Below, in pieces: positions 1 through 64,000 of a DNA stretch of 64,000 bases (positions are counted from its first letter, which is position 1; the number at the start of each line of letters is the position of its first letter). The stretch lies in contig NZ_KE384549.1 of NCBI RefSeq assembly GCF_000426645.1, positions 339,001 through 403,000 of the forward strand, written 5' to 3'. The notes beneath the pieces were generated by a model, which was not told the origin of the DNA, made no database searches, and saw only the letters and a program-made list of their open reading frames with translations. The translations under genes were made by a program, and so were the position numbers. This DNA is from Nakamurella lactea DSM 19367 (GTDB lineage Bacteria; Actinomycetota; Actinomycetes; Mycobacteriales; Nakamurellaceae).

Positions 1-677
1 ATCACGATGTCCCGCGGATGGGTACCGGCGGGCAACCGGATCTGCTGGCTGGCATAGCCGATCCGCACCACCACTCGCTCCTCCGGCGGTGCGACGAAAC
101 CGTTGTCCGACAACCAGATCGGAGTTCGGCTCCCTCTGCCGGAAGTGTCAAGCACCAGGTCGGCATCGAGCGTTCGCGGTGAGCCACCGTCGATGTCGGT
201 CAGCTGGACGCCGGTGATCCGGCGGCCGGACCGGGTATCCGGCTCGCTGCGCAGCCCGGTGACCGGGGACCGGTCGATGACCCGGATGTTGGTGAGGGCC
301 ACCAGTTGCCGTCGTACGGTCCATTCCAAGAAGGGCCGACTGACCGCCAGCACCGGAGGTACCGGGTGTGATTGATCGCAGATCAGCATTCCGGCGGTGC
401 GGAAGTGCAACCGCTCCAGGTTGTCCACCGCACGGGCGCCCGCGTCGAGCAGCTCACGACGCAGCCCGGGGAACAGCTCGCCGACGATCCTGGTGCCGGC
501 CATCTGCAGGGCGTGCACGTGCGAACCCTGCGGGACGCCGCGACGCGGTGTCGGACCGTCGGGCAGCGCGTCCCGGTCGACAACGGTGACCGTGTCGAAA
601 TGCTCCGCGAGCACTCTGGCGGCCAACAGCCCGCCGATACCGGCCCCGATCACCACCGCCTGGCCGTTTGCTGACAT
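1..677 (-). CDS. FAD-dependent oxidoreductase, C-terminal part cut by window edge
   Basis: The reading frame starts at ATG 677 and stays open to base 1, so only the first 225 residues are present. Residues 9-16 hold the dinucleotide-binding signature GAGIGG (V-V-I-G-A-G-I-G-G), followed by an acidic residue at the end of the second strand (VVDRD), which is typical of FAD binding in Rossmann-fold oxidoreductases. The stretch PRRGVPQGSHVHAL shortly after resembles flavin monooxygenases and halogenase-like proteins. The substrate cannot be inferred. The gene is divergent from the winged-helix/hydrolase gene, with 208 bp between them. The family assignment is solid; whether it is a monooxygenase, dehydrogenase or halogenase is open because the substrate-binding half is missing. 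Confidence 0.8.
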   Translation of the reverse strand, partial: MSANGQAVVIGAGIGGLLAARVLAEHFDTVTVVDRDALPDGPTPRRGVPQGSHVHALQMAGTRIVGELFPGLRRELLDAGARAVDNLERLHFRTAGMLICDQSHPVPPVLAVSRPFLEWTVRRQLVALTNIRVIDRSPVTGLRSEPDTRSGRRITGVQLTDIDGGSPRTLDADLVLDTSGRGSRTPIWLSDNGFVAPPEERVVVRIGYASQQIRLPAGTHPRDIV

Positions 678-870
678 CTCGCACCTCCGTCGACCCCGGC
701 ACCCCAGTGGTCGTCGGTGGTCTGAACTGACGATGACCGCCCCCTCCCGCGAGATATGGAGATGGCATGGAGAAGGCCAGGAGACTCGGGCGGCCGGCAG
801 CCGAGCCTGCGAGGACCCCGGCCGTTGACCCGGGGGCACCACCGGCCGGACAATCGACCCGGGCGGCGAT

Positions 871-888
871 AGGAAGGGTGGACGCCTG
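871..888 (+). promoter_or_regulatory. Shine-Dalgarno AGGAAGGG placing a CTG start codon
   Basis: A strong purine-rich ribosome site (871-878) lies 7 nt before CTG 886. The CTG is in frame with the missing N-terminal strands of the winged-helix domain. No conventional start codon occurs in this frame between the TGA at 826 and ATG 931. A GTG at 878 is in a different frame. Confidence 0.55.
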
Positions 889-2079
889 TACTCGTTCGAG
901 GGTTGCGAGCTGGACCCGTCGCGGCGGGAGTTGCGCCGCGAGGGGCTGCAGGTGCATGTCGAGCCACAGGTCTTCGATGTGCTGCTGTACCTGGTCCAAA
1001 ACCGTGATCGAGTGGTGTCGAAGCCGGAACTGCTGGAGGCGGTGTGGGGCAGCAGATACGTCAGTGACTCGGCGTTGACCAGCAGGTTGAAGGTCGCCCG
1101 TCGGGCGGTCGGTGACGACGGCCGTCGTCAGCAGCTGATCACGACCGTGCACGGGGTGGGTTACCGGTTCGCCGCCGACGTCACCGAGTCCGGTCCTCCG
1201 GCTCCGGACCAGCAGCCGGTCCGGCACCGGACCGCTCAGCAGATCCGGTACTGCCGATCACCGGACGACGTCCGGATCGCTTATGCCACTTCGGGTGTCG
1301 GACCGCCACTGGTGAAGGCGGCGAACTGGCTGACGCACGTCGACCTGGAATGGGACAGCCCGATCTGGGCCCATTGGATCGAGGAGCTGTCGTCGGCGCA
1401 TCAGTTGATCCGGTACGACGAACGCGGCTGTGGGCTGTCGGACTGGGACGTCCGGGAGTTCAGTCTCGACGCCTGGGTGGAGGACCTTGAGATGGTGGTC
1501 GATGCGGTCGGGCTGGAGCGCTTTCCGCTGCTGGGGATCTCCCAGGGTGGCGCGGTCGCCGTCAGTTATGCCGTCCGGCACCCGACGAAGGTCAGCCGGC
1601 TGGTGCTGGCCGGTGCCTACGCCCGCGGCCGGCTGGCCAGGGCGGCCACCCCGAGCGAGCGGGAGGAGGCCGATCTGGATCTACGGGTCGGCCGCATCGC
1701 CTGGGAACGGGACGACCCCGGCTACCGGCAGGTCTTCGCGGCGCAGTTCCTGCCGGAAGCGCCGCGGGAGGCCTGGGACGACTTCAACCGGCTGCAGCGG
1801 GCGACCACGTCGACCGCGAACATCGCCCGGTTCCTTGATGCGTTCGCCCGCATCGACGTCTCCGACATCGCTCGCAACGTCGCCTGTCCCACGCTGATCC
1901 TGCACGCGCGGCGGGACCGGCGGGTGCCGATGGCCCAGGCGCTCGAACTCGCGGCCCTGATTCCGGGCAGCGAACTGCGGCTGCTGGATACCGGCAACCA
2001 CATCGTCACCCGGTTCGAGCCCGCCTGGTCGGATCTGGTCGAGCAGCTGAACGACTTCCTGTTGGCCGACGGCAGTTGA
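886..2079 (+). CDS. Winged-helix DNA-binding domain fused to alpha/beta hydrolase; probable CTG start
   Basis: About 397 residues if translation begins at CTG 886. The first 100 residues form an OmpR/CadC-type winged helix (YSFEGCELDPSRREL, then VFDVLLYLVQNRDRVVSK and ITTVHGVGYRF). Residues from about 120 form an alpha/beta hydrolase with nucleophile elbow GISQGG, an acid in HARRDRRVP and a terminal His in DTGNHIV. Such fusions are known in actinobacteria, often as regulator-like proteins of unknown ligand. The frame is open upstream to a TGA at 826, with no ATG, GTG or TTG before ATG 931. Starting at 931 would delete the first beta strands of the winged helix. AGGAAGGG at 871-878 sits 7 nt before the CTG, so CTG is preferred; the 931 start remains possible. 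Confidence 0.8.
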   Translation: MYSFEGCELDPSRRELRREGLQVHVEPQVFDVLLYLVQNRDRVVSKPELLEAVWGSRYVSDSALTSRLKVARRAVGDDGRRQQLITTVHGVGYRFAADVTESGPPAPDQQPVRHRTAQQIRYCRSPDDVRIAYATSGVGPPLVKAANWLTHVDLEWDSPIWAHWIEELSSAHQLIRYDERGCGLSDWDVREFSLDAWVEDLEMVVDAVGLERFPLLGISQGGAVAVSYAVRHPTKVSRLVLAGAYARGRLARAATPSEREEADLDLRVGRIAWERDDPGYRQVFAAQFLPEAPREAWDDFNRLQRATTSTANIARFLDAFARIDVSDIARNVACPTLILHARRDRRVPMAQALELAALIPGSELRLLDTGNHIVTRFEPAWSDLVEQLNDFLLADGS

Positions 2080-2084
2080 CGACG

Positions 2085-2104
2085 CCCCGGGCGCCGCGCC
2101 GGGG
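2085..2104 (+). terminator. GC-rich hairpin after the hydrolase stop codon
   Basis: CCCCGG (2085-2090) and CCGGGG (2099-2104) are perfect complements around an 8-nt loop, starting 6 nt after the TGA of the winged-helix/hydrolase gene. There is no T-run, so if it ends transcription it would be by the U-tract-free mode proposed for high-GC bacteria. It lies between convergent genes. Confidence 0.4.
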
Positions 2105-2273
2105 TTCGAGTCCGGCCCAGCCGTCGATGCGTGTCTCGACGGCGCCCGATTCCACGGTGTCCATCGGACCAGCGTCGAACCAGTTGCGGACGGTTTGTGT
2201 CCTGGTGATGAGCGCTGCCGAGGCATCCAGGGTCGCGTGGCCTCGCTACGAAGGCGACAGCGTCCCGGCTGGT

Positions 2274-3239
2274 TCAGCCGCGAATGTCCAGGGTGGCTAT
2301 GGTCTGGCTGAGCAGCGTCATCGGTCCGACCAAGTCGTACACAGTGGGGATGGTCGACGGTGCCCGCGGATCGGCCAGCGCAGCGCGGAACGCGTGCCAT
2401 TGCGTGAGGTAGTTGTTGCGGTCCGGGGCCGCGGCGCCCTGTTCGGTGCCGTCGATCGTCGTCACCTGCCAGGAGCCGTCGGCGAAAGCGGTTGCGGTGC
2501 CGAGGGTACCGACGACCGTGAGGCGGGTCGGTGGTGGCTCGTATTGGCTCCACAGCACGTTGACGGTGACGCTCGCGGTGTCGGTTGTCAGGACGATCGT
2601 TGCGCTGTCCTCGATGGGATCGGTTCGGGCGGTCGAGCCGGCTCTGGCAGTGACCAGGCGCGGGAGCTCGCCGAGGATCCAGCTGACCCGGTCGAGGGCG
2701 TGTACGCCGTTGGTCTGCACGATGCCGCCGCCGCGATGGTGCGGCTGGTGGTACCAGGCCGGCAGACTCTCATCACCCAGCACGAAGTTGATGGTGTCAT
2801 CGATGGACAGCACCTGGCCGATGCGGCCGGCGCTGACCGCTTTCTGGACGGAACAGATCGCCGGGTCGAACCTGGTCGTCATCCCGACAGCGACGAGCCG
2901 CCCGGCAACGCGGGACGCGGCCACCAACGGGGTCGGGTCCTGATCGCCGAGCCACGGCGGCTTCTCCAGCAGCGTCGGTAGGTGGGCACACCGCAAAGCC
3001 TGGGACAGATGCTGTTCCGACGGGGTCGCGATGACGACGGCGTCCGGCGTCGTCGTCGCGAGCAGCCGGTCGAGGTCGGTGCCCGACTCGGCTCCGTGAG
3101 CCCCGGCGAGCGCAGCCGCGGATCGCGGATCGGCGTCGATCACCCAACGAACCCGGTCGCCGGCGGCGGTCAGGGCCGCCGCGTGCTCCTGGCCCATCCG
3201 GCCGGCGCCGACGATGGCCACCGCGAGTCCGGCTGTCAT
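2274..3239 (-). CDS. Gfo/Idh/MocA-family NAD(P)-dependent oxidoreductase
   Basis: 321 residues starting at ATG 3239, the usual size for this family. The N-terminal Rossmann fold shows VAIVGAGRMGQEH, and the conserved EKP motif (LLEKPPWLG) lies near residue 95, with a downstream His-rich loop (HQPHHRGGG, then GVHALDRV). Family members oxidise or reduce sugars, inositols or opine-type conjugates with NAD(P). This is the last gene of the ABC importer operon; its ATG overlaps the TGA of the preceding ATPase (ATGA, 3236-3239). The co-transcription suggests it acts on the imported compound or its hydrolysis product. The substrate is inference only. The first positions of the second strand (VIDADP) favour NAD over NADP. 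Confidence 0.88.
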   Translation of the reverse strand: MTAGLAVAIVGAGRMGQEHAAALTAAGDRVRWVIDADPRSAAALAGAHGAESGTDLDRLLATTTPDAVVIATPSEQHLSQALRCAHLPTLLEKPPWLGDQDPTPLVAASRVAGRLVAVGMTTRFDPAICSVQKAVSAGRIGQVLSIDDTINFVLGDESLPAWYHQPHHRGGGIVQTNGVHALDRVSWILGELPRLVTARAGSTARTDPIEDSATIVLTTDTASVTVNVLWSQYEPPPTRLTVVGTLGTATAFADGSWQVTTIDGTEQGAAAPDRNNYLTQWHAFRAALADPRAPSTIPTVYDLVGPMTLLSQTIATLDIRG

Positions 3240-4060
3240 TTCGTCAGCCTGGTCTGGCGGGTCCGGCCTTCGCGATGCCGGGCCGCCGCGACCAAAGTGC
3301 GGGTGTACTCGTGCTCCGGCCGATTGATCACCGAGTCGGTAGACCCATGTTCCACCACTACGCCTTGGCTCATCACATAGACCCTCTCGCACATTCGGGC
3401 CACCACGCCGATGTCGTGGCTGATCAGCAACAGACTGGTGCCTCGCTCCCGGCACAGCCGATCGAAGGTGGCCAGCACCTCCGCCTGCACCGTCGCGTCC
3501 AGCGCCGAGGTCGGCTCGTCGGCGACCAACAGGGCCGGAGAGCAGGCGATGGCCATCGCGATGACGACGCGCTGACGCAGGCCGCCCGACAGCTGGAACG
3601 GGTAGCAGCCGTACACCCGCTCTGCGTCGGGGATCCCGGCCGCCGTCAGGGCTTCGAGAGCTGCTGTCCGGTGATCGGCCCGCTTTCCCGGCCGGTGGGC
3701 TGCGATGACGTCGCGCACCTGATGTCCCGCCTTGAACACCGGGTTCAGACTGGAGCTGGGGTCCTGGAAGACCATGCTCGCGGTCGAGCCACGCAGCTCG
3801 GTGAGCTCGCTCTCGGCCAGGCGCAGGATGTCCCGGCCGCCGACCTCGATCCGCGATTCGCTGCCGTAGCCCACCTGTGTCTCGTTGAGCAGCCGCAACG
3901 CGGCCAGTGCCGTTGTGGACTTGCCGCTCCCGGACTCACCGACGATGCCGACCCGCTCGCCGGCGGCGACCTGCACGGACACGTTGTCGACTGCGGGTCG
4001 GGGGCTGCCGGCGAAGGTCACCGAGAGCCGGTCGATGTGCAGCAGCGCCGGCGCTGTCAT
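3236..4060 (-). CDS. Peptide/nickel-type ABC transporter ATPase (DppD-like)
   Basis: 274 residues from ATG 4060. Walker A is GESGSGKST, the Q-loop region FQDPSSSLNP, the signature LSGGLRQR (Leu in place of the usual Gln) and Walker B LLVADEP. This is the cytoplasmic energy-coupling subunit of a Dpp/Opp-type importer. It ends soon after the core ATPase domain and lacks the C-terminal oligopeptide-ATPase extension with clustered Cys that both ATPases at 56385-58431 carry. Overlaps of 4 nt on both sides (with the genes at 4057 and 3239) show tight translational coupling. Confidence 0.9.
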   Translation of the reverse strand: MTAPALLHIDRLSVTFAGSPRPAVDNVSVQVAAGERVGIVGESGSGKSTTALAALRLLNETQVGYGSESRIEVGGRDILRLAESELTELRGSTASMVFQDPSSSLNPVFKAGHQVRDVIAAHRPGKRADHRTAALEALTAAGIPDAERVYGCYPFQLSGGLRQRVVIAMAIACSPALLVADEPTSALDATVQAEVLATFDRLCRERGTSLLLISHDIGVVARMCERVYVMSQGVVVEHGSTDSVINRPEHEYTRTLVAAARHREGRTRQTRLTK

Positions 4061-4884
4061 GGTGTGCTCCCGGCGGCCCCGTCGAGGCTGTAGGTCATGG
4101 CGGCATCGATCAGCGTCCTGGTGTACACCATGGTCGGCGCACCGAAGATCTCTTCGGTGGCACCGGCTTCGACAATCTCGCCGTCCTTCATCACCACGAC
4201 CTTGTCGGCCAGGCTGCGCACCAGGGACAGATCGTGCGAGATGAACAGGTAGCCGGCGTCGAGCCGATCCTGCAGCTCCTGCAACAGGTCGATGACGCGT
4301 GCCGCAACGCTCACGTCCAGGGCCGAGGTCGGTTCGTCGCAGACGACCAGGTCGGGTCGCGCGGCCAGTGCTCGGGCGATCGCGACCCGCTGTCGCTGGC
4401 CGCCACTCATCTGCGGTGGCCGCCGGTCCGCCAACGCCGGCTGCAGCCCCACCTCTTCGAGCAACTCCTCGACCGGTGGAACGGGTTCGTCGGGACGGAG
4501 CGCGCCGGCTTCGGCGATGATCCGTCGCACCGACCAGCGGGGGTCGAGGCTGCCGAGCGGATCCTGGAAGATCATCTGGGCACCCTGCCTGGCCTCGGCA
4601 AGCCGACGGCCACGCAGGCCGACGAGTTCGCGGCCACGGATCCGTACGCTGCCGGTGGCCGGCACAAGACCGAGGCAGGCGCGGCCGGTGGTGGTCTTGC
4701 CGGAGCCGGATTCGCCGACCAGCGCGAGGGTTCGGCCCGCCGACAGCTGGAAGGAGACGTCGCGGACCGCGGGTGCGGCCTTCTTCCGTCCTCCACCGGT
4801 GCCCGGATAGACCACCGTCAGCCCGTCGACGGCCAGCAGCGGCGGCGGCTTCGGCGGGGTCGTCTCGACTTTCGATTCGCTCAT
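4057..4884 (-). CDS. Peptide/nickel-type ABC transporter ATPase (DppF-like)
   Basis: 275 residues from ATG 4884. It shows Walker A GESGSGKTT, MIFQDPLGSLDPR, signature MSGGQRQR and Walker B LVVCDEPTSALD, the pattern of the F-type partner in dipeptide/oligopeptide/nickel importers. A proline-rich leader (residues 9-14) precedes the first strand. Like its partner it has no Cys-containing C-terminal extension. Both ends overlap neighbouring operon genes by 4 nt. It would pair with the ATPase at 3236-4060 to drive the permeases at 4881-6754. Confidence 0.9.
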   Translation of the reverse strand: MSESKVETTPPKPPPLLAVDGLTVVYPGTGGGRKKAAPAVRDVSFQLSAGRTLALVGESGSGKTTTGRACLGLVPATGSVRIRGRELVGLRGRRLAEARQGAQMIFQDPLGSLDPRWSVRRIIAEAGALRPDEPVPPVEELLEEVGLQPALADRRPPQMSGGQRQRVAIARALAARPDLVVCDEPTSALDVSVAARVIDLLQELQDRLDAGYLFISHDLSLVRSLADKVVVMKDGEIVEAGATEEIFGAPTMVYTRTLIDAAMTYSLDGAAGSTP

Positions 4885-5807
4885 GTCGCCTCCCCGGATA
4901 CGTTCTGTGGCAGTGGGTTCGGGTGCCGCGGCGATGGCTTGGTCCGCTTCCTGCTCCGGCCGTCAGGCGAACCACGACGCGCCCACCGATCACCCAACAG
5001 CATCAGCAGGAAGGAGGTCGCGGTGATCACGATGCCGATGATCAAGGGGTACCACGGTGAATCCTGGTAGTAGTTCTTGGAACTCAGCAGCAGGGTGCCC
5101 CAACTGACCTCGGGAGGCTGGACGCCGAGTCCCAGGAAGCTCAGTCCCGCCTCGGTGAGGATGCCGATCGCCATCAGTTGCGGGCAGAGTACCAACAATG
5201 GCCGCAACGAATTCGGGATCAGGTGCTGCAGCACGATTTTGCCGGTGCCGACCCCCAACAGCCGGGCGGCGGTGACGAAGTCCCGATCGTTGACGGTGCG
5301 GATCTGGTCCCTGACCAGCAGGTGTACCTGCGGCCAGAACGCCACCGCCAACACGATCAACAACGAGGTCGCCGAGGCGCCGAAGCTGGCGATCACCAGC
5401 ACGCCGAGCAGGATCAGTGGGAACGACAGCACGCCGGTGGCCGCACCCGACAGCAGCGAATCGACCGGCCGGCGGGCGAGCCTGGCGAGCGTACCGGTGG
5501 CGATGCCGATAACTGTTGCCAGCAGCGTGCTTCCGGCTGCCACGATGAGTTCCAGCTGGACGCTGTAGATGATCAGGCTGAGCAGATCCTGGCCGAGTTC
5601 GTTCGTGCCCAGCAGGTGCTTCCATGAGGGGGCGGACAGCAGGTTGTCGGGATCCAGTTGGGTCGGATCGCTCGGCGCCAGCCAGGAAGGGGCGAGCGCG
5701 GCGATCACCACCAGGACCACGAGGGCGGCGCCGACGACCTGCATCGGGGTGGTCGGGATCAACCGGCGCAGGCGCCCCTGGGACCGAAGTGCGGGCATGT
5801 TGTTCAC
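4881..5807 (-). CDS. Peptide/nickel-type ABC transporter permease (DppC-like)
   Basis: 308 residues from GTG 5807. An N-terminal transmembrane segment (about residues 23-45) is followed by the family motif in which the ATPase-contacting loop reads VTAARLLGVGTGKIV, and by LTEAGLSFLGLGVQPP near the C-terminus, the hallmark of DppC-type subunits. It forms the membrane channel with the DppB-like protein. It is embedded in the operon with GTGA and ATGA overlaps to its neighbours. The C-terminal 30 residues are basic and low in complexity. Confidence 0.92.
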   Translation of the reverse strand: MNNMPALRSQGRLRRLIPTTPMQVVGAALVVLVVIAALAPSWLAPSDPTQLDPDNLLSAPSWKHLLGTNELGQDLLSLIIYSVQLELIVAAGSTLLATVIGIATGTLARLARRPVDSLLSGAATGVLSFPLILLGVLVIASFGASATSLLIVLAVAFWPQVHLLVRDQIRTVNDRDFVTAARLLGVGTGKIVLQHLIPNSLRPLLVLCPQLMAIGILTEAGLSFLGLGVQPPEVSWGTLLLSSKNYYQDSPWYPLIIGIVITATSFLLMLLGDRWARRGSPDGRSRKRTKPSPRHPNPLPQNVSGEAT

Positions 5808-6754
5808 CGGATCCTCGGGTCGACGACGGAACGGATGACGTCGGCCAGAGTGGTCGCCAGCACCACTGCGGCCGTGGTGAACAAGACGGCGCCTTGCACG
5901 GTCGGATAGTCGCGATTCAGCACGCCCTGCAGCATCAACTGACCGAGGCCACCCAAGCCGAATACCTGTTCCACCAGAACGGCTCCGCCGATCAGTGAAC
6001 CCATCTGAACCCCGACAACGGTGATCATCGGCAGCACCGCGTTACGCAGTGTGTAGACCCAGGTGGTGCGGCCCCGCGAGATCCCCATGGCCCGTGCTGT
6101 GCGGGTGAAATCGGATTGGAGGGCGGTGGTCGCCTCTAGGTGCACGAAGCGCACGAGAATGCCGATGAGGTAGATCGACAGCGTGGCGACAGGCAGGATC
6201 ATGTGCTCCAGGAAGCCGCCGAACGACACTTGCGGAGACGTGTATCCGGTGGACGGCAGCGCGCCGAGCTTCACCGCGAAGAAGATGATGAAGAGCAGAC
6301 CGATCCAGAAGCCCGGGGTCGCCATCGCCAGGCTGCTCAGGTGCCGGACGGTGGCGTCCACCCACCGAGAACGTGCCCGGGCGGCGCCGAGTCCGAGTAG
6401 CACCGAGATCGGCACCGCCACCACCAGAGACAGCACGATCAACCACACGGTGGGCGAGGCGGCGGCCAGCACGGTCGGCAGGATCGCTGTCCCGCTCTGG
6501 TTGGACGTCCCCAGATCGCCCCGCAGCAGCCGCCCGATCCACGTCCCGTACTGCACGACTACCGAACGGTCGAGGCCGAGTGTGTGCCGCAGTTCCTGGA
6601 CCAGCGCGGCGCTGTCGGGGTCCGCTGCCGCCGGACCGAGTAGCAACTCAGCGGGATCACCGGGCGTCAGCCGTAGGGTCAGGAAAGTGATGACGGTGAC
6701 GAACCACATGAGCAGGATGGCACGGCCGACACGCTGGGCGATCGCGGTCAGCAC
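5804..6754 (-). CDS. Peptide/nickel-type ABC transporter permease (DppB-like)
   Basis: 316 residues from GTG 6754, 4 nt after the stop of the binding-protein gene. It begins with a membrane anchor (ILLMWFVTVITFLTLRL) and the family signature LTPGDPAELLLGP. The cytoplasmic EAA-like loop reads RTARAMGISRGRTTWV and the C-terminal part carries VEQVFGLGGLGQLML. These are standard DppB/OppB features. It pairs with the DppC-like permease immediately downstream. Confidence 0.92.
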   Translation of the reverse strand: MLTAIAQRVGRAILLMWFVTVITFLTLRLTPGDPAELLLGPAAADPDSAALVQELRHTLGLDRSVVVQYGTWIGRLLRGDLGTSNQSGTAILPTVLAAASPTVWLIVLSLVVAVPISVLLGLGAARARSRWVDATVRHLSSLAMATPGFWIGLLFIIFFAVKLGALPSTGYTSPQVSFGGFLEHMILPVATLSIYLIGILVRFVHLEATTALQSDFTRTARAMGISRGRTTWVYTLRNAVLPMITVVGVQMGSLIGGAVLVEQVFGLGGLGQLMLQGVLNRDYPTVQGAVLFTTAAVVLATTLADVIRSVVDPRIR

Positions 6755-6758
6755 CGGC

Positions 6759-8336
6759 TCACCCGGCGGGTGTGGCGTTGTCGATGAGCAACCAGCCCAA
6801 CGGGTTCAGCTGCAACCCGGTAACCCGCGATGAGGTGATCGCCGTCAATGGCCGGGTCTGGATCACCAGGATCGGCAGATCCTCGTTGACCTGCTCGGCG
6901 AGCGTGGCATACGCCGCGATTCGCTTCTGCTGGTCGGTGATCGTCAGCGCTTCGGCGATCTCCGACAACATGGTCGGATTCTTGTAGTCGTCTTTCAGGT
7001 GCGGCAGCATGATCGTGTTGAAGAACGAGTTCGGGTCGCCGCTCTCGTTGAAGAAGTTGAAGGTCACGTCGTAGGTCCGCTTCACGTAGTTGTCCACCCA
7101 CACGGACGTCTCCTGCGCGTCGACGGACAGCTTGACCCCGATGGATCCGAGCGCACTCTGCCAGATCTGCGCCGCCTGTGTGGCTTCCGGGTGACCCGAT
7201 GGCAGGGTGAGGTTCAGGGTGAGGTCGCTCGCGCCGGCCGCCGCCAAGAGTTCCTTCGCCTTGTCCAGGTCGTACGGGTAGCCGTCCACCTTGGCGGCGA
7301 ACGGGCCCGACGGGATGACGCTCCCCGTGATCGTTCCGTCGCCGCCGTAGGCGATCTTCTGAATGGCGGACTTGTTCAGCGCGTATGCCAAGGCCTGACG
7401 GATACGTGGGTCGGCCAGCTTGCCGGAGGAGTTGAACTCGAACATCGCAATGCTGTTGGACTCCTGGGGAGCGACGACAGCACCCTTGCCGGTATCGAGC
7501 TGCTTGACCACCGACGTCGGTGCTTCGCTGACGGCGTCCACCGCTCCGCTGTACAGATTGTTCACCGCAACTTGGGGATCGGTGATGACCTTCATGTCGA
7601 TGGTGGCGTAGGCGGGCTTGTTGCCGTAGTACCCGTCGAATCGTTTGAGCACGATCTCCCGGTTCGCGGTGGCGTGATCGAAGGCGTACGGCCCCGAGCC
7701 GACTGGCGTCTTGCCGACGGTCTTGGCCGAGTCCGGCGCCACAATGGCGATGTTGACCAGGCCGTCCAGGAATGCCGCGTTCGGCTCGCTCAGGGTGACA
7801 ACCACTGTGGTGGCGTCCTTCGCCGTCATCTTCGACACCCCGGACAGGTACGTGGAGTAGATCGACTTGCCGGCGGCAACGGATTTGAGCGAGGCGATGA
7901 CGGCAGCTGCGTCAACCGGGGTGCCGTCCTGGAAGATGGCGCCGGGCCGCAGGGCGAAGGTGTATTCGGTGCTGTCGTCGTTGACGCTCGGCGTGGCCAG
8001 ATCCGGCTCGACACCCAGATTCGTGTCGTACTTCACCAGGGTGCTGAAGACATTGTTCCGGATGGCGTAGATGTACTGAATGAGCTGATTGGTTGCCGGG
8101 TCGAAGTTCGAGATGTCGGAGGGGATCGCCATGGTGAGCGTCTCGTCCGTGGTTGCCCCGCCGGCGGCGGATGAGGCCGGCGTGGTGCCGGCGCTGCCGC
8201 TGGTCGCCGTGCCGGCGGCGCTGGAGGCGCCGGTGGTCGGCGTACTGTTGATGCCCGACGAGCACGCGGCGAGCGCTCCGATCAGGGCCACCGCGGCGAC
8301 CGTGAGGGTGACATGACGAGTTCTTAGGTGGCGCAT
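6759..8336 (-). CDS. Peptide/nickel-type ABC transporter substrate-binding lipoprotein (family 5)
   Basis: 525 residues from ATG 8336, preceded by GAAAGG at a 9-nt distance. The signal peptide ends in a lipobox L22-A-A-C25, followed by a Ser/Thr/Ala-rich linker of about 35 residues, so the mature protein is tethered outside the membrane. The SBP_bac_5 pattern is clear (SNFDPATN, then FALRPGAIFQDGTPVDAAAV). It is the first gene of the six-gene minus-strand operon. Ligand is unknown: the family takes up peptides, nickel chelates, opines and some sugars. The co-transcribed MocA-type dehydrogenase and divergent lactonase favour a sugar- or opine-like ligand, but that is inference. Confidence 0.92.
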   Translation of the reverse strand: MRHLRTRHVTLTVAAVALIGALAACSSGINSTPTTGASSAAGTATSGSAGTTPASSAAGGATTDETLTMAIPSDISNFDPATNQLIQYIYAIRNNVFSTLVKYDTNLGVEPDLATPSVNDDSTEYTFALRPGAIFQDGTPVDAAAVIASLKSVAAGKSIYSTYLSGVSKMTAKDATTVVVTLSEPNAAFLDGLVNIAIVAPDSAKTVGKTPVGSGPYAFDHATANREIVLKRFDGYYGNKPAYATIDMKVITDPQVAVNNLYSGAVDAVSEAPTSVVKQLDTGKGAVVAPQESNSIAMFEFNSSGKLADPRIRQALAYALNKSAIQKIAYGGDGTITGSVIPSGPFAAKVDGYPYDLDKAKELLAAAGASDLTLNLTLPSGHPEATQAAQIWQSALGSIGVKLSVDAQETSVWVDNYVKRTYDVTFNFFNESGDPNSFFNTIMLPHLKDDYKNPTMLSEIAEALTITDQQKRIAAYATLAEQVNEDLPILVIQTRPLTAITSSRVTGLQLNPLGWLLIDNATPAG

Positions 8337-8569
8337 TCCTGGGAACCTTTCAAGCCGGCAGGTTGGTGGCCGGAGGACCCGGTCCGCTTCACATTCCAAA
8401 TACCGACATGGCGTTTCACGAGACGGTAGGCTGTGGTCATGGGTCGAGTCAAGGTGCCGATTGTTACAGTCTCGTGTCGGCCCGCTGAGCGCATTGTCGG
8501 TGGAAAGGCCGCGACAGTAAGTACTTTCAGTGTCGAGCTGCGCAGTCTGGCACGCTCGGGAAGCGCCCG
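8337..8569. promoter_or_regulatory. Divergent intergenic region with an 8-bp inverted repeat
   Basis: This 233-bp region separates the importer operon (minus) from the lactonase gene (plus), so promoters for both must lie here. CACGAGAC (8417-8424) and GTCTCGTG (8469-8476) are perfect inverted copies 44 nt apart. They could bracket a regulator-controlled segment. No regulator gene is adjacent and no clear -35/-10 pair was assigned. Confidence 0.35.
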
Positions 8570-9616
8570 GTGCCCGCAGCTGTTGTTGCTGGGATCCTCG
8601 GCGTGACGCAGGCCACCACGATGTACGTCGCCGGACGCGGCGACACATCGGACCCGACCGGCGGACTGTTCACGTTCCACCGGGACGGGCCCGAGTGGGT
8701 CGGACGCAAGGTCACCGCGATCGGGCAGCTCTCCAGCCTCGCCGCTCATCCACGGCTGCCGCTGCTGTACGGAACGTCCGGAGTCGGCACTGACGGGCGG
8801 ATGCATGCCTGGCGACTGACCGGGGATGGTGCCGTGCTGATCACTGATGTCGCCAGCGGTGGCGCGGAGCCCTGTCACGTCTGTGTGCATCCCTCCGGGC
8901 GGTTGCTGATCGTGGCGAACTACACATCCGGATCACTGGCGACCTGGCGACTGGACGAGGCCGGCGAGCCGATCGGAGAGGCGGAACTGACCGTACTGAC
9001 CGGGTCGGGAAGTGGGACGGATCCGGACCGGCAGCAGGGCCCGCATCCACACCAGGTGGTGGCGCATCGCGAACGGCTCTTGGTTCCCGACCTTGGTTCC
9101 GATCTGATCCGTCAGTTCCGGACGGACGGAACCAGCATCGGTGACGAGATCGATGCCCGGCCCGTCCCCGCGGGAACCGGGCCTCGGCACGCCGCGATCG
9201 CTGACGACGGCACCGTGGTCGTCAGTGGCGAACTGGCGCAGACGGTGGTGTTCCCGTTCCGGGACGATGCTGCCCCGCTGGCCAGCACCAGGTTGGCATC
9301 CGTCGCCAGGTCGCGGCCTCCGCGCAACTATCCCGGCGATCTGACGGTCCGCGGTGGGGTGGGCTACCTGGCGAATCGTGGCCACGACACCATCGGCGTC
9401 TTCTCGCTGGGCGAACGGCCTCGACTGGTGGCCGAGGTCGACTCCGGAGTGCAATGGCCGCAACACCTTCTGATCGCCGACGACCAGTTGTTCATCGCCG
9501 GCTGGGACAGCTCGCAGGTGGTGTCGCTGCCGCTCGACGACGCCGGCATCCCCGGTGCCGCCCAGGTGCGCTTCAACTGTCCCGGTGCCGCGTGGCTGGT
9601 AACGAGCCGATCCTGA
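8570..9616 (+). CDS. Beta-propeller lactonase family protein (YbhE/6-phosphogluconolactonase-like)
   Basis: 348 residues if the GTG at 8570 is used (GGGAAG 6 nt upstream); an in-frame GTG at 8603 (VTQATTMYV) is an equally possible start and gives 337 residues. The repeat-like strands (YVAGRGD, PCHVCVHPSGRLLIVANYTSGS, GPHPHQVVAH, GTGPRHAAI, WPQHLLIADDQLFIAGW) match the seven-bladed lactonase family, whose members open sugar lactones or have unassigned roles in cell-surface sugar metabolism. The position divergent from an importer operon ending in a sugar-type dehydrogenase would fit a dehydrogenase-then-lactonase pathway. The specific lactone is not known. Confidence 0.85.
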   Translation: MPAAVVAGILGVTQATTMYVAGRGDTSDPTGGLFTFHRDGPEWVGRKVTAIGQLSSLAAHPRLPLLYGTSGVGTDGRMHAWRLTGDGAVLITDVASGGAEPCHVCVHPSGRLLIVANYTSGSLATWRLDEAGEPIGEAELTVLTGSGSGTDPDRQQGPHPHQVVAHRERLLVPDLGSDLIRQFRTDGTSIGDEIDARPVPAGTGPRHAAIADDGTVVVSGELAQTVVFPFRDDAAPLASTRLASVARSRPPRNYPGDLTVRGGVGYLANRGHDTIGVFSLGERPRLVAEVDSGVQWPQHLLIADDQLFIAGWDSSQVVSLPLDDAGIPGAAQVRFNCPGAAWLVTSRS

Positions 9617-9746
9617 GATGACGCAACTCGGCGCTGCCGGTCGCTGACAACCTCTCGGCGGCCGACCGCGGCTAGGGTGAGCAGAGAGCCCGACCGATCC
9701 CCACCGCAACGGAAACGTATCGGACGTGGCGGAGCCGGAGGATTCG

Positions 9747-10205
9747 ATGAGCAACAAGGACGAATCGACGTTCGGGGTGATGTCCCCGTCGGAATGCCAC
9801 CAACTTCTGGGGGCCGGCACGATCGGCCGGATCGGTGTGGTTGTCGACGGATACCCGCTGATCATCCCGCTGAACTACGCGATGGACGGCGAGACGGTCG
9901 TCGTCCGCACCGAACCCGGCACGGTGGTGGCCCGGGCCGACCAGACAAGAGTCTCGTTTCAGATCGACGGGTTCGATCCGGCGGACAGGTCCGGCTGGAG
10001 CGTGCTGATGCGCGGCCGGGCGCAGGCTTTGACGGTCGAGGACCGCGACGAACTGATCGAGCGGACCCGGGCGACCGGAGTGACGCCGTGGGCGCCCGGC
10101 GACCGCTCGCTCTGGATTCGCATCGAACCGGCAGACCTCAGCGGCCGCCGCATCAAGCCTGGCGACGACCTGCAATGGAGCCTCGGTTACGCCGCCTACA
10201 TGTAG
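9747..10205 (+). CDS. Pyridoxamine 5'-phosphate oxidase-like flavin/F420-type protein
   Basis: 152 residues from ATG 9747, chosen because GGAGG (9737-9741) lies 5 nt upstream; an in-frame start at 9726 lacks this. The pattern LGAGTIGRIGVVVDGYPLIIPLNYAMDGETVVVRTEPGT matches the split beta-barrel family of PNPOx-like proteins, which bind FMN or F420, and in mycobacteria include short stand-alone reductases. The C-terminal WIRIEPADLSGRRI is also typical. Substrate is unknown. It stands alone between the lactonase and the DUF4157 gene. Confidence 0.85.
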   Translation: MSNKDESTFGVMSPSECHQLLGAGTIGRIGVVVDGYPLIIPLNYAMDGETVVVRTEPGTVVARADQTRVSFQIDGFDPADRSGWSVLMRGRAQALTVEDRDELIERTRATGVTPWAPGDRSLWIRIEPADLSGRRIKPGDDLQWSLGYAAYM

Positions 10206-10332
10206 TAGTGGTGGGGAGAGGTTCCGGACCGCGAACTGCGCGACATGCCGTTCGAGTGACGGGGATTGCGATCCGAGCGGCGGCGGCAGTAGCGTTCCGA
10301 CAGGATCCTGACCTCGAGAATTGCGGCACCCA

Positions 10333-13275
10333 ATGGCTGACTACGCAGCGGCAGAACCCCGCCGGGACGTGCGAGCGCATGAAGGAGGCGTGGCGGCCAC
10401 CCCGACGGGGCAACGTCCGGTGGCCCCGGTCCAGGACGGCTGGGCGGCAGCGCCCGGAGGGACCTCGCGCCAGTCCGCGATCGATCCGGTGATCCGCCGA
10501 GCGGATGCCGAATCCGATCCGCTGGGCGGCGGCCCGGCGCCGAGCGGGGTGGCCGAGGCGTTGCGCCGACGGCGCGGCGCCGGCGAGCCGCTGTCGCCGA
10601 CCATCGCGGCCGGATTCGGCGCGGCATTGTCGTCAGACCTGAGCGCGGTACGTATTCACGCCGACGGTGAGGCGGACTCGCTGACCCGCGCCGTCCAGGC
10701 AACGGCGTTCGCCCACGGCGCGGACATCTACTTCCGGGCCGGTGCCTATGCGCCGCAGGCCGATCGCGGTCAACGGCTGTTGGCGCACGAACTCTCGCAC
10801 GTCGTACAGGCACGCGGCGGGCCAGCAGGTGCCGCGTCGGTCACCGTCGGCCGGGCCGACGACCCGGCCGAGGCGGAGGCCGACCGGTCGGCAGATCGGG
10901 TGATGAAGCAATTGCGGCGTTCGGCGATGGCCGGGAGTGCCAACGTGGCAGCGGATCGGCCCGAGCGGCCTGCCCATCCGGCCGGCCTGCTCATCCGGCG
11001 CGGGAAGGGCGACAAGGGCGACCAGACGGGCACCGGTAAGACCGGCAAGGAAGGCGAGAGCGGAAAGGACGGCGGGACCAACAAGGACGGCGAGAAGGCC
11101 GAGGGCAGCACCAGCACGGTCGAGAGCAAGCCCGTCCCGGAGATGACCTCCGTCGAATACGAGAGGCACCTGGCAACGGGCTCGACGTTGAGCCAGGACG
11201 GCGTCTATCTGGTGGACCTGTCCCGGTTGCCGTCGGGCATGCAGGCGTTCATCGGCCGGGTGCAGGGCCTGCTGACCGAACTCGAAGCGACGCTGGCCAC
11301 CGACCGGACGCTGCCCACCGAGCAACGGCTGCGGGACAAGATCAAAACCGGTGCGCGGTCGTGGCATCAGGACAGTGGCGGGAAGGTTCCCGACACCTCC
11401 GCGGTGGCCGGTGACAACCTGCGGGTGCCGTTCTTCGAGCGGTTCCTGGCCAACGCGGACAAGCCGTTGCCGAACAAACAGGCAAAGAAGAACGTCAAGG
11501 GAATCGACCGGCCGCTGCGTGAGTACACGGCGATGGGGTGGAAGGAGGCAGAGCAGAACGGACGCCTGATCTATGACCCGATCGGCGATGTGTTCTACCT
11601 GACCTGTCGGCATTATCTGGACGAACACTTCTTCCGCATTATCGCCCCGCGTCCGGGTGTGCCGGTGTTGGGCGGCACCGTTCCGGCGATGAATGTCGAT
11701 GAGCTGACATTGTTGCTGTTCAAGGCCTGGGAGGACATTGCCGCCGAGCTGGCCGATATGAACGAGATGCTCGACGCGTCGGTGCAGCCGGCCGATCCGA
11801 CCGGGGCGAAGCTGGCCGCGGCCCAGGCCACGCAGTCGAAACTGGGAGCAGACGCGCGGTCGTGCGTCCGCGAGCTGTTCCTGGCCCGGGCCGCCTATCG
11901 TGATGCGGTGGCCAGGGCCAAGGCGCGCCGAGCCGACCTGTTGGTGAAGAAGGCCGCGGCCGACAAGCTCGCCGTCAAGATGGCGGCCAAGCTGCACAAG
12001 GAGCCGAAGCTGGCTGACGAGGTGCCGGAGCGCGTCTGGGAGGAATTCCGGTGGCACGGCGGCATTTTCGTCGTGGATACGCTGGATCAATACATCGGAT
12101 ACTACGATCGCACCGGCGCGGAACGCACCGACCCGTATCCGGCCGACACCACCATCGGCCAGTTGGCTGGTCTGTTCCGCACCTGCATCGCCTCCGACGA
12201 CGTGGTCGCCGACGCCGGCACAGCGATCATGCTGGCCGGCCTGGTCGCCGAGCCCAACCGGCACCCGACGGCGGCCCTGGAGGCATTGTTCGCCGTCACC
12301 CAGTTCTCCCCGTTCCGTTCGTCCACCAGCGCTTTCAAGGGAAGCGCCCTCCCGATGACGACCGGTGGCACCATCGGCAGCGGCGGTGTGCCGACCGAGG
12401 TCATGTACCACGAGGCGGGCACGGCGCTGGCAGTGGTGACGAAGCTGATCGGGACCACGCTGCCCAAGCTTGCCGAAAGCACGGCCGGGAAGACCCCTGA
12501 GCAGACCCTGCAGGCGCTGAAGCGCATCATCTACCTCGCGCTCGCCGATCAGGAGACCCGTGACAAGGCGAAAGCGGCCCGACAGAAGGCGAATGCCAGC
12601 AAGAAGAAGACTTCCAAGCCGGGCAGTGACTCCGGCTCCGGGCCGGTCGGTGAGGCGACCGATGCACCGTCAGAGCCGAAGATCGATCCGACGCAGCCGC
12701 CGTCCGGCGAGGCGCTGCCGTCCCAGTCGATCGTCAATCCGGTGATGTCGGTGAAATCCACAAAGTCTCGGCCGACCGGTACGTCGGAGTCGGACGTCTC
12801 GGACACCCCGGGGTTGCTCGACCAGTCCGAGAAGAGCGGCGGGAAGAACACGCAGTCGGGTAAGTTCGGCGGCTCGGCTTCGCGGTCGAAGTCTTCGGCG
12901 GACGGCGAGTGGGAGGACTGGAGCCACCTGAAGAAGGACCCGTCCAGCGCGCCATCCAATCCGTATCCGGCCTCGGGCATCGAGAAGTTCGCCGGCCAGG
13001 TCCTGGCGTTGGATTACCTGCGCGACTGGGTGAAGCAGATCGTCGAGGCGCTCAAGGACAAGAACGGCGACCACGCGCTGGCCGCGCAGCATCGTGAGAT
13101 GCTGCTGTCCCACCTCAGCTGGCAGATCGCCGAGTTGGAGCCGGATCCGGGCAACCGCTCCGACTTCGTCAAGGACGGCAAGCCGCGGATGGACTACAAC
13201 GGCAACCGGGATGCTTTCGAGAGCTGGTTGCTGCTCATCGAACTGGTGGATCTACCGCGGCCAGAACGGGTCTGA
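10333..13275 (+). CDS. Large DUF4157 (eCIS core) domain protein, orphan
   Basis: About 980 residues from ATG 10333; no convincing ribosome site, and a TTG at 10321 is in frame. Residues near 80-170 form a DUF4157 domain: LSPTIAAGFGAALSSDLSAVRIH, a YAPQADRGQRLLAHE run and the zincin-like motif HELSHVVQ at residues 152-159. DUF4157 domains are frequent in proteins linked to extracellular contractile injection systems and in large secreted or toxin-like proteins. A Gly/Lys/Glu-rich linker (about 225-260) and a Lys/Ser-rich low-complexity region (about 750-870) separate further domains that I do not recognise. No injection-system structural genes lie in this window. The 3' end overlaps the convergent oxidoreductase gene by 41 bp. 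Confidence 0.8.
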   Translation: MADYAAAEPRRDVRAHEGGVAATPTGQRPVAPVQDGWAAAPGGTSRQSAIDPVIRRADAESDPLGGGPAPSGVAEALRRRRGAGEPLSPTIAAGFGAALSSDLSAVRIHADGEADSLTRAVQATAFAHGADIYFRAGAYAPQADRGQRLLAHELSHVVQARGGPAGAASVTVGRADDPAEAEADRSADRVMKQLRRSAMAGSANVAADRPERPAHPAGLLIRRGKGDKGDQTGTGKTGKEGESGKDGGTNKDGEKAEGSTSTVESKPVPEMTSVEYERHLATGSTLSQDGVYLVDLSRLPSGMQAFIGRVQGLLTELEATLATDRTLPTEQRLRDKIKTGARSWHQDSGGKVPDTSAVAGDNLRVPFFERFLANADKPLPNKQAKKNVKGIDRPLREYTAMGWKEAEQNGRLIYDPIGDVFYLTCRHYLDEHFFRIIAPRPGVPVLGGTVPAMNVDELTLLLFKAWEDIAAELADMNEMLDASVQPADPTGAKLAAAQATQSKLGADARSCVRELFLARAAYRDAVARAKARRADLLVKKAAADKLAVKMAAKLHKEPKLADEVPERVWEEFRWHGGIFVVDTLDQYIGYYDRTGAERTDPYPADTTIGQLAGLFRTCIASDDVVADAGTAIMLAGLVAEPNRHPTAALEALFAVTQFSPFRSSTSAFKGSALPMTTGGTIGSGGVPTEVMYHEAGTALAVVTKLIGTTLPKLAESTAGKTPEQTLQALKRIIYLALADQETRDKAKAARQKANASKKKTSKPGSDSGSGPVGEATDAPSEPKIDPTQPPSGEALPSQSIVNPVMSVKSTKSRPTGTSESDVSDTPGLLDQSEKSGGKNTQSGKFGGSASRSKSSADGEWEDWSHLKKDPSSAPSNPYPASGIEKFAGQVLALDYLRDWVKQIVEALKDKNGDHALAAQHREMLLSHLSWQIAELEPDPGNRSDFVKDGKPRMDYNGNRDAFESWLLLIELVDLPRPERV

Positions 13276-14446
13276 CGGTCAGCTCATGGCTCAGCGGCCG
13301 ACGCCGCCGCGGGATCACCGGCCCTGGATGACGGAACAGCAACTTCGCTCCGTTGAGCGTCGCGTTCTTGTAGAGGATCGCCTTCCGTCCGGTGAGGATC
13401 CGATCGACAGGGAATCCGTTGGCATCCATGAACTGCACCAACCCGTGACGTCGGCCGAGGCTGATGCACTCATGGATGTACCGGTAGCGGAACGGCTTCG
13501 GCGGTCGGCCGGTGAGCTTGGCGACGATGGCGTTGGAGGCCGGCAGGCCGGTGAAGCCCCCGGTGCGGCACCCCATCGCCAGCTGCTCGCCCCACGGCCC
13601 AGCGACGGCGGCGGCGTCGCCGATGACGAAGATGTCAGGATGCGAGACGGACGCGAACGTCTCGTCGACCACCGCGCGGCCGTCGTCGTGCACCGTCAGC
13701 CCGGACTCGCGGGCCAGCGTCGGCACGGTGAATCCGCCGGCCCAGACCCCGATGTCGAACGGCACCGAACGGTGCCCCGCTAGCACCCAGCGCCCGGCTT
13801 CGGCGTGCTCGACGGTCGCGTGCTCGACCACCGTCACGTCCAGGCGGGCGAACACGTCGGCCAGGTAGCCGCGCGCCTGCGCGGACAGCCAGCCGCCCGC
13901 GACCCCGCGGGTCACCAGCTTGGTGCGCACACCCGGGTAGCTCTCGGCGATCTCGGCGACGGTCTCGATTCCGGTCAGCCCGCCGCCGGCGACCGCGACG
14001 CTGCCGCCGTGCCGGGCCAGCCGCGTCAGCCGCGCCCGCAGGTCGAGGGCCGCGGCCACCCCGGTCAGGCCGATGCAGTGCTCGGCGACGCCGGGCACCG
14101 TGCTCAGTTCGATGTTGCTGCCCAGTGCATAGACCAGCGTGTCGTAGCCGACGGTGTGCCGTCGCCCCGACGGATCGGTGGTGTGCAGCAGTCGGGCGGC
14201 CGGATCGATGCCGGTGACGGACGCCACGAGCAGCAGAACGTTGCTGCGGTCCAGATAGTCGACCAGCGGGGTGTGCGCGATTGGTTGGCCGACGGCCAGC
14301 TGATGCAGCCGCGGCCGCTCGACGAAGTCGGCGAAGGCGCTCACCAGGGTGACGGTCACCTGCTCGTGCCGCAGTTGCCGCGCCAGCCGCTTGACCGCGG
14401 GCAGCCCGGCATATCCCGCCCCGATCACGACGATTCGATGGGTCAT
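13235..14446 (-). CDS. NAD(P)/FAD-dependent oxidoreductase (NDH-2-like), ECF41-associated COE protein
   Basis: 403 residues from ATG 14446, preceded by an AGGAAGG ribosome site. The FAD-binding motif is VVIGAGYAGLPAVKRL at residues 5-20, the NAD-binding motif SVAVAGGGLTGIETVAEI is central, and DIFVIGDAAAVAG binds FAD near the C-terminus, as in type II NADH dehydrogenases and related quinone/disulfide-type oxidoreductases. It is divergent from an ECF41 sigma factor; such sigma factors characteristically sit next to a carboxymuconolactone decarboxylase, oxidoreductase or epimerase (COE) gene that they transcribe. A matching ECF41-type promoter lies upstream (14502-14528). It is therefore probably the main target of that sigma factor. 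Confidence 0.9.
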   Translation of the reverse strand: MTHRIVVIGAGYAGLPAVKRLARQLRHEQVTVTLVSAFADFVERPRLHQLAVGQPIAHTPLVDYLDRSNVLLLVASVTGIDPAARLLHTTDPSGRRHTVGYDTLVYALGSNIELSTVPGVAEHCIGLTGVAAALDLRARLTRLARHGGSVAVAGGGLTGIETVAEIAESYPGVRTKLVTRGVAGGWLSAQARGYLADVFARLDVTVVEHATVEHAEAGRWVLAGHRSVPFDIGVWAGGFTVPTLARESGLTVHDDGRAVVDETFASVSHPDIFVIGDAAAVAGPWGEQLAMGCRTGGFTGLPASNAIVAKLTGRPPKPFRYRYIHECISLGRRHGLVQFMDANGFPVDRILTGRKAILYKNATLNGAKLLFRHPGPVIPRRRRPLSHELTVRPVLAAVDPPVR

Positions 14447-14501
14447 GTCCTCTTCCTTCCTGGCCACTACCTGGCGTGTCAGGTAGTGCGTTAACCCTCT
14501 G

Positions 14502-14528
14502 GACGACGTGGTCGCGCCGACTGCGACA
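14502..14528 (-). promoter_or_regulatory. ECF41-type promoter TGTCGCA-N16-CGTC for the oxidoreductase gene
   Basis: Read on the minus strand, TGTCGCA (14528-14522), a 16-nt spacer (14521-14506) and CGTC (14505-14502) match the reported ECF41 consensus TGTCACA-N16-CGTC with one mismatch and exact spacing. Transcription would begin near 14494, leaving about 48 nt before ATG 14446. The ECF41 gene itself is the next gene, divergent. Confidence 0.7.
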
Positions 14529-14690
14529 CGAACCGGGGCGCCGCGATCCCTCCGACCGGATCGGCGCCGGCTGTCGCAGCCGAGGCGGCTGTCTCGTCCC
14601 GGAGGGCGACACGAGCGCCGCCGGCGCTGCGGGTGCACAGTGGTAGTTGAGCGGCGGGAGACACGCCGCTCGGGGTAGGAAAGGCGAGAG

Positions 14691-15728
14691 ATGACGGACA
14701 GCAACGGGAACGAGACGGACAGTGACACCCAGTTCGTCGCGTTGCGACCGCTGCTGTTCTCGCTCGGATACCAACTCACCGGCAGCGTCGCCGACGCCGA
14801 GGACATCGTGTCGGACGCCTATCTCCGCTTGCGGCGGGCACGGGACAACGGCACCGAGATCGGCTCGCTGAAGAACTTCCTGTCGACGGTGGTGACCCGG
14901 TTGGGTATCGACCACCTGCGCTCGGCCCGGGTCCGGCGGGAGACCTACGTCGGTCCGTGGCTGCCAGAGCCGCTGGTGGACACCGACGAGCGGCCGGAGT
15001 TCGAGCGGATCGAGCTGGCCGACACGCTGTCGATGGCCTTCCTGGTCTTGCTCGAGACGCTGACGCCGACCGAGCGGGCGGTGTTCCTGCTGCGTGAGGT
15101 GTTCGAGTTCGACTATCCGCAGATCGCCGACACGCTGGGCAAGTCCGAGACGCACTGCCGCCAATTGCTGACCAGGGCCAGGCGACACATCGACGACGGC
15201 AGGCCGCGGTTCGACGCCGACAAGCGTGAGCGAGAACTATTGGCGGACAGGTTCTTCGCCGCGGTGTCCGACGGTGAGCTGGACCCGCTGGTCGACCTGT
15301 TGGCGGCCGATGTCGTCGCCTACGGAGACGGTGGGGGCAACGGCCCGTCGCTGCCGCTGCCGGTGAACGGCCGGGCACGGGTGCTGAAGCTGCTGGCGTC
15401 GCTGGCCCGGTTCGCCGGGGAGTACGGGCTGCGATTGCGGCGGGCCCCGGTCAACGGGCAGCCGGGCGCGCTGGTCGTCGATGCCGACGGTCGACTGCTG
15501 AACGTGTTGACGATCGACATCGTCGACGGCGCGGTGCAGACCGTGCGATCCGTCGTCAACCCCGACAAGCTGCGACATCTCGGGCCGCTGATCGGTACCG
15601 AGCACCCGTTGCGCGGCGGTGGCCGGCCGTCGCCGCGCCGGCGCGGGCCGGCGGGCCGAGCGGCGCCCGAGCACACCGGGACGCACCCGACGGCGCGCCG
15701 ATCAGCGGAATCGAGAATGGACGAATAG
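14691..15728 (+). CDS. ECF41-family RNA polymerase sigma factor with SnoaL-like C-terminal domain (SigJ-like)
   Basis: 345 residues from ATG 14691 with AGGAAAGG upstream. Region 2 spans about residues 15-85 (LLFSLGYQLTGSVADAEDI), region 4 about 108-170 (LTPTERAVFLLREVFEF). The two ECF41 signatures are present: WLPEP at residues 90-94 in the linker and NPDKL at 290-294 in the C-terminal extension. In this group the fused SnoaL-like domain tunes sigma activity in place of an anti-sigma factor. The last 45 residues are an unusual Pro/Arg/Gly-rich tail beyond NPDKL. The divergent oxidoreductase gene is the expected partner. Confidence 0.92.
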   Translation: MTDSNGNETDSDTQFVALRPLLFSLGYQLTGSVADAEDIVSDAYLRLRRARDNGTEIGSLKNFLSTVVTRLGIDHLRSARVRRETYVGPWLPEPLVDTDERPEFERIELADTLSMAFLVLLETLTPTERAVFLLREVFEFDYPQIADTLGKSETHCRQLLTRARRHIDDGRPRFDADKRERELLADRFFAAVSDGELDPLVDLLAADVVAYGDGGGNGPSLPLPVNGRARVLKLLASLARFAGEYGLRLRRAPVNGQPGALVVDADGRLLNVLTIDIVDGAVQTVRSVVNPDKLRHLGPLIGTEHPLRGGGRPSPRRRGPAGRAAPEHTGTHPTARRSAESRMDE

Positions 15729-15828
15729 GACGCAGTGGAAGACGACGCCGTGGAGGATCTTGCTGCCGCGTCGGTCGGACGTCATCGGAATGTCCCATGG
15801 GTGCCGGGATCGCCGACCTCGGCAGTCC

Positions 15829-15956
15829 GGAGACCACCGAGACGTCGCAAACGCCGGGGGCGGCGGCGGTTTCCGCGACCGGAGACCACCGAGACGTCGC
15901 AAACGCCGGGGGCAGCGGCGATTTCCGCGACCGGAGACCACCGAGACGTCGCAAAC
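15829..15956. repeat. 52-bp tandem repeat, about 2.5 copies, between convergent genes
   Basis: Copies begin at 15829, 15881 and 15933, each starting GGAGACCACCGAGACGTCGC. The first two copies are complete and differ at only a few positions; the third ends after about 24 bp. Each full unit contains two G/C-rich arms around a GGGGGC core that could fold as an imperfect hairpin. It lies between the stops of the sigma factor and the convergent acetyltransferase, a usual place for transcription-ending or packing repeats. No protein-coding role is supported. Confidence 0.8.
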
Positions 15957-15973
15957 GGCCGGCAGGAGCGGTC

Positions 15974-16606
15974 TCAGCCGGTAGCGGGTCGCCGTTTGCG
16001 CAGACGGTGCTGGAGGTTCGCCTGCACCGCCGGCCACTCGGACCGCAGGATCGAATAGAGCACCGCATCGAGCAGCACTCCGTTGCGTACCCGGCGGTTG
16101 GCCCGCAGTACCCCGTCCTGCTTGGCGCCCAGCCGTTCGATCGCGGCTCGCGACTGAAAGTTGGTCCACTGGGTGCGCAGGCCGACGCATTCGCAGTCGA
16201 GTACCTCGAAGGCGTGCTGCAGCAACAACAGTTTGGACTCGGCGTTGGTGCCGGTGCCGTGCGCGGACTGCCGGTTCCAGGTGTAGCCGATCTCCAGTCG
16301 CGGCACGGCCGGGTCGATGTCGTAGTAGGTGGTCATCCCGAGCACCTGGTCGTCGGCGGCCCGGATCGCGGTGAAGGGCAGCAGTTCGCCCTTGTCCTGC
16401 AGCTGTAGCCGGCGGTCGATCTCGGCGGGCAGGGCGGCCGGCTCGGGAATCGAGGTGTACCAGCGGTCCCACATCTGCCCGTCGTTCAGGGCGTCGATCA
16501 GCCCCGGCGTGTGATCGCGGGACAGCGGCTCCAGCCGGACCAACTGCCCGGTGAGCGTGATGGGTGGCAATGGAGTGGTCATCGGCATCGGTCCAGTCCA
16601 CACCAT
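15974..16606 (-). CDS. GNAT-family N-acetyltransferase (RimJ/RimL type)
   Basis: 210 residues from ATG 16606; ATG 16588 (MPMTTPLPP) is an alternative and neither has a strong ribosome site. The start TLTGQLVRLEPLSRDHTPGL and the core ADDQVLGMTTYYDIDP ... LEIGYTWNRQSAHGTGTNAESKLLLLQHAFE fit the acetyl-CoA-binding GNAT fold of the RimJ/RimL subgroup, which acetylates N-termini of proteins or small amines. Substrate not predictable. Its 3' end abuts the 52-bp tandem repeats; it is divergent from the ArsR operon. Confidence 0.88.
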   Translation of the reverse strand: MVWTGPMPMTTPLPPITLTGQLVRLEPLSRDHTPGLIDALNDGQMWDRWYTSIPEPAALPAEIDRRLQLQDKGELLPFTAIRAADDQVLGMTTYYDIDPAVPRLEIGYTWNRQSAHGTGTNAESKLLLLQHAFEVLDCECVGLRTQWTNFQSRAAIERLGAKQDGVLRANRRVRNGVLLDAVLYSILRSEWPAVQANLQHRLRKRRPATG

Positions 16607-16670
16607 GACGGCCCGTCAGGCACGCGCGGCGGGTGTCGGTTGGCGGTGCCGCGGCGTCATCCAAGACTAT

Positions 16671-16731
16671 TCAACCGAGGGGTTGACGAGGGCCACCGAC
16701 GCGGTCTACGGTTATTCAACCGACAGGTTGA
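16671..16731 (+). promoter_or_regulatory. Two palindromic operator sites TCAACC-N4-GGTTGA
   Basis: TCAACC-GAGG-GGTTGA occupies 16671-16686 and TCAACC-GACA-GGTTGA occupies 16716-16731, centre to centre 45 bp. The downstream copy touches the ribosome site AGGAGGAG of the ArsR gene at 16742. Both are 6-bp perfect inverted repeats with 4-bp spacers, the size expected for an ArsR dimer. Autorepression of the ArsR/SRPBCC operon by the ArsR protein is the simplest reading. Confidence 0.65.
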
Positions 16732-16741
16732 GGAGGAGCCG

Positions 16742-17140
16742 ATGACGCAGGAGGGGCCGATGCCGCAGGATCGACTGACCCTGGTGTTCTCGGCGTTGGC
16801 GGATCCCACCCGCCGGGACATCGTGGCGCGGCTGGCCGTCGGCGACGCAACCGTCAACCAATTGGCCGCGCCGTACGACGTCACCGTGCAGGCGGTGTCC
16901 AAGCAGATCAAGGTGCTGGAAGACGCCGGCCTGGTGTCCCGCAGTCGAGACGCGCAGCGCCGCCCGGTGCATCTGGAGGCCGGGGTCTTCGACCTGATGA
17001 CGAAGTGGATCGAACGCTACCGACAGGCGGCGGAGGAGCGGTTCACCCGCCTCGACGCCGTCCTCGACCAATTGGACCGACCGCAACCGGGGTCGGCCGA
17101 ACCCGCAGCAGCACAACGAGAACAAGGGGCCGCATCATGA
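16742..17140 (+). CDS. ArsR-family winged-helix transcriptional regulator
   Basis: 132 residues from ATG 16742, which has AGGAGGAG directly upstream. The sequence LVFSALADPTRRDIVARL followed by TVNQLAAPYDVTVQAVSKQIKVLEDAGLV and RPVHLEAGVF is the ArsR/SmtB-like HTH subgroup commonly paired with SRPBCC (AHSA1) proteins. No metal-binding Cys are present, so it is not a metal sensor of the classic kind. The TGA overlaps the ATG of the downstream SRPBCC gene (ATGA). Two palindromes upstream are its likely operator. Confidence 0.93.
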   Translation: MTQEGPMPQDRLTLVFSALADPTRRDIVARLAVGDATVNQLAAPYDVTVQAVSKQIKVLEDAGLVSRSRDAQRRPVHLEAGVFDLMTKWIERYRQAAEERFTRLDAVLDQLDRPQPGSAEPAAAQREQGAAS

Positions 17141-17622
17141 GTATCGACACGAGGCGTCAGACCGAGATCAGTGCGCATCCGACGCTGCCGGTGATCACCA
17201 TCGTCCGTGAGTTCGACGCCAGTCCGGACAAGCTGTATCGCGCCTGGACCGAGCCCGAACTGGTGGCGAAGTGGCTGGGCCCGAAGGACCTTGAGATGCG
17301 TATCGACGCCTGGGACTGCCGGACCGGCGGTAGCTGGCGGTACGCCTCCATCGCCAACGGCGAGGAGGTCGCCGCCTTCTTCGGCTCGTTCCACGAGATA
17401 CGCCCGACCCGGCTGACGCAGACCTTCACGTACGAGGGATATCCCGATGCCGTTGCGCTGGAGACGGTCTGGTTCGACGATCTCGGTGACGGCCGCACCC
17501 GGGCCAGGACCGAGTCGTTGTACAACAGCATGGAAGCCAGGGACGGCATGATGTCCAGCGGCATGGACGTCGGTGTCAATGAGGGCTACGAACAGCTCGA
17601 TGCCTTGCTGGCAAGCCTGTGA
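17137..17622 (+). CDS. SRPBCC/AHSA1-family protein
   Basis: 161 residues from ATG 17137. The sequence VREFDASPDKLYRAWTEPELVAKWLGP and GGSWRYASIANG ... FHEIRPTRLTQTFTYEG are characteristic of the Bet v1/AHSA1 hydrophobic-pocket fold. Proteins of this kind co-transcribed with an ArsR regulator are widespread, and their ligand is generally unknown. It overlaps the genes on both sides by 4 nt, so the three genes (16742-18197) form a coupled operon. Confidence 0.92.
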   Translation: MSIDTRRQTEISAHPTLPVITIVREFDASPDKLYRAWTEPELVAKWLGPKDLEMRIDAWDCRTGGSWRYASIANGEEVAAFFGSFHEIRPTRLTQTFTYEGYPDAVALETVWFDDLGDGRTRARTESLYNSMEARDGMMSSGMDVGVNEGYEQLDALLASL

Positions 17623-18197
17623 CCGGGCGGACGCCTGCGGACGAGCATCGGCGGGTTGCGGCCGGCTTCGGTGAGCGGGTCAGGGGTGTCGGATCCGACG
17701 GCTGGGACAACCCGTCGCCCGTTCCCGAGTGGCAGGCCCGAGACGTGGTCCGCCACCTGGTGGAGTGGTTCCCGCCATTCCTCAAGGGCGGCAGCGGGAT
17801 CGAGCTGCCGGACGGGCCGTCGGTCGACGCCGATCCGGCCGGCGCGTGGTTCACGCATTCCGACGGTGTGCAGTCGGTACTGGACGATCCGCGGACCGCG
17901 ACGGCGATGTTCAGCAACCCGCACACCGGCGACCTGCCGTTGGCCGAGGCGATCGACCGGTTCTACACCACGGACGTCTTCCTGCACACCTGGGACCTGG
18001 CCAGGGCGACCGGTCAGGACGAGTCGTTGGACGCCGACAAGTGTGCGGAGATGCTGGCCGGCATGCAGCAGATGGAGGCGGTGATCCGCTCCAGCGGCCA
18101 GTACGGTCCGGCGGTCACCGTCCCGGACGGGGCCGATGTGCAGACCCGGCTGCTCGGCTTCATCGGCCGCGATCCGCTGGCCGCGGTCCGGCGCTGA
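17619..18197 (+). CDS. TIGR03086-type DinB/maleylpyruvate-isomerase-like metal-binding protein
   Basis: 192 residues from GTG 17619 (GTGA overlap with the SRPBCC gene). The pattern VPEWQARDVVRHLVEW and the later DVFLHTWDLARATG with conserved His residues matches the mycothiol-dependent maleylpyruvate isomerase/DinB four-helix fold that uses a divalent metal. Many actinobacterial members are thought to use mycothiol, which supports the taxonomic placement. It may detoxify or modify the ligand bound by the upstream SRPBCC protein; that link is inference. Confidence 0.88.
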   Translation: MTGRTPADEHRRVAAGFGERVRGVGSDGWDNPSPVPEWQARDVVRHLVEWFPPFLKGGSGIELPDGPSVDADPAGAWFTHSDGVQSVLDDPRTATAMFSNPHTGDLPLAEAIDRFYTTDVFLHTWDLARATGQDESLDADKCAEMLAGMQQMEAVIRSSGQYGPAVTVPDGADVQTRLLGFIGRDPLAAVRR

Positions 18198-18216
18198 CGA
18201 TCGCGAGGCAACGGCG

Positions 18217-19236
18217 TCACACCCGGACGGCGAAGTGCATCTTCGGACCGGTGCCGGCATCCGGCGGCCGCCACCCCGCGAGCACCTGGGCGGCACGTTC
18301 CAGCGGAACGGTGGCGGCGATCAGCGGATGCGGATCGACGACGCCGGTAGCGAACGCATCCACGGTAGCGGCCATCGCCGGCGAACCGGAGAGGTTCCCG
18401 ATGATCGTGACGTCGTTCGTCACCGCCTGACGGGTGTCGATGGGGCCGGCGGTGCCGGCAATGCCCAGCAGGACGACGGTGCCGCCCGGTTCGACCAGAT
18501 CCAATGCCAGCTGCGGCATCTGCGGGCCGCTCGAGGTGTCGATCACGACCTGGAACCCGCCGGTTGGTAGCGGGTCGTCGGCGAGCCGGGACGTCGAGGC
18601 GGCGCCCATGGCGGCCGCCAACGCCAGCCCCGAGGCCGATCGCCCGACGGCATGCACGGTCGCGCCGCGGGCGGCGGCGAAGCCCACCGCCATCAGGCCG
18701 AGGGTGCCGGGCCCGAGCACCGCGACCCGCTGACCACCGGCGACGCCGCCGTCCTGAACGGCCCGCAACGCATTCGCGGACGGCTCGACCATGGCGCCGG
18801 CGGCATCGTCCACCGAATCAGGCAGCGCCTGCAGGCTGACGACCGGTACCACCAACTGCTCGGCCAGGGCACCGTCCTTGCCGCCCAGCACGCCGACCTC
18901 GGTCCGGTTGGCGCACACGTGCTGCAACCCGCGGGCGCATCGATCGCAGGCCCGGCAGCCGAGCATGGTGTCGCCGGTGGCCCGCCGGCCCAGCCAGGAA
19001 TCGTCGACCCCGGCACCGACGGCCGACACCACCCCGACCCATTCGTGCCCCGGCCGCAGCGGGTACCGCGCCTGGCCGGTGGCCAGATAGGGCATGGTGC
19101 CGCGGAAGAACGCGACGTCGGTACCGCAGATGCCGACCCGGCTGACGTCGATCGTCACCTCGCCGGGGCCGGCGACCGGATCGGGGACCTGTTGGATGTC
19201 GGCCCGTTCCGGACCGGTCAACACCAGAGCTCGCAT
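18217..19236 (-). CDS. Zinc-dependent medium-chain alcohol dehydrogenase
   Basis: 339 residues from ATG 19236, normal size. Catalytic zinc ligands are in VGICGTDVAFF and RPGHEW; the structural zinc lobe has four Cys in CRACDRCARGLQHVC. The NAD(P) site appears as VAVLGPGTLGLMAVGFA. This is the threonine/sorbitol dehydrogenase-like branch. The gene is convergent with the DinB-like gene and divergent from the LuxR-type regulator, which might regulate it. Substrate is unknown. Confidence 0.92.
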   Translation of the reverse strand: MRALVLTGPERADIQQVPDPVAGPGEVTIDVSRVGICGTDVAFFRGTMPYLATGQARYPLRPGHEWVGVVSAVGAGVDDSWLGRRATGDTMLGCRACDRCARGLQHVCANRTEVGVLGGKDGALAEQLVVPVVSLQALPDSVDDAAGAMVEPSANALRAVQDGGVAGGQRVAVLGPGTLGLMAVGFAAARGATVHAVGRSASGLALAAAMGAASTSRLADDPLPTGGFQVVIDTSSGPQMPQLALDLVEPGGTVVLLGIAGTAGPIDTRQAVTNDVTIIGNLSGSPAMAATVDAFATGVVDPHPLIAATVPLERAAQVLAGWRPPDAGTGPKMHFAVRV

Positions 19237-19302
19237 ACCGCAACTGTAGAAGGCGGCCAGGTCGGGGAGGTCGACGACCGAACCAGACAAGTTGGACAGG
19301 CG

Positions 19303-21722
19303 GTGGATACTCAACAAGTGGCCTCCTCCGCTGGGCAGTCCTTGTCGATGCACCGGCTGGAACGCACTTCGCTGCTCGGCCGCCGGGCGATGGTCGATCA
19401 GGTCCAACGGACGCTGCGCGCGGAATCGGGTTCCCTGCTGACTCTTGCCGGGGTCGGTGGCGTCGGCAAGACTCGGGTCGCCCTGGCGGCTATCCGCCCG
19501 CTGAGCGATCGGTTTCCCGACGGGATCCACTTCGTGGACCTGGGCGGCGTTGACGATGTCGGCCGGCTACTTCCGGCCATCGCCGATGCGGTCACCGACA
19601 ACGACCGGGCGCGCGGCGATGGAACCGTGCTGAGCCGCGCCGCCGGTCAACTCACCGGGCGCCAGCTGTTGGTGCTCGACGGTTTCGACCTGGTCGGCGC
19701 GGCCGCGCCGAGCGTGTCTGCTCTGCTGGACCATTGCCCGGGGCTCAGCATCCTGGTGACGAACCGGTGGCCGCTGCACATGACCGCCGAACGCGTCATT
19801 CACCTTCCGGGGCTGAGTTTCCCGCCGGTGGGTGCGACGCTGTCCATCGCCGAGCTGTCCGAGTACACGGCGGTCCAGTTGTACGTGGAACGGGCGCAAG
19901 CCCATCGGCCGGAGTTCATCCTGCAGCCGGACAACGCCCCAGCAGTCGCGGAGATCTGCCGACGGTTGGACGGGCTGCCCTTGGCGATCGAGCTGGCCGC
20001 AGCGTTGGTCCAGTTCCTGGAACCACCGGCGCTGCTGGCGCAAGCGGGTCATTGGCTCGCCGTCCTGACCGGAGGAGCCCGAGACGGGCCGGATCATCAG
20101 CGGTCGCTGCGGTCCAGCATCGATCGCAGCTATCAGCTGCTCGCGCCGGCCGAGCAGTCGATGTTCCGCCGGGTCGCGGTGTTCACCGGAGGCTTCAGCA
20201 TTCCCGCGGCGGCGGCCGCCGCGGGGGTCACCATCGGACCGGCGTTCCACACCCTGGCGGCGTGGTCGAGAAGGACTTGCTGCAACGGCAGGCCAGTAGC
20301 CCGCCGGCGTTCGCGCTCAGCGAGGTGCGGCGTGAATATGCCGAAGAGCAGTTGATTGCGGCGCTCGAACAGGCTCCGACCAGCCGCGCACATGCGCAGT
20401 TCTATCTGAGCGTGGTCGAGCAGGCCGGATCGCAGCCGGGCGCACCGCGATCGGTCGAGTGGCTCGATGCGATCGATCGACAGCTGCCGAACATTCGCGT
20501 CGCTCTGCGGTACCTGCTGGGCAACGGCTGCGAGCAGTCGGCGTTGCGGATGGCCAACGGGCTCGAGCAGTTCTGGTGGGCCCGTGGCGATTTGGTGGAG
20601 GGCTGCGATTGGCTCCGGCAGTGTCTGGAACTCGGACAACGGCAATCTCGCCGGCGGGCCAGGGCCTACGGCGTCGCGGCGGTGCTGTTGGCATTGCGGT
20701 TGGAACTGGACGAGGCGGAACGGCTGGCGGGGATCGGCTTACCGATCGCGCAGGTGCTCGGCGACCAGATCGCGGTCGCGGACCTGGGCGATGCCCTGGG
20801 TCTCGTCGCCGGCGCCCGGGGCCGTCCCGACGACGGGGAGCGGGCATTCGCCGAGAGCATTGGCATTCGGCGGCAGGCCGGCGACACGGCCCGACTGGCG
20901 CGAACGCTGGAGTTCTCGGCCGATGGCAGGCTCTGGGACGGCGATCTGCCGGCGTCCGCCGAGCGGGCCGAGGCGGCGGTGCAGGTGCTGCGTGCCCGTC
21001 CCGATCCGGTTCAGCTGGCCACCGCACTCACCACTCTCGGGCTGGTCCACACGTACCAGAGCAGACTCGACGAAGCGCTGGAAGAGCTGCAGTCCGGACT
21101 GGACATGGCGGTGCGGTTGCGAAGTTCGCGGCTGATCGGCCGAGCTCACTATGGATTTGGACTACTCGCTCAGCGCAGCGGCGACGTCCGCGTTGCCGAA
21201 TCCCAGCTGGCGACGGCGATCGCGATCGTCGCGGAGACCGGTGATCGATCGTTTCTTGCCGGTTGCGTACTCGCGCTGGCCACCGTGTACGAATCGGAGC
21301 GGCCCGACGAGGCCGTGCTGTTGCTGGCCGCCGCGACCGCGCAGGCGAAGGACGGGGGCTTGAAGTCACCCGGACTACTGCGCGCCCCGTACGAACAGCT
21401 GTTGGCGTCGTTGCGGCAGCGATTGGGGGCGCAGCGATTCGGCATCGCCTGGTCCCGCGGATCCCGGATCGCCCGCAACGATGTCCTGCGCGCACCGCCG
21501 CCCCAGGCGACCGAGGGAAGCGCCGCCGACGCCGCCCTGACCAAGCGCGAGATTCAGGTGCTGGCCCTGGTGGCCAGAGGCCTCACCGACGCGCAGATCG
21601 CCGACAATCTGACCGTCAGCCGGCGCACGGTGCACGCCCATCTGCGCGCCATCTACCGAAAACTTCAGCTGCACACCCGATCCGCCGCCACCCGCTATGC
21701 CGTCGAGCGCGGCCTGCGGTAG
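19303..21722 (+). pseudogene. LuxR-family regulator with N-terminal ATPase (LAL/AfsR-like), broken by a 1-base frameshift
   Basis: Two frames together encode one protein of about 806 residues. The upstream frame (GTG 19303, or ATG 19348) carries a P-loop ATPase: Walker A GVGGVGKTR, Walker B QLLVLDGFD and the RLDGLPLAIELAAAL motif. It runs out of frame after 20262, where ACCCTGGCGGCG is followed by TGGTCGAG; one extra base there gives TLAALVEKDLLQRQ and continues into the second frame, which carries TPR-like helices and a C-terminal LuxR HTH (LTKREIQVLALVARGLTDAQ, then SRRTVHAHLRAIYRKL). Both halves are well conserved, so this is either a recent mutation or a sequencing error. The normal role would be ligand-dependent activation. 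Confidence 0.85.
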
Positions 21723-21750
21723 GTAGTAACCAGGCCGATCGCTGTCCCCG

Positions 21751-22404
21751 TCACCGGATCGGTTCGGCGTCCTTGACCCGGTGTTGAAGGTCAGCCGGGG
21801 CTGCCGGCCTGCGGCGGGTCAACATTCCGCGGGCCTTCGACCGGCCGTCCGCGGTCAACAGGAACCGATCGAGTCCGTAGTGCCCCGCGACCCGCCACGC
21901 CAGAATCAGCAGAATTCCCAACACCATCAGGATCCCGTTGGTGCCGGCCGAGCCGCCGGCGATGTAGAGGAAATTCAGCGCGACTCCGCCCGCCGCCGCG
22001 ATACCGGTCAAACACCCGAGGATCAGGCCGGTCCCCACCGCCAACTCGGCGATCGTCACCACCCGACCGAAGAACAGCGCGTGCGAGGACATTCCGTTGA
22101 ACCCATCCAGTACCCACTTGTACGGAACCTGCGGATGGCCGTGCGTCACCTCCTGGTGTTCCCAGGCATAGTTGGCACCGCCGATGAATCCCCGCAATTG
22201 ATCCGGATGAGTGAACCAATTGGCCGTTCCGATTCCGGTCGCCTTCTCCCAGCCGGCCTGCAACCACTGCCACCCCACCCACAATCGGACCACCAGCCAG
22301 ATCATCGCCGATCTCTCGGACCGGTAGAGAAAATGCGCCAACCGAAACTCCGTCGACCCGCCTGTCATGCCGTGCACGGTGATCGCGTCACCATCGCCCT
22401 TCAC
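21751..22404 (-). CDS. DoxX/TQO-DoxD-family membrane protein
   Basis: 217 residues from ATG 22404. The N-terminal SERSAMIWLVVRLWVGWQWL and the conserved GWEKATG, followed by several transmembrane helices (about residues 110-130, 135-160 and 163-185), match the DoxX-like subgroup related to the DoxD subunit of thiosulfate:quinone oxidoreductase. Many actinobacterial members have no assigned function beyond a membrane link to thiol or redox metabolism. The end is basic and is predicted cytoplasmic. Convergent with the LuxR-type gene, with 28 bp between stops. Confidence 0.85.
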   Translation of the reverse strand: MKGDGDAITVHGMTGGSTEFRLAHFLYRSERSAMIWLVVRLWVGWQWLQAGWEKATGIGTANWFTHPDQLRGFIGGANYAWEHQEVTHGHPQVPYKWVLDGFNGMSSHALFFGRVVTIAELAVGTGLILGCLTGIAAAGGVALNFLYIAGGSAGTNGILMVLGILLILAWRVAGHYGLDRFLLTADGRSKARGMLTRRRPAAPADLQHRVKDAEPIR

Positions 22405-23048
22405 CTGAGCTCCATTCGTGTTGCGACCTCACCGATGTCGCCCATCGGTCCCAGACCTTGAACGTACGAGCCACGCTCGGCGATGGATATCGGCAGGATT
22501 GCCTATCTTTCAGCCGCCCCGGATCGGCGGATCAACCCCCGGTGGCGCCTGGCGAAGACAGACAATCGATCCTTCTGGACCTGTCGCCCGCGGCCTTGCA
22601 GGGGTCTTGGTGGAGGCTCCTGCTGGCCACTGCGTCGAGGCGTGATCGGTCCCGTTCCGGCAAGCTGTCGCCCTGGCAGCGAAGCCCTCGGCCCGATGGC
22701 CGGGAAACGCCCCCGGTTCGGGCATCGGTGCTCGTCAGCCGCGGTTCGAACGCTGTCACCATCCTCGCGGCAGTCGCTGCCCAGGTCGGCCGCTTCGGGA
22801 CGATTTGCGGCCGCCGGCGGCGCCCGGCGGGCGCCGCACCGTTCCGCTCGAGTAGGTCCCGATGCGTGCAGGGGTGGAGACTGGGGGAACGGCCGCTGTG
22901 CGACCGGCAGATTCACTGATCTTCATCCGGGCCTGGGAACCGCCTCCGCCCGGCCACGCTCCACCGAATGTCGCGAACATACTTGGTCGCGACGGGCGGC
23001 GGGCCGTAGGCGCATCGCGCCGACGGCTCTCCGGGAAAGCAGAAAATC
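22405..23048. other. 644-bp region without a supportable gene; two inverted repeats
   Basis: Open frames exist on both strands but their products are Arg/Pro-rich and show no family pattern, so none is called. ACCGATG (22431-22437) and CATCGGT (22443-22449) form a 7-bp hairpin 27 bp before the DoxX start. GTCGCGA (22970-22976) and TCGCGAC (22987-22993) form a 7-bp inverted repeat with a 10-bp spacer, 55 bp before the ATG at 23049; an operator for that gene is plausible. I see nothing else with recognisable structure. Confidence 0.4.
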
Positions 23049-23594
23049 ATGACCGGCAGCATCGCCCCCGAACGGTCGGCCAACGAGATCTGGGCTGACG
23101 CGGCCCACGCAGTACTGCAGGCGGTGGCGGCCGACTACGGCGCCGTCATCACCGCCAAGGATCTCGGTATCCAGGTCCAGCAGCAGAGCGGGGTGCCCGC
23201 CGGACCCGTATTGCAGAGATGGATCAACCCGGTGCTCGGCGAGGTCGCGGCGCGCTGCCAGGACGCCGGCGATCCACCGCTCATCTCCCTGGTGGTGAAC
23301 AAAACCGACGGACGGGTGGGCGCGGCCTACGACGCGGTGGTCTCCGCCCAGGGCCTGCCGGCACCCGCCGACAACGACAGCCGCGACCAACTTGCCGCGC
23401 AGTCGCGCCAGGAGTGCTACCAGCGGTACTGCGACAGCGTGCCGAGCAGCGCGCGTCCGATGCTCTCGCCGACCCTGCAGGCGGCGCTCGACAAGGAACG
23501 CAAGTTGCGCAAGTCGATGGAGCAGGCCCCGCGGTGTCCTACCTGCAATGTCGAGTTGTCCCGGACCGGAATCTGCGACTCCTGCGACATGTGA
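23049..23594 (+). CDS. Hypothetical protein with C-terminal zinc ribbon
   Basis: 181 residues from ATG 23049 (GGGAAAG upstream). The last 25 residues contain C-P-T-C ... C-D-S-C, a four-Cys zinc ribbon. The N-terminal 140 residues show a helix-rich stretch (EIWADAAHAVLQAVAADYGA, then AKDLGIQVQQQSGV) that looks like a winged-helix-type module, and PPLISLVVNKTDGRVGAAYD, which resembles a short domain found ahead of some nuclease and restriction proteins. I cannot assign a function. An inverted repeat at 22970-22993 lies upstream. The neighbours (DoxX, VOC) give no functional hint. Confidence 0.7.
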   Translation: MTGSIAPERSANEIWADAAHAVLQAVAADYGAVITAKDLGIQVQQQSGVPAGPVLQRWINPVLGEVAARCQDAGDPPLISLVVNKTDGRVGAAYDAVVSAQGLPAPADNDSRDQLAAQSRQECYQRYCDSVPSSARPMLSPTLQAALDKERKLRKSMEQAPRCPTCNVELSRTGICDSCDM

Positions 23595-23603
23595 TCAGTC
23601 AGC

Positions 23604-23708
23604 CTGTCGCCTCCCCGCCGATGGGTCGGCTCCGCGCTCGTTCCGCTCCTCGCCCTGCGCTCCTTCGTCACTCCGGGCTGCGGTGCTCGCTCGCTGTCGC
23701 CTCCCCGC
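23604..23708. repeat. 15-bp direct repeats between convergent genes
   Basis: CTGTCGCCTCCCCGC occurs at 23604-23618 and again at 23694-23708, 90 bp apart. The second copy lies inside the last codons of the VOC gene, whose final residues (ATASEHRSPE) are encoded by this repeat-flanked sequence. It may be a small duplicated or inserted intergenic element. Confidence 0.45.
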
Positions 23709-24138
23709 GGTAGGTGCCGAACGACCACAGGTTGCCCTCCGGATCGGCGACGGCGAACTCGCGGCTGCCGTAGTCCTGATCTTCCAGGGGTCGGATCACC
23801 GTCGCCCCGGCTGCCTGGACCCGGGCGTACAGCTGGTCGGGACGATCGGTCACCACATAGAAGCCGGCGGTGCCCGGCTGCCGCGACCACGCCCGCTCCG
23901 GGGCGTGGCTGCCCAGCATGATCCCGCCGCCTTCCGGCCAGTCCAGCTGGGCGTGGGCCACCGTGTCGCCATCGGCGTACACCGCGGTTCGTCGGAACCC
24001 GAAGGTGTCGACCAGGAAGGCGATCAGCGCGGGTGCATCGTCCGCCTGCAGCGTTCCCCAGACGGTCGGCGCCGGCGCCGCGGCGTCCTCGGTCGGCTGG
24101 TCGGGTTCGGTAGCGGGCTCACTGGCTGGCTGATTCAT
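23668..24138 (-). CDS. VOC-superfamily (glyoxalase/bleomycin-resistance-like) protein
   Basis: 156 residues from ATG 24138 (AGGA 8-10 nt upstream; ATG 24156 is an alternative that overlaps the AraC stop). After an acidic Pro/Thr-rich leader of 25 residues comes the VOC pattern DDAPALIAFLVDTFGF, GGGIMLGSH and VADPEGNLWSFGTY, a PhnB-like single-domain member. Activity cannot be assigned. It starts 4 nt downstream of the AraC gene, so the two are co-transcribed. The C-terminal ten residues come from a repeated intergenic-type sequence. Confidence 0.85.
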   Translation of the reverse strand: MNQPASEPATEPDQPTEDAAAPAPTVWGTLQADDAPALIAFLVDTFGFRRTAVYADGDTVAHAQLDWPEGGGIMLGSHAPERAWSRQPGTAGFYVVTDRPDQLYARVQAAGATVIRPLEDQDYGSREFAVADPEGNLWSFGTYRGEATASEHRSPE

Positions 24139-24142
24139 GACG

Positions 24143-25000
24143 TCAATCCTGACCATTGCGATGCCCGCCGGCTTGGAGATTTCGGCGCTCCTCGGCGAGC
24201 CAGCCGGTCGGGCTGGTGCCGGTGAACTGGCGGAAGGCGCGGGTCAGGTGAGACTGGTCGAAGTAGCCACAGTCGGCGGCGATCCGGGCCAGATCGACCG
24301 GCTCGCCGGACGCCACCGGACGGCCGATCGCCCGGATCACCTGCTGGAACCGGAGCAGCCGGTTCACCGTCTTCGGCCCGACGCCGATCTCCCGGGTGAA
24401 CAGCGTCCGCAGCTGCCGCGGGCTCAGCAGCACATGACGGGCGAGCCCGTCGATCGAACCGTTACCGCGGTGCCGCGCCAGCCAGTTCCAGGCCTCGCCG
24501 AGCTCGGGGCGCACCGCGGCGCGACAACCGGCCCGGTCCACCCGGCGTCGCAGATAGGCCTGCAGCACAGCGAATCTGCCGTCCCAGTCCGGGGTTTCGG
24601 CGAGTCGGGTGCGCACGTGTTCGGCGGCTGCGCCGAGCACGTCCTCGCCGTCGGTCACCGGGAACCCGAGCTCGGTGGCCGGCACGCCGAACAGTGCGCG
24701 GGCGGCCAGCGGGTGCACGGCCAACTGGATACCACTCTGCGCCGGCGGCTGGCTGACGTAGGCGGGTGCGGTGTGCAGCCCACCGGTGATGATCAGGTTC
24801 CGGCCGGCCCGTCCGGTGGGTAACTGCTCCGGGCTGACGGCGGTGACGATCGGGTCGTCGAGGCTGAAGATGAAGGTCAGCGACGGGGAGGGCAACCCAC
24901 GGTGCACCCCCTGGATCGCACCGGCGGCGGCGTACCCGGTCGTACTGAAGACGCCGGGCAGCAGCCCGGCGCTCCGCACGAACTCGTAGGTCGCTGTCAT
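24143..25000 (-). CDS. AraC-family transcriptional regulator
   Basis: 285 residues from ATG 25000; an upstream ATG at 25018 is also in frame. The C-terminal 95 residues hold the two AraC helix-turn-helix units (SIDGLARHVLLSPRQLRTLF and the RIAADCGYFDQSHLTRAFRQ segment, followed by FTGTSPTGWLAEE). The N-terminal half resembles DUF6597-type sensory regions in FAD/heme-independent AraC proteins (GVHRGLPSPSLTFIFSLDDP). It is divergent from the molybdenum hydroxylase operon and upstream of the VOC gene, and could control either. Confidence 0.9.
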   Translation of the reverse strand: MTATYEFVRSAGLLPGVFSTTGYAAAGAIQGVHRGLPSPSLTFIFSLDDPIVTAVSPEQLPTGRAGRNLIITGGLHTAPAYVSQPPAQSGIQLAVHPLAARALFGVPATELGFPVTDGEDVLGAAAEHVRTRLAETPDWDGRFAVLQAYLRRRVDRAGCRAAVRPELGEAWNWLARHRGNGSIDGLARHVLLSPRQLRTLFTREIGVGPKTVNRLLRFQQVIRAIGRPVASGEPVDLARIAADCGYFDQSHLTRAFRQFTGTSPTGWLAEERRNLQAGGHRNGQD

Positions 25001-25100
25001 CGGTTCTCGCCGCCTCAACGGTACGTCGGTGCCGCGCGGGCGGCCGCCGCGCCGACGGCAGAATTCTGTTCAGCCCGGTGAAAGTGTGGGACGGTGCAGC

Positions 25101-25976
25101 ATGGAGTTTCTCGCTCCCGCCGATCTCGGCGACGCAGTGGCCGCGAAGGCGGCCCATCCCGACGCGGTGCCGATCATGGGCGGCACCGACGTGATGGTGG
25201 AGTTGAACTTCGACCGGCGCCGGCCGGAACTGCTGTTGGACCTCGGGCGGGTTCCCGAACTTCGCGAATGGGACCGCGACGGCGACCGGATCCGGCTCGG
25301 CGCCGCGGTCAGCTACAGCCGGGTGATCGCCGAGCTCTCCGGCGTCCTGCCGGGGCTGGCGATGGCCTCCCGCACGGTCGGTTCGCCGCAGATCCGCAAC
25401 CGAGGCAGCATCGGCGGAAACCTCGGTGCGGCGTCGCCGGCCGGTGATGCACACCCGGCGCTGCTGGCCGCCGCGGCCGAGGTGGAGCTGACGTCGGTCC
25501 GAGGCGTCCGCCGGGTGCCGATCGACGACTTCTTCCTCGGCGTGAAGCGGCACGCCGGCGCACCGGACGAGCTGATCACCGCGGTGTGGATCGGTGCGGC
25601 GACCGGGCCACAGCAGTTCAGCAAGGTCGGTACCCGCAATGCGATGGTGATCGCGGTCTGTTCCTTCGGCCTGGCACTGCATCCCGGGTCGGCGCAGGTG
25701 CGCACCGGCATCGGCTCGGCGGCGCCGACGCCGCGCCGCGCGGCCGCAGCGGAGACCTTCGTCAACGCCGCGTTGCAGGACGGGAACCTGTGGCACAGCA
25801 GGGATGTGCTCGCAGAATCGCTGCTGACGGAATTCGCCCGGCGGGTGACGGCTGCCGCCGCGCCGATCGACGACGTGCGCGGCACCGCCGACTACCGTCG
25901 GCGCGCGCTCGGCGTGCTGGCCCGCCGCTGCCTGCAGTGGGCCTGGACCGACTATCGCAGCGGATCGGTGGGCTGA
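25101..25976 (+). CDS. Xanthine-dehydrogenase-family FAD-binding (medium) subunit
   Basis: 291 residues from ATG 25101. The FAD-binding motif PIMGGTDVMVEL and the second motif SRTVGSPQIRNRGSIGGNLGAASPAGD are those of CoxM/XdhB/PucC-type subunits, with the CO dehydrogenase flavoprotein C-terminal domain after about residue 180. It would transfer electrons from the 2Fe-2S subunit to an acceptor. First gene of a three-gene operon; its stop is 1 nt before the ATG of the iron-sulfur subunit. No MocA- or XdhC-type maturation gene lies next to it. Confidence 0.93.
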   Translation: MEFLAPADLGDAVAAKAAHPDAVPIMGGTDVMVELNFDRRRPELLLDLGRVPELREWDRDGDRIRLGAAVSYSRVIAELSGVLPGLAMASRTVGSPQIRNRGSIGGNLGAASPAGDAHPALLAAAAEVELTSVRGVRRVPIDDFFLGVKRHAGAPDELITAVWIGAATGPQQFSKVGTRNAMVIAVCSFGLALHPGSAQVRTGIGSAAPTPRRAAAAETFVNAALQDGNLWHSRDVLAESLLTEFARRVTAAAAPIDDVRGTADYRRRALGVLARRCLQWAWTDYRSGSVG

Positions 25977-25977
25977 G

Positions 25978-26514
25978 ATGCGTGTCGAGTTGACCGTCAA
26001 CGGCGAACCGCTGCTGGCCGATGACGTCTGGGAGGGCGAGAGCCTGTTGTACCTGCTGCGTGAGCGACTCGGCCTGCCGGGCTCGAAAAATGCCTGCGAG
26101 CAAGGTGAATGCGGGTCCTGCACCGTCTATCTGGACGGGGTCACCGTGTGTGCCTGCCTGGTCGCGGCCGGACAGGCCGCCGGTCGGCAGGTGGTGACCG
26201 TCGAGGGGCTGACGGATCGGATGACGGAGCCGGCCGCGCTGCACCCGATCCAGCAGGCGTTCCTGGACGCCGGCGCGGTGCAGTGCGGCTTCTGCACCCC
26301 CGGTCTGCTGGTCGCCACCCACGACCTGCTGGCTCGGCTGCCGGCGCCGACGGACGAGCAGGTCCGCGAGTCGTTGGCCGGAAACCTGTGCCGCTGCACC
26401 GGGTACGAGAAGATCCTGGACGCGGTTCGGCTCGCCGCCGGCCGGCTCGCCGCGGACGCTTCCGGCGGGCATGGGCGAAACGCTGCCGGGCCGAAGCCGG
26501 GTGACCAACGGTGA
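25978..26514 (+). CDS. Xanthine-dehydrogenase-family 2Fe-2S (small) subunit
   Basis: 178 residues from ATG 25978. The plant-ferredoxin-type cluster ligands are in CEQGECGSCTVYLDG followed by a further Cys in VTVCACL, and the second, helical-domain cluster in QCGFCTPG and GNLCRCTGY. All eight Cys are present. It passes electrons from the molybdenum site to the FAD subunit. The C-terminal 25 residues form a short unconserved tail. The last TGA overlaps the GTG of the large subunit (GTGA, 26511-26514). Confidence 0.95.
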   Translation: MRVELTVNGEPLLADDVWEGESLLYLLRERLGLPGSKNACEQGECGSCTVYLDGVTVCACLVAAGQAAGRQVVTVEGLTDRMTEPAALHPIQQAFLDAGAVQCGFCTPGLLVATHDLLARLPAPTDEQVRESLAGNLCRCTGYEKILDAVRLAAGRLAADASGGHGRNAAGPKPGDQR

Positions 26515-28805
26515 CCGGCCCGGCGATCACCGAACAGGTCGGCACCGGAACGGCGCGCGGCGTCGGTAGCAGCCCGGCCCGGCCGGACGGGGTGCTGAAG
26601 GTGACCGGACAGTTCGCCTACGGCAGCGACCTGTGGATGGACGGCATGCTCTGGGGCGTGACGCTGCGCAGCCCGCACCCGCACGCCGTGATCGGCTCGA
26701 TCGATATCTCGGCCGCGCTGGCCACCCCCGGCGTGCACGCCGTGCTGACCCATGCCGACGTGCCCGGACGGAACCTGGTGGGCCTTGAGCACGCCGACCA
26801 GCCGGTGCTGGCCGAGAGTGTGGTCCGGTACCAGGGTGAGCCGGTGGCGCTGGTGGCGGCCGATCATCCGGAGATTGCCCGCCGCGCCGCCGGCCGCATT
26901 GTCGTTGACTATCAGGTGCTCTCGCCGGTCAGCGATCCGCGGACCGCGCTGGATGCGGCGCCGCTGCACCCGGGCGGGAACCTGGTCCGGCGGGTGAAGA
27001 TCCGTAAGGGTGACCCGGCGCCGGTGGCCGACGTGGTGGTGCGTGGCGAGTACCGGGTCGGGATGCAGGACCAGGCGTTTCTCGGCCCGGAATCCGGGCT
27101 GGCGATTCCGGACGGCGAGGGCGGCGTCGATCTGCACGTAGCCACCCAGTGGCTGCATGTCGACCAACAGCAGGTCTGCACCGCGCTCGGGCTGACGCCC
27201 GACCGGGTGCGGCTGACGCTGGCCGGGGTCGGTGGCGCGTTCGGCGGTCGGGAGGACCTGTCGATGCACGTGCATGGTTGCCTATTGGCGCTGCACACCG
27301 GCAAGCCGATCAAAATGGTGTACAGCAGGGAGGAATCGTTCTTCGGGCACGTCCACCGCCACCCCGCCTGGCTGCAGTACGAGTACGGCGCAGACTCCTC
27401 CGGCGCGCTGGTCTACGCCCGCGGTGAGATCTGCCTGGACGGCGGTGCCTATGCCTCCAGTACCGGGGCCGTGGTCGCGAACGCCGCCACCATGGGGCTC
27501 GGCCCCTACGACATCCCGAACGTGCACGTCGACTGCTACGGGGTCTACACGACCAACCCGCCGTGCGGCGCGATGCGGGGTTTCGGTGCGGTACAAGCGG
27601 CTTTCGCCTACGAGGCGATGATGGACAAGCTGGCCGACGCGCTGCAGATGGACCCGGTGGCGCTGCGGATCCGCAACGCCATGTCGGAAGGTTCGAGGGT
27701 GCCGACCGGCCAGCTGGTGGACAGTGCCGCCCCGGTCGCCGAACTGATCGGCCGGGTCCGGGACCTGCCGCAGCCACCGGCACCGCCGACCGCCGGCCCG
27801 GTCGACCTGCGGCAGCTGCCCGGCGGGGTCGGCAACACCACGCACGGCGAGGGGGTGCGCCGCGGCGTCGGCTATGCGGTGGCGTACAAGAACGTCGCGT
27901 TCTCCGAGGGCTTCGACGACCATTCCACCGCCCGGGTGCGCCTGGAGGTCGCCGGCGGGACACCGATTGTCACGGTGCACACGGCCGCCGCGGAGGTCGG
28001 GCAGGGCCTGGTCACCGTGCAGCAACAGATCTGCCGCACCGAACTCGGGGTGGACACGGTGCTGGTGCACCCGGCCGATACGACGGTGGGATCCGCCGGC
28101 TCCACCTCGGCGTCCCGTCAGACCTACGTCACCGGCGGTGCGGTGCAGCACGTCTGCGCGCTGGTCAGGGCGAGGGTCCTGGAGCTGACCGCGGCCCTGC
28201 CGGACCTGCCCGGTACGCCGGTGGGGTTGCGCGACGGAGCCGTCGTCGACGCCGACGGCGCGGCACTGATCGACCTGGCCGAGCTGCTCGGCGACCAGGC
28301 GGTGGAGCGGACCGACGAGTGGCGGCATCGCCGCACCTACCCGATCGATCCGGAGACCGGGCAGGGCGATGCGCATGTGCAGTACAGCTTCTCGGCCCAC
28401 CGCGCGGTGGTGGACGTCGACGTCGAACTCGGTCTGGTGAAGGTGATCGAGCTGGCCTGCGCGCAGGACGTGGGGCGGGCGATGAACCCGGACGCGGTGC
28501 TCGGGCAGATCCAGGGCGGCAGCACCCAGGGCATGGGGTTGGCGCTGATGGAGGAGATCCAGGTGGTGGACGGCAAGATCGTCAACCCGTCGTTCACCGA
28601 CTACCTGATCCCGACCATCCTGGACACCCCGCCGATGCCGATCCAGGTGCTGGAAAACCCGGACCCGCACGCCCCCTTCGGATTGCGGGGGGTCGGAGAG
28701 GCGCCGACCGTCTCGTCCGGGCCGGCGGTGCTGGCGGCGATCCGGGCGGCCTGCGGTCACGATCTGACCCGGGTGCCGGTCCGGCCGCAGGACATCATCG
28801 GCTGA
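26511..28805 (+). CDS. Xanthine-dehydrogenase-family molybdopterin-binding (large) subunit
   Basis: 764 residues from GTG 26511. The aldehyde-oxidase/xanthine-dehydrogenase hammerhead domain (about residues 20-130: ARPDGVLKVTGQFAYGSD) is followed by the molybdopterin domain with GGAFGGRED, RGFGAVQAAFAYEAMMDKLA, AEVGQGLV and the catalytic Glu region GLRGVGEAP near residue 730. The length and motifs resemble the PucD/XdhA group that hydroxylates purines, though nicotinate- and aldehyde-type enzymes look similar. The operon order FAD, 2Fe-2S, Mo is common in actinobacteria. Substrate assignment to hypoxanthine/xanthine is tentative. Confidence 0.93.
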   Translation: MTGPAITEQVGTGTARGVGSSPARPDGVLKVTGQFAYGSDLWMDGMLWGVTLRSPHPHAVIGSIDISAALATPGVHAVLTHADVPGRNLVGLEHADQPVLAESVVRYQGEPVALVAADHPEIARRAAGRIVVDYQVLSPVSDPRTALDAAPLHPGGNLVRRVKIRKGDPAPVADVVVRGEYRVGMQDQAFLGPESGLAIPDGEGGVDLHVATQWLHVDQQQVCTALGLTPDRVRLTLAGVGGAFGGREDLSMHVHGCLLALHTGKPIKMVYSREESFFGHVHRHPAWLQYEYGADSSGALVYARGEICLDGGAYASSTGAVVANAATMGLGPYDIPNVHVDCYGVYTTNPPCGAMRGFGAVQAAFAYEAMMDKLADALQMDPVALRIRNAMSEGSRVPTGQLVDSAAPVAELIGRVRDLPQPPAPPTAGPVDLRQLPGGVGNTTHGEGVRRGVGYAVAYKNVAFSEGFDDHSTARVRLEVAGGTPIVTVHTAAAEVGQGLVTVQQQICRTELGVDTVLVHPADTTVGSAGSTSASRQTYVTGGAVQHVCALVRARVLELTAALPDLPGTPVGLRDGAVVDADGAALIDLAELLGDQAVERTDEWRHRRTYPIDPETGQGDAHVQYSFSAHRAVVDVDVELGLVKVIELACAQDVGRAMNPDAVLGQIQGGSTQGMGLALMEEIQVVDGKIVNPSFTDYLIPTILDTPPMPIQVLENPDPHAPFGLRGVGEAPTVSSGPAVLAAIRAACGHDLTRVPVRPQDIIG

Positions 28806-28830
28806 GTCGACGTCGGGCATCTCCCCCCAT

Positions 28831-28982
28831 GCAGGTAGCGCAAAGTTGGAGCGACACGCCGCGAGACACGCGGTACCTAGCCAGCTTTCCGCTACCTGCC
28901 GAGAGGTGCCCCGAGGACGTAGCGGAACGTTGCAGCGACACGCGGTGAGGATTGCGCTACCTGACCAACTTTCCGCTACCTC
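28831..28982. repeat. Two REP-like imperfect palindromes sharing AGGTAGCG/CGCTACCT arms
   Basis: The first unit (28831-28899) has arms GCAGGTAGCGCAAAGTTGG and CCAGCTTTCCGCTACCTGC around GCGACACG-containing loops. The second (about 28917-28982) has CGTAGCGGAACGTTG and CCAACTTTCCGCTACCT, with the same GCGACACGC core. They sit between the convergent molybdenum hydroxylase and acyl-CoA synthetase genes. The half-arm CCGCTACCTG recurs at 45155-45164 between another convergent pair. Confidence 0.7.
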
Positions 28983-28986
28983 GGGG

Positions 28987-30894
28987 TCAGGGCACGGGGT
29001 CCACCAGGATCCGGGAGATGGCGTCCAGCACCGCGGTGTCCTCGATGGTTCCGGGCACCGGAGCGTCGACGCCGTCGGCGATCTGACGCATGGTCCGGCG
29101 CAGGATCTTGCCGGATCTGGTCTTCGGCAGGCCGGCAACGATGTCGATCCGGCGGAGCGAGGCGACCGCGCCCACCTCGTCCCGGACCCGCTGCACCAGT
29201 TCCGCGCGCAGCCGTTCGACGGCCGCCTCGTCCAGATCGGAAGCCCCGGACTTGAGGACCACCAGGCCGCGCGGCACCTGCCCCTTGAGCTGGTCGGCGA
29301 CGCCGATCACGGCGCACTCGGCGACCAACGGGTGCCCGGCCAGGGCGGCCTCCAGCGCGCCCGTTGAGAGCCGGTGCCCGGCGACGTTGAGCACATCGTC
29401 GGTGCGGCCCATGATCCACAGATATCCGTCGGCGTCCAGATGTCCGCCGTCACCGGAGGAGTAGTAGCCGGGGAAGGCGGACAGGTAGGACGCGACGTAG
29501 CGGTCGTCGTCACCCCAGAGCGTCGGCAGGGTGCCAGGCGGCAACGGAAGTTCGATGCAGACCGCGCCCTCGGTGCCCGGCGCCGCCGGGTTGCCCCGCT
29601 CGTCCAGCACCCGGACGGCATAGCCGGGGACGGGCATGGTCGCCGATCCGGGTTTGATGTCGAAGGTCTGCAGGCCCACTGGATTGGCGGCGATCGGCCA
29701 GCCGGTCTCGGTCTGCCACCAGTTGTCGATCACCGGGACGCCCAGCAGGTCGGTGGCCCACTGCCAGGTGTCCGGGTCGAGCCGCTCGCCGGCCAGGAAC
29801 AGTGTCCGCAGGCTGGACAGGTCGCGCCCGGCCAGTAGGGCGCCGTCCGGGTCGTCCCGTTTGATCGCCCGGATTGCGGTCGGCGCGGTGAACATGCCCG
29901 CCACCCGGTGTTCGTCCACCACCCGCCAGAAGGCGGAGGCATCCGGCGTACCAATGGGTTTGCCCTCGTAGAGCACTGTGGTGCAGCCGGTGAGCAGGGG
30001 GGCGTAGACGATGTAGGAGTGGCCGACCACCCAGCCGACGTCGGAGGCGGTGAACCAGACGTCGCCAGGCTGCATGCCGAAGATGTTGGTCATCGACCAG
30101 CGCAGCGCCACCGCATGCCCGCCGTTGTCCCGGACGATGCCCTTGGGGCGTCCGGTGGTGCCGGACGTGTACAGGATGTAGAGCGGGTCGGTGGCAGCCA
30201 CCGGCACGCAGTCGATGACACCCTCGCCCTCGGCCGGAAGTGCGGTGGCCCAGTCGATATCGCGGTCTCCGAGGATGGCGGTCGCCTGCGGTCTGGCCAC
30301 CACGATCACCGACGACGGCTGGTGCCGGGAGCGCGCGAGCGCCGCGTCGACCATCGGCTTGTACTCGATCACCCGATCGCGCTCGATGCCGCAGGTCGTC
30401 GTCACCAGCGCGGTCGGTTGTGCATCGTCGATCCGGGCGGCGAGTTCGGCGGGAGCGAAGCCGCCGAACACCACCGAGTGCACGGCGCCGATCCGGGCAC
30501 AGGCCAGCATGGTGATGACTGCCTCCGGAATCATCGGTAGGTAGATCACCACCCGGTCGCCGCGGCCGACGCCCTGGGCGGCGAGCATCCCGGCCGCCCG
30601 CCGCACCAGGTCCAGCAGCTCGCGGTAGCTGTAGCTGGTGACCGTCCCGGTCACCGGGCTGTCGTGGATCAGCGCCGGTTGGTCGCCGCGGCCGGCGGCA
30701 ACGTGCCGGTCCAGCGCGTTGAAGCAGGTGTTGAGGGTGGCATCGGGGAACCAGCGGTAGAACGGCGGACTGCTCGCGTCCAGCGCCGCCGCCGGTGGCC
30801 GCACCCAGTCGATGTCCAGCGCCGCGTCGAGCCAGAACCCCTCCGGATCGGACAGGCTGCGTCGGTACGCGTCGGAGTAGGCGCCGTTGCTCAT
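28987..30894 (-). CDS. prpE: Propionyl-CoA synthetase (AMP-forming)
   Basis: 635 residues from ATG 30894. The PrpE-type N-terminus (DPEGFWLDAALDIDW, PPFYRWFPDATLNTCFNALDRH) is followed by the AMP-binding motif YTSGTTGRPKG, the NWWQTETGWP motif and the C-terminal catalytic Lys in LPKTRSGKILRR, where acetylation commonly silences the enzyme. It activates propionate, and possibly other short acids, to the CoA thioester in the cytoplasm. It is a single gene, divergent from the sugar ABC regulon, with the 21-bp tandem repeats immediately upstream. No methylcitrate-cycle genes are nearby. Confidence 0.92.
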   Translation of the reverse strand: MSNGAYSDAYRRSLSDPEGFWLDAALDIDWVRPPAAALDASSPPFYRWFPDATLNTCFNALDRHVAAGRGDQPALIHDSPVTGTVTSYSYRELLDLVRRAAGMLAAQGVGRGDRVVIYLPMIPEAVITMLACARIGAVHSVVFGGFAPAELAARIDDAQPTALVTTTCGIERDRVIEYKPMVDAALARSRHQPSSVIVVARPQATAILGDRDIDWATALPAEGEGVIDCVPVAATDPLYILYTSGTTGRPKGIVRDNGGHAVALRWSMTNIFGMQPGDVWFTASDVGWVVGHSYIVYAPLLTGCTTVLYEGKPIGTPDASAFWRVVDEHRVAGMFTAPTAIRAIKRDDPDGALLAGRDLSSLRTLFLAGERLDPDTWQWATDLLGVPVIDNWWQTETGWPIAANPVGLQTFDIKPGSATMPVPGYAVRVLDERGNPAAPGTEGAVCIELPLPPGTLPTLWGDDDRYVASYLSAFPGYYSSGDGGHLDADGYLWIMGRTDDVLNVAGHRLSTGALEAALAGHPLVAECAVIGVADQLKGQVPRGLVVLKSGASDLDEAAVERLRAELVQRVRDEVGAVASLRRIDIVAGLPKTRSGKILRRTMRQIADGVDAPVPGTIEDTAVLDAISRILVDPVP

Positions 30895-30920
30895 CCGGGG
30901 ATTGTCGCACCGATCGTGTG

Positions 30921-31024
30921 GAGCCGGGCGGTTCCCGGGCAGAGCCGGGCGGTTCCCGGGGCGGGGCCGGGCGGTTCCGGGGCGGGGCCGGGCGGTTCCG
31001 GGGCAGAGCCGGGCAGTTCCGGAG
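30921..31024. repeat. 21-bp tandem repeat, five copies, between divergent genes
   Basis: Five successive copies of a unit built on GAGCCGGGCGGTTCC, with small differences, lie 27 bp upstream of the acyl-CoA synthetase start and end just before the -35 box of the sugar regulon. Copies one and two contain CCGGG-N5-CCCGG, so each can form a short hairpin. Copy-number change here would alter the distance between the divergent promoters. Confidence 0.75.
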
Positions 31025-31030
31025 AAGGTC

Positions 31031-31085
31031 TTGACAGCGGTCCGGGACTGGCGGCATGATCGGCAAACTGTAAACGTTTACAGTT
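31031..31085 (+). promoter_or_regulatory. Sigma70-type promoter overlapped by a 20-bp LacI-type operator
   Basis: TTGACA (31031-31036), an 18-nt spacer and CATGAT (31055-31060) form a promoter. AACTGTAAACGTTTACAGTT (31066-31085) is a perfect palindrome with the central CG typical of LacI-family operators, lying at the expected transcription start. The LacI gene at 37005 in the same gene run is the obvious candidate regulator. The first permease gene starts 50 bp downstream. Confidence 0.8.
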
Positions 31086-31134
31086 CGGTCGCCGGTGGCG
31101 GACCGACTCGATTCGACGGCGAACGGGAGCACGG

Positions 31135-32061
31135 ATGGCAGTGACGACTGCGCCGGCTCCGCCGACCGCGAGGCCGAAGGCCAAACGCGCCTCGAGCAAC
31201 CAGCGGCCGATGTGGTGGCTGTTGCTGCCCAGCCTGATCCCGGTGATCGCGTTCAGCGTCTACCCGTTGCTGAACGGCATCTGGCTCGGGTTCACCGATG
31301 CGCGCGCCGGGTACCAGGTCCCGTTCGCCTTCAACGGGGTCGACAACTACCAGCGGCTGTTCCACGACGTGTTCTTCTGGGACTCGTTCAAGATCGGGCT
31401 GATCTGGGCCTTCAGCGTCACCGTCCTGCAGTTCCTGCTCAGCCTGGGCCTGGCCCTGCTGTTGAACGCAGGCTTGCGGTTCCAGTGGCTGATCCGCCCG
31501 CTGGCGCTGATCCCGTGGGCGATGCCGTCGGTGATCGTGGCGATCCTGTGGAAGCTGATCTACCTGCCGGACGCCGGCATCCTGAACGCCTTCCTGCGCG
31601 GCATCGGGCTGATCGACACCAACATCAACTGGCTGGGCAGCTTCAACCTGGCGCTGCCGGCGGTGATCGTCGTGGGGGTCTGGGCCGGCATGCCACAGAC
31701 CACCATCGCGCTGCTGGCCGGCCTGCAGAACACCTCGATGGACCTGCACGAGGCGGCCGCGCTGGACGGAGCCGGTGCCTGGCAACGGTTCCGCACCGTC
31801 ACCCTGCCGGCCCTCAAACCGGTGATCATCGCGATCACCTCGCTGGACTTCGTCTGGAACTTCAACTCGTTCGGCCTGGTCTACGTGCTCACCGAGGGCG
31901 GGCCCGGCCGCAGCACCATGCTGCCGATGTTGTTCGCCTACCAGAGTGCCTTCGGCAGCGGCGAGTTCGGCTACGCGGCCGCGTTGGGCAACGCGATGGT
32001 GGTGGTGATCATGGCCATCCTCGGTGTGTACCTGTGGCGGCAGATGCGGGAGGCGAACTGA
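31135..32061 (+). CDS. Sugar ABC transporter permease (MalF/UgpA type)
   Basis: 308 residues from ATG 31135. After a basic Pro/Ala-rich N-terminus there are six transmembrane segments starting at WWLLLPSLIPVIAFSVYPLL. The coupling EAA loop reads EAAALDGAGAWQRFRTVTLP. This is the first of two permeases of a carbohydrate uptake 1 family importer. It is the first gene of the regulon after the palindromic operator, and its TGA overlaps the ATG of the second permease (TGATG at 32059-32063). No ATPase gene follows, so a shared MsmK/MsiK-type ATPase elsewhere is expected, as is common in actinobacteria. Confidence 0.93.
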   Translation: MAVTTAPAPPTARPKAKRASSNQRPMWWLLLPSLIPVIAFSVYPLLNGIWLGFTDARAGYQVPFAFNGVDNYQRLFHDVFFWDSFKIGLIWAFSVTVLQFLLSLGLALLLNAGLRFQWLIRPLALIPWAMPSVIVAILWKLIYLPDAGILNAFLRGIGLIDTNINWLGSFNLALPAVIVVGVWAGMPQTTIALLAGLQNTSMDLHEAAALDGAGAWQRFRTVTLPALKPVIIAITSLDFVWNFNSFGLVYVLTEGGPGRSTMLPMLFAYQSAFGSGEFGYAAALGNAMVVVIMAILGVYLWRQMREAN

Positions 32062-32894
32062 TGCGCACCCGCCCGCTCACCAGGGTCGGCCAGTACGTCG
32101 CGCTGGCCTGCTACGTGGTGTTCCTCGGCTTTCCGCTGCTCTGGCTGTTCTCCACCGCGTTCAAGTCCCAGCAGGAACTGATCACCTTGCACCCGACGCT
32201 GTTCCCGCGGCACTGGTCGCTGGACAGCTTCCGCACCGCGCTGGACAACACCGAGGTCTGGTCGTCACTGAAGAACTCGCTGGTGGTCGCGGTGGCAACG
32301 GCGATCATCACCACCTTGATCGCGTTGCCGGCCGCCTACGCCCTGGCCAGGGGGCGCAGCATCGTGCGCACCGTGTCGATCGGCTGGATCCTGGTCAGCC
32401 AGGTGTTCCCGTTCGTGCTGATCGTCATCCCGGTTTTCATCGTGCTGCGGAACCTGGGGCTACTCAACACCCTGGTCGGTCTGGTGCTCATCTACGTGGT
32501 GTGGGCGCTGCCCTTCACCCTGTGGATGCTGCAGGGATACGTCACCGCGATCCCGCGCGAACTGGAGGAGGCGGCCGCCACCGACGGCGCCTCCCGGTTC
32601 GCCACCCTGCGCAAGATCGTTTTCCCGTTATTGATGCCGGGCATCGTGGCGACCTCGATGTTCGCCTTCATCTCGGCCTGGAACGAGTTCTTCTTCGCGC
32701 TGGTGATCATCACCGATCCGGCGAAACAGACGGCGCCGTTGCTGTTGGCCAGATACGTCGGCAGCGAGGGCTCGGTCAACCTCGGCCCGCTGGCCGCCAC
32801 CGCCCTCATCACCACCCTGCCGAGCCTGCTGATCTTCGGCATCATCCAACGAAAGCTGGTGGCCGGCCTGATGTCCGGTTCTGTCAAGGGCTGA
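32061..32894 (+). CDS. Sugar ABC transporter permease (MalG/UgpE type)
   Basis: 277 residues from ATG 32061, the normal size for the second permease. It begins with an N-terminal membrane segment (LACYVVFLGFPLLWLFSTAF) and carries the EAA loop ELEEAAATDGASRFATLRKI followed by VFPLLMPGI. It forms the membrane channel with the upstream permease. The start codon overlaps the preceding stop. The solute-binding gene follows after 74 bp, a spacing that may allow extra expression of the binding protein. Confidence 0.93.
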   Translation: MRTRPLTRVGQYVALACYVVFLGFPLLWLFSTAFKSQQELITLHPTLFPRHWSLDSFRTALDNTEVWSSLKNSLVVAVATAIITTLIALPAAYALARGRSIVRTVSIGWILVSQVFPFVLIVIPVFIVLRNLGLLNTLVGLVLIYVVWALPFTLWMLQGYVTAIPRELEEAAATDGASRFATLRKIVFPLLMPGIVATSMFAFISAWNEFFFALVIITDPAKQTAPLLLARYVGSEGSVNLGPLAATALITTLPSLLIFGIIQRKLVAGLMSGSVKG

Positions 32895-32968
32895 GCCCGG
32901 CCGGCAGCCGCAGCTGAACGCACGATCACCACCGCAGCCCCGTCATCCCGAACTCGAGAGGAACAAAC

Positions 32969-34270
32969 GTGAAGCGCTCAATCGCAGTCGTCGGCACCGC
33001 CCTGTGTGCCGTCCTGCTCACCGCCTGCGTCAGCAACAGCGGCGGAGGTGACACCAGCACATCGGCCGCCGGCTCACCGGCGGCCGGCGAGAAGATCAAC
33101 CTGACCTTCTCCAGCTATGCCTTCCAGGACCCGACGGTGGCGGCCACCCAGGCCATCGTCGATTCCTGGAACAAGGCGAACCCGGACATCCAGGTGCAGT
33201 ACCAGAAGGTCGACGCCGAGTCGGTGCACGACAAGTTGGTGACCCAGTTCGCCGGTAACTCCGCGCCGGACATCATCCACGACGAATCCGCCGACATCGC
33301 CGGTTTCAGCCAGCAGGGCTACCTCGCCGATCTCGGGCCGCTGCTGCCGGCCGAGCTGAAATCCGATGTGCCGGAATCGGTCTGGAAGTCGGTGACCTAC
33401 GGCGGCGTGATCACCGGGGTGCCGACGATCGCCCAGGTGTACTGCGTGTTCGCCAACACGGATCTGCTGAAGGCCGCCGGCATCGAGGTGCCGGCCGCCG
33501 ACGCGCCGTGGACCTGGGACGACCTGGCGACCAACGCCAAGAAGCTGACCAGCGGCGACGTCACCGGCTTCGCCTGGGGCCTGAAGTCGCCGGCCGCCGG
33601 CATCATGTCGTCCGGGCTGGCGTTCGACGGCACCTTCTTCTCCGGTGACGAGAAGAATCCGACGATCAAGGTCGGCGACAACGAGATGCAGGTGCCGAAC
33701 CGGATCGCCGCGATGCTGGCGGACGGATCCATGGGCAAGGATTCGATCTCGCTGTCCGGCAGCGATGTGCTGCCCGGCTTCTTCGGCGGAAAGTACGCGA
33801 TGGTGATGGCCGGCAACTATGTGGCCACCCAGATCGACGGAAAGGCGCCGTCCGGCTTCACCTGGACGATGCTGCCGCTGCTCAAGGGCACCAGCCAGCA
33901 CCAGGCGTCGAACCCGCAGACGCTCAGCGTCGCCAAGCAGAGCAAGCACCCGCAGCAGGCCGCCGACTTCATCGCCTACTTCATGAAGGCCGAGAACCTG
34001 GCCAAGATCGCCGAGGGCGACGCGCTGATCCCGGTGACCAAGTCGGCCGCCGAGATCGTCAAGAAGGACATGGGCGACAAGAACGGCTGGCCGGCGATCC
34101 TGGCCTCGGCCGACCAGTTGGTCGACGCGCCGTGGAACAAGGCGGAGAAATTCCCGGACTGGAAGTCGAAGATCGCCAATCCGTCGTACCAGCAGTTCCT
34201 GGCCGGCAAGTTGGACGCAGCCGGGTTGGCCAAGGCGTTGGGCGACGGCTGGGCCACCGTCGGCGGCTGA
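32969..34270 (+). CDS. Sugar ABC transporter substrate-binding lipoprotein (family 1)
   Basis: 433 residues from ATG 32969 (GAGAGG 8-10 nt upstream). The signal peptide ends in lipobox L17-T-A-C20, followed by a Ser/Gly/Thr linker; the mature protein is membrane-tethered outside the cell. The pattern NLTFSSYAFQDP ... WNKANPDIQVQYQKV and the closing PSYQQFLAGKLDAAGLAKALGDGW fit the extracellular solute-binding family 1 used for sugars and polyols. Ligand unknown. It captures the substrate for the two upstream permeases. Confidence 0.92.
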   Translation: MKRSIAVVGTALCAVLLTACVSNSGGGDTSTSAAGSPAAGEKINLTFSSYAFQDPTVAATQAIVDSWNKANPDIQVQYQKVDAESVHDKLVTQFAGNSAPDIIHDESADIAGFSQQGYLADLGPLLPAELKSDVPESVWKSVTYGGVITGVPTIAQVYCVFANTDLLKAAGIEVPAADAPWTWDDLATNAKKLTSGDVTGFAWGLKSPAAGIMSSGLAFDGTFFSGDEKNPTIKVGDNEMQVPNRIAAMLADGSMGKDSISLSGSDVLPGFFGGKYAMVMAGNYVATQIDGKAPSGFTWTMLPLLKGTSQHQASNPQTLSVAKQSKHPQQAADFIAYFMKAENLAKIAEGDALIPVTKSAAEIVKKDMGDKNGWPAILASADQLVDAPWNKAEKFPDWKSKIANPSYQQFLAGKLDAAGLAKALGDGWATVGG

Positions 34271-34333
34271 GCCGTTCCCGAACGGCCGGCCGACCAGACA
34301 TCAACAGCGACACCGCAAGGACACCGAATCACC

Positions 34334-35524
34334 ATGAATTCACTGCAGGACAAGGCCATCGGCACCCTGATGGCGGCCGCCGTCGGCGACGCCATCGGCG
34401 GGGCGACGGAAGGCCGCAGCGCCGAGGAGATCCGCGAGCGGTACGACGGTCCGGTCGAAGGAATCGTCGACTACTTCATGACGGACTGGCGCACCGCGAA
34501 GCCGATGTCGCCGTACTTCAAGGGCGACGGGCACGTCACCGACGACACGTTGATGACGAACCTGTTGGTCCAGGTCTACGACAAGCGGCGGCGTCATCTG
34601 ACGCCGTTCGACCTGGCCGACGATCTGGTGCCGCTGATGATGAACCAGCTCACCTGGATCCCCGAGCTGGAGCGGGAGGCGGTGCCGATCCTGCGGGTGT
34701 TCCTGGCCGAGAAGTGGTTGGTGACCAGGCTTCACTACGGGCACGTCGACCCGCGGGAGGCCGGCGTCGGCAACGTGGTGAACTGCGGCGCGGCGATGTA
34801 CATGGCACCGGTCGGGATCGCGAACGCGGGCGATCCGGCCGGTGCCTACGCCGAGGCGGCCGACGTGGCCGGTGCCCACCAGTCCAGCTACGGGCGGGAG
34901 GCGGCGGCGGTGTTCGCCGCCGCCGTCGCCGCCGCGCTGACGCCCGGCATCGATCTCGACGGCGTCTTCGACGCCGTGCTCGGGCTGGCGCGGGACGGTA
35001 CCCGGGATGCGATCGAAGCCGTGCTTGCGGCCGCCGACGGGGTTGACGACGGCGACTGGCTGGGCGCCATTCCGGTGCTGCGGCAGGCGATCACGCCGTT
35101 CGACTCGGTCGGCGAGCTGTATCGCGAACCGGCCCAGGATTCGCGACGGCCCAGCCGGTTGCGGGCCATCGAGGAGCTGCCGGTGGCGCTCGGCTTCCTG
35201 GCGGTGACCGGCGGTGACGTGCGCGGCAGCATTCTCGGGGCCACCAACTACGGCCGCGACTCGGACTCGATCGCCACCATGGGCGGGGCCATCGCCGGCG
35301 CGCTCGGTGGCGAGGCCGCGGTGCCGGCCGACTGGGCGGAGGCGGTGGCCACCAACTCGAGGCTGGATCTGCACGCCGGCGGGCTGACGATGGCCGCGGT
35401 GGCCCGCGAGATCCAGGCCGCCGACGCGGCGGCGTTCGCCCGGCGGGCCAAGGCCTTTGCCGCGCTGACCGCGACTGCGACCGAGCCGGCCGGAACGAGC
35501 CCCGCCGAGGTGACCTCGGCGTGA
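34334..35524 (+). CDS. ADP-ribosylglycohydrolase (ARH)-family protein, first copy
   Basis: 396 residues from ATG 34334. The ARH signature is complete: an N-terminal GTLMAAAVGDAIGGATEGR, the metal-binding DDT in GHVTDDTLMTN and the C-terminal GATNYGRDSDSIATMGGAIAG with the paired Asp of the dinuclear Mg site. Classical members remove ADP-ribose from proteins or nucleosides; many bacterial homologues in sugar clusters have other, unknown glycosidic substrates. Its placement directly after a sugar importer favours a metabolic N- or O-glycoside substrate (inference). It overlaps the second ARH gene by 4 nt (GTGA). Confidence 0.9.
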   Translation: MNSLQDKAIGTLMAAAVGDAIGGATEGRSAEEIRERYDGPVEGIVDYFMTDWRTAKPMSPYFKGDGHVTDDTLMTNLLVQVYDKRRRHLTPFDLADDLVPLMMNQLTWIPELEREAVPILRVFLAEKWLVTRLHYGHVDPREAGVGNVVNCGAAMYMAPVGIANAGDPAGAYAEAADVAGAHQSSYGREAAAVFAAAVAAALTPGIDLDGVFDAVLGLARDGTRDAIEAVLAAADGVDDGDWLGAIPVLRQAITPFDSVGELYREPAQDSRRPSRLRAIEELPVALGFLAVTGGDVRGSILGATNYGRDSDSIATMGGAIAGALGGEAAVPADWAEAVATNSRLDLHAGGLTMAAVAREIQAADAAAFARRAKAFAALTATATEPAGTSPAEVTSA

Positions 35525-37008
35525 AGCGGGTGACCTGGGTCCAGCCGGAGGATCTGCTCCGGCACGAACTGTTGCAGTCGACGCAGGAGGGCAAGGACGT
35601 CGCCGCGGTTCGTCAGACCTGGAGTACTGCAGGGTATTCGGTTGATCCACCGGTCGGCGGGGTCTCGCCGGAACCGGCCGGACCGGCCGAGCGGGCGCTC
35701 GCCGGACGGCTACTGGACGAGCTGGCGCGGCTGCCCGATTCGACCGCGCTCGATGAACCCAGCGACTGGCCCGGGATCCTGGCCACCATGCCACCGCTCG
35801 GCCGGGACAACCGCGCTACGCCCCGTTCGCCCGGCACAGCGAAGCGAGGACACGAAGGCGGCGACGAAGGAGTCCCCTTCGTGGCCGCAGTCGAGCGCGG
35901 CCGGCCGAACCAAACGATACAGCCCGACCGGATCAAGGGCGCGTGGCTGGGCCGGGCGGTCGGCTGCGTACTGGGCAAGCCGGTGGAGAAGGTCCCGCGG
36001 GCCGGGATCGAGGAGATCTTGCGGTCCACCGGCCGCTGGCCGCTGCGCCGCTACTTCACCGCCGTCGGGCTGGATCCGCTGGTCGCCCAGCGGTGGCCGT
36101 GGAACCGGGCCAGCAGGCCGACCAGCCTCGAGGAGAACATCGACGGCACTCCTGAGGATGACGACATCAACTACACGTTGATGGCGCTGCGGACCCTGGA
36201 ACACCACGGTGCCGACTTCGACGCCGGCGACGTGGCCACCGGCTGGCTGTTGGACCTGCCGGCCGGTCGGGCCTTCACCGCCGAGCGGATCGCCTACCGG
36301 AACCTGTTGTCCGGCATCGAACCGCCGCGCACCGCCACCGTCGGCAACCCGTTCCGGGAGTGGATCGGGGCCCAGATCCGCACCGACCTCTACGGCTGGG
36401 TGAACCCGGGCAACCCGCTGCGGGCGGCCGAATGGGCCTGGCGGGACGCCAGCGTCAGCCACACCCGCAACGGCCTGTACGGCGCGATGTTCGTCGGGGC
36501 GATGGCTGCTGCGGCGGTTGCGGTCGACGGGTCCGATGCCGCCGCGGTTGAGCGGGTGTTGGACGTCGGGGCCTCGGTCGTGCCGCCGGCCAGCCGGATG
36601 GCGGCGGCGATCGCCCTCGGCCGTCGACTCGGCGCCGCCGGCATTCCGCCCGCCGAGGCGTACGCCGCGTTGGAGGCGGAGTTCGCCGGCCTGCACTGGG
36701 TGCACGCGCTGAACAACTCGGCCCTGGTCGCCTATGCGCTGACGGCCGGCCGCGGCAGCTTCGACCAGGCGATCTGTCTGACCGTCACCGGCGGGTGGGA
36801 CACCGACTCGAACGGGGCCACCGTCGGCGCGGTGATGGGAGCGGTGACCGGCGCCGCCGGCATCCACCCGTACTGGACGGATCCGTTGCGCGGGCGGGTG
36901 TCCAGCTCGATTCCAGGGTGCGACGGAGCGACCTTCTCGGAGCTGACGGCGCGAACGCTGGCCGTCGCCGAACGGGTCTCGTCATCCCCGGTGGTGACGG
37001 TGCGATGA
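35521..37008 (+). CDS. ADP-ribosylglycohydrolase (ARH)-family protein, second copy with N-terminal extension
   Basis: 495 residues from GTG 35521. The ARH core begins only near residue 139 (IKGAWLGRAVGCVLGKPVEK) and carries the metal motifs as EDDDINYTLM and GGWDTDSNGATVGAVMG. The first 138 residues are an extension absent from the preceding ARH protein; residues about 85-130 (35800-35910) look like low-complexity, intergenic-type sequence with GAAGG/CCTTC arms. The two ARH proteins are diverged, so they are probably not redundant. The TGA overlaps the ATG of the LacI gene. Confidence 0.88.
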   Translation: MKRVTWVQPEDLLRHELLQSTQEGKDVAAVRQTWSTAGYSVDPPVGGVSPEPAGPAERALAGRLLDELARLPDSTALDEPSDWPGILATMPPLGRDNRATPRSPGTAKRGHEGGDEGVPFVAAVERGRPNQTIQPDRIKGAWLGRAVGCVLGKPVEKVPRAGIEEILRSTGRWPLRRYFTAVGLDPLVAQRWPWNRASRPTSLEENIDGTPEDDDINYTLMALRTLEHHGADFDAGDVATGWLLDLPAGRAFTAERIAYRNLLSGIEPPRTATVGNPFREWIGAQIRTDLYGWVNPGNPLRAAEWAWRDASVSHTRNGLYGAMFVGAMAAAAVAVDGSDAAAVERVLDVGASVVPPASRMAAAIALGRRLGAAGIPPAEAYAALEAEFAGLHWVHALNNSALVAYALTAGRGSFDQAICLTVTGGWDTDSNGATVGAVMGAVTGAAGIHPYWTDPLRGRVSSSIPGCDGATFSELTARTLAVAERVSSSPVVTVR

Positions 37009-38006
37009 CCGCCCGCCGCCCCACGGTGGTTCAGGTCGCCGAGCGGGCGCACGTCTCGATCGCCACCGTCTCCCGGGTGCTGAACGGCAAGCTCGCCCGG
37101 CCGTCCAGCACCGAGCGGGTGCTGGCCGCTGCGGCCGAGCTGGGATACGTGCCGGACGCCACCGGCCGGTCCCTGCGGATGGGTCGATCGTTGCAGATCG
37201 CCTTCGCCGTCGACGATGTCGGCAACCCGGTCTACACCGAGATGCTCAGCGGCGTCGAGGACGGGATGGCCGGATCCGGTAGCCGCCTGTCGGTCGCCTC
37301 CACCGGACACAATCCGGCGGATCTGATGGCGCTCATCGATGAGTTGTCCCGTGGCTACGCCGACGGCCTGATCATCAGCCCACTGCGTCGCACACCGGAG
37401 CTGATCCAGGCCTTGGTCGACGCAGCCGTGCCCACGGTGGTGGTCGGCTCGCTGGATGCCGGCGCCCCGTTGGACACCGTCCGGATCGACTCCGGGCTCG
37501 GCGTCCGGCAGGCCTACGAGCACCTGGTCGACACCGGACGCCGCCGGATCGCCTTCGTCGGCGGGCCGCCCGACACCGCACCCGGCTCCGCCCGGCTCAA
37601 CGCATTCCGCCTGGCGGGCAGCGAGTTCGGCTGCGCGGGGCCGGTGGTGCAGGCGCAGGGGTTCACCGTCACCGCCGGCGAGCAGGCCTGGCTGGAACTG
37701 GCCGGCCTGACCGGCCGGCGCCGGCCGGATGCCGTGCTGGCGGCGAACGACCTGCTCGCTCTCGGGGTGATGCGGGCGGCCAAGAGCGCCGGCCGGCGGA
37801 TACCGTCGGGTCTGGCAGTGGCCGGCATCGACGACATCCAGTTCGCCCGGATCTTCTCGCCCTCACTGACCAGCGTCTCGCTGAAGGCACGGGAGCGCGG
37901 CCGGCTGGCCGCGCGGCTGCTGCTCGGCCGGATCGCGGCGCCCGGTGCACCGACGCGCACCGAACAGGTCGAACCGGAACTCATCATCCGGGAGTCGACA
38001 TCGTGA
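37005..38006 (+). CDS. LacI-family transcriptional regulator
   Basis: 333 residues from ATG 37005 (ATGA overlap). The LacI headpiece is clear: VVQVAERAHVSIATVSRVLN with the hinge-forming RSLRMGRSLQIAFAV, then a periplasmic-binding-protein-like effector domain ending ARLLLGRIAAPGAPTR. It is encoded within the gene run that begins downstream of a perfect 20-bp palindrome (31066-31085), so it is the most likely repressor of that promoter, released by the imported sugar or a breakdown product. That makes the circuit self-limiting, since its own gene is in the repressed transcript. Confidence 0.94.
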   Translation: MTARRPTVVQVAERAHVSIATVSRVLNGKLARPSSTERVLAAAAELGYVPDATGRSLRMGRSLQIAFAVDDVGNPVYTEMLSGVEDGMAGSGSRLSVASTGHNPADLMALIDELSRGYADGLIISPLRRTPELIQALVDAAVPTVVVGSLDAGAPLDTVRIDSGLGVRQAYEHLVDTGRRRIAFVGGPPDTAPGSARLNAFRLAGSEFGCAGPVVQAQGFTVTAGEQAWLELAGLTGRRRPDAVLAANDLLALGVMRAAKSAGRRIPSGLAVAGIDDIQFARIFSPSLTSVSLKARERGRLAARLLLGRIAAPGAPTRTEQVEPELIIRESTS

Positions 38007-38073
38007 GTGAGCTTGCGAACGAACCATCGGCACAGAACGAGGTCAACCCGCGAGGGACGAGCGGGGAGAGAGC

Positions 38074-40266
38074 ATGAGCGTGAGCAGGGCGGAGACGGCT
38101 GCCGCTACCGGATTCACCCTCGGTGGTGCCCGCGACGAGCGCGGTGTCGGCGTGTACTCCTCGATCGACGAGGCGTTCAACCCGTTGATCCCGCGCCCGC
38201 TGGACCGTCCGCAACAGGTACCGCTGGAACCGGACGCCGACCTGAGCGTGCTGGATGACGGGAAGATCCTCGCGGCCCCGGACGACCCCGCGCTGTGGGG
38301 TCGCTGGCGTCGGCAGATAGCCCGCTGGCGGCGGGAGGCGGCCGCCAGATTCAGCTACGACGACGCCATCTACCGGCGGCCTGACATGCAGTGGGCGGCC
38401 GAGTGTTTCGTGGTATCGCAGGTTTGGCTGTGGGACGAGCTGCTGTTCGACTGGACCACCGGGAAATTCACCCCGGACCGGCTGATCGCCGACGCCCGCC
38501 GGCGGTTCGGCGGGTTCGATGCCGTGGTGCTCTGGCACGCCTACCCGGTGATCGGCATCGACGACCGCAACCAGTGGGACTACTACCTGGACGTCGATGG
38601 GCTGGCGGAGGTGGTCGATGAGTTCCACCGGGCCGGCATCCGGGTGTTCGTCGACTACAACCCGTGGGACGTCAGCACCCGCCGGCACAACGCGGGGCCG
38701 CGGCCGGCGGCGGAGGTGGGCACGAACGGCGAGTCGCGCTCGGACATGGAGCGGCTCTCGGACATGGTGGCCGACCTGAGGTTCGACGGGGTCTTCCTGG
38801 ACACCCTGCGGGAAGGCCGTGGCGAACTGCTGGCCGGCCTGAAGTGGGCGAAGGCAGGAGTGGCGGTCGAAGGCGAATCGCGGGTCTCGGTGACCAGGAT
38901 GGTCGACCACCCGCTGTCCTGGGCCCAGTGGTTCGCCGACTCGCCCGTGCCGGGGGTGGTGCGGGCGCACTACTTCGAGCGCCGGCACATGATGCACCAT
39001 GTGCGCCGCTGGCACCGCAGCCACGCGGTGGAGATGCAGTCGGCCTGGTTCAACGGCATCGGAATGATGGTCTGGGAAGTGGTGTTCGGCGTCTGGGTCG
39101 GCTGGAACGACCGGGACGCGCAGATGCTCCGTCGGATGGCGCCGACCCAACGGGCACTCGGACACCTGTTGCGTGACGGCGTCTTCACCCCGCTCATCGA
39201 CCTGGGCGAGCAGGCGCTGGACGCCCGCGTGTTCGGGTCCAGCTTCCGCAGCGACAGCGAGACGATGCTGTGCCTGGTGAACCGGGGCGACACCGATGCC
39301 ACCGTGGCGTTGCCGGTCGACCCGACGGTGCCCTCGTACGACCTGTGGACCGGCCGGCCGGCCCCGGTGCTGGACCAGCAGGCGCAGGTGCTGGTCCCGG
39401 CGCACGGCATCGGCGGCCTGTGGTCGCCGGCTCCCGGCGCCGATACCAGCTGGCTCGACCCGACCCCGCCGACCCCGGCGACCAGCGAGTTCCGCCACCG
39501 GCTCACCGAACGGGTCCCGCCACCGGCGGTCACCGCGGCGGTGCCTCCGGTGCCGACCGTACCGGTCGATGCCGGCAGGTACACGCTGACCGTCCGATAC
39601 CGCTTCCGGGAGACCGGGATGTACGACGGCGCACCGTTCGTCGACGAGTGGAAGCCGTTGCCCCCCAGGCTGCACGACCTGCGCACGCTTGATCGGCACG
39701 TCTGGCTGGACCGGGACGTGGCGGTCGCCTGCCGCGAGGTCAGCCAGCGGCGGTTCGCGGAGTTCGTGCAGGCGACCGGATATACGCCGGCGGTGCGCGG
39801 GGTGCACGTCCCGGACTGGGTGACCCGGCTGCCGCAGGATGCGGACCCGGAGCGGCCGGTGAGTCAGGTGTCGCTGCCGGACGCGCGGGCGTTCGCGGCC
39901 TGGGTCGGTGGTCGGCTGCCGACCGAGGACGAGTGGCAACTGGCGGCCGGCCAGCCCGGTTTCGACCGACGGGAGCCGTTGGTGTGGAACCTGACCGAGA
40001 GCGAGCACACCGACGGTCGGACCCGTTTCGTGATGCTCAAGGGTGGGTCGGCATACCTGCCGACCGGTTCCCAGTGGTACTTCGACGGCGGGCCGCAGGA
40101 ACCGCAGTTCGCCGCGAAGTACCTGCTGCCGGGGCAGGGCCTGGGCCGGTCGACCAGCATCGGATTCCGGGTCGCCTGGGTGGTCGGGACCCGCGAGGCG
40201 GTGCAGCACACCAGGTTCGGTGGCTTCGGTGACGTCGGCGAGTCCGGCAGGGGTGACGGGCGATGA
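38074..40266 (+). CDS. Glycosidase-like TIM-barrel protein fused to a Cys-less SUMF1/FGE-type domain
   Basis: 730 residues from ATG 38074 (GGGGAGAGAGC upstream). Residues about 95-430 look like a glycoside-hydrolase TIM barrel: [29 protein letters not shown], and [12 protein letters not shown] with D243, then E266/E268 in VEGESR as possible acids. Residues about 510-712 form a sulfatase-modifying-factor domain: [28 protein letters not shown] (612-621), KGGSAYLP (656-663) and GFR (697-699). The copper-binding Cys pair that follows the GGS motif in true formylglycine-generating enzymes is missing; the only Cys here is C553. So the domain is not expected to make formylglycine. The family assignment of the barrel is uncertain. 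Confidence 0.75.
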
Positions 40267-41549
40267 CCGAGCCGGCCGGCGGTGCGCTCGCCGATCTGCG
40301 GGTGGTGGACGCCTCGACGCTGTTTGCCGGGCCGATGGCCGCCATGCACCTCGGCGATCTCGGAGCCGAGGTGATCAAGGTCGAGGATCCGCGGCGCCCC
40401 GACCCCGCCCGTGGCCACGGCCCGGAGAAGGACGGGCACAACATCTGGTGGAAGACGTTGGGCCGCAACAAGCGCACCGTCAGCCTCGACCTGCACACCG
40501 ACGGCGGTGCGGATGCGTTCCGGCGGCTGTGTGGATCCGCCGACGCGGTGATCGAGAATTTCCGGCCGGACACCCTGGAGAGCTGGGGACTCGGCTACCA
40601 GCAGCTGTCGGCGGACAACCCGGGCCTGGTGCTGGCCAGGGTCACCGGGTTCGGCCAGCTCGGCCCGTACCGCCGCCGGCCCGGATTCGGCACGCTGGCC
40701 GAGGCGATGAGTGGATTCGCCGCTGCCACCGGGGAGCCGGACGGGCCGCCGACGCTGCCGCCGTTCGGCCTGGCCGACGGGATCGCCTCGCTGGCAACGG
40801 CCTTCGCGGTGATGTCGGCCCTGCACCAGCGGGAGCTGACCGGCCGTGGACAGGTGGTGGATCTGGCCATCGTCGAGCCGATCATGGCGATGCTCGGGCC
40901 ACAGATCTCCCGCTGGCAATTGCTCGGCACCGCCCAGCCGCGGTTGGGCAACCGATCGGGCAACAACGCGCCGCGCAACACCTATCGCAGTCGCGACGGC
41001 CACTGGCTGGCCGTGTCGACCAGCTCCCACAGCATCGCCGAGCGCGTCGTCACGCTGGTCGGCCGGCCGGAGCTGGCCGGGCAGCCGTGGTTCGCGACCG
41101 GGCGCGGGCGGGCGGAGCACACCGACGAACTCGACGCGGCGGTCGGCGGCTGGATCGCCGCCCGCGACCGGGCCGAGGTGATCGCGGAGTTCGAGCGGGC
41201 GCAGGCAGCGGTCGCACCGATCTACACCCCGCAGGACATCGTGGCCGATCCGCAGTTCCAGGCGCTGGGCACCATCCGCACGGTCGAGGACCCCGATTTC
41301 GGCGCGATGGCCATGCAGGGCCCGTTGTTCCGGCTGTCCGACGGTGATGCGCCGACCCGTCATACCGGGCGTGAGCCGGGTGCCGACACCGACGCGGTGC
41401 TGACCGAACTCGGTTACAGCGCAGCCGAGATTGCCGAGCTGCACCGTTCCGGTGCGGCCGGTGCGGCCGGTGCGGCCGGTGGGTCCGGTGCGGCCGGTAG
41501 GCCCGCTGGGGCCGAGGTGTCCGGTGGAGCCGGAGCTTCGGGTGAGTGA
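40263..41549 (+). CDS. CaiB/BaiF-type (class III) CoA transferase
   Basis: 428 residues from ATG 40263, overlapping the preceding stop by 4 nt. The N-terminal [46 protein letters not shown] and the catalytic Asp region [14 protein letters not shown] are typical. It moves CoA between carboxylic acids. The last 35 residues are a Gly/Ala-rich tail made by a 9-bp DNA repeat (about 41449-41500) and not part of the fold. With the CitE-like lyase next to it, the pair resembles the transferase/lyase systems for citramalate or malate-type acids, but the acid here is unknown. Confidence 0.92.
41449..41500. repeat. 9-bp GGTGCGGCC tandem repeat in the CoA transferase tail
   Basis: Several consecutive GGTGCGGCC units, some imperfect, encode a Gly-Ala-Ala tail on the CoA transferase. 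They immediately precede the start of the lyase gene at 41542. In the lyase frame the same bases would give Pro-Val-Arg repeats, which is why the upstream start in that frame is rejected. Confidence 0.75.
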
Positions 41550-42420
41550 GCCGCGGGCCGCGGTCCCGCTGACATGGCTGTACGTGCCCGGCGACCGGCC
41601 GGAGCGCATCGAGAAGGCTCTCGCCTCGGCCGCCGACGTGGTGATCCTGGATCTCGAGGACGCCGTCAGCCCGGGGGCCAAGGATGCCGCCCGACGTACC
41701 GTCTCCGAATTCGCCCGGGCGGCCGACCGGCCGCTGCAGATCAGGGTGAATGCCGTCGACACCCCCTGGCATGCAGCGGATCTGGCCATGCTCGGCACCC
41801 TTCCGGCCGCGGTCGGACTGCGGCTCCCGAAGTGTGAGGACCCAGCGACGGTGGCCGAGTGCGTCGCCGCGGCCGGTGTGGTCGGCGTCGCCGCGGCCGG
41901 TGTGGCCGCCGACGGGGCGGCAGGGCGCGAGCTGCATCTGCTGGTGGAGTCCGCCCTTGGCATCGAACGGGCCTTCGACCTGGCGACCTGCAGCCCCGCT
42001 GTCGCCTCCATCGGCCTCGGCGAGGCCGACCTGCGGGCCGACCTGGCCGTGGTCGGCGACGCCGGCCTGGGCTACGCCCGCGGCCGGGTGGTGAATGCCG
42101 CCGCGGCAGCGGGTTTGCCGTCACCGTCGATGTCGGTCTACCCGAATCTTCGGGACCTGACCGGGTTGGCAGAGTCCTGCCGGCAGGGCCGGGAACTCGG
42201 ATTTCTCGGCCGGACCGCGATTCACCCGGCGCAATTGCCGGTGATCAGGCTGGCCTTCACGCCGACCGACGACGAGGTGTCGGCGGCCCGCGAGGTGGTG
42301 GCGGCGGCCGAACAGGGCGAGCAGCTCGGCCGCGGCGCACTCGCGCTGCCCGACGGCCGGTTCGTCGATGCGGCGGTGGTGCGCCGCGCCCGCGCCATCC
42401 TGTCGATCGCCCGCCCCTGA
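41542..42420 (+). CDS. HpcH/HpaI aldolase or CitE-like CoA-ester lyase
   Basis: 292 residues from GTG 41542, with GGAG 6 nt upstream and overlapping the CoA transferase stop. The CitE pattern is clear: LYVPGDRPERIEKALASAAD, the metal-binding DLEDAVSPGAK, LLVESALGIERAFDLA and GFLGRTAIHPAQLPVI. Members cleave malyl-, citramalyl- or beta-methylmalyl-CoA-type esters. A duplicated AAAGV segment near residues 110-130 forms an Ala/Gly-rich insert. The transcription unit may end here; the next gene is convergent. Confidence 0.9.
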   Translation: MSEPRAAVPLTWLYVPGDRPERIEKALASAADVVILDLEDAVSPGAKDAARRTVSEFARAADRPLQIRVNAVDTPWHAADLAMLGTLPAAVGLRLPKCEDPATVAECVAAAGVVGVAAAGVAADGAAGRELHLLVESALGIERAFDLATCSPAVASIGLGEADLRADLAVVGDAGLGYARGRVVNAAAAAGLPSPSMSVYPNLRDLTGLAESCRQGRELGFLGRTAIHPAQLPVIRLAFTPTDDEVSAAREVVAAAEQGEQLGRGALALPDGRFVDAAVVRRARAILSIARP

Positions 42421-42426
42421 CGCCGG

Positions 42427-43887
42427 TCAGGCCCAGTGGTAGCGGTGGCCGCCGAAGTTCACGTGGTGGGTCTTGAGGTGGGTGAAGGTGTCGATGCACT
42501 CCAGACCCTTGTCCTCGCCGAGGCCACTGACCTTGTGGCCCTCGTACGGGACGTTCCACTGTCCGTGGTTGGGGCAGTTGGTCCAGATGATGCCGGCCTG
42601 CAGTTGCTCGGACATCCGCATCGCCCGGCCGAGGTCGGTGGTCCACACGGTCGCGGCCAGGCCGTACTCGGTGTCGTTGGCCAACCGGACCGCCTCGGCT
42701 TCGTCGGCGAAGGTGACGATGGTGGCGACCGGGCCGAAGATCTCTTCGCGGGCGATCCGCATCTGCTGGTTGACGTCACCGAAAACCGTTGGGGTGACGA
42801 AGTACCCAGGCCGCGCGGGGTCGGTGCCGCCATCGACCAGCACCGTTGCTCCCTGCTCCTTGCCGGACTCGATGAAACCGGCGACCCGGTCCTGCTGAGT
42901 CTTGGAGACCAGCGGCCCGAGCTGGGTGCCGGCTTCCATCGGGTCGCCGACCACCAGGTTCCTCGCCCGCTGCACGTACGCAGCCCGGAACTGGTCGGCG
43001 ATGGAGTCCTGCACCAGGATCCGGGAGCTGCTGGTGCACACCTGACCGCTGTTGAAGAACGAGGTGAACAGCGAGCCCTCGATCGCCTGCTCCAGATCGG
43101 CGTCGGCGAATACCACGTTCGGCGACTTGCCGCCCAGTTCCAGGTGCACGCTCTTGATCTCTTGCGCGGAGTCCCGCAGGATCTGCCGCCCGACCTCGGT
43201 ACTGCCGGTGAAAGTGATCTTCGGAACCAACGGGTGACGGACCAGTGCGGCGCCGGTCGCCCCGTCACCGTGCACCACGTTGAGTACCCCGTCCGGTATC
43301 CCGGCCTCCAGACAGATCTTGCCGAAAAGCGCGGTGGACAACGGTGTCTGCTCGGCCATCTTGAGGACCACCGAGTTGCCGACGGCCAACGCCGGTGCGG
43401 ACTTCCAGGCGGCCAGCAGCAGCGGGAAGTTCCACGGCGCGATGGCACCGACCACGCCGTACGGGACCCGGCGGGAGTACAGCAGGTACCCGGGGTCGGC
43501 GGCGTAGGTGCGCCCGGAGACGTGCTCGGGGAGCTGGGCGAAGTAGGTGAAGGCACCGGCCGCGCCGACCACGTCGCCCTGCGCCTTGGCCAGCGGGGCG
43601 CCGCTGTCCCTGGCCTCGGTTTCGGCCAGTTCGTCGGCATGCTCCAGCAGCAGGTCGGCGACCTTCCGCATCCGGGCGGCCCGCTCGGCTGCCGGCAGGT
43701 GCTGCCAGCGGCCGTCGTCGAAGGCCGCGGCGGCGGAGGTGGCCGCGCGGTCGACGTCTTCGTCGCCGCCGAGGGCGACCTCGGTCAACACCTGGCCGGT
43801 GGCCGGCTCAACGGATTCGAAGGTCGCGCCGGACTGGGAGAGCACCTCGCGTCCGTCGATCAGATGGGCAACAGGTGATCCGGCCAT
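42427..43887 (-). CDS. NAD(P)-dependent aldehyde dehydrogenase
   Basis: 486 residues from ATG 43887, standard size. The oxyanion Asn is in IAPWNFPLL, the general base Glu in ELGGKSPNV and the catalytic Cys in NSGQVCTSSSRILV; GSTEVGRQI binds the nicotinamide coenzyme. Class resembles betaine-aldehyde/general aldehyde dehydrogenases. The gene is alone on this strand and convergent with the lyase gene at 6 bp, and divergent from the PLP-enzyme gene. The substrate is unpredictable; an aldehyde from the adjacent catabolic set is possible. Confidence 0.93.
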   Translation of the reverse strand: MAGSPVAHLIDGREVLSQSGATFESVEPATGQVLTEVALGGDEDVDRAATSAAAAFDDGRWQHLPAAERAARMRKVADLLLEHADELAETEARDSGAPLAKAQGDVVGAAGAFTYFAQLPEHVSGRTYAADPGYLLYSRRVPYGVVGAIAPWNFPLLLAAWKSAPALAVGNSVVLKMAEQTPLSTALFGKICLEAGIPDGVLNVVHGDGATGAALVRHPLVPKITFTGSTEVGRQILRDSAQEIKSVHLELGGKSPNVVFADADLEQAIEGSLFTSFFNSGQVCTSSSRILVQDSIADQFRAAYVQRARNLVVGDPMEAGTQLGPLVSKTQQDRVAGFIESGKEQGATVLVDGGTDPARPGYFVTPTVFGDVNQQMRIAREEIFGPVATIVTFADEAEAVRLANDTEYGLAATVWTTDLGRAMRMSEQLQAGIIWTNCPNHGQWNVPYEGHKVSGLGEDKGLECIDTFTHLKTHHVNFGGHRYHWA

Positions 43888-44028
43888 GGTGTCGTCCTTC
43901 GGGATGAGGTCCGGCCGATGCGAAACGAGGTTTCGCTTCGGTGTTGAATGGGTCCGAGACTACGCCGCACCCGCACGCGCGGGTACCCGCTCGCGGCGGG
44001 CATCGCACGCTGGAAAGGCAGAACGCCG

Positions 44029-45144
44029 ATGACGGACACGCCGAATGACCGGGAGTCGCCGGTCGGCCGCAGCATCGACGAGCTCGATACCCCGGTCGCG
44101 TTGCTCGATCTCGATGTGTTCGACAGCAACGCCGCCACGATCCACCGCAAGCTCGCCGACGGGGGCCTGCAGTGGCGGCCGCACAGCAAGGCCCACAAGT
44201 CCCCGGTGCTGGCCCGCCGCCAGCTGGAGCTCGGGGCGATCGGCGTCACCTGCGCCAAACTCGGCGAGGCCGAAGTGATGGCCGCGGGCGGTATTGCGGA
44301 CATCCTGGTGGCCAACCTGCTCGGCTCGCCGGCGAAATGGCGGCGGGCGGCCGACCTGCAGAGCACCGCAACGGTGACGGTCTGCGTCGACGATCAACAG
44401 CATGTCCGCTGGGCGTCGGCCGCGGCGGTGCAGGCCGGCACGGTGATCCCGCTGCTGGTCGAGGTGGACGTCGGCATGCATCGGGTCGGGGTCCGCAGCT
44501 CCGACGACGCGGTGGCACTGGCCGAGCAGATCGCGGCAACCCCCGGCGTCGAGCTGGCCGGCGTGATGGGCTACGAGGGGCATCTGCCGACGATCTGGCC
44601 GGCGGCGGAGAAGGTCGCCCAGTGCGAACAGGCGTTGTCGGTCCTGACCGACGCCGCCACCGCGATCCGGGCGGCCGGCCACCAGGTACGGCTCGTCAGC
44701 TCCGGCGGTACCGCGACCTTCGAGAGTGCCTTCGGCGTCGACGGTCTCAACGAGAGCCAGGCCGGCGGCGGCTGTCTGATGGACCGTTTCTACGCCGAGA
44801 CCTGCCACATCGACCTGCCGTTCGCGCTGACCCTGACCGCCACCACGGTGAGCGTGCAGCAGAGCGCAGTGGCGATCATCGACGCCGGGTTCAAGGCCCT
44901 CGGCACACCGGCGAACATGCAGCCGGCCCTGGTGCTGGATCGGGAAGGCGTTGCGGTCAAGGCGCTCTCGGCCGAACACGGCATCCTGGCCACCGAGGGG
45001 TCGCCGTTGCGGGTGGGTGACCGGGTGCGTCTGGTGCCGGCCTACAGCGACGCGATGGTGTACCTGCACGAGAACCTGGTCGGGCATCGCGGGGGTGTCG
45101 TCACCGAAATGATCCCGGTGGCGGGTCGCGGCAAACTGGCCTGA
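44029..45144 (+). CDS. D-threonine aldolase-type PLP enzyme (alanine racemase N-terminal fold)
   Basis: 371 residues from ATG 44029 (GGAAAGG 10 nt upstream). The PLP Lys lies in the family motif WRPHSKAHKSPVLARRQ; other conserved parts are ELDTPVALLDLDVF, VEVDVGMHRVGV and a C-terminal D-serine dehydratase-like domain with SAEHGILA and RVRLVPAYSDAMVYLHE. These proteins cleave D-threonine or D-hydroxy amino acids with a divalent metal. A His-x-Cys-type metal site in the C-terminal domain is not seen clearly. The gene is divergent from the aldehyde dehydrogenase; aldolase-derived aldehyde oxidised by that enzyme is a possible link. Confidence 0.88.
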   Translation: MTDTPNDRESPVGRSIDELDTPVALLDLDVFDSNAATIHRKLADGGLQWRPHSKAHKSPVLARRQLELGAIGVTCAKLGEAEVMAAGGIADILVANLLGSPAKWRRAADLQSTATVTVCVDDQQHVRWASAAAVQAGTVIPLLVEVDVGMHRVGVRSSDDAVALAEQIAATPGVELAGVMGYEGHLPTIWPAAEKVAQCEQALSVLTDAATAIRAAGHQVRLVSSGGTATFESAFGVDGLNESQAGGGCLMDRFYAETCHIDLPFALTLTATTVSVQQSAVAIIDAGFKALGTPANMQPALVLDREGVAVKALSAEHGILATEGSPLRVGDRVRLVPAYSDAMVYLHENLVGHRGGVVTEMIPVAGRGKLA

Positions 45145-45157
45145 TCCCGACATCCCG

Positions 45158-45176
45158 CTACCTGCCCGGAGGGTAG
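45158..45176. terminator. Small hairpin between convergent stop codons
   Basis: CTACC (45158-45162) and GGTAG (45172-45176) can pair across a 9-nt loop, between the stop of the PLP-enzyme gene (45144) and that of the MBL-fold gene (45178). The left half matches the arm of the REP-like palindromes at 28831-28982, so this may be a decayed copy acting as a two-way terminator. Confidence 0.4.
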
Positions 45177-45177
45177 G

Positions 45178-46290
45178 TCAGGCGCTGACGGCGTACCGGA
45201 CGACGCCGTCGGTGTCGGCCGGCACCTCGACCAGGGCGCCGGTGCCGACCAGATACACCAGGTGCGAGATCGTTTCGGCCAGCGCCGACCGGCGCATCAG
45301 GCCGTGGATGCCCGACCAGCCGCGGGACCAGGTGAGCTCGGTCGCGGTGCCCCAGGCCGACTTCGGCGCGTCGGTGAGCACCCGCAGCACCTCGTCGCAA
45401 CGCTCCTGGTGGTGCGCCAGCAACTGCTCGGCCCTGGCCGCGATGCCCTCGAACCGCCACTCGTGCGCCGGCAGCGCCTCCGCGCTGTCGTAGTCCCGCA
45501 GCCGGCGCAGCGACCCAAGGTAGCGGGCCAGCGGCGGGTCGTCGTCGCCGGGATGGGTGCCGATGTTCGGGCTGATCCGGGGCAGCAGGTGATCGCCGGT
45601 GAGCAGCCGGTCGGCGTCCTCGTCGTGGAAGCAGAGGTGGCCGGGGGTGTGGCCTGGGGTCCAGACCACCCGCACCCGGCGGCCGGGCAGGTCGATCAGC
45701 TCGCCATCGGCCGGGGCGCGGGTCGGACGGGCCATCGTCGAGAAGACGTCGTCGGTGTTGCCCGCGTAGGTGAGGCCCGCGATCTCCGACTTCGGGACAC
45801 CGTTGCGGGTGAGCCAGGGGACGTCGGCGGATCCGCGGGCCGCTCTGTCTCCAGCGGCGGCCAGTAGCGCCGCGTCGTCGGCATGCATGCCGATCCAGGC
45901 GCCGGAGGCCGCCGCCAGCCGACCGGACAGGCCGTGGTGATCAGGGTGCACGTGCGACACCAGGATTCCGGTCACGGCGGCCGGGTCGACCCCGCACTCG
46001 GCGAGCCCGGCGAACAGCGCGTCGGCGCCCTCGTCCGAATCCCAGCCGGGATCGACCACCACCGCCGCCCCGTCACCGGTGAGCAGGTAACTCAGCGTGT
46101 AGCGCAGCGGGTTGTCCGGGAACGGCACTGGAATGGAGAAGGTGCCACCGCCGAGATCCTCGATCTCCGGGAACCGGCGTTCCAACCAGGCCGTGTGCTG
46201 CACGACGCCGCTGCCCTGCGGGGCCGGGATCGGGGGCCGAGGCGGCGACGCCGGTGTCGTGACGGGCTCGGACGGGGATGACGGGGTCAT
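45178..46290 (-). CDS. Metallo-beta-lactamase-fold hydrolase
   Basis: 370 residues from ATG 46290. The dinuclear zinc motif is HVHPDHHGLSG, with further ligands in TPGHTPGHLCFHDE and a later LTGDHLLPRI. A C-terminal winged-helix-like extension (about residues 280-360) is common to the MBL subgroup related to LACTB2. The Pro-rich first 25 residues are probably disordered. It hydrolyses an unidentified ester or thioester. Its start is 78 bp downstream of the methyltransferase stop. Confidence 0.9.
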   Translation of the reverse strand: MTPSSPSEPVTTPASPPRPPIPAPQGSGVVQHTAWLERRFPEIEDLGGGTFSIPVPFPDNPLRYTLSYLLTGDGAAVVVDPGWDSDEGADALFAGLAECGVDPAAVTGILVSHVHPDHHGLSGRLAAASGAWIGMHADDAALLAAAGDRAARGSADVPWLTRNGVPKSEIAGLTYAGNTDDVFSTMARPTRAPADGELIDLPGRRVRVVWTPGHTPGHLCFHDEDADRLLTGDHLLPRISPNIGTHPGDDDPPLARYLGSLRRLRDYDSAEALPAHEWRFEGIAARAEQLLAHHQERCDEVLRVLTDAPKSAWGTATELTWSRGWSGIHGLMRRSALAETISHLVYLVGTGALVEVPADTDGVVRYAVSA

Positions 46291-46368
46291 CAGCCGATCG
46301 TTGCAGCCCGTACGGCGCCGGCGTCGACCGCCCCTCCAACGGCAGGGTAGGTCGCCGGTGTCGGCCGG

Positions 46369-47412
46369 TCAGGACGCCCGGCGCCCGTAGGTCAGCGCAT
46401 GCATCGGGGTGAGCTCGACGTGACCGATGCCGACGAACCCGTGCCGCTGCAGCAGCGCGTCGTAGGCGGTCCGGGGAAGCAGCTGATCGTCGATCTGTGC
46501 CTCGAAGTACTGGATGCCGGACATGATCCGGCCGGGTGTGCTGCGCAGCCCGTCGGTCGTCTCCGGGAAGGGGAAGTCGGAGATCACGAAGATGCCCCCC
46601 GGTTCCAGCATGCCCAGCACCCGCTCGGCGACGGCGTCGATGTCCCGGCACTCGTGCATCGAGATGTTGTTGAGCACCACAGCAGCCGGCCGGTCCAGCG
46701 TCATCTGCTCCAGCGGGCTCTCGATCAGCGTGACGGCATCGCCGATCCCGGCGGCGGCGACCGCCGCGCCGGCGTCGTTGAGGCTGTGTCGATCGCCGTC
46801 GATGCCGATCACCGTGCAGTTCGGGTAGCTCCGGGCGAGCGCGAGCAACCCGACCCCGGAGCCGCAGGCGGTGTCCACCACCCGGCAGCCGGCGGCGAGC
46901 CGGTCTGCCAGGTCCGGAACCTGCTGCAGGCCACCGGGTATCAGTCGGGTGTAGAACGGCGTGCCGGTGCCGGCGACGCCGGTGATCCAGTCCGGACTGC
47001 ACTGGTCCCACCAGAGTCGTTCTCCGGTAGGAAGTTCGGTGTCGAACCGGGTGAACATCTCCGGCTGCTCCATCAGCGTGAAGACGCCACCGACGAAGGC
47101 CGGCGACGTCCGGTCCAGCAGCAGGGTGGCCATTTGCGGTGCCAGCGTGTAGGTCTCGCCGTCCCGGTCGCAGATCGCGGCGGCCACCGCGCCCTGCCCC
47201 CAGACCCGGGTGAAGAACGGGTCCAGCGACAGGCTCTCGGCAAGATCGTCCGAGGTGCGTCCCTGCGGATGCTCGGCGAGGGCGGCGATCAGGCCGTGCC
47301 GGAGCCCCATCGCGATGGTTCGGGAGCAGGCCAGGCCCGCCGCGTGGCCGAGCAGCACCGGCGCCTGCTGCTGCAGGGTGGGGATGCTGGGAGCGGCTGT
47401 GGTGGTCGTCAT
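46369..47412 (-). CDS. SAM-dependent class I methyltransferase (O-methyltransferase-like)
   Basis: 347 residues from ATG 47412. The N-terminal 120 residues (GLACSRTIAMGLRHGLIAAL, then TSDDLAESLSLDP) form the dimerisation winged-helix part found in small-molecule O-methyltransferases. The SAM motif I is VVDTACGSGVGLLAL near residue 187, followed by an acidic residue in VIGIDGD. It methylates an unknown small molecule. It is divergent from an HxlR regulator, a typical arrangement for a regulated detoxification or secondary-metabolite enzyme. Confidence 0.88.
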   Translation of the reverse strand: MTTTTAAPSIPTLQQQAPVLLGHAAGLACSRTIAMGLRHGLIAALAEHPQGRTSDDLAESLSLDPFFTRVWGQGAVAAAICDRDGETYTLAPQMATLLLDRTSPAFVGGVFTLMEQPEMFTRFDTELPTGERLWWDQCSPDWITGVAGTGTPFYTRLIPGGLQQVPDLADRLAAGCRVVDTACGSGVGLLALARSYPNCTVIGIDGDRHSLNDAGAAVAAAGIGDAVTLIESPLEQMTLDRPAAVVLNNISMHECRDIDAVAERVLGMLEPGGIFVISDFPFPETTDGLRSTPGRIMSGIQYFEAQIDDQLLPRTAYDALLQRHGFVGIGHVELTPMHALTYGRRAS

Positions 47413-47567
47413 GTTCGTGGTCCTTTACGGATCGGGGATGGTGCTACCAGCCTGGGTCGCAGCCCACCCGGTGCTCCAGTGCCGGTTCTGTAGCGCCGGT
47501 GGTTCTGAATCTGTACTGGTCACCGGTCCCTCTTCCGGGTGTACTGGGGGTAGCGGAAGGGTGTGCA
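47413..47567. promoter_or_regulatory. Divergent methyltransferase/HxlR control region with TGTACTGG direct repeats
   Basis: 155 bp separate the two divergent starts. TGTACTGG occurs at 47512-47519 and 47540-47547, 28 bp apart in the same orientation. These could be HxlR half-sites, but no full palindrome or clear promoter boxes are seen. Confidence 0.35.
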
Positions 47568-48248
47568 ATGACCGTCTACGGCCAGTTCTGTCCCGTCGCC
47601 AAGGCGATGGAGGTGTTGGACGAACGCTGGACCCTGCTGGTGGTCAGGGAGCTGCTCGCCGGCAGCAGCCACTTCAACGAGCTCCGGCGCGGTGTCCCGA
47701 AGATGTCACCGGCGTTGCTGTCCAAGCGTCTGCGTTCGCTGGTCAGGGCGGGTGTGGTGCGGCGGCGGGATGCCGACAACCGGGTGCAGTACGAATTGAC
47801 CCAATGTGGTCGCGAGCTGGCCGGGGTGGTGGAATCGTTGGGCGCCTGGGGAGTTCGCTGGATCGGTGAGCTCGGCGAGGGCGACCTCGACCCGCACCTG
47901 TTGCTGTGGGACCTGCGCCGGCGCCTCGATCTGGACGCGATGCCCCGTTCGCGAACGGTGATCTCGTTCGTCTTCGACGACGTTGCGTCCCAGGCGGCCA
48001 GGTGGTGGCTGATGGTCGCCGGCGACAATGCCGATATCTGCGACTACGACCCTGGATTCGACGTGACCGTGACGGTGACCACCTCGCTGCGGACCATGAC
48101 GCGGATCTGGCGCGGTGACCTGGAATGGCAGCAGGCGTTGGGAGCACGGGCGGTAGTGCTCAGCGGCGACCGGGCGGCCCGCCGGGCGTTGCCCGGCTGG
48201 CTGCGACCGGGAGCGTTCGCCGGCGTGCCCCGGCCGGTGGCCGGGTAA
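47568..48248 (+). CDS. HxlR-family winged-helix regulator with C-terminal effector-like domain
   Basis: 226 residues from ATG 47568 (GGAAGGG 6-7 nt upstream). Residues 1-105 form the HxlR domain: FCPVAKAMEVLDERWTLLVV, RELLAGSSHFNELRRGVP, MSPALLSKRLRSLVRAGVVRR. C9 lies where redox-sensing HxlR members have their reactive Cys. Unlike stand-alone HxlR proteins of about 110-130 residues, this one adds about 110 residues (WWLMVAGDNADICDYDPGFDVTVTV) resembling an SCP2-like ligand pocket. It probably controls the divergent methyltransferase. Confidence 0.9.
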   Translation: MTVYGQFCPVAKAMEVLDERWTLLVVRELLAGSSHFNELRRGVPKMSPALLSKRLRSLVRAGVVRRRDADNRVQYELTQCGRELAGVVESLGAWGVRWIGELGEGDLDPHLLLWDLRRRLDLDAMPRSRTVISFVFDDVASQAARWWLMVAGDNADICDYDPGFDVTVTVTTSLRTMTRIWRGDLEWQQALGARAVVLSGDRAARRALPGWLRPGAFAGVPRPVAG

Positions 48249-48292
48249 CGCCTGCGATGACGGCTGTCGACGCCGTCAACCTGGCAACGGGG

Positions 48293-49288
48293 TCACTCGC
48301 CGAGGAGGGCACCGGCCTCGGCGCGCCACCACGGGGTCTGGACGAAACCGCGCTTCACCGTGAGCAGCTCGACGTTCGACGACCAGCCCTCGACGCCCTC
48401 GAGTGAGGAGAGGGTCTCGGTGACGAAGCGGAACAGGTCGTCGGTCGAGGCGGCGATCACCTCGCAGAACAGGGCGTTGCCGTCGAGGGTGGCGGCGATG
48501 TAACGCACCGACCGGTGACGGCGCAATTCGCCGGCCACCGAATTCAGCTGGGACGGCCGGACCCGGACGGTGAGCATCGTCTCCGACTCCAGCCCGAGAG
48601 CAGCCGCCGCGACCAGGGTCAGCACGCGGAAGCAGCCGAGCTGGTGCATCCGGTCGTAGCGCCGACGGACGGTACTTTCGTTGATGCCCAACGCATCCGA
48701 CACGGTACGGAAGCTGGTCCGACCGTCATCCGCCATCGCCTTGAGGATCGCGCGATCCTGCTCGTCGAGATGGGACGGGTCGCAGCGGGGCGGTTCGGAG
48801 ACGTCGATGTCGGTGTCGTCGCCGTCGAGCAGCTGTCTGCTCCAATCGTGCGTCATCTTGTAGACGTGCAGGGTGAGATCGCTGCGCAGCCGTTCCACCC
48901 CTGGGATGGATTGCAGACCGATCAGGGTCTGCGCCTGGTAGCCGGGGATCCGCGGCGCTATCACTTCGGCGATGATGTCGTCCTCCCCGGTGACCAGGGC
49001 GACCACCCTGGTCTCCGGCCGACCGGCGAGTTCGGCGGCCACCGCAAGTTGTCGGCCGGGCCGACAGCGCACCCGCACCATGAACGACTCGACCGGTCCT
49101 TCGCCACCGAGTTCGGGCATCACGGAGATCTTCACCACGCCCTGGTCGATCAATTGCTGGGTCCGCCGTGCGGCCGTCGGCACCGATGTCTCGCACAGCT
49201 CCGCGATCGCCGTCCAGCTGGCCCGCCCGTCAACCTGCAGGGCGGCGATCAGGCGCCGGTCCAAGTCGTCCAGCTTCATCCCCGTCAT
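48293..49288 (-). CDS. Double-length Lrp/AsnC-family transcriptional regulator
   Basis: 331 residues from ATG 49288 (ATGA overlap with the hydrolase gene; ATG 49279 is also possible). Two complete Lrp-like units are joined: HTH 1 (LDDLDRRLIAALQVDGRASW) with a RAM domain, and HTH 2 (LDEQDRAILKAMADDGRTSF, then INESTVRRRYDRM) with a second ligand-binding part. Single Lrp proteins are about 150 residues, so this is a tandem fusion. As the last gene of a peptide-use operon it is the likely amino-acid-responsive regulator of that operon. Confidence 0.92.
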   Translation of the reverse strand: MTGMKLDDLDRRLIAALQVDGRASWTAIAELCETSVPTAARRTQQLIDQGVVKISVMPELGGEGPVESFMVRVRCRPGRQLAVAAELAGRPETRVVALVTGEDDIIAEVIAPRIPGYQAQTLIGLQSIPGVERLRSDLTLHVYKMTHDWSRQLLDGDDTDIDVSEPPRCDPSHLDEQDRAILKAMADDGRTSFRTVSDALGINESTVRRRYDRMHQLGCFRVLTLVAAAALGLESETMLTVRVRPSQLNSVAGELRRHRSVRYIAATLDGNALFCEVIAASTDDLFRFVTETLSSLEGVEGWSSNVELLTVKRGFVQTPWWRAEAGALLGE

Positions 49289-50145
49289 CGACTGATGGTG
49301 CCCTCACCGGCAGGGACGTGCTCGGCGAGGAAGGCACGGACCCTCGCGGTCCACTCGTCGGCCTGTTCGATCTGCGGCGAGTGTCCGGATTCCTCGAAAA
49401 CGGTGAGCTCGGAGCCGGGGATCAACCGATGCAGGGTCTCACTCGCCTGGACCGGGGTGATCCAGTCGGTGCGACCGACGGTGATCAGCGTCGGCGCGGT
49501 GATGTCGCCGAGGCGGTCCTTGAGGTCGTAGTTCGGGATGTTGTGGGTGAAGGCGTAATTGTGCGTCCGGTACCGGTACGGGGTGCTGGCGACCTTCTGT
49601 TCTACCACCTCGGGATCGTAGTGGAAGTCGTAGAGCGGCAGGATCTCTCGCCAGCAGTCCCGTAGGTCGTCGTCACTGGTGACCTGCCCGTTGTTGATCC
49701 GGTCGAACTTCTCGACGTCCAGCTGCACCCGGGTGGTGGCCAGGGCGGTCGCTCGGGAGGCCGCCTCGTGACTGTGGTCGCCGGCGGTGTCCCGCAGCAC
49801 CAGGGCGGTCACCCGGTCCGGGTACCGCACGGCGTACTCCAGCGAGATGAATCCGCCGTACGAGCCGCCGGCCATGATGATCCGGTCGGCGCCGATCCAC
49901 TGCCGTAGACCATCGACGTCGGCGGCCCATTGCTCATGGGTGAACGGCTCTTTCCCTTCGCTGTCTCCCGACCCGCGGGCGTCGAACACCAGCACTCGAT
50001 AGCGATCCGCCAGTCGACCGAAGCTGCTGCGTGGCTCGGCCCGCGACCCGAGACCCGGTGCCCCGTGGTGAGCGATGAGCACCGGCGCCCCTTCCGGCCC
50101 GAGCACCTCGACCTCGAGCCGGTTTCCATTGATCTCGACGTTCAT
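49285..50145 (-). CDS. Alpha/beta hydrolase, proline-iminopeptidase-like
   Basis: 286 residues from ATG 50145 with AGGAAGG upstream. The oxyanion loop region is HHGAPGLGS (HGGPG-like), the nucleophile elbow GGSYGG, the acid in VGRTDWITP and the His in EESGHSPQIEQ. The size and loop resemble prolyl aminopeptidases and related amide hydrolases. Its position between an M24-fold protein and a double Lrp regulator in a dipeptide importer operon fits release of N-terminal residues from imported peptides. Ester or lactone hydrolysis remains possible. Confidence 0.85.
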   Translation of the reverse strand: MNVEINGNRLEVEVLGPEGAPVLIAHHGAPGLGSRAEPRSSFGRLADRYRVLVFDARGSGDSEGKEPFTHEQWAADVDGLRQWIGADRIIMAGGSYGGFISLEYAVRYPDRVTALVLRDTAGDHSHEAASRATALATTRVQLDVEKFDRINNGQVTSDDDLRDCWREILPLYDFHYDPEVVEQKVASTPYRYRTHNYAFTHNIPNYDLKDRLGDITAPTLITVGRTDWITPVQASETLHRLIPGSELTVFEESGHSPQIEQADEWTARVRAFLAEHVPAGEGTISR

Positions 50146-50195
50146 CTGTTGCCTTCCTGTTGGCGCGATTGCTGTTGGCGTGGCTGACGGAGTCT

Positions 50196-51380
50196 TCAGA
50201 CCTGGATGACGGCGCTCGGCAGATCTCGCGGGTATCCGGTGAGCGGCCGCGCACCGTCCTCGGTGACCAGCATCGAATCCGAGATTCGATAACCGGCGTG
50301 GCCGGCGACGTAGATTCCCGGCTCGTTCGAGACGATCATTCCGGCGGCCAGCGGCGTCCGGTCGCCGCCCTCCAACCAGGGCGGTTCGTGCATCCCGAGG
50401 CCGATGCCGTGCCCCTGTCGGTGACGTAGGTGCTGGCCGAGGCCGGCCTCCCGGATGACGGCCAGGCAGGCCGCGTTCGCCTCCCGGCACAGCGCACCGG
50501 GCCGGATCGCCGCACCGCCGATCTGTTGTGCGCTCAGCACGGCCTCGTAATAGCGCCGCTGGTCGGCGGTCGGTTCGCCAAGGATGAACGTGCGCTCGCC
50601 CTCGACGAACCGGCCGCCCACCGCGCACCCCAGGGACAACATGAAGGTGTCGCCGCGGCGGAGCCGATAGCCGGAAGGCAGCCCGTGCGGGCGGACGGAG
50701 TTCTCGGCGGCGTAGACCAGCCCACCGGCCATCGGCGCGACCACCACGACTTCGGTGTGCTCGTCGTACATTGTGCCGGTGCCGACTGCGCCGACGTGCG
50801 CGGCCAACTCGGCCTCGCTGGGCAGCGGGCCGCCGCCGGCGGCGGCGTCCCGGATCAGCTCGATGCCGGCGGCCAGCATCAGGTCGGTGATCCTGGCCGC
50901 CTCGGCGTGCAGCCCGATCTCCTCCGGATGTTTGACATACCGTTGGCGTTGCACCAGGTCGGTGGCCAGCCAGCGGACGCCGGGCACCGCGGATTGCAGG
51001 GCAGTCAGTCGACGCTGGGTGATGGTGTCGGTGAAGGCGACGGCCGCGGCGCCGGGGATCGCGGCCCGGAGGTGCCGGAACGGCGGCACCACACCGGGAA
51101 ACTCGGGATAGGCAACGATCTCGGCGCGAGCGTGTTGCCAGAGCGCGTGATCTCGTTCCAGTTCCGGCAGCAACAGCAAGGTGGTCCCGTCGGCGCCGAT
51201 CCAGACGGCAACCGGCCGCTCGCACGGATGATGGAAGAAGCCGGTCAGGTACGCGACGTCCTCCGGGTCGTCGGTGATCAGGGCGTCGCAGTCGATCGCC
51301 GCGAGTCCTTCGCGCAGCTGGGCCTGTACCCGATCGAAGAAGGTGGCGGGCAGTCGCTGACTGAACCGAGGTGTGGTCAC
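50196..51380 (-). CDS. M24 (creatinase/aminopeptidase P-fold) protein with altered metal ligands
   Basis: 394 residues from GTG 51380 (GTGA overlap with the permease gene). An N-terminal creatinase-like domain (about 1-150) precedes the pita-bread catalytic domain. Of the five usual metal ligands, only the His (H324 in GHGIGLGMHEP) and one Glu (E353 in SNEPGIY) are kept; the first Asp is S249 (FMLSLG), the second aligns with E260, and the last Glu is S367 (RISDS). This pattern resembles metal-free relatives such as creatinase or ectoine hydrolase more than Xaa-Pro peptidases. It might split a C-N bond of a small amide rather than a proline peptide. Confidence 0.85.
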   Translation of the reverse strand: MTTPRFSQRLPATFFDRVQAQLREGLAAIDCDALITDDPEDVAYLTGFFHHPCERPVAVWIGADGTTLLLLPELERDHALWQHARAEIVAYPEFPGVVPPFRHLRAAIPGAAAVAFTDTITQRRLTALQSAVPGVRWLATDLVQRQRYVKHPEEIGLHAEAARITDLMLAAGIELIRDAAAGGGPLPSEAELAAHVGAVGTGTMYDEHTEVVVVAPMAGGLVYAAENSVRPHGLPSGYRLRRGDTFMLSLGCAVGGRFVEGERTFILGEPTADQRRYYEAVLSAQQIGGAAIRPGALCREANAACLAVIREAGLGQHLRHRQGHGIGLGMHEPPWLEGGDRTPLAAGMIVSNEPGIYVAGHAGYRISDSMLVTEDGARPLTGYPRDLPSAVIQV

Positions 51381-52333
51381 CGGGAAGCCTTTCGCGGTCG
51401 GCGACGGCCGGCCCGCGGGCCGCGCAGTCGGGGGTTGCGGGCATCGTTGTAGCTGATCGACAGCAGCGTCGCGGCCAGCACCAACAGCAGGATGGCCAGC
51501 GACGGGAACAGGGTCAACCACCAGGCGCTGGACATCGCGCCGGCCTGTTGTGCCTCGTAGAGGATGCGGCCCCAGGACCAGACGTTCGGATCGCCGAGCC
51601 CGAGGAAGGCCAGGCCGGCGGCCGACAGCACCGCCCGCGAGGCGGTGAGCACCACGGAGACCACGACGACCGGGAGTACGGCCGGCACCACGTGCCGGCT
51701 GATGATCCAGGCCGGCGAGCTGGTCATCAGCCGGGCGGCGTCGACGAACGACAGCCGCACCACCGAGATCGCCTGTGATCGAACAACTCTGGTCACTTCG
51801 GGCCAGGAGAACGCGGCGATCACGGTGATGATGGTCAGCGTGCTCGGTCCGGCGAGTGCAGCGATCAGGATCATCAGGGGCAACACCGGCAGCGCCAGGG
51901 TGAGGTCGACGATCACCCCGAGAACCGTGTCCAGGCGCCGGAAGTAGCTGCCGATCACCGCCAGCATCGTGCCGACGGTGATCGCGATCGCGCTCGCGGC
52001 AATGGCTACCACAATGCTCTGCCGCGAGCCCCACACCACCTCGGCGAACACGTCGCGGCCCAGCGAGTCGGTGCCGAACCAGTGGCTTCCGGATGGCGGT
52101 GACAACACCTGGGTCCCGTACGCGGCCGGGAAATCGGCGATCAGCGGGGCGAAGACCGCGACCAGGATCAACAACAGGGTCACCGCCATCGACAGCACCG
52201 CGAGCGGATTCCGGCGCAGCGAGCGCCAGGTGGCGGCCGCGGCCCGCGGCAGGTCGGTGTCGACGGTCTCGGCGGACGGCAGGACAGCTACCGCCGGTGC
52301 GGCTTCCGATCGCTCGGTTCCGGGCGTCGTCAT
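51377..52333 (-). CDS. Peptide/nickel-type ABC transporter permease (DppC-like)
   Basis: 318 residues from ATG 52333. The N-terminal region (LRRNPLAVLSMAVTLLLILVAVFAPL) and HWFGTDSLGRDVFAEVVWG are DppC hallmarks; the coupling loop is VDAARLMTSSPAWII and the C-terminal part has AGLAFLGLGDPNVWSWG. A basic tail follows. Both ends overlap neighbouring genes by 4 nt. The ATPases to drive it are encoded divergently at 56385-58431. Confidence 0.93.
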   Translation of the reverse strand: MTTPGTERSEAAPAVAVLPSAETVDTDLPRAAAATWRSLRRNPLAVLSMAVTLLLILVAVFAPLIADFPAAYGTQVLSPPSGSHWFGTDSLGRDVFAEVVWGSRQSIVVAIAASAIAITVGTMLAVIGSYFRRLDTVLGVIVDLTLALPVLPLMILIAALAGPSTLTIITVIAAFSWPEVTRVVRSQAISVVRLSFVDAARLMTSSPAWIISRHVVPAVLPVVVVSVVLTASRAVLSAAGLAFLGLGDPNVWSWGRILYEAQQAGAMSSAWWLTLFPSLAILLLVLAATLLSISYNDARNPRLRGPRAGRRRPRKASR

Positions 52334-53292
52334 CGGTTCTTCACCCTCGGATCCAGCAGCCCGTAGGCCAGGTCGGTGATCATGTTCGCCACCACCACTG
52401 TCGCGGCGAGCAGTACGAAAGCGCCTTGCAGAACGGGGAAGTCGAGCTGGGTGACGGCCTCGTAGATGCCCCGCCCGATGCCCGGATAGGCATACACGGT
52501 CTCGGTGAGCACCGCGCCGCCCACCAGGAAGCCGAGTTGCAGCCCGATCAGCGTGATGGTCGGCAGCAGGGCATTGCGCAGGGCATGCCGCCAGAGCACC
52601 CGCCGATAGGGCAGCCCGTTGGCCCTGGCAAGGGTGCAGTAGTCCTCGCCGAGGGCGTCGATCATCGACGAGCGCATCATCAGCAGGTACGGCCCGAGCT
52701 GGATCAACACCAGCGACAGGCAGGGCAGCACCAGATGCGACAACACCGACAGATACCACTGCGCGCCGTAGGTGCCATCGGCATAGGCGCCGCCGATGGA
52801 GAACCAGCCGAGCTTGAGCCCGAAGACGTACAGCAGCAGGATGCCGACACTCGGGACGAACAGCGATTGCCCGATCACGCCGAGGATCTGCACGGCGCGA
52901 TCCAGCCAGCCGCCGCGCCGGCTCGCCGCCAGCACGCCGAGCGGGATGCCGATCAGGGCGGTCAGGATCAGCGCTGAGCCGGTCAACAGCAGGGTCCACG
53001 GGAGTCGTTCCATCAGCACGGTGGTGACCGGGACACCTTGCGCGAACGAGACCCCGAGGTTGCCGTGCAGCAGCTGCCACAGGTACTTGCCGTACTGGGT
53101 GAGCAGGGACTGGTCCAGGCCGTACTGGGTGAGCAGGGTCGCCCGCATCTCCGCCGTCATGTTCGGATTGGCCACCGCCTGCGCCGGATCGCCGGGAAGC
53201 AGGCGCAGCAGCAGGAAGGTGACCGTCACCGCGAAGAAGATCGTCAGCAGTGCACGGCCGATCTTGCGCAGCACGAAGGTGAACAGCGACAT
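52330..53292 (-). CDS. Peptide/nickel-type ABC transporter permease (DppB-like)
   Basis: 320 residues from ATG 53292, 16 nt after the binding-protein stop. The N-terminal membrane anchor and LLRLLPGDPAQAV motif, DYCTLARANGLPYRRVLWRH coupling loop and TVYAYPGIGRGIYEAV near the C-terminus are all typical of DppB. A short duplicated LTQYGLDQSLLTQYG occurs in the periplasmic loop (residues about 54-68). Confidence 0.93.
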   Translation of the reverse strand: MSLFTFVLRKIGRALLTIFFAVTVTFLLLRLLPGDPAQAVANPNMTAEMRATLLTQYGLDQSLLTQYGKYLWQLLHGNLGVSFAQGVPVTTVLMERLPWTLLLTGSALILTALIGIPLGVLAASRRGGWLDRAVQILGVIGQSLFVPSVGILLLYVFGLKLGWFSIGGAYADGTYGAQWYLSVLSHLVLPCLSLVLIQLGPYLLMMRSSMIDALGEDYCTLARANGLPYRRVLWRHALRNALLPTITLIGLQLGFLVGGAVLTETVYAYPGIGRGIYEAVTQLDFPVLQGAFVLLAATVVVANMITDLAYGLLDPRVKNR

Positions 53293-53308
53293 CCGGGCGA
53301 CCCCTGGC

Positions 53309-54985
53309 TCAGCCGGTCGTGGTGGCGGCGGCGAGGGACACGGGATCGACGATCGACAACAGCTCGCTCGGTTTGACGATGAACCCGCTCCACTTGTCAC
53401 TGAACGCGACGTAGAGATTCTGGGTGTACATGATGTTGTCGTAGACGTTGTCGTGCACCAGCTTCGCCGCCTGCCGCAACAGCGTCTTCTGCTCCGCCCG
53501 ATCCGTCGTGGTGCGCGACTTGGAGATCAGCTCGTTGAGTTTCGGGTCGTCGACGTAGCTGTAGTTGATGGCACCACCCGGCAGGTAGGTGAGTGCCATA
53601 TTGGTGGCCGGGTCGTCCATGATGGCGAAGTTCCCGGCATAGATGTCGAAGTCGCCTTCGTTGGTCTTGGCCAGGTAGGTGTTGCGTTCCAAGCCCTGCA
53701 GGTCGATGGTGATGCCGGCCTTCGCCGCACCGTCCTTGACCAGATTCACCCACTGGGAGGTGACCGCGTCCTGCAGTGAGTAGATCAGCCGGAACTTCAG
53801 CGGGAACTGACCGTTGCTGTCGGAGGTGTAGCCCGCGTCGGTGAGCAGCTTGCGCGCCTGGTCGGGGTCGTACGCGTACTCCTTGAGTGACGGGTCGTAC
53901 CAGTCCTTGAGCACCGGCATGATCGGGCTGCTGCCGGTGGACACTGCCTGACCCTGCAACACCACGTTGCGGATGGCGTCGTAGTCGACCGTCGCGGCGA
54001 GTGCCTGTCGGACAGGCAGTTTCGCCAGATCCTTCTGCTTCATGTTGTAGGTCATGTGGGCGTAACCGAGTCCGGGAACCTCCTCCACCTTGATCCCCTC
54101 GGTGCCCTGCAGGGTCTTGACCTGGGTCGGCGGGAGCGCATTGGCGATCATGTCGACATCACCGTTGCGCAGGGCGAGGATCTCGGTGTTCACATCCGGA
54201 TACACCCGGTAGACGATGGCGGCCGGCCGCGGGGTCCCGCCGTCGACCAGTGGGTAGCTGTCGACCCGCTTCATGGTGTAGCTCTGGCCCTTGGCGACCG
54301 AGGTGAGGGTGTACGGACCGGCGCCGACCCAGTCCTTGTCGTTGGCGAAGGTAGCCACGCTGCCGGCCTTGGAGAAGATGTGTTCCGGCACGATGTTTCC
54401 CCAGAAGCCGATCTCGGCGATCACCGTCGAATCGGGTTCGGACAGGGCGACCTCGACCCGGGTGGGTGACACCGCTGTCGCCTTCACGAAGTTGGTGAGC
54501 TGGCCGTACAGCGTGCCGGCCGGCTTGTCCTTCTTGACCGCGTTCAGGGTGTAGGCGACGTCGTCGGCGGTCAGCGGCGTGCCGTCGCTCCAGGTGAAGT
54601 CGCTGCGGATGTCGTAGAAGCCGGTTTTCGGGTCGGTGTATCCCCATTTGGTGGCCAACGACGGTTCCTTGTTGCCGGCGGCGTCGATGCTCAGCAGATG
54701 CGGGTACATCAGATTGGTGATCCAGTAGTCGGTCCGGCTGTTCCCGACCAGCGGGTTGTAGTTGACCACGTCCGAGGTGGTCGCGATGGTCAAGGTGTCC
54801 GCGCTGCCACCGGCCACCGGGGAACTACTGCCCGCCGCAGGGCCGGATCCGGCGGTCGGGCCGGAGCCCTGCGCGGCGGTGGAGCTGTCCGCGGCCGCGG
54901 CCGGCTTGCTCGGTGCGCAACCGGCCAGCGTGAGAACAGCGATCAGCGCACTTCCGATCAGTGGGATGACGGTTCTGCGACGCAT
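53309..54985 (-). CDS. Peptide/nickel-type ABC transporter substrate-binding lipoprotein (family 5)
   Basis: 558 residues from ATG 54985, whose TGATG overlaps the dipeptidase stop; AGGAGG lies 10 nt upstream, and in-frame GTGs at 54988 and 54994 are alternatives. The signal peptide ends at lipobox L20-A-G-C23, followed by a long Ala/Gly/Ser/Pro linker. SBP_bac_5 signatures include YNPLVGNSRTDYWITNL and DFTWSDGTPLTADDVAYT. It is cell-surface tethered and delivers ligand, presumably peptides given the neighbouring peptidases, to the DppBC-like permeases. Confidence 0.93.
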   Translation of the reverse strand: MRRRTVIPLIGSALIAVLTLAGCAPSKPAAAADSSTAAQGSGPTAGSGPAAGSSSPVAGGSADTLTIATTSDVVNYNPLVGNSRTDYWITNLMYPHLLSIDAAGNKEPSLATKWGYTDPKTGFYDIRSDFTWSDGTPLTADDVAYTLNAVKKDKPAGTLYGQLTNFVKATAVSPTRVEVALSEPDSTVIAEIGFWGNIVPEHIFSKAGSVATFANDKDWVGAGPYTLTSVAKGQSYTMKRVDSYPLVDGGTPRPAAIVYRVYPDVNTEILALRNGDVDMIANALPPTQVKTLQGTEGIKVEEVPGLGYAHMTYNMKQKDLAKLPVRQALAATVDYDAIRNVVLQGQAVSTGSSPIMPVLKDWYDPSLKEYAYDPDQARKLLTDAGYTSDSNGQFPLKFRLIYSLQDAVTSQWVNLVKDGAAKAGITIDLQGLERNTYLAKTNEGDFDIYAGNFAIMDDPATNMALTYLPGGAINYSYVDDPKLNELISKSRTTTDRAEQKTLLRQAAKLVHDNVYDNIMYTQNLYVAFSDKWSGFIVKPSELLSIVDPVSLAAATTTG

Positions 54986-56193
54986 CACACCCACACCTCC
55001 TCAAGCACTCTCAGGGTGTTGCCGCCGACGACGGCACGGATTTCGTCATCGGAGTAGTCGTGGGCGACGAGCCATCCGATGATGTTGTAGAAGCACTCGG
55101 CCGGGTTCTCCAGACCGTCGACGTACTCGACGGTCTCGTGGTCGACATGGCCATGGGCCTGGCTGATCGACAGGTTGCCGGCGAACGCGGTGTGCAGGCC
55201 GACATGGTCTCCGAACAGGGTGTCCGGTCCGAACGAGACGTGCTCGATGCCGACCAGATCGACGCAGTAGACGAAGTGGTCCATCACCGATTCGATGGTG
55301 TGCCGTGGATGATCCGGGCTCAGCGTGGTGTGCGGCGCCGCTTCCAGCCCGATCACGCCGCCCCGATCGGCGCAGGCCTTGATCACCTCGTCCGGCTTCA
55401 TCCGGTTGGTCGGCCAGACCGACCTGGCGCCGGCATGGGTGATGAAGACGGGTTTGGTAGAGCGCTCGATCGTCTCCAGCGCAGTGCGATCGCCACTGTG
55501 CGACACGTCGATGGCGATGCCCAGTTTGTTCATCCGCTGCACGGCGCGGTCGCCGAAGTACGTCAGACCGCCGTCACCGCGCTCCTTCAGGCCGCTGCCG
55601 AGGGTGTTGGCCTCGGAATAGGCGATGCCCATCTGCCGGACGCCGAAGCCGTAGAGCACATCGAGTCGGTCGACCTCGTTCTCGATCGGGGTGGCCGCCT
55701 CGAGTGCGAAGATGTGGGCGATCTTCCCGGACTGCTTGGCGTGTTCGATGTCGGCCAGCGTCTCGCCCTTGATGACGTACTGCTGGTGCGCCAGGTCGGC
55801 CATCCGAACCCCGAGGTCGAACAGCACGTCCTGGTACTTCCAGCCGGCGTCCGAGGAGATGCAGCAGGTGCCGTCCATCCCGTTGTCGAACACGGCGGTG
55901 AGGCCGGAGCGGGAAAGTCCTTCGTAGGCCGTGGGTTCCCGACCCTGGCGGATGTGGTCGCGGAGCTGCCCCATGTCCTCCGGGAAGACCTGTACGTGTT
56001 CGTGCAGGGAGATCACCGTCTCCTCGGTGAGCAGGCGGGTAGTGCGCTGCTGTTGCTCGGTGGACAGCTCGAGGCCGGCGTAGGGCGGTACCCGGCCGAT
56101 CTGCCGGGCGTACCGGAACTCCTTGATGTCGGTCCCCGGCTCGAGGAACTCGTAGGCGGTGTAGCCGGTGTACTGGGGTGACGGGTCCAGCAT
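54985..56193 (-). CDS. M19-family (renal dipeptidase-type) membrane dipeptidase
   Basis: 402 residues from ATG 56193 with AAGGAG upstream. Conserved zinc-site segments are VISLHEHVQVF near residue 60 (where the usual H-x-D appears as H-E-H), the bridging Glu in FALEAATPIENE, the His in AIDVSHSGDRT and FITHAGARSVWP, and a later Asp in VSFGPDTLFGD. M19 enzymes cleave dipeptides, often with D-residues or beta-lactam-like bonds. First gene of the seven-gene peptide operon. There is no signal peptide, so it acts in the cytoplasm on imported peptides. Confidence 0.9.
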   Translation of the reverse strand: MLDPSPQYTGYTAYEFLEPGTDIKEFRYARQIGRVPPYAGLELSTEQQQRTTRLLTEETVISLHEHVQVFPEDMGQLRDHIRQGREPTAYEGLSRSGLTAVFDNGMDGTCCISSDAGWKYQDVLFDLGVRMADLAHQQYVIKGETLADIEHAKQSGKIAHIFALEAATPIENEVDRLDVLYGFGVRQMGIAYSEANTLGSGLKERGDGGLTYFGDRAVQRMNKLGIAIDVSHSGDRTALETIERSTKPVFITHAGARSVWPTNRMKPDEVIKACADRGGVIGLEAAPHTTLSPDHPRHTIESVMDHFVYCVDLVGIEHVSFGPDTLFGDHVGLHTAFAGNLSISQAHGHVDHETVEYVDGLENPAECFYNIIGWLVAHDYSDDEIRAVVGGNTLRVLEEVWV

Positions 56194-56314
56194 GACGCTC
56201 CTTCGTGATGGTGGTGGCAGCCGTTGCGGGGCCGACCGGGTTGACGACCGACCGTCGAACACTTCGCTGACTCACGCAGCGGTGTGTAGTAATCAGGCAC
56301 CTAGAGTGCACCAC

Positions 56315-56356
56315 TTGACGAATTCAGGCAAGAGCGATACAAAGTTGTAACAATCT
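56315..56356 (+). promoter_or_regulatory. Promoter TTGACG-N17-TACAAA with overlapping A/T-rich palindromes
   Basis: TTGACG (56315-56320), a 17-nt spacer and TACAAA (56338-56343) form a sigma70-like promoter for the ATPase genes. ACAAAGTTGT and TTGTAACAA are overlapping inverted repeats at about 56339-56353, covering the expected start site. They are unusually A/T-rich for this window and could bind the double Lrp protein or another regulator. Confidence 0.6.
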
Positions 56357-56384
56357 TGCGGCTTCGAGGTGTCAGGATGGTCTT

Positions 56385-57401
56385 GTGACGATCTCACCCC
56401 TTGCCCGGCCCGCCGGCGTCGACGCCTTGACGGTTCGCGGTCTCCGGGTCGACTACGGCGACCCCGGCGCGGCCATACCTGCCGTGCGGGGCATCGATCT
56501 CGACGTTCCGGCCGGTGCGATCGTCGCCCTGCTGGGTGAATCCGGATCGGGGAAGTCGGCAACGGCCCGCGCCGTGCTCGGCCTTGATCAGGACGGCAGC
56601 CGGATCGCTGCCGACGAGATCCGGATCGGTTCCACCGACCTGCTGCGCGCCTCGGACGAACAGCGTCGGCGGGCCAGGGGCTCGGAGGTCGGGTTGGTGA
56701 TGCAGGACGCACTCTCCGCGCTCAACCCGGTGTTGTCGATCGGCCGCCAGCTCGGTGAACTGTTCGAGGTGCACCTCGGACTGTCCCGACGCAAGGCCCG
56801 CAGTCGGGCCGTCGAAATGCTGGGCCTGGTAGGCATTCCGGACCCGGCGCGGCGGGTCGACGACTATCCGCACCAGTTCTCCGGAGGCATGCGGCAGCGC
56901 ATCCTGATCGCCATGGCCATCGCGCTGGAGCCGACGTTGTTGATCGCCGACGAGCCGACGACGGCGCTCGACGTGACCGTGCAGGCGCAGATCCTTGACC
57001 TGCTCGATGACCTTCGGATGAAGACCGACATGGGCGTCCTGCTGATCACCCACGATCTCGGGGTGGTCAATGAGGTGGCCGACCGGGTGGTCGTGATGTA
57101 CGCCGGGCGAGTTGTCGAGAGCGGCGTCACCGCAGCGGTGTTCACCCATCCGGCGCATCCGTACACGCAGGCGCTGCTGCGGTCCGTGCCGCAGGCATCC
57201 GGGCGCCGGGAGGACCTGCTGACCATTGCCGGATCGCCGCCGAGTCCACGCCAGGTGCCGAGCGGGTGTTCGTTCCGGACCCGCTGCAGGTGGGCCGTCG
57301 AGTTGTGCGCCGACCGCAGACCGGAGCTGGCGGGCGTCGCCGAGGGCCGGCTGGCGGCCTGCCATCGGAGCGCGGAGGTTCTCGATGTCGCTGTCGGTTG
57401 A
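56385..57401 (+). CDS. Peptide/nickel-type ABC transporter ATPase (DppD-like)
   Basis: 338 residues from GTG 56385. It shows Walker A GESGSGKSA (Ala in place of Thr/Ser at the last position), VMQDALSALNP, signature FSGGMRQR and Walker B LLIADEPTTALD. The C-terminal oligopeptide-ATPase extension is present with Cys in PSGCSFRTRCRWAVELC. It energises the permeases encoded on the other strand. The 3' end overlaps the next ATPase gene by 17 bp. Confidence 0.93.
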   Translation: MTISPLARPAGVDALTVRGLRVDYGDPGAAIPAVRGIDLDVPAGAIVALLGESGSGKSATARAVLGLDQDGSRIAADEIRIGSTDLLRASDEQRRRARGSEVGLVMQDALSALNPVLSIGRQLGELFEVHLGLSRRKARSRAVEMLGLVGIPDPARRVDDYPHQFSGGMRQRILIAMAIALEPTLLIADEPTTALDVTVQAQILDLLDDLRMKTDMGVLLITHDLGVVNEVADRVVVMYAGRVVESGVTAAVFTHPAHPYTQALLRSVPQASGRREDLLTIAGSPPSPRQVPSGCSFRTRCRWAVELCADRRPELAGVAEGRLAACHRSAEVLDVAVG

Positions 57402-58431
57402 TCAGCACGAGGCGGCCGGTGGTGCTGCGGAATCGCCCGGTGTGGTGCTGCGGGCGGATGCGCTGGTGAAACGGTTCCGGGTCGGTCCGGCGATCCGCTC
57501 GAACTACGTCTCGGCGGTCGACGGTGTGTCGTTGGACCTGCGCCGCGGCGAATCACTGGGGATCGTCGGCGAATCAGGCTGCGGGAAAACCACTCTGGCC
57601 CGGATGCTGGTCGGGTTGGAACGGCCGGACGGCGGGACCTTGCGTTTCCGGCAACGGGACGTCACCGCGGGCCGCCGGGCCGACCGTCGGCTACTCCGCA
57701 AGGGCGTGCAGATGATCTTCCAGGACCCGTACACCAGCCTGGACCCACGGATGACGGTCGGCAAACTGGTCACCGAACCGTTGGCCGCCAACCGCACCAT
57801 GGGCGCCAGGGCCCGGCGCGGGCGGGCCGGTGAACTGCTCGAGCTGGTCGGGCTGTCCGTCGACATGCTGGACCGCTTCCCGCACCAGTTCTCCGGCGGC
57901 CAACGTCAACGGATCGGCGTCGCCAGGGCCCTTGCCCTCGATCCGGACGTGCTGGTCTGCGACGAACCGGTGTCGGCCCTTGACGTGTCCGTCCAGGCCC
58001 AGGTGATCAACCTGCTCCGTGACCTGCAGCGGCGGCTCGGTGTGGCGATCGTGTTCATCGCGCACGATCTGTCGGTCGTGCGGCATCTGACCGATCGGGT
58101 GGCGGTGATGTACCTGGGCCGGATAGCGGAGATCGGTGACTCCGACAGCATCTTCGAGGGACCGGCACATCCGTACACCAGGGCACTGCTGTCCGCGTCT
58201 CCGTCGGTCGATCCAGCGCGGCGTGGACAACTGGCACAACGGGTGAAGCTGATCGGCGAGCCGCCGTCACCGATCGATCCGCCGGTCGGTTGCAGATTCC
58301 ACCCGCGCTGCGAACTCGCCCAGGACCGTTGCCGGACAGAGACTCCGCTGCTGCGAGTTCCCGCCGACGACACCGGAACCAGACGGTCCGCCTGTCACTT
58401 CGCCGAGGCCGTCCTCACCGACGCCCGCTGA
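57385..58431 (+). CDS. Peptide/nickel-type ABC transporter ATPase (DppF-like)
   Basis: 348 residues from ATG 57385, preceded by GGAGG; further upstream starts in this frame lie deep inside the preceding gene. It shows Walker A GESGCGKTT, MIFQDPYTSLDPRM, signature FSGGQRQR and Walker B VLVCDEPVSALD, with the C-terminal extension GCRFHPRCELAQDRC. It completes a five-subunit peptide importer with the genes at 51377-54985. Its end overlaps the convergent DoxX gene by 37 bp. Confidence 0.93.
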   Translation: MSLSVDQHEAAGGAAESPGVVLRADALVKRFRVGPAIRSNYVSAVDGVSLDLRRGESLGIVGESGCGKTTLARMLVGLERPDGGTLRFRQRDVTAGRRADRRLLRKGVQMIFQDPYTSLDPRMTVGKLVTEPLAANRTMGARARRGRAGELLELVGLSVDMLDRFPHQFSGGQRQRIGVARALALDPDVLVCDEPVSALDVSVQAQVINLLRDLQRRLGVAIVFIAHDLSVVRHLTDRVAVMYLGRIAEIGDSDSIFEGPAHPYTRALLSASPSVDPARRGQLAQRVKLIGEPPSPIDPPVGCRFHPRCELAQDRCRTETPLLRVPADDTGTRRSACHFAEAVLTDAR

Positions 58432-58943
58432 ACGTCGGAATCGGCTGCGGTGGTGAGCCGGGCGCCCAATGCCTTGGCCATCACGACCAGGCCGGCGGCG
58501 GCCAGCACGACGTCCTTGATCATGTACTGCGCCTCCAACGTCGGGTGACCGCCGGGGAACATGTCGGAGAAGAACAGCACCAGTGGACACATGAAGCCGA
58601 TGACGCAGCCGGCGAGCAGCACCAGCCCGGTCCGCAGCAGCACCTTGGTGACCAGCATCAGCCCGACACAACACTCGATCCCGGCGGTGGCGACCATCGC
58701 CGTGGTGCCCGTCACCGTTCCGAAGGTGATCGCGTCGACCGTTCTGGTCACCAGGGCCTCGACCGGACTGACGCCCGGGAAGAACTTGAGCACACCGAAT
58801 CCGAGCAACACCAGGCCGACACAGACGCGCAGGACGTCGATGCTGTGGCGGGCCAACAGGGCCGCCGCTCGATCGATCGGCCCGGCCTGGTGTCGGGTGG
58901 TGGCGGGTGTGCGGCTGAAGGTGCCGGCAACTGCTGTAGTCAT
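58395..58943 (-). CDS. DoxX-family membrane protein (DUF417/DoxX-like)
   Basis: 182 residues from ATG 58943 (AAGGGA 8 nt upstream). Four transmembrane helices start at LRVCVGLVLLGFGVLKFFPG; the KFFPG motif, the ECCVGLML and the LVLFFSDMFPGGHPTLEAQY regions match the DUF417/DoxX-like group. Function is unknown; related proteins are linked to redox stress or thiol compounds. It lies 153 bp downstream of the hydantoinase B gene on the same strand but probably has its own promoter. Confidence 0.83.
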   Translation of the reverse strand: MTTAVAGTFSRTPATTRHQAGPIDRAAALLARHSIDVLRVCVGLVLLGFGVLKFFPGVSPVEALVTRTVDAITFGTVTGTTAMVATAGIECCVGLMLVTKVLLRTGLVLLAGCVIGFMCPLVLFFSDMFPGGHPTLEAQYMIKDVVLAAAGLVVMAKALGARLTTAADSDVQRASVRTASAK

Positions 58944-59096
58944 GCGTGAATCCCTTCGGGTGGATGAACCGTCTGGGGGTATGACAGACAGGCCGGGCCG
59001 CCGGATACTCCGGGACCGCAAGTCCCGGTCGAATTGGGTAGATCGACGTACCCGCCGGCCGGCCCGGCCGCCCACAGCCACCGGAGCCCGGCGATG

Positions 59097-61244
59097 TCAC
59101 CGGGGCTCGGCGGCCCGCACTACCGGATCGGTCCGCAGCGCGACCTGCACGTCCATCCGGACGCCGCAGTGCGGACAGTGCAGCCGCCGGACCACGAATC
59201 GCTCGGACCCGGGGAACCGCACCGGCCAGGGTGCGACGCCGGACGTCGGGACCTCCTGCAGTGCCATCCGGGAGTACGGGTCCCCGTCTGCCGCACCGAG
59301 ATCGCCGCCGCAGCGGGCGCAGACGATGCGGTCGCCGGCCACGCCCGATGTGAGATCCAGGGTGGTTGTCCATCGCCGGCCGGGACGTTGGCTCAGCGCC
59401 GGCGCCGGTGCCCGCCCGCCGATCCGGTCCTGGCGCAACTGTGCCCGGGTGGTCGTGGTCGCGGCCTCGTCAAGGGCCGGGTGCGGACCGTCGAGCAGCA
59501 GTACGCCGTAGTCGCGGGCTGCCCCGGCCCGGCTGACGTGGCCGGCGACGACGTCGGCGACCACGTCATCGGGGTTGCGGTCCAACGGATCCCCGTAGCC
59601 ACCACCGCCCTGGGTGACGGCCAGGTGCACCTCGCCGGCAGCCAGCCGGACCTTGGCGTCCGGAAGGGGCAGCTCGCGAACCGGGCCGCTCTGCCACGCC
59701 TGCTCGCTGCCGGCCGGCAGCACCGCGAACACGCTCTGCCGCCCGGGGTCGCCGCCGGCCAGCCCGATCGCCGACGGATGCTGCAGGCCCTGGGCGAACG
59801 AAACTACCTGGATCGGGTCGGCGGTACCGTGCGGGCGCAGCACGATGGAGCAGCCGGAGCCGCCGCGGCGCCGGCCAGGCCCGGCCGAGTCGGCGAGCTC
59901 GCGACGCTCGAGATACAGCACCGGCAGGTAACTCTCGTTCACCTCGACGTTCGCACAGGCGGCGCCGGGGGAGGTGGTGGATCCGGAGGAGTCGGCACCG
60001 TCGACGACCGCGGTCGCACCGCCGCCCCCGGTCAGCTCGTCCAGGGTCATCGAACTGAACGGCTCGCCGGTCCGGGAGGTGCCGGCGAAGACGCCGCCAC
60101 CGGCCCCGGACGACTGGCAGCCGGCCATCGTCCGATCGGCGTGCTCGGCCGACGATTCCAACATCCTGGACAGACAGCCGTTGACCACCGAACGGATTGC
60201 CTGGCACGACGTCGCGGTGCTCATCGCCACGCCGGCCGGCCAGCGGGCATGGGCGACAGTTCCCTCTCGGCTGACGATCCGGACCACCCTGGGCACCGCA
60301 CCCGGTACCCAGAGCAGGTCGGCGCACAGGTAGATCAGGACCGAGGCGATCGAGAAGTTGACCAGAGCCGGCAAGGCGGCGTTGATGCCGCCCGGAGCCT
60401 GCGGGGAACTGGCACTGAAGTCCAGTTCCAGCTCGTCGCCGGTCTTGCTCACGGTCAGCCGGACCGCGTACACATCGGCGTCGTCGGCGGTCGGCCGGCC
60501 GCGCTGCAGATAGCTGACCTGCCGCCAGCTGCCGTCGGGCAGCGCCCGGAGGCGCTCCCTGAGCTGGACCTCCGCCACGTCCACCAGATGGTCCATCGCG
60601 GCCACGACGGCGGCCGCGCCATAGCGCACACACAATGCCTGAACGGCCTGTACGGCGGCGCGATTGGCGGCGATCTGGCCGGCCAGGTCGAGTGCGTTGA
60701 GCTGCGGCGTGCGCGACCGGGCCAAGTAGTCCCGCTCGATGTCGCGACGGATCCGGTCTCCCTCGACGATCCGGATCGGTGGCATCGGCAGCGGTTCGTC
60801 GAAGATCGATTGGGAGTCGAGTGAGAGGCCGCCGGCGGTGCCCCCGCCGACGTCGGATTGATGCACGGTCGACCCGCACCAGCCGATCAGCGTGCCTTGG
60901 TGGAAGACCGGGGCGATCAGTACCACGTCCGGCTGGTGCAGGGTGCCGACGTACGGATCGTTGGTGAGGAACTGGTCGCCGGCGGCGATCCCCGGGTTCT
61001 CGCGGTAGTTGTCGAGCACGTCCCTGGTCACCAGGTTGAGTGAGGCCACCTGGCACAGCACGTATTTGCCACAGGCGACGACCGTGCCGTCGGCCGTGGT
61101 GATCGCGGTGTTCAGGTCGTTGGCCTCGACGGCGATCTGTGACCCGGACACCCGGCGCAGCATGATGGCCGCCTCGTCGTTGATGCCGTCGAGACGATGG
61201 CGGATGATCTCCAGGGTGATCGGATCGGGCAGGTCGGTGATCAC
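59097..61244 (-). CDS. Hydantoinase B/oxoprolinase-family subunit with C-terminal zinc ribbon
   Basis: 715 residues from ATG 61244, longer than usual B subunits of about 520-600. The HyuB core (residues 1-570) shows ITLEIIRHRLDGINDEAAIMLRR, DQFLTNDPYVGTLHQPDV, HQSDVGGGTAGG and GGGGYGDPLDRNPD. Residues about 620-715 add a domain with C642-x2-C645 (CARCGG) and C690-x2-C693 (CPHCGV), resembling the small gamma subunit of acetone carboxylase. With the A subunit it would form an ATP-dependent enzyme acting on a cyclic amide or a ketone; the ribbon favours the carboxylase-like branch. Confidence 0.88.
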   Translation of the reverse strand: MITDLPDPITLEIIRHRLDGINDEAAIMLRRVSGSQIAVEANDLNTAITTADGTVVACGKYVLCQVASLNLVTRDVLDNYRENPGIAAGDQFLTNDPYVGTLHQPDVVLIAPVFHQGTLIGWCGSTVHQSDVGGGTAGGLSLDSQSIFDEPLPMPPIRIVEGDRIRRDIERDYLARSRTPQLNALDLAGQIAANRAAVQAVQALCVRYGAAAVVAAMDHLVDVAEVQLRERLRALPDGSWRQVSYLQRGRPTADDADVYAVRLTVSKTGDELELDFSASSPQAPGGINAALPALVNFSIASVLIYLCADLLWVPGAVPRVVRIVSREGTVAHARWPAGVAMSTATSCQAIRSVVNGCLSRMLESSAEHADRTMAGCQSSGAGGGVFAGTSRTGEPFSSMTLDELTGGGGATAVVDGADSSGSTTSPGAACANVEVNESYLPVLYLERRELADSAGPGRRRGGSGCSIVLRPHGTADPIQVVSFAQGLQHPSAIGLAGGDPGRQSVFAVLPAGSEQAWQSGPVRELPLPDAKVRLAAGEVHLAVTQGGGGYGDPLDRNPDDVVADVVAGHVSRAGAARDYGVLLLDGPHPALDEAATTTTRAQLRQDRIGGRAPAPALSQRPGRRWTTTLDLTSGVAGDRIVCARCGGDLGAADGDPYSRMALQEVPTSGVAPWPVRFPGSERFVVRRLHCPHCGVRMDVQVALRTDPVVRAAEPR

Positions 61245-63295
61245 GTGTGCTCCAGGGTCAGGCCGGCGTCGCCGCCGGGCAGCATGCGCAGCGACTGCCC
61301 GGGATAGACCACGACGGTCGTCTGTTCGGACTCGACGAAACTCGGGCCGGCGATGCGGTGGTCGGTGCCGATGTCGTCCCAGCGATACACCGGGCAGTCG
61401 ATCTCGGAGCCGGCGAACCAGGCGTGCTGCCGGCGCACCGGGACGGCGGCGGCGGTCGGCAGCGGCGGGCGACGCGGGACGACCACCGGCCGGACCGCCT
61501 CCACCCCAACGGCAACCACTTCGATGGGGGTGTCGGCCGGCGCACTACCCGGGCCGACCAGTTCCTCGTAGCGTTGCAGGAATCGTTCGGCGAGGTCGGC
61601 CAACGCCGCGTCGTCGACGTCGCCGGCCGGTATCGGCAGATCGATCCGGTTGAGCTGTCGGTAGAACCGCAGACCGGCGGACCGCTGGACCAATACGTCG
61701 TCACCGCCCAGCTGCTGTCGGGCGGCCGGGGTGATCTCGTCCAGATTGCTGCCGATCAGCCCGGCGGCATCCCGGAGCCAGCAGGGGCGCAGGTCGCGCT
61801 CGACGGACACCCGCAGGTCCGAGGACATCGCGCCGAAGGCGGAGAACTCCGCGGCCAGCCCAGGAATCAGCACCTCGCGGACCCCGAGGTCCTGGGCATA
61901 GCGTCCGACATACTGCGGTCCGGCTCCTCCGTAGGCCACCAGGGCGAAGTCGGAGGGATCATGACCGCGCTGGATCGTGGTGCGCCGCACCAGATCCCGC
62001 ATCTGCGCCGACGCCACGGTGAGGATCCCCTCGGCGGCGGCGATCACGTCCAGCCCCAGCGGCCCGGCGAGGTGCTCGGTGATCGCCCGGCCGGCGGCGT
62101 CCCGATCCAGCTCGAGGGAACCGCCGAGGTGTTGCAGGTAGCCGAGGACCACCGCAGCGTCGGTCAACGTCGGGCGATCGCCGCCGAGCCCGTAGCAGGC
62201 CGGACCCGGGGCGGCGCCGGCGCTGTGTGGTCCGACCCGCAGGGTGCGCAGCGCCGGGTCGTACCAGGCGATGCTGCCGCCACCGGTGCCGATGGACGGG
62301 ATGTCGACGGCTGGAACGGCCAGCGGCAGCCGGTCGATGCTCGGGGTGCCAGCCGAATACGGCTCGCCGCCGATCACCAGGCCGACGTCGAAGCTGGTGC
62401 CGCCGACGTCGGTGGCGATCAGGTCGCTCCGTCCGGAGAGCCGGCCGAGCCGCTGGCAGGCCGAGACGCCGCCGGCCGGTCCGGACCGCAGGGTCTGCAC
62501 CGGTACCCGCAACGCGGCAGCGACCGGCTGCACGCCGCCGGCCATCCGCATCACCACGAAATCGCCGCGGAACCCGTGCTCCCGCAACCGGTCCTCCAGG
62601 CGGCGCAGGTAGGAGGTGACCAGCGGAGCGGTGTAGGCATCGAGCACCGTCGTGCAGGTCCGCTCGTACTCTCCGATCCGCGGCGCCACCTCGCTGGACA
62701 GCGAGACGTGGGTGTCGGGGGAGACCTCGGCGACCAGTTCCCTGATCCGCTGCTCGTGCAACGGGTTGACCGGCGACCACAGCAGACAGACGGCCAACGC
62801 CTCGACGCCGGATTCCAGCAGCCCGCGGATCGCCGATCTGGCGGCCGCCTCGTCCAGCGGGGTGACGACCGAGCCGGTGACGTCGATCCGCTCCGGTACC
62901 CCGGCGATGTCCGATCGTCGCACCGGCGCCTCGGGTTTACGCCACCTGGTCGGCGAGTGCAGATCGGTGTCCGCCAGCTCGTACAGCTTGTTCGCCTTGG
63001 CAATGGCCAGGGTGGACTCGAATCCGGCGGTGGTGAGCAGCCCCAATCGCGCTCCGGTCCTGGTGAGCACCGCGTTCAGTCCGACCGTGGTGCCGTGGGC
63101 CAGCACGTCGGTGTCCGACAACAGTTGCGCCATGGTGACGCCGGTCCGCTCGGCGATGCCGGCGATGGCGGCGAACACCCCGTCCTCCACCCGGCCGGGG
63201 GTGGACAGTGCCTTGCCGACGGTGACCGTTCCGTGGCCGTCGACCGCGACGGCGTCGGTGAAGGTGCCGCCGGTGTCGACTCCGATCAACCTCAT
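61241..63295 (-). CDS. Hydantoinase A/oxoprolinase-family subunit
   Basis: 684 residues from ATG 63295. Two ASKHA-type phosphate loops are visible: GVDTGGTFTDAV at residue 4 and ATDVGGTSFDVGLV near residue 290; HGTTVGLNAVLTRTGARLGLLTTAGF, LRSGPAGGV and AYGGAGPQ are family motifs. It binds ATP and works with the B subunit. ATGA overlaps link it to both the SDR gene upstream and the B subunit downstream. Candidate reactions are N-methylhydantoin or 5-oxoproline hydrolysis, or ATP-dependent ketone carboxylation as in acetone/acetophenone carboxylases. Confidence 0.92.
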   Translation of the reverse strand: MRLIGVDTGGTFTDAVAVDGHGTVTVGKALSTPGRVEDGVFAAIAGIAERTGVTMAQLLSDTDVLAHGTTVGLNAVLTRTGARLGLLTTAGFESTLAIAKANKLYELADTDLHSPTRWRKPEAPVRRSDIAGVPERIDVTGSVVTPLDEAAARSAIRGLLESGVEALAVCLLWSPVNPLHEQRIRELVAEVSPDTHVSLSSEVAPRIGEYERTCTTVLDAYTAPLVTSYLRRLEDRLREHGFRGDFVVMRMAGGVQPVAAALRVPVQTLRSGPAGGVSACQRLGRLSGRSDLIATDVGGTSFDVGLVIGGEPYSAGTPSIDRLPLAVPAVDIPSIGTGGGSIAWYDPALRTLRVGPHSAGAAPGPACYGLGGDRPTLTDAAVVLGYLQHLGGSLELDRDAAGRAITEHLAGPLGLDVIAAAEGILTVASAQMRDLVRRTTIQRGHDPSDFALVAYGGAGPQYVGRYAQDLGVREVLIPGLAAEFSAFGAMSSDLRVSVERDLRPCWLRDAAGLIGSNLDEITPAARQQLGGDDVLVQRSAGLRFYRQLNRIDLPIPAGDVDDAALADLAERFLQRYEELVGPGSAPADTPIEVVAVGVEAVRPVVVPRRPPLPTAAAVPVRRQHAWFAGSEIDCPVYRWDDIGTDHRIAGPSFVESEQTTVVVYPGQSLRMLPGGDAGLTLEHT

Positions 63296-64000
63296 CGGCC
63301 GGCACCGCCGTGCACGCCGATGGTGACTCCGGTGACGAAAGAGGCCTGCTCCGAGCAGAGGAACTCGATGACGGCGGCGGTCTCGTCGGCCTGCTGCGGG
63401 CGGCCGAGCGGAATGGACCTGGCCAGCCAGGTCTCCAGCGGCAGTCCGTCGCGCTCGGCCAGCTTCGCCAGGCCGGGATTCGGGAACAGCTCGGTCGGTG
63501 CGACGCCCAACGGACCGACCGTTGCGCACCGCACCCCGTGCGGCGCGACCTCGGCAGCAAGGCCGGCCACCAGGTGTTCCAGTGCAGATCTCGCGGCCCC
63601 GACGGCACCGGCGCCGGGAGTGCGGACGGTCGCGGCATGGGTCGAGAGCGCCACGATGGTCCCCGGTCTGCCGCCATCGACCATCGCGGTCGCGGCCGCC
63701 TGCACCACCCGCCAGCTGTCGATCAGGTTGACCTGCAGGCAGCGGGCCATGGCGGCGTCCGGAACCGCGAGCAGCGGCCCGTCGCCGGCGGCCGGGCCGG
63801 TCACGCCACCGAGCGCGCAACAGATGTCCAGCCGACCGCGCTCGGCGGCCACCTCGGCGACGACGTCGGCCCACTCCGAGGTGGTGCGGCAGGCACGGCC
63901 GATGACGGATCCGGTGCCGACCGCAGCGATCTCGGCCACGACCTGGTCGAACACCGCCCGGGTGATACCCGAGGTGTCCGAAGGTGTTCGTTGGTCGATC
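63292..64000 (-). CDS. SDR-family protein, N-terminus cut by window edge
   Basis: The frame stays open from the stop at 63292 to base 64000; a start at 63954 is available but the protein clearly extends beyond the edge (GITRAVFDQVVAEIAAVG continues the first helix). Conserved short-chain dehydrogenase parts are the NNAG-equivalent CALGGVTGP, GTIVALSTHAA, a shifted YxxxK (here AVGAARSALEH, lacking the Tyr) and the C-terminal FVTGVTIGVHGGAG. The missing catalytic Tyr and the weak Gly-rich loop (TSGIT in place of xxGIG) suggest a degenerate or non-classical SDR. It heads the hydantoinase operon. Confidence 0.75.
   Translation of the reverse strand, partial: IDQRTPSDTSGITRAVFDQVVAEIAAVGTGSVIGRACRTTSEWADVVAEVAAERGRLDICCALGGVTGPAAGDGPLLAVPDAAMARCLQVNLIDSWRVVQAAATAMVDGGRPGTIVALSTHAATVRTPGAGAVGAARSALEHLVAGLAAEVAPHGVRCATVGPLGVAPTELFPNPGLAKLAERDGLPLETWLARSIPLGRPQQADETAAVIEFLCSEQASFVTGVTIGVHGGAGR

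What the first reader, a model, noticed from the sequence alone, without database searches (positions are those of the whole stretch)
31135..42420. Possible undescribed glycoside pathway: sugar ABC + twin ARH + barrel/SUMF1 fusion + CoA transferase + CitE lyase
Nine genes on one strand, mostly with 4-nt overlaps, join uptake to two diverged ADP-ribosylglycohydrolase-family enzymes, a glycosidase-like fusion protein and a CoA transferase/lyase pair. I know of no named pathway with this set. A plausible scheme is import of a glycoside, bond cleavage by ARH-type and barrel enzymes, then conversion of an acid product to a CoA ester and its cleavage. No sugar kinase or ABC ATPase is present.
Basis: partly seen in the sequence, partly recalled or inferred. 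Interest (0 to 1): 0.75.

Follow-up and report, generated by a model that had tools for sequence, protein, structure and literature searches.

The report
Conserved actinobacterial sugar-conjugate degradation operon
A soil-type actinobacterium carries a gene set, shared with many relatives, that seems to import a sugar-acid compound and break it down with enzymes of a family usually thought to remove ADP-ribose tags, so part of that family may serve nutrition rather than signalling.

Summary
The nine genes are real and co-conserved. Of 73 fetched relatives of the fusion gene with enough flanking DNA, 72 carry all nine genes and 67 also a tenth, a ribokinase-like kinase, always on one strand in one order; in the window LacI sits in the kinase slot. 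A LacI-type palindrome precedes the first gene, its only copy in the held 5.8-Mb genome. In 27 other actinobacterial loci with both ARH genes, CoA transferase and CitE occur in 25, kinase in 20, transporter in 13, fusion gene in 7. So the core is ARH1-ARH2-kinase-CoA transferase-CitE; the fusion protein (amylase-like barrel plus SUMF1-type domain) is an add-on. A CE1-type esterase closely follows CitE in 15 of 80 loci, hinting at an ester. Eight literature searches listed no description. By synteny, S. coelicolor SCO2028-2031, discussed in print as ADP-ribosyl hydrolase candidates, probably belong here (not sequence-tested). Best reading: uptake and hydrolysis of an acylated furanoside, giving a pentose phosphate and a hydroxyacyl-CoA that CitE cleaves. 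Substrate and reactions are inferred.

The parts
31069..31082 (+). perfect LacI-type operator palindrome, 52 bp between it and the first start codon
   Evidence: only copy in the held genome at up to 1 mismatch; related palindromes before the first gene in 68 of 68 loci with at least 200 bp there (8 of 76 left out for lack of DNA; regex written, no chance control for the regex)
31135..32061 (+). ABC transporter permease, MalF/UgpA type
   Evidence: PF00528; NCBIfam, below cut-offs
32061..32894 (+). ABC transporter permease, MalG type
   Evidence: PF00528; start ATG 32061
32969..34270 (+). extracellular solute-binding protein (lipoprotein-like N terminus, my reading)
   Evidence: PF01547/PF13416; relatives of sugar-binding proteins
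34334..35524 (+). ARH1: ADP-ribosylglycohydrolase-family protein, family motifs intact
   Evidence: PF03747 144.6 bits; alignment to ARH3/MJ1187; T69 D70 D71 D309 D311 S312 in 80 of 80 rows
35521..37008 (+). ARH2: second ADP-ribosylglycohydrolase-family protein with N-terminal extension of about 135 residues
   Evidence: PF03747 158.3 bits at residues 140-449; profile matches to 2cwc, MJ1187 and DraG; E212-D215 and D427-S430 in 81 of 81 rows
37005..38006 (+). LacI-family regulator, in the slot where most relatives have the kinase
   Evidence: PF00356/PF13377; position compared
38074..40266 (+). fusion protein: (beta/alpha)8 barrel and beta-sandwich of amylase-like fold (about 78-453), then SUMF1/FGE-type domain
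40263..41549 (+). family III CoA transferase, near dicarboxylate CoA transferases
   Evidence: PF02515 379.5 bits; (succinate-hydroxymethylglutarate CoA-transferase 9br7 is second best); D172 in 84 of 84 rows
41542..42420 (+). CitE/HpcH-type C-C lyase (start GTG 41542 is my choice; ORF opens at 41431)
   Evidence: PF03328 106.2 bits; best NCBIfam model RipC, below cut-off; R105, E173, D200 (numbered from 41431) in 84 of 84 rows; start

Best explanation
A LacI-repressed catabolic operon. A maltose-type (CUT1) ABC transporter, probably driven by an ATPase encoded elsewhere, imports an acylated glycoside. ARH1 and ARH2 (up to four ARH paralogues in some other loci) hydrolyse furanosidic bonds, and the amylase-like fusion protein, where present, removes another glycosyl unit. 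A ribokinase-like kinase (in the cluster in most relatives; possibly from elsewhere in this genome) phosphorylates the released pentose, most simply ribose. An ester-bound hydroxy-dicarboxylic acid, such as 3-hydroxy-3-methylglutarate or citramalate, is loaded onto CoA by the family III transferase and split by the CitE-type lyase into acetyl-CoA and an oxoacid. Shown: gene identities, co-conservation, conserved order, intact motifs, a palindrome unique in the held genome. Inferred: every reaction, LacI binding, the pentose, the ester and the acid.
For: 72 of 73 fusion-gene loci keep all nine genes; all 73 keep one strand and order. Of 27 ARH1+ARH2 loci from a class-wide draw that are not in that set, 25 keep CoA transferase and CitE and 20 the kinase. 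The kinase is closest to ribokinase in NCBIfam (4 of 4 tested) and in the PDB (1 tested). Operator palindrome unique in the held genome. Motif residues invariant. The genome's only two PF03747 matches are these two. An ATPase with an OB_MalK domain that reads as an orphan, and a ribokinase homologue (46% identity), lie elsewhere. CE1-type esterase 131-289 bp after the CitE match in 15 of 80 loci, inside the operon in L097 and near it in L092, L146 and L154. CoA transferase near dicarboxylate transferases; CitE near RipC-type and M. tuberculosis CitE chains (which chains these are is partly recalled).
Against: No enzyme here has been assayed and no substrate is known. The kinase scores below NCBIfam's ribokinase cut-off (233-275 against 299.65 bits) and is absent from this cluster. 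63 of 80 fusion loci show no such esterase in the DNA held. Two of the 27 loci lack CoA transferase and CitE (L155, whose contig ends 1.8 kb past ARH2; L161, with over 9 kb downstream). L069 keeps only permeases, binding protein, ARH2 and fusion protein. 14 of the 27 loci show no such transporter in the DNA held, the Streptomyces-type ones among them, which leaves the source of their substrate open. The ATPase and kinase in trans are only possible partners.
Confidence: 0.58

Rival explanations
1. ADP-ribosylation turnover: the ARH proteins remove ADP-ribose from proteins, nucleic acids or metabolites, and the other genes salvage the products.
For: Family PF03747; S. coelicolor SCO2028-2031 are listed as DraG/ARH homologues, and the large number of such hydrolases is read as a sign of lively ADP-ribosylation metabolism (passages of PMC5087735 and PMC9411070).
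Against: None of the nine proteins matches an ADP-ribosyltransferase, macrodomain or Nudix family at E up to 0.001. A sugar transporter, LacI control, CoA transferase and CitE are unexplained. SCO2028 and SCO2030 gave no detectable activity on U-alpha-ADP-ribose (passage of PMC13036486), but that is one substrate only and orthology was not sequence-tested.
Confidence: 0.12
2. Salvage of modified nucleosides: the ARH proteins act as nucleosidases and the ribokinase-like enzyme traps the ribose.
For: ARH plus sugar kinase plus a nucleoside-type transporter occur together in E. coli yegTUV, itself of unknown function (passages of PMC10819704); the best NCBIfam model for LacI is RbsR, below its cut-off (173.7 against 382 bits).
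Against: The transporter is a maltose-type ABC system, not a nucleoside symporter; no base-processing enzyme among the nine; fusion protein, esterase, CoA transferase and CitE have no role in it.
Confidence: 0.13
3. Two functions under one regulator: sugar uptake and hydrolysis on one side, and an unrelated hydroxy-dicarboxylate (citramalate or itaconate-type) route on the other.
For: CoA transferase and CitE resemble itaconate/citramalate-type enzymes; L161 and L069 have the sugar part without them.
Against: CoA transferase and CitE stay with ARH1-ARH2 in 25 of 27 loci, also where transporter and fusion gene are not seen. The hydratase that an itaconate route needs (recalled) is not among the nine genes.
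Confidence: 0.1

Closest known systems
Putative DraG/ARH proteins SCO2028-SCO2031 of Streptomyces coelicolor
   Same: Four consecutively numbered ARH-family genes; in Streptomyces-type loci such as L181 four ARH genes sit with kinase, CoA transferase and CitE beside a VIT1 gene and a gltB-type gene, which fits the numbering.
   Different: In print they are candidate ADP-ribosyl hydrolases; the passages read do not mention a catabolic cluster. Identity with this cluster rests on synteny and recalled gene numbers, not on sequence.
E. coli yegTUV (GgaR regulon)
   Same: Predicted ARH-family protein, sugar kinase and transporter under one single-target repressor.
   Different: Nucleoside-type symporter instead of ABC system; a three-gene operon without CoA transferase, CitE or fusion protein; its repressor senses ADP-glucose according to PMC10819704.
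Itaconate/citramalate degradation (CoA transferase, hydratase, RipC/Ccl; M. tuberculosis Rv2498c)
   Same: CoA transferase plus CitE-type lyase; RipC is the best NCBIfam model, and RipC-type and CitE chains are among the best PDB matches (which PDB chains are RipC or Rv2498c is recalled).
   Different: RipC cut-off not reached (156.8 against 375 bits); no hydratase among the nine; joined to sugar genes.
Maltose-type (CUT1) actinobacterial sugar operons with a shared MsiK ATPase (recalled)
   Same: LacI, binding protein, two permeases, no ATPase among the nine; an ATPase that reads as an orphan elsewhere.
   Different: Downstream enzymes are ARH, CoA transferase and CitE, not classical glycosidases.

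Membership tests
ARH/DraG family (PF03747) | profile match over the curated cut-off | tested here: met
   144.6 and 158.3 bits against 26.2
ARH/DraG family (PF03747) | conserved acidic motifs at both ends of the domain (metal sites, recalled) | tested here: met
   C-terminal motif aligned to solved ARH proteins; N-terminal TDD / EDDD invariant among relatives but not aligned to a solved chain
ARH/DraG family (PF03747) | hydrolysis of ADP-ribosyl bonds | not testable with these tools
   needs an assay; two probable S. coelicolor relatives inactive on one substrate
Glycoside hydrolase family 13 (fusion protein barrel) | amylase-type barrel and C-terminal sheet domain | tested here: inconclusive
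Glycoside hydrolase family 13 (fusion protein barrel) | match to a GH13 sequence profile | tested here: not met
   only PF03781 found in Pfam at E up to 0.001
SUMF1/FGE domain (PF03781) | profile match over cut-off | tested here: met
   60 bits against 23.3, profile positions 37-126 of 255
Itaconate degradation (RipABC type) | lyase over the RipC equivalog cut-off | tested here: not met
   156.8 against 375 bits
Itaconate degradation (RipABC type) | hydratase gene in the set | tested here: not met
   none among the nine genes
Bacterial ribokinase (TIGR02152), for the kinase of relatives | score over the equivalog cut-off | tested here: not met
   233.1 to 274.8 against 299.65 bits in 4 of 4 tested; still the best model for each
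CUT1 ABC sugar operon | binding protein plus two permeases with a LacI regulator and a LacI-type palindrome | tested here: met
   binding of the regulator not tested
CUT1 ABC sugar operon | ATPase in the same cluster | tested here: not met
   none among the nine; two OB_MalK ATPases elsewhere

The most novel reading that the evidence does not exclude
A previously undescribed and widespread actinobacterial pathway in which ARH-fold enzymes serve as nutritional furanosidases rather than ADP-ribosyl erasers: an acylated ribofuranoside is dismantled to a pentose phosphate plus acetyl-CoA and an oxoacid. The orphan ARH genes SCO2028-2031 of S. coelicolor would belong to it.
Probability: 0.42. Interest if true: 0.75.

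Novelty: new variant of a known kind. Interest (0 to 1): 0.62.

Why it matters
It gives a fixed, testable gene set to a large group of ARH-family proteins that are usually annotated, and in Streptomyces discussed, as ADP-ribosylation enzymes. If right, part of that annotation is misleading, an unknown compound is used by many actinobacteria (297 loci encode a relative of the fusion protein in one collection, of which the best 80 were seen), and the ARH fold gains a catabolic role.

Tried and rejected
Literature: ten searches. Eight looked for this gene set or its parts, and none of the papers listed describes it by title or start of abstract: 8 listed of 8 holding the terms; 25 of 92; 1 of 1; 8 of 8; 15 of 70; 15 of 31; 4 of 4; 15 of 23. 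led to the S. coelicolor ARH papers, to Rv2498c (search listing only). The library holds open-licence papers only, so this is weak evidence of absence from print.

A phylum-wide search with the fusion alignment found only this genome among 396 at E 1e-30, while the contig scan found 297 loci. In one search, and, the genomes listed show at most 3 first-look candidates scored each, so I used neither as a rate.

Substrate guesses considered and left open: HMG or citramalate esters, malate, ribosides of other acids. No gene decides between them. The solved sugar-binding proteins found (best 2.7e-21) are too distant to name the ligand.

A Foldseek listing of the fusion model and a second, deeper model were not obtained: the server was busy each time. 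The low-confidence active-site loops were therefore not resolved and no catalytic residues are claimed for the fusion protein.

Mended on checking: one of the 28 ARH1+ARH2 loci, L156, is the same place as L098, so counts are given for 27; permG starts at ATG 32061, so only three junctions overlap by 4 nt. The odds did not change.
Full report
What is there. Nine genes on the + strand fill 31135-42420. Pfam identifies two maltose-type permeases, a binding protein, two ARH-family proteins, a LacI regulator, a fusion protein, a family III CoA transferase and a CitE-type lyase (in NCBIfam none of the models shown for the nine reaches its cut-off). Five of eight junctions overlap, three by 4 nt, one by 1 nt, one by 8 nt if CitE starts at GTG 41542 (my choice). 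The flanking genes point the other way: an acyl-CoA synthetase-like gene (28987-30894, named by my reading) and an aldehyde dehydrogenase (42427-43887, PF00171).

Regulation. A perfect palindrome TGTAAACGTTTACA lies at 31069-31082, 52 bp before the first start codon. At up to two mismatches it occurs once in the window and in none of 100 shuffles; at up to one mismatch it is the only copy in the held genome of 5.8 Mb in 27 contigs. Under a fixed rule (CG-centred, 7-base arms, at most 1 mismatch) palindromes of the type TGGAAACGTTTCCA or TGTAAACGWTTACA start 19-115 bp before lacI in most loci, not in L106, and before permF in L103 and L104. A looser pattern written from these hits 68 of 68 loci that had at least 200 bp before the first gene; 8 of 76 were left out for lack of DNA, and the pattern had no chance control.

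Co-conservation. A scan of one genome per species found 297 loci encoding a relative of the fusion protein; the best 80 were fetched, and their titles name organisms that I know as actinobacteria. In 73 loci with at least 8 kb upstream and 4.4 kb downstream, 72 have all nine genes, 67 also the kinase, and all 73 keep one strand and one order. Seven shorter loci were left out. Median identities to the window proteins run from 43% (binding protein) to 72% (CoA transferase). The exception is L069 (Nocardiopsis coralli), with only permeases, binding protein, ARH2 and fusion protein. Among 61 genomes of relatives, 19 had a match at E 0.001, but only 5, this genome included, had a match beyond the SUMF1-type part; the four others (L103-L106) have all nine genes, and one of them the kinase. 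In the window, L103 and L104 LacI occupies the kinase slot. L104's contig length equals that of a Nakamurella aerolata protein hit, so the window's genus is probably Nakamurella (for its lineage).

The tenth gene. The kinase is PfkB family in 3 of 3 tested, closest to ribokinase in NCBIfam (233-275 bits, below the 299.65 cut-off; 4 of 4) and in the PDB. Residues that I recall as ribose contacts of E. coli ribokinase are invariant in 71 of 71 aligned rows. This genome has a ribokinase homologue elsewhere (46%), which by my reading lies beside another sugar transporter, and an ATPase with an OB_MalK domain that reads as an MsiK-like orphan; a second such ATPase lies, by my reading, in a transporter operon of its own.

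The core. ARH2 was sought in 394 genomes of the class: 67, this one included, match at E 1e-40. Of the 84 matches listed I chose 40 regions by hand to span the scores. Twenty-eight have both ARH1 and ARH2; one, L156, repeats L098. Of the other 27, 25 have CoA transferase, 25 CitE, 20 the kinase, 13 transporter and LacI, and 7 the fusion gene. The remaining 12 of the 40 hold ARH2-like paralogues of 34-45% identity without ARH1; 6 of the 12 lie beside sugar ABC permeases. So ARH1-ARH2-kinase-CoA transferase-CitE is the core. Some loci have one or two more ARH genes before ARH1 (L181 and L145 by Pfam; L159 and L161 by my reading), giving up to four.

Streptomyces-type loci. In L181 four ARH genes, kinase, CoA transferase and CitE run between lgt/trp-like genes (my reading) and a VIT1 gene next to a gltB-type gene (VIT1 by Pfam in L181, gltB by Pfam in L149; same cluster). 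No transporter was seen between them. S. coelicolor SCO2028, 2029, 2030 and 2031 are named as uncharacterised DraG/ARH homologues (passage of PMC9411070; the first three in PMC5087735), and SCO2038 is trpX of the trp locus (start of the abstract of PMC5036795). From recalled numbering of lgt and gltB, SCO2028-2033 would be ARH x4, CoA transferase and CitE, without the kinase, as in L160 and L165. That is a synteny argument, not a sequence match. In PMC13036486, SCO2028 and SCO2030 had no detectable activity on U-alpha-ADP-ribose (passage).

An ester clue. A PF00756 esterase related to feruloyl esterases lies 131-289 bp after the CitE match in 15 of 80 fusion loci, on the other strand 2.6 kb away in L092, inside the operon between fusion gene and CoA transferase in L097, and beyond LacI in L146 and L154. 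Four different placements argue that an ester belongs to the substrate. The other 63 of the 80 show none in the DNA held.

Mechanism. Import by the ABC system; hydrolysis by ARH proteins and, where present, fusion protein and esterase; phosphorylation of a pentose; CoA activation of a hydroxy-dicarboxylate and cleavage to acetyl-CoA and an oxoacid. The transferase resembles succinate-HMG and other dicarboxylate transferases; the lyase resembles RipC and CitE chains. M. tuberculosis Rv2498c serves itaconate and leucine breakdown (title and start of abstract, PMC6689899). HMG or citramalate are therefore the leading acids, by inference only.

Known or new. Eight literature searches for this set or its parts listed no paper describing it (several lists were capped). 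E. coli yegTUV is the nearest analogue: predicted nucleoside symporter, ARH protein and sugar kinase under one repressor (passages of PMC10819704). I rate this a new variant of a known kind: a sugar-conjugate catabolic operon with an unusual and fixed enzyme set.

Noticed in passing
L171-L180, L182, L184: ARH2-like paralogues (34-45% identity) occur outside this system; 6 of 12 such loci (L173, L174, L175, L179, L180, L182) lie beside sugar ABC permeases, some with LacI and a PfkB-type kinase. ARH proteins in sugar operons may be more general.
   Followed up: partly
L159:11017-14158, L161:11209-14711, L181:10097-13835: Three ARH-family genes in a row (two extra ones and ARH1), next to ARH2 (the two extra ones of L181 by Pfam, those of L159 and L161 by my reading).
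   Followed up: partly
L058:12512-14959: Esterase with beta-propeller repeats, and by my reading a signal peptide and an LPxTG-like tail, directly after CitE; esterase relatives follow CitE in 14 other fusion loci.
   Followed up: partly
25978-28805: Genes that read as a 2Fe-2S subunit and a molybdopterin subunit of a xanthine dehydrogenase-type oxidase lie upstream of the cluster (not tested by profile).
   Followed up: no
43948-45144: A D-threonine aldolase/D-serine dehydratase-like gene follows the aldehyde dehydrogenase on the other side (my reading only).
   Followed up: no
L069:5513-12034: Minimal version in Nocardiopsis coralli: permeases, binding protein, ARH2 and fusion gene without ARH1, CoA transferase, CitE, LacI or kinase in the DNA held.
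   Followed up: partly
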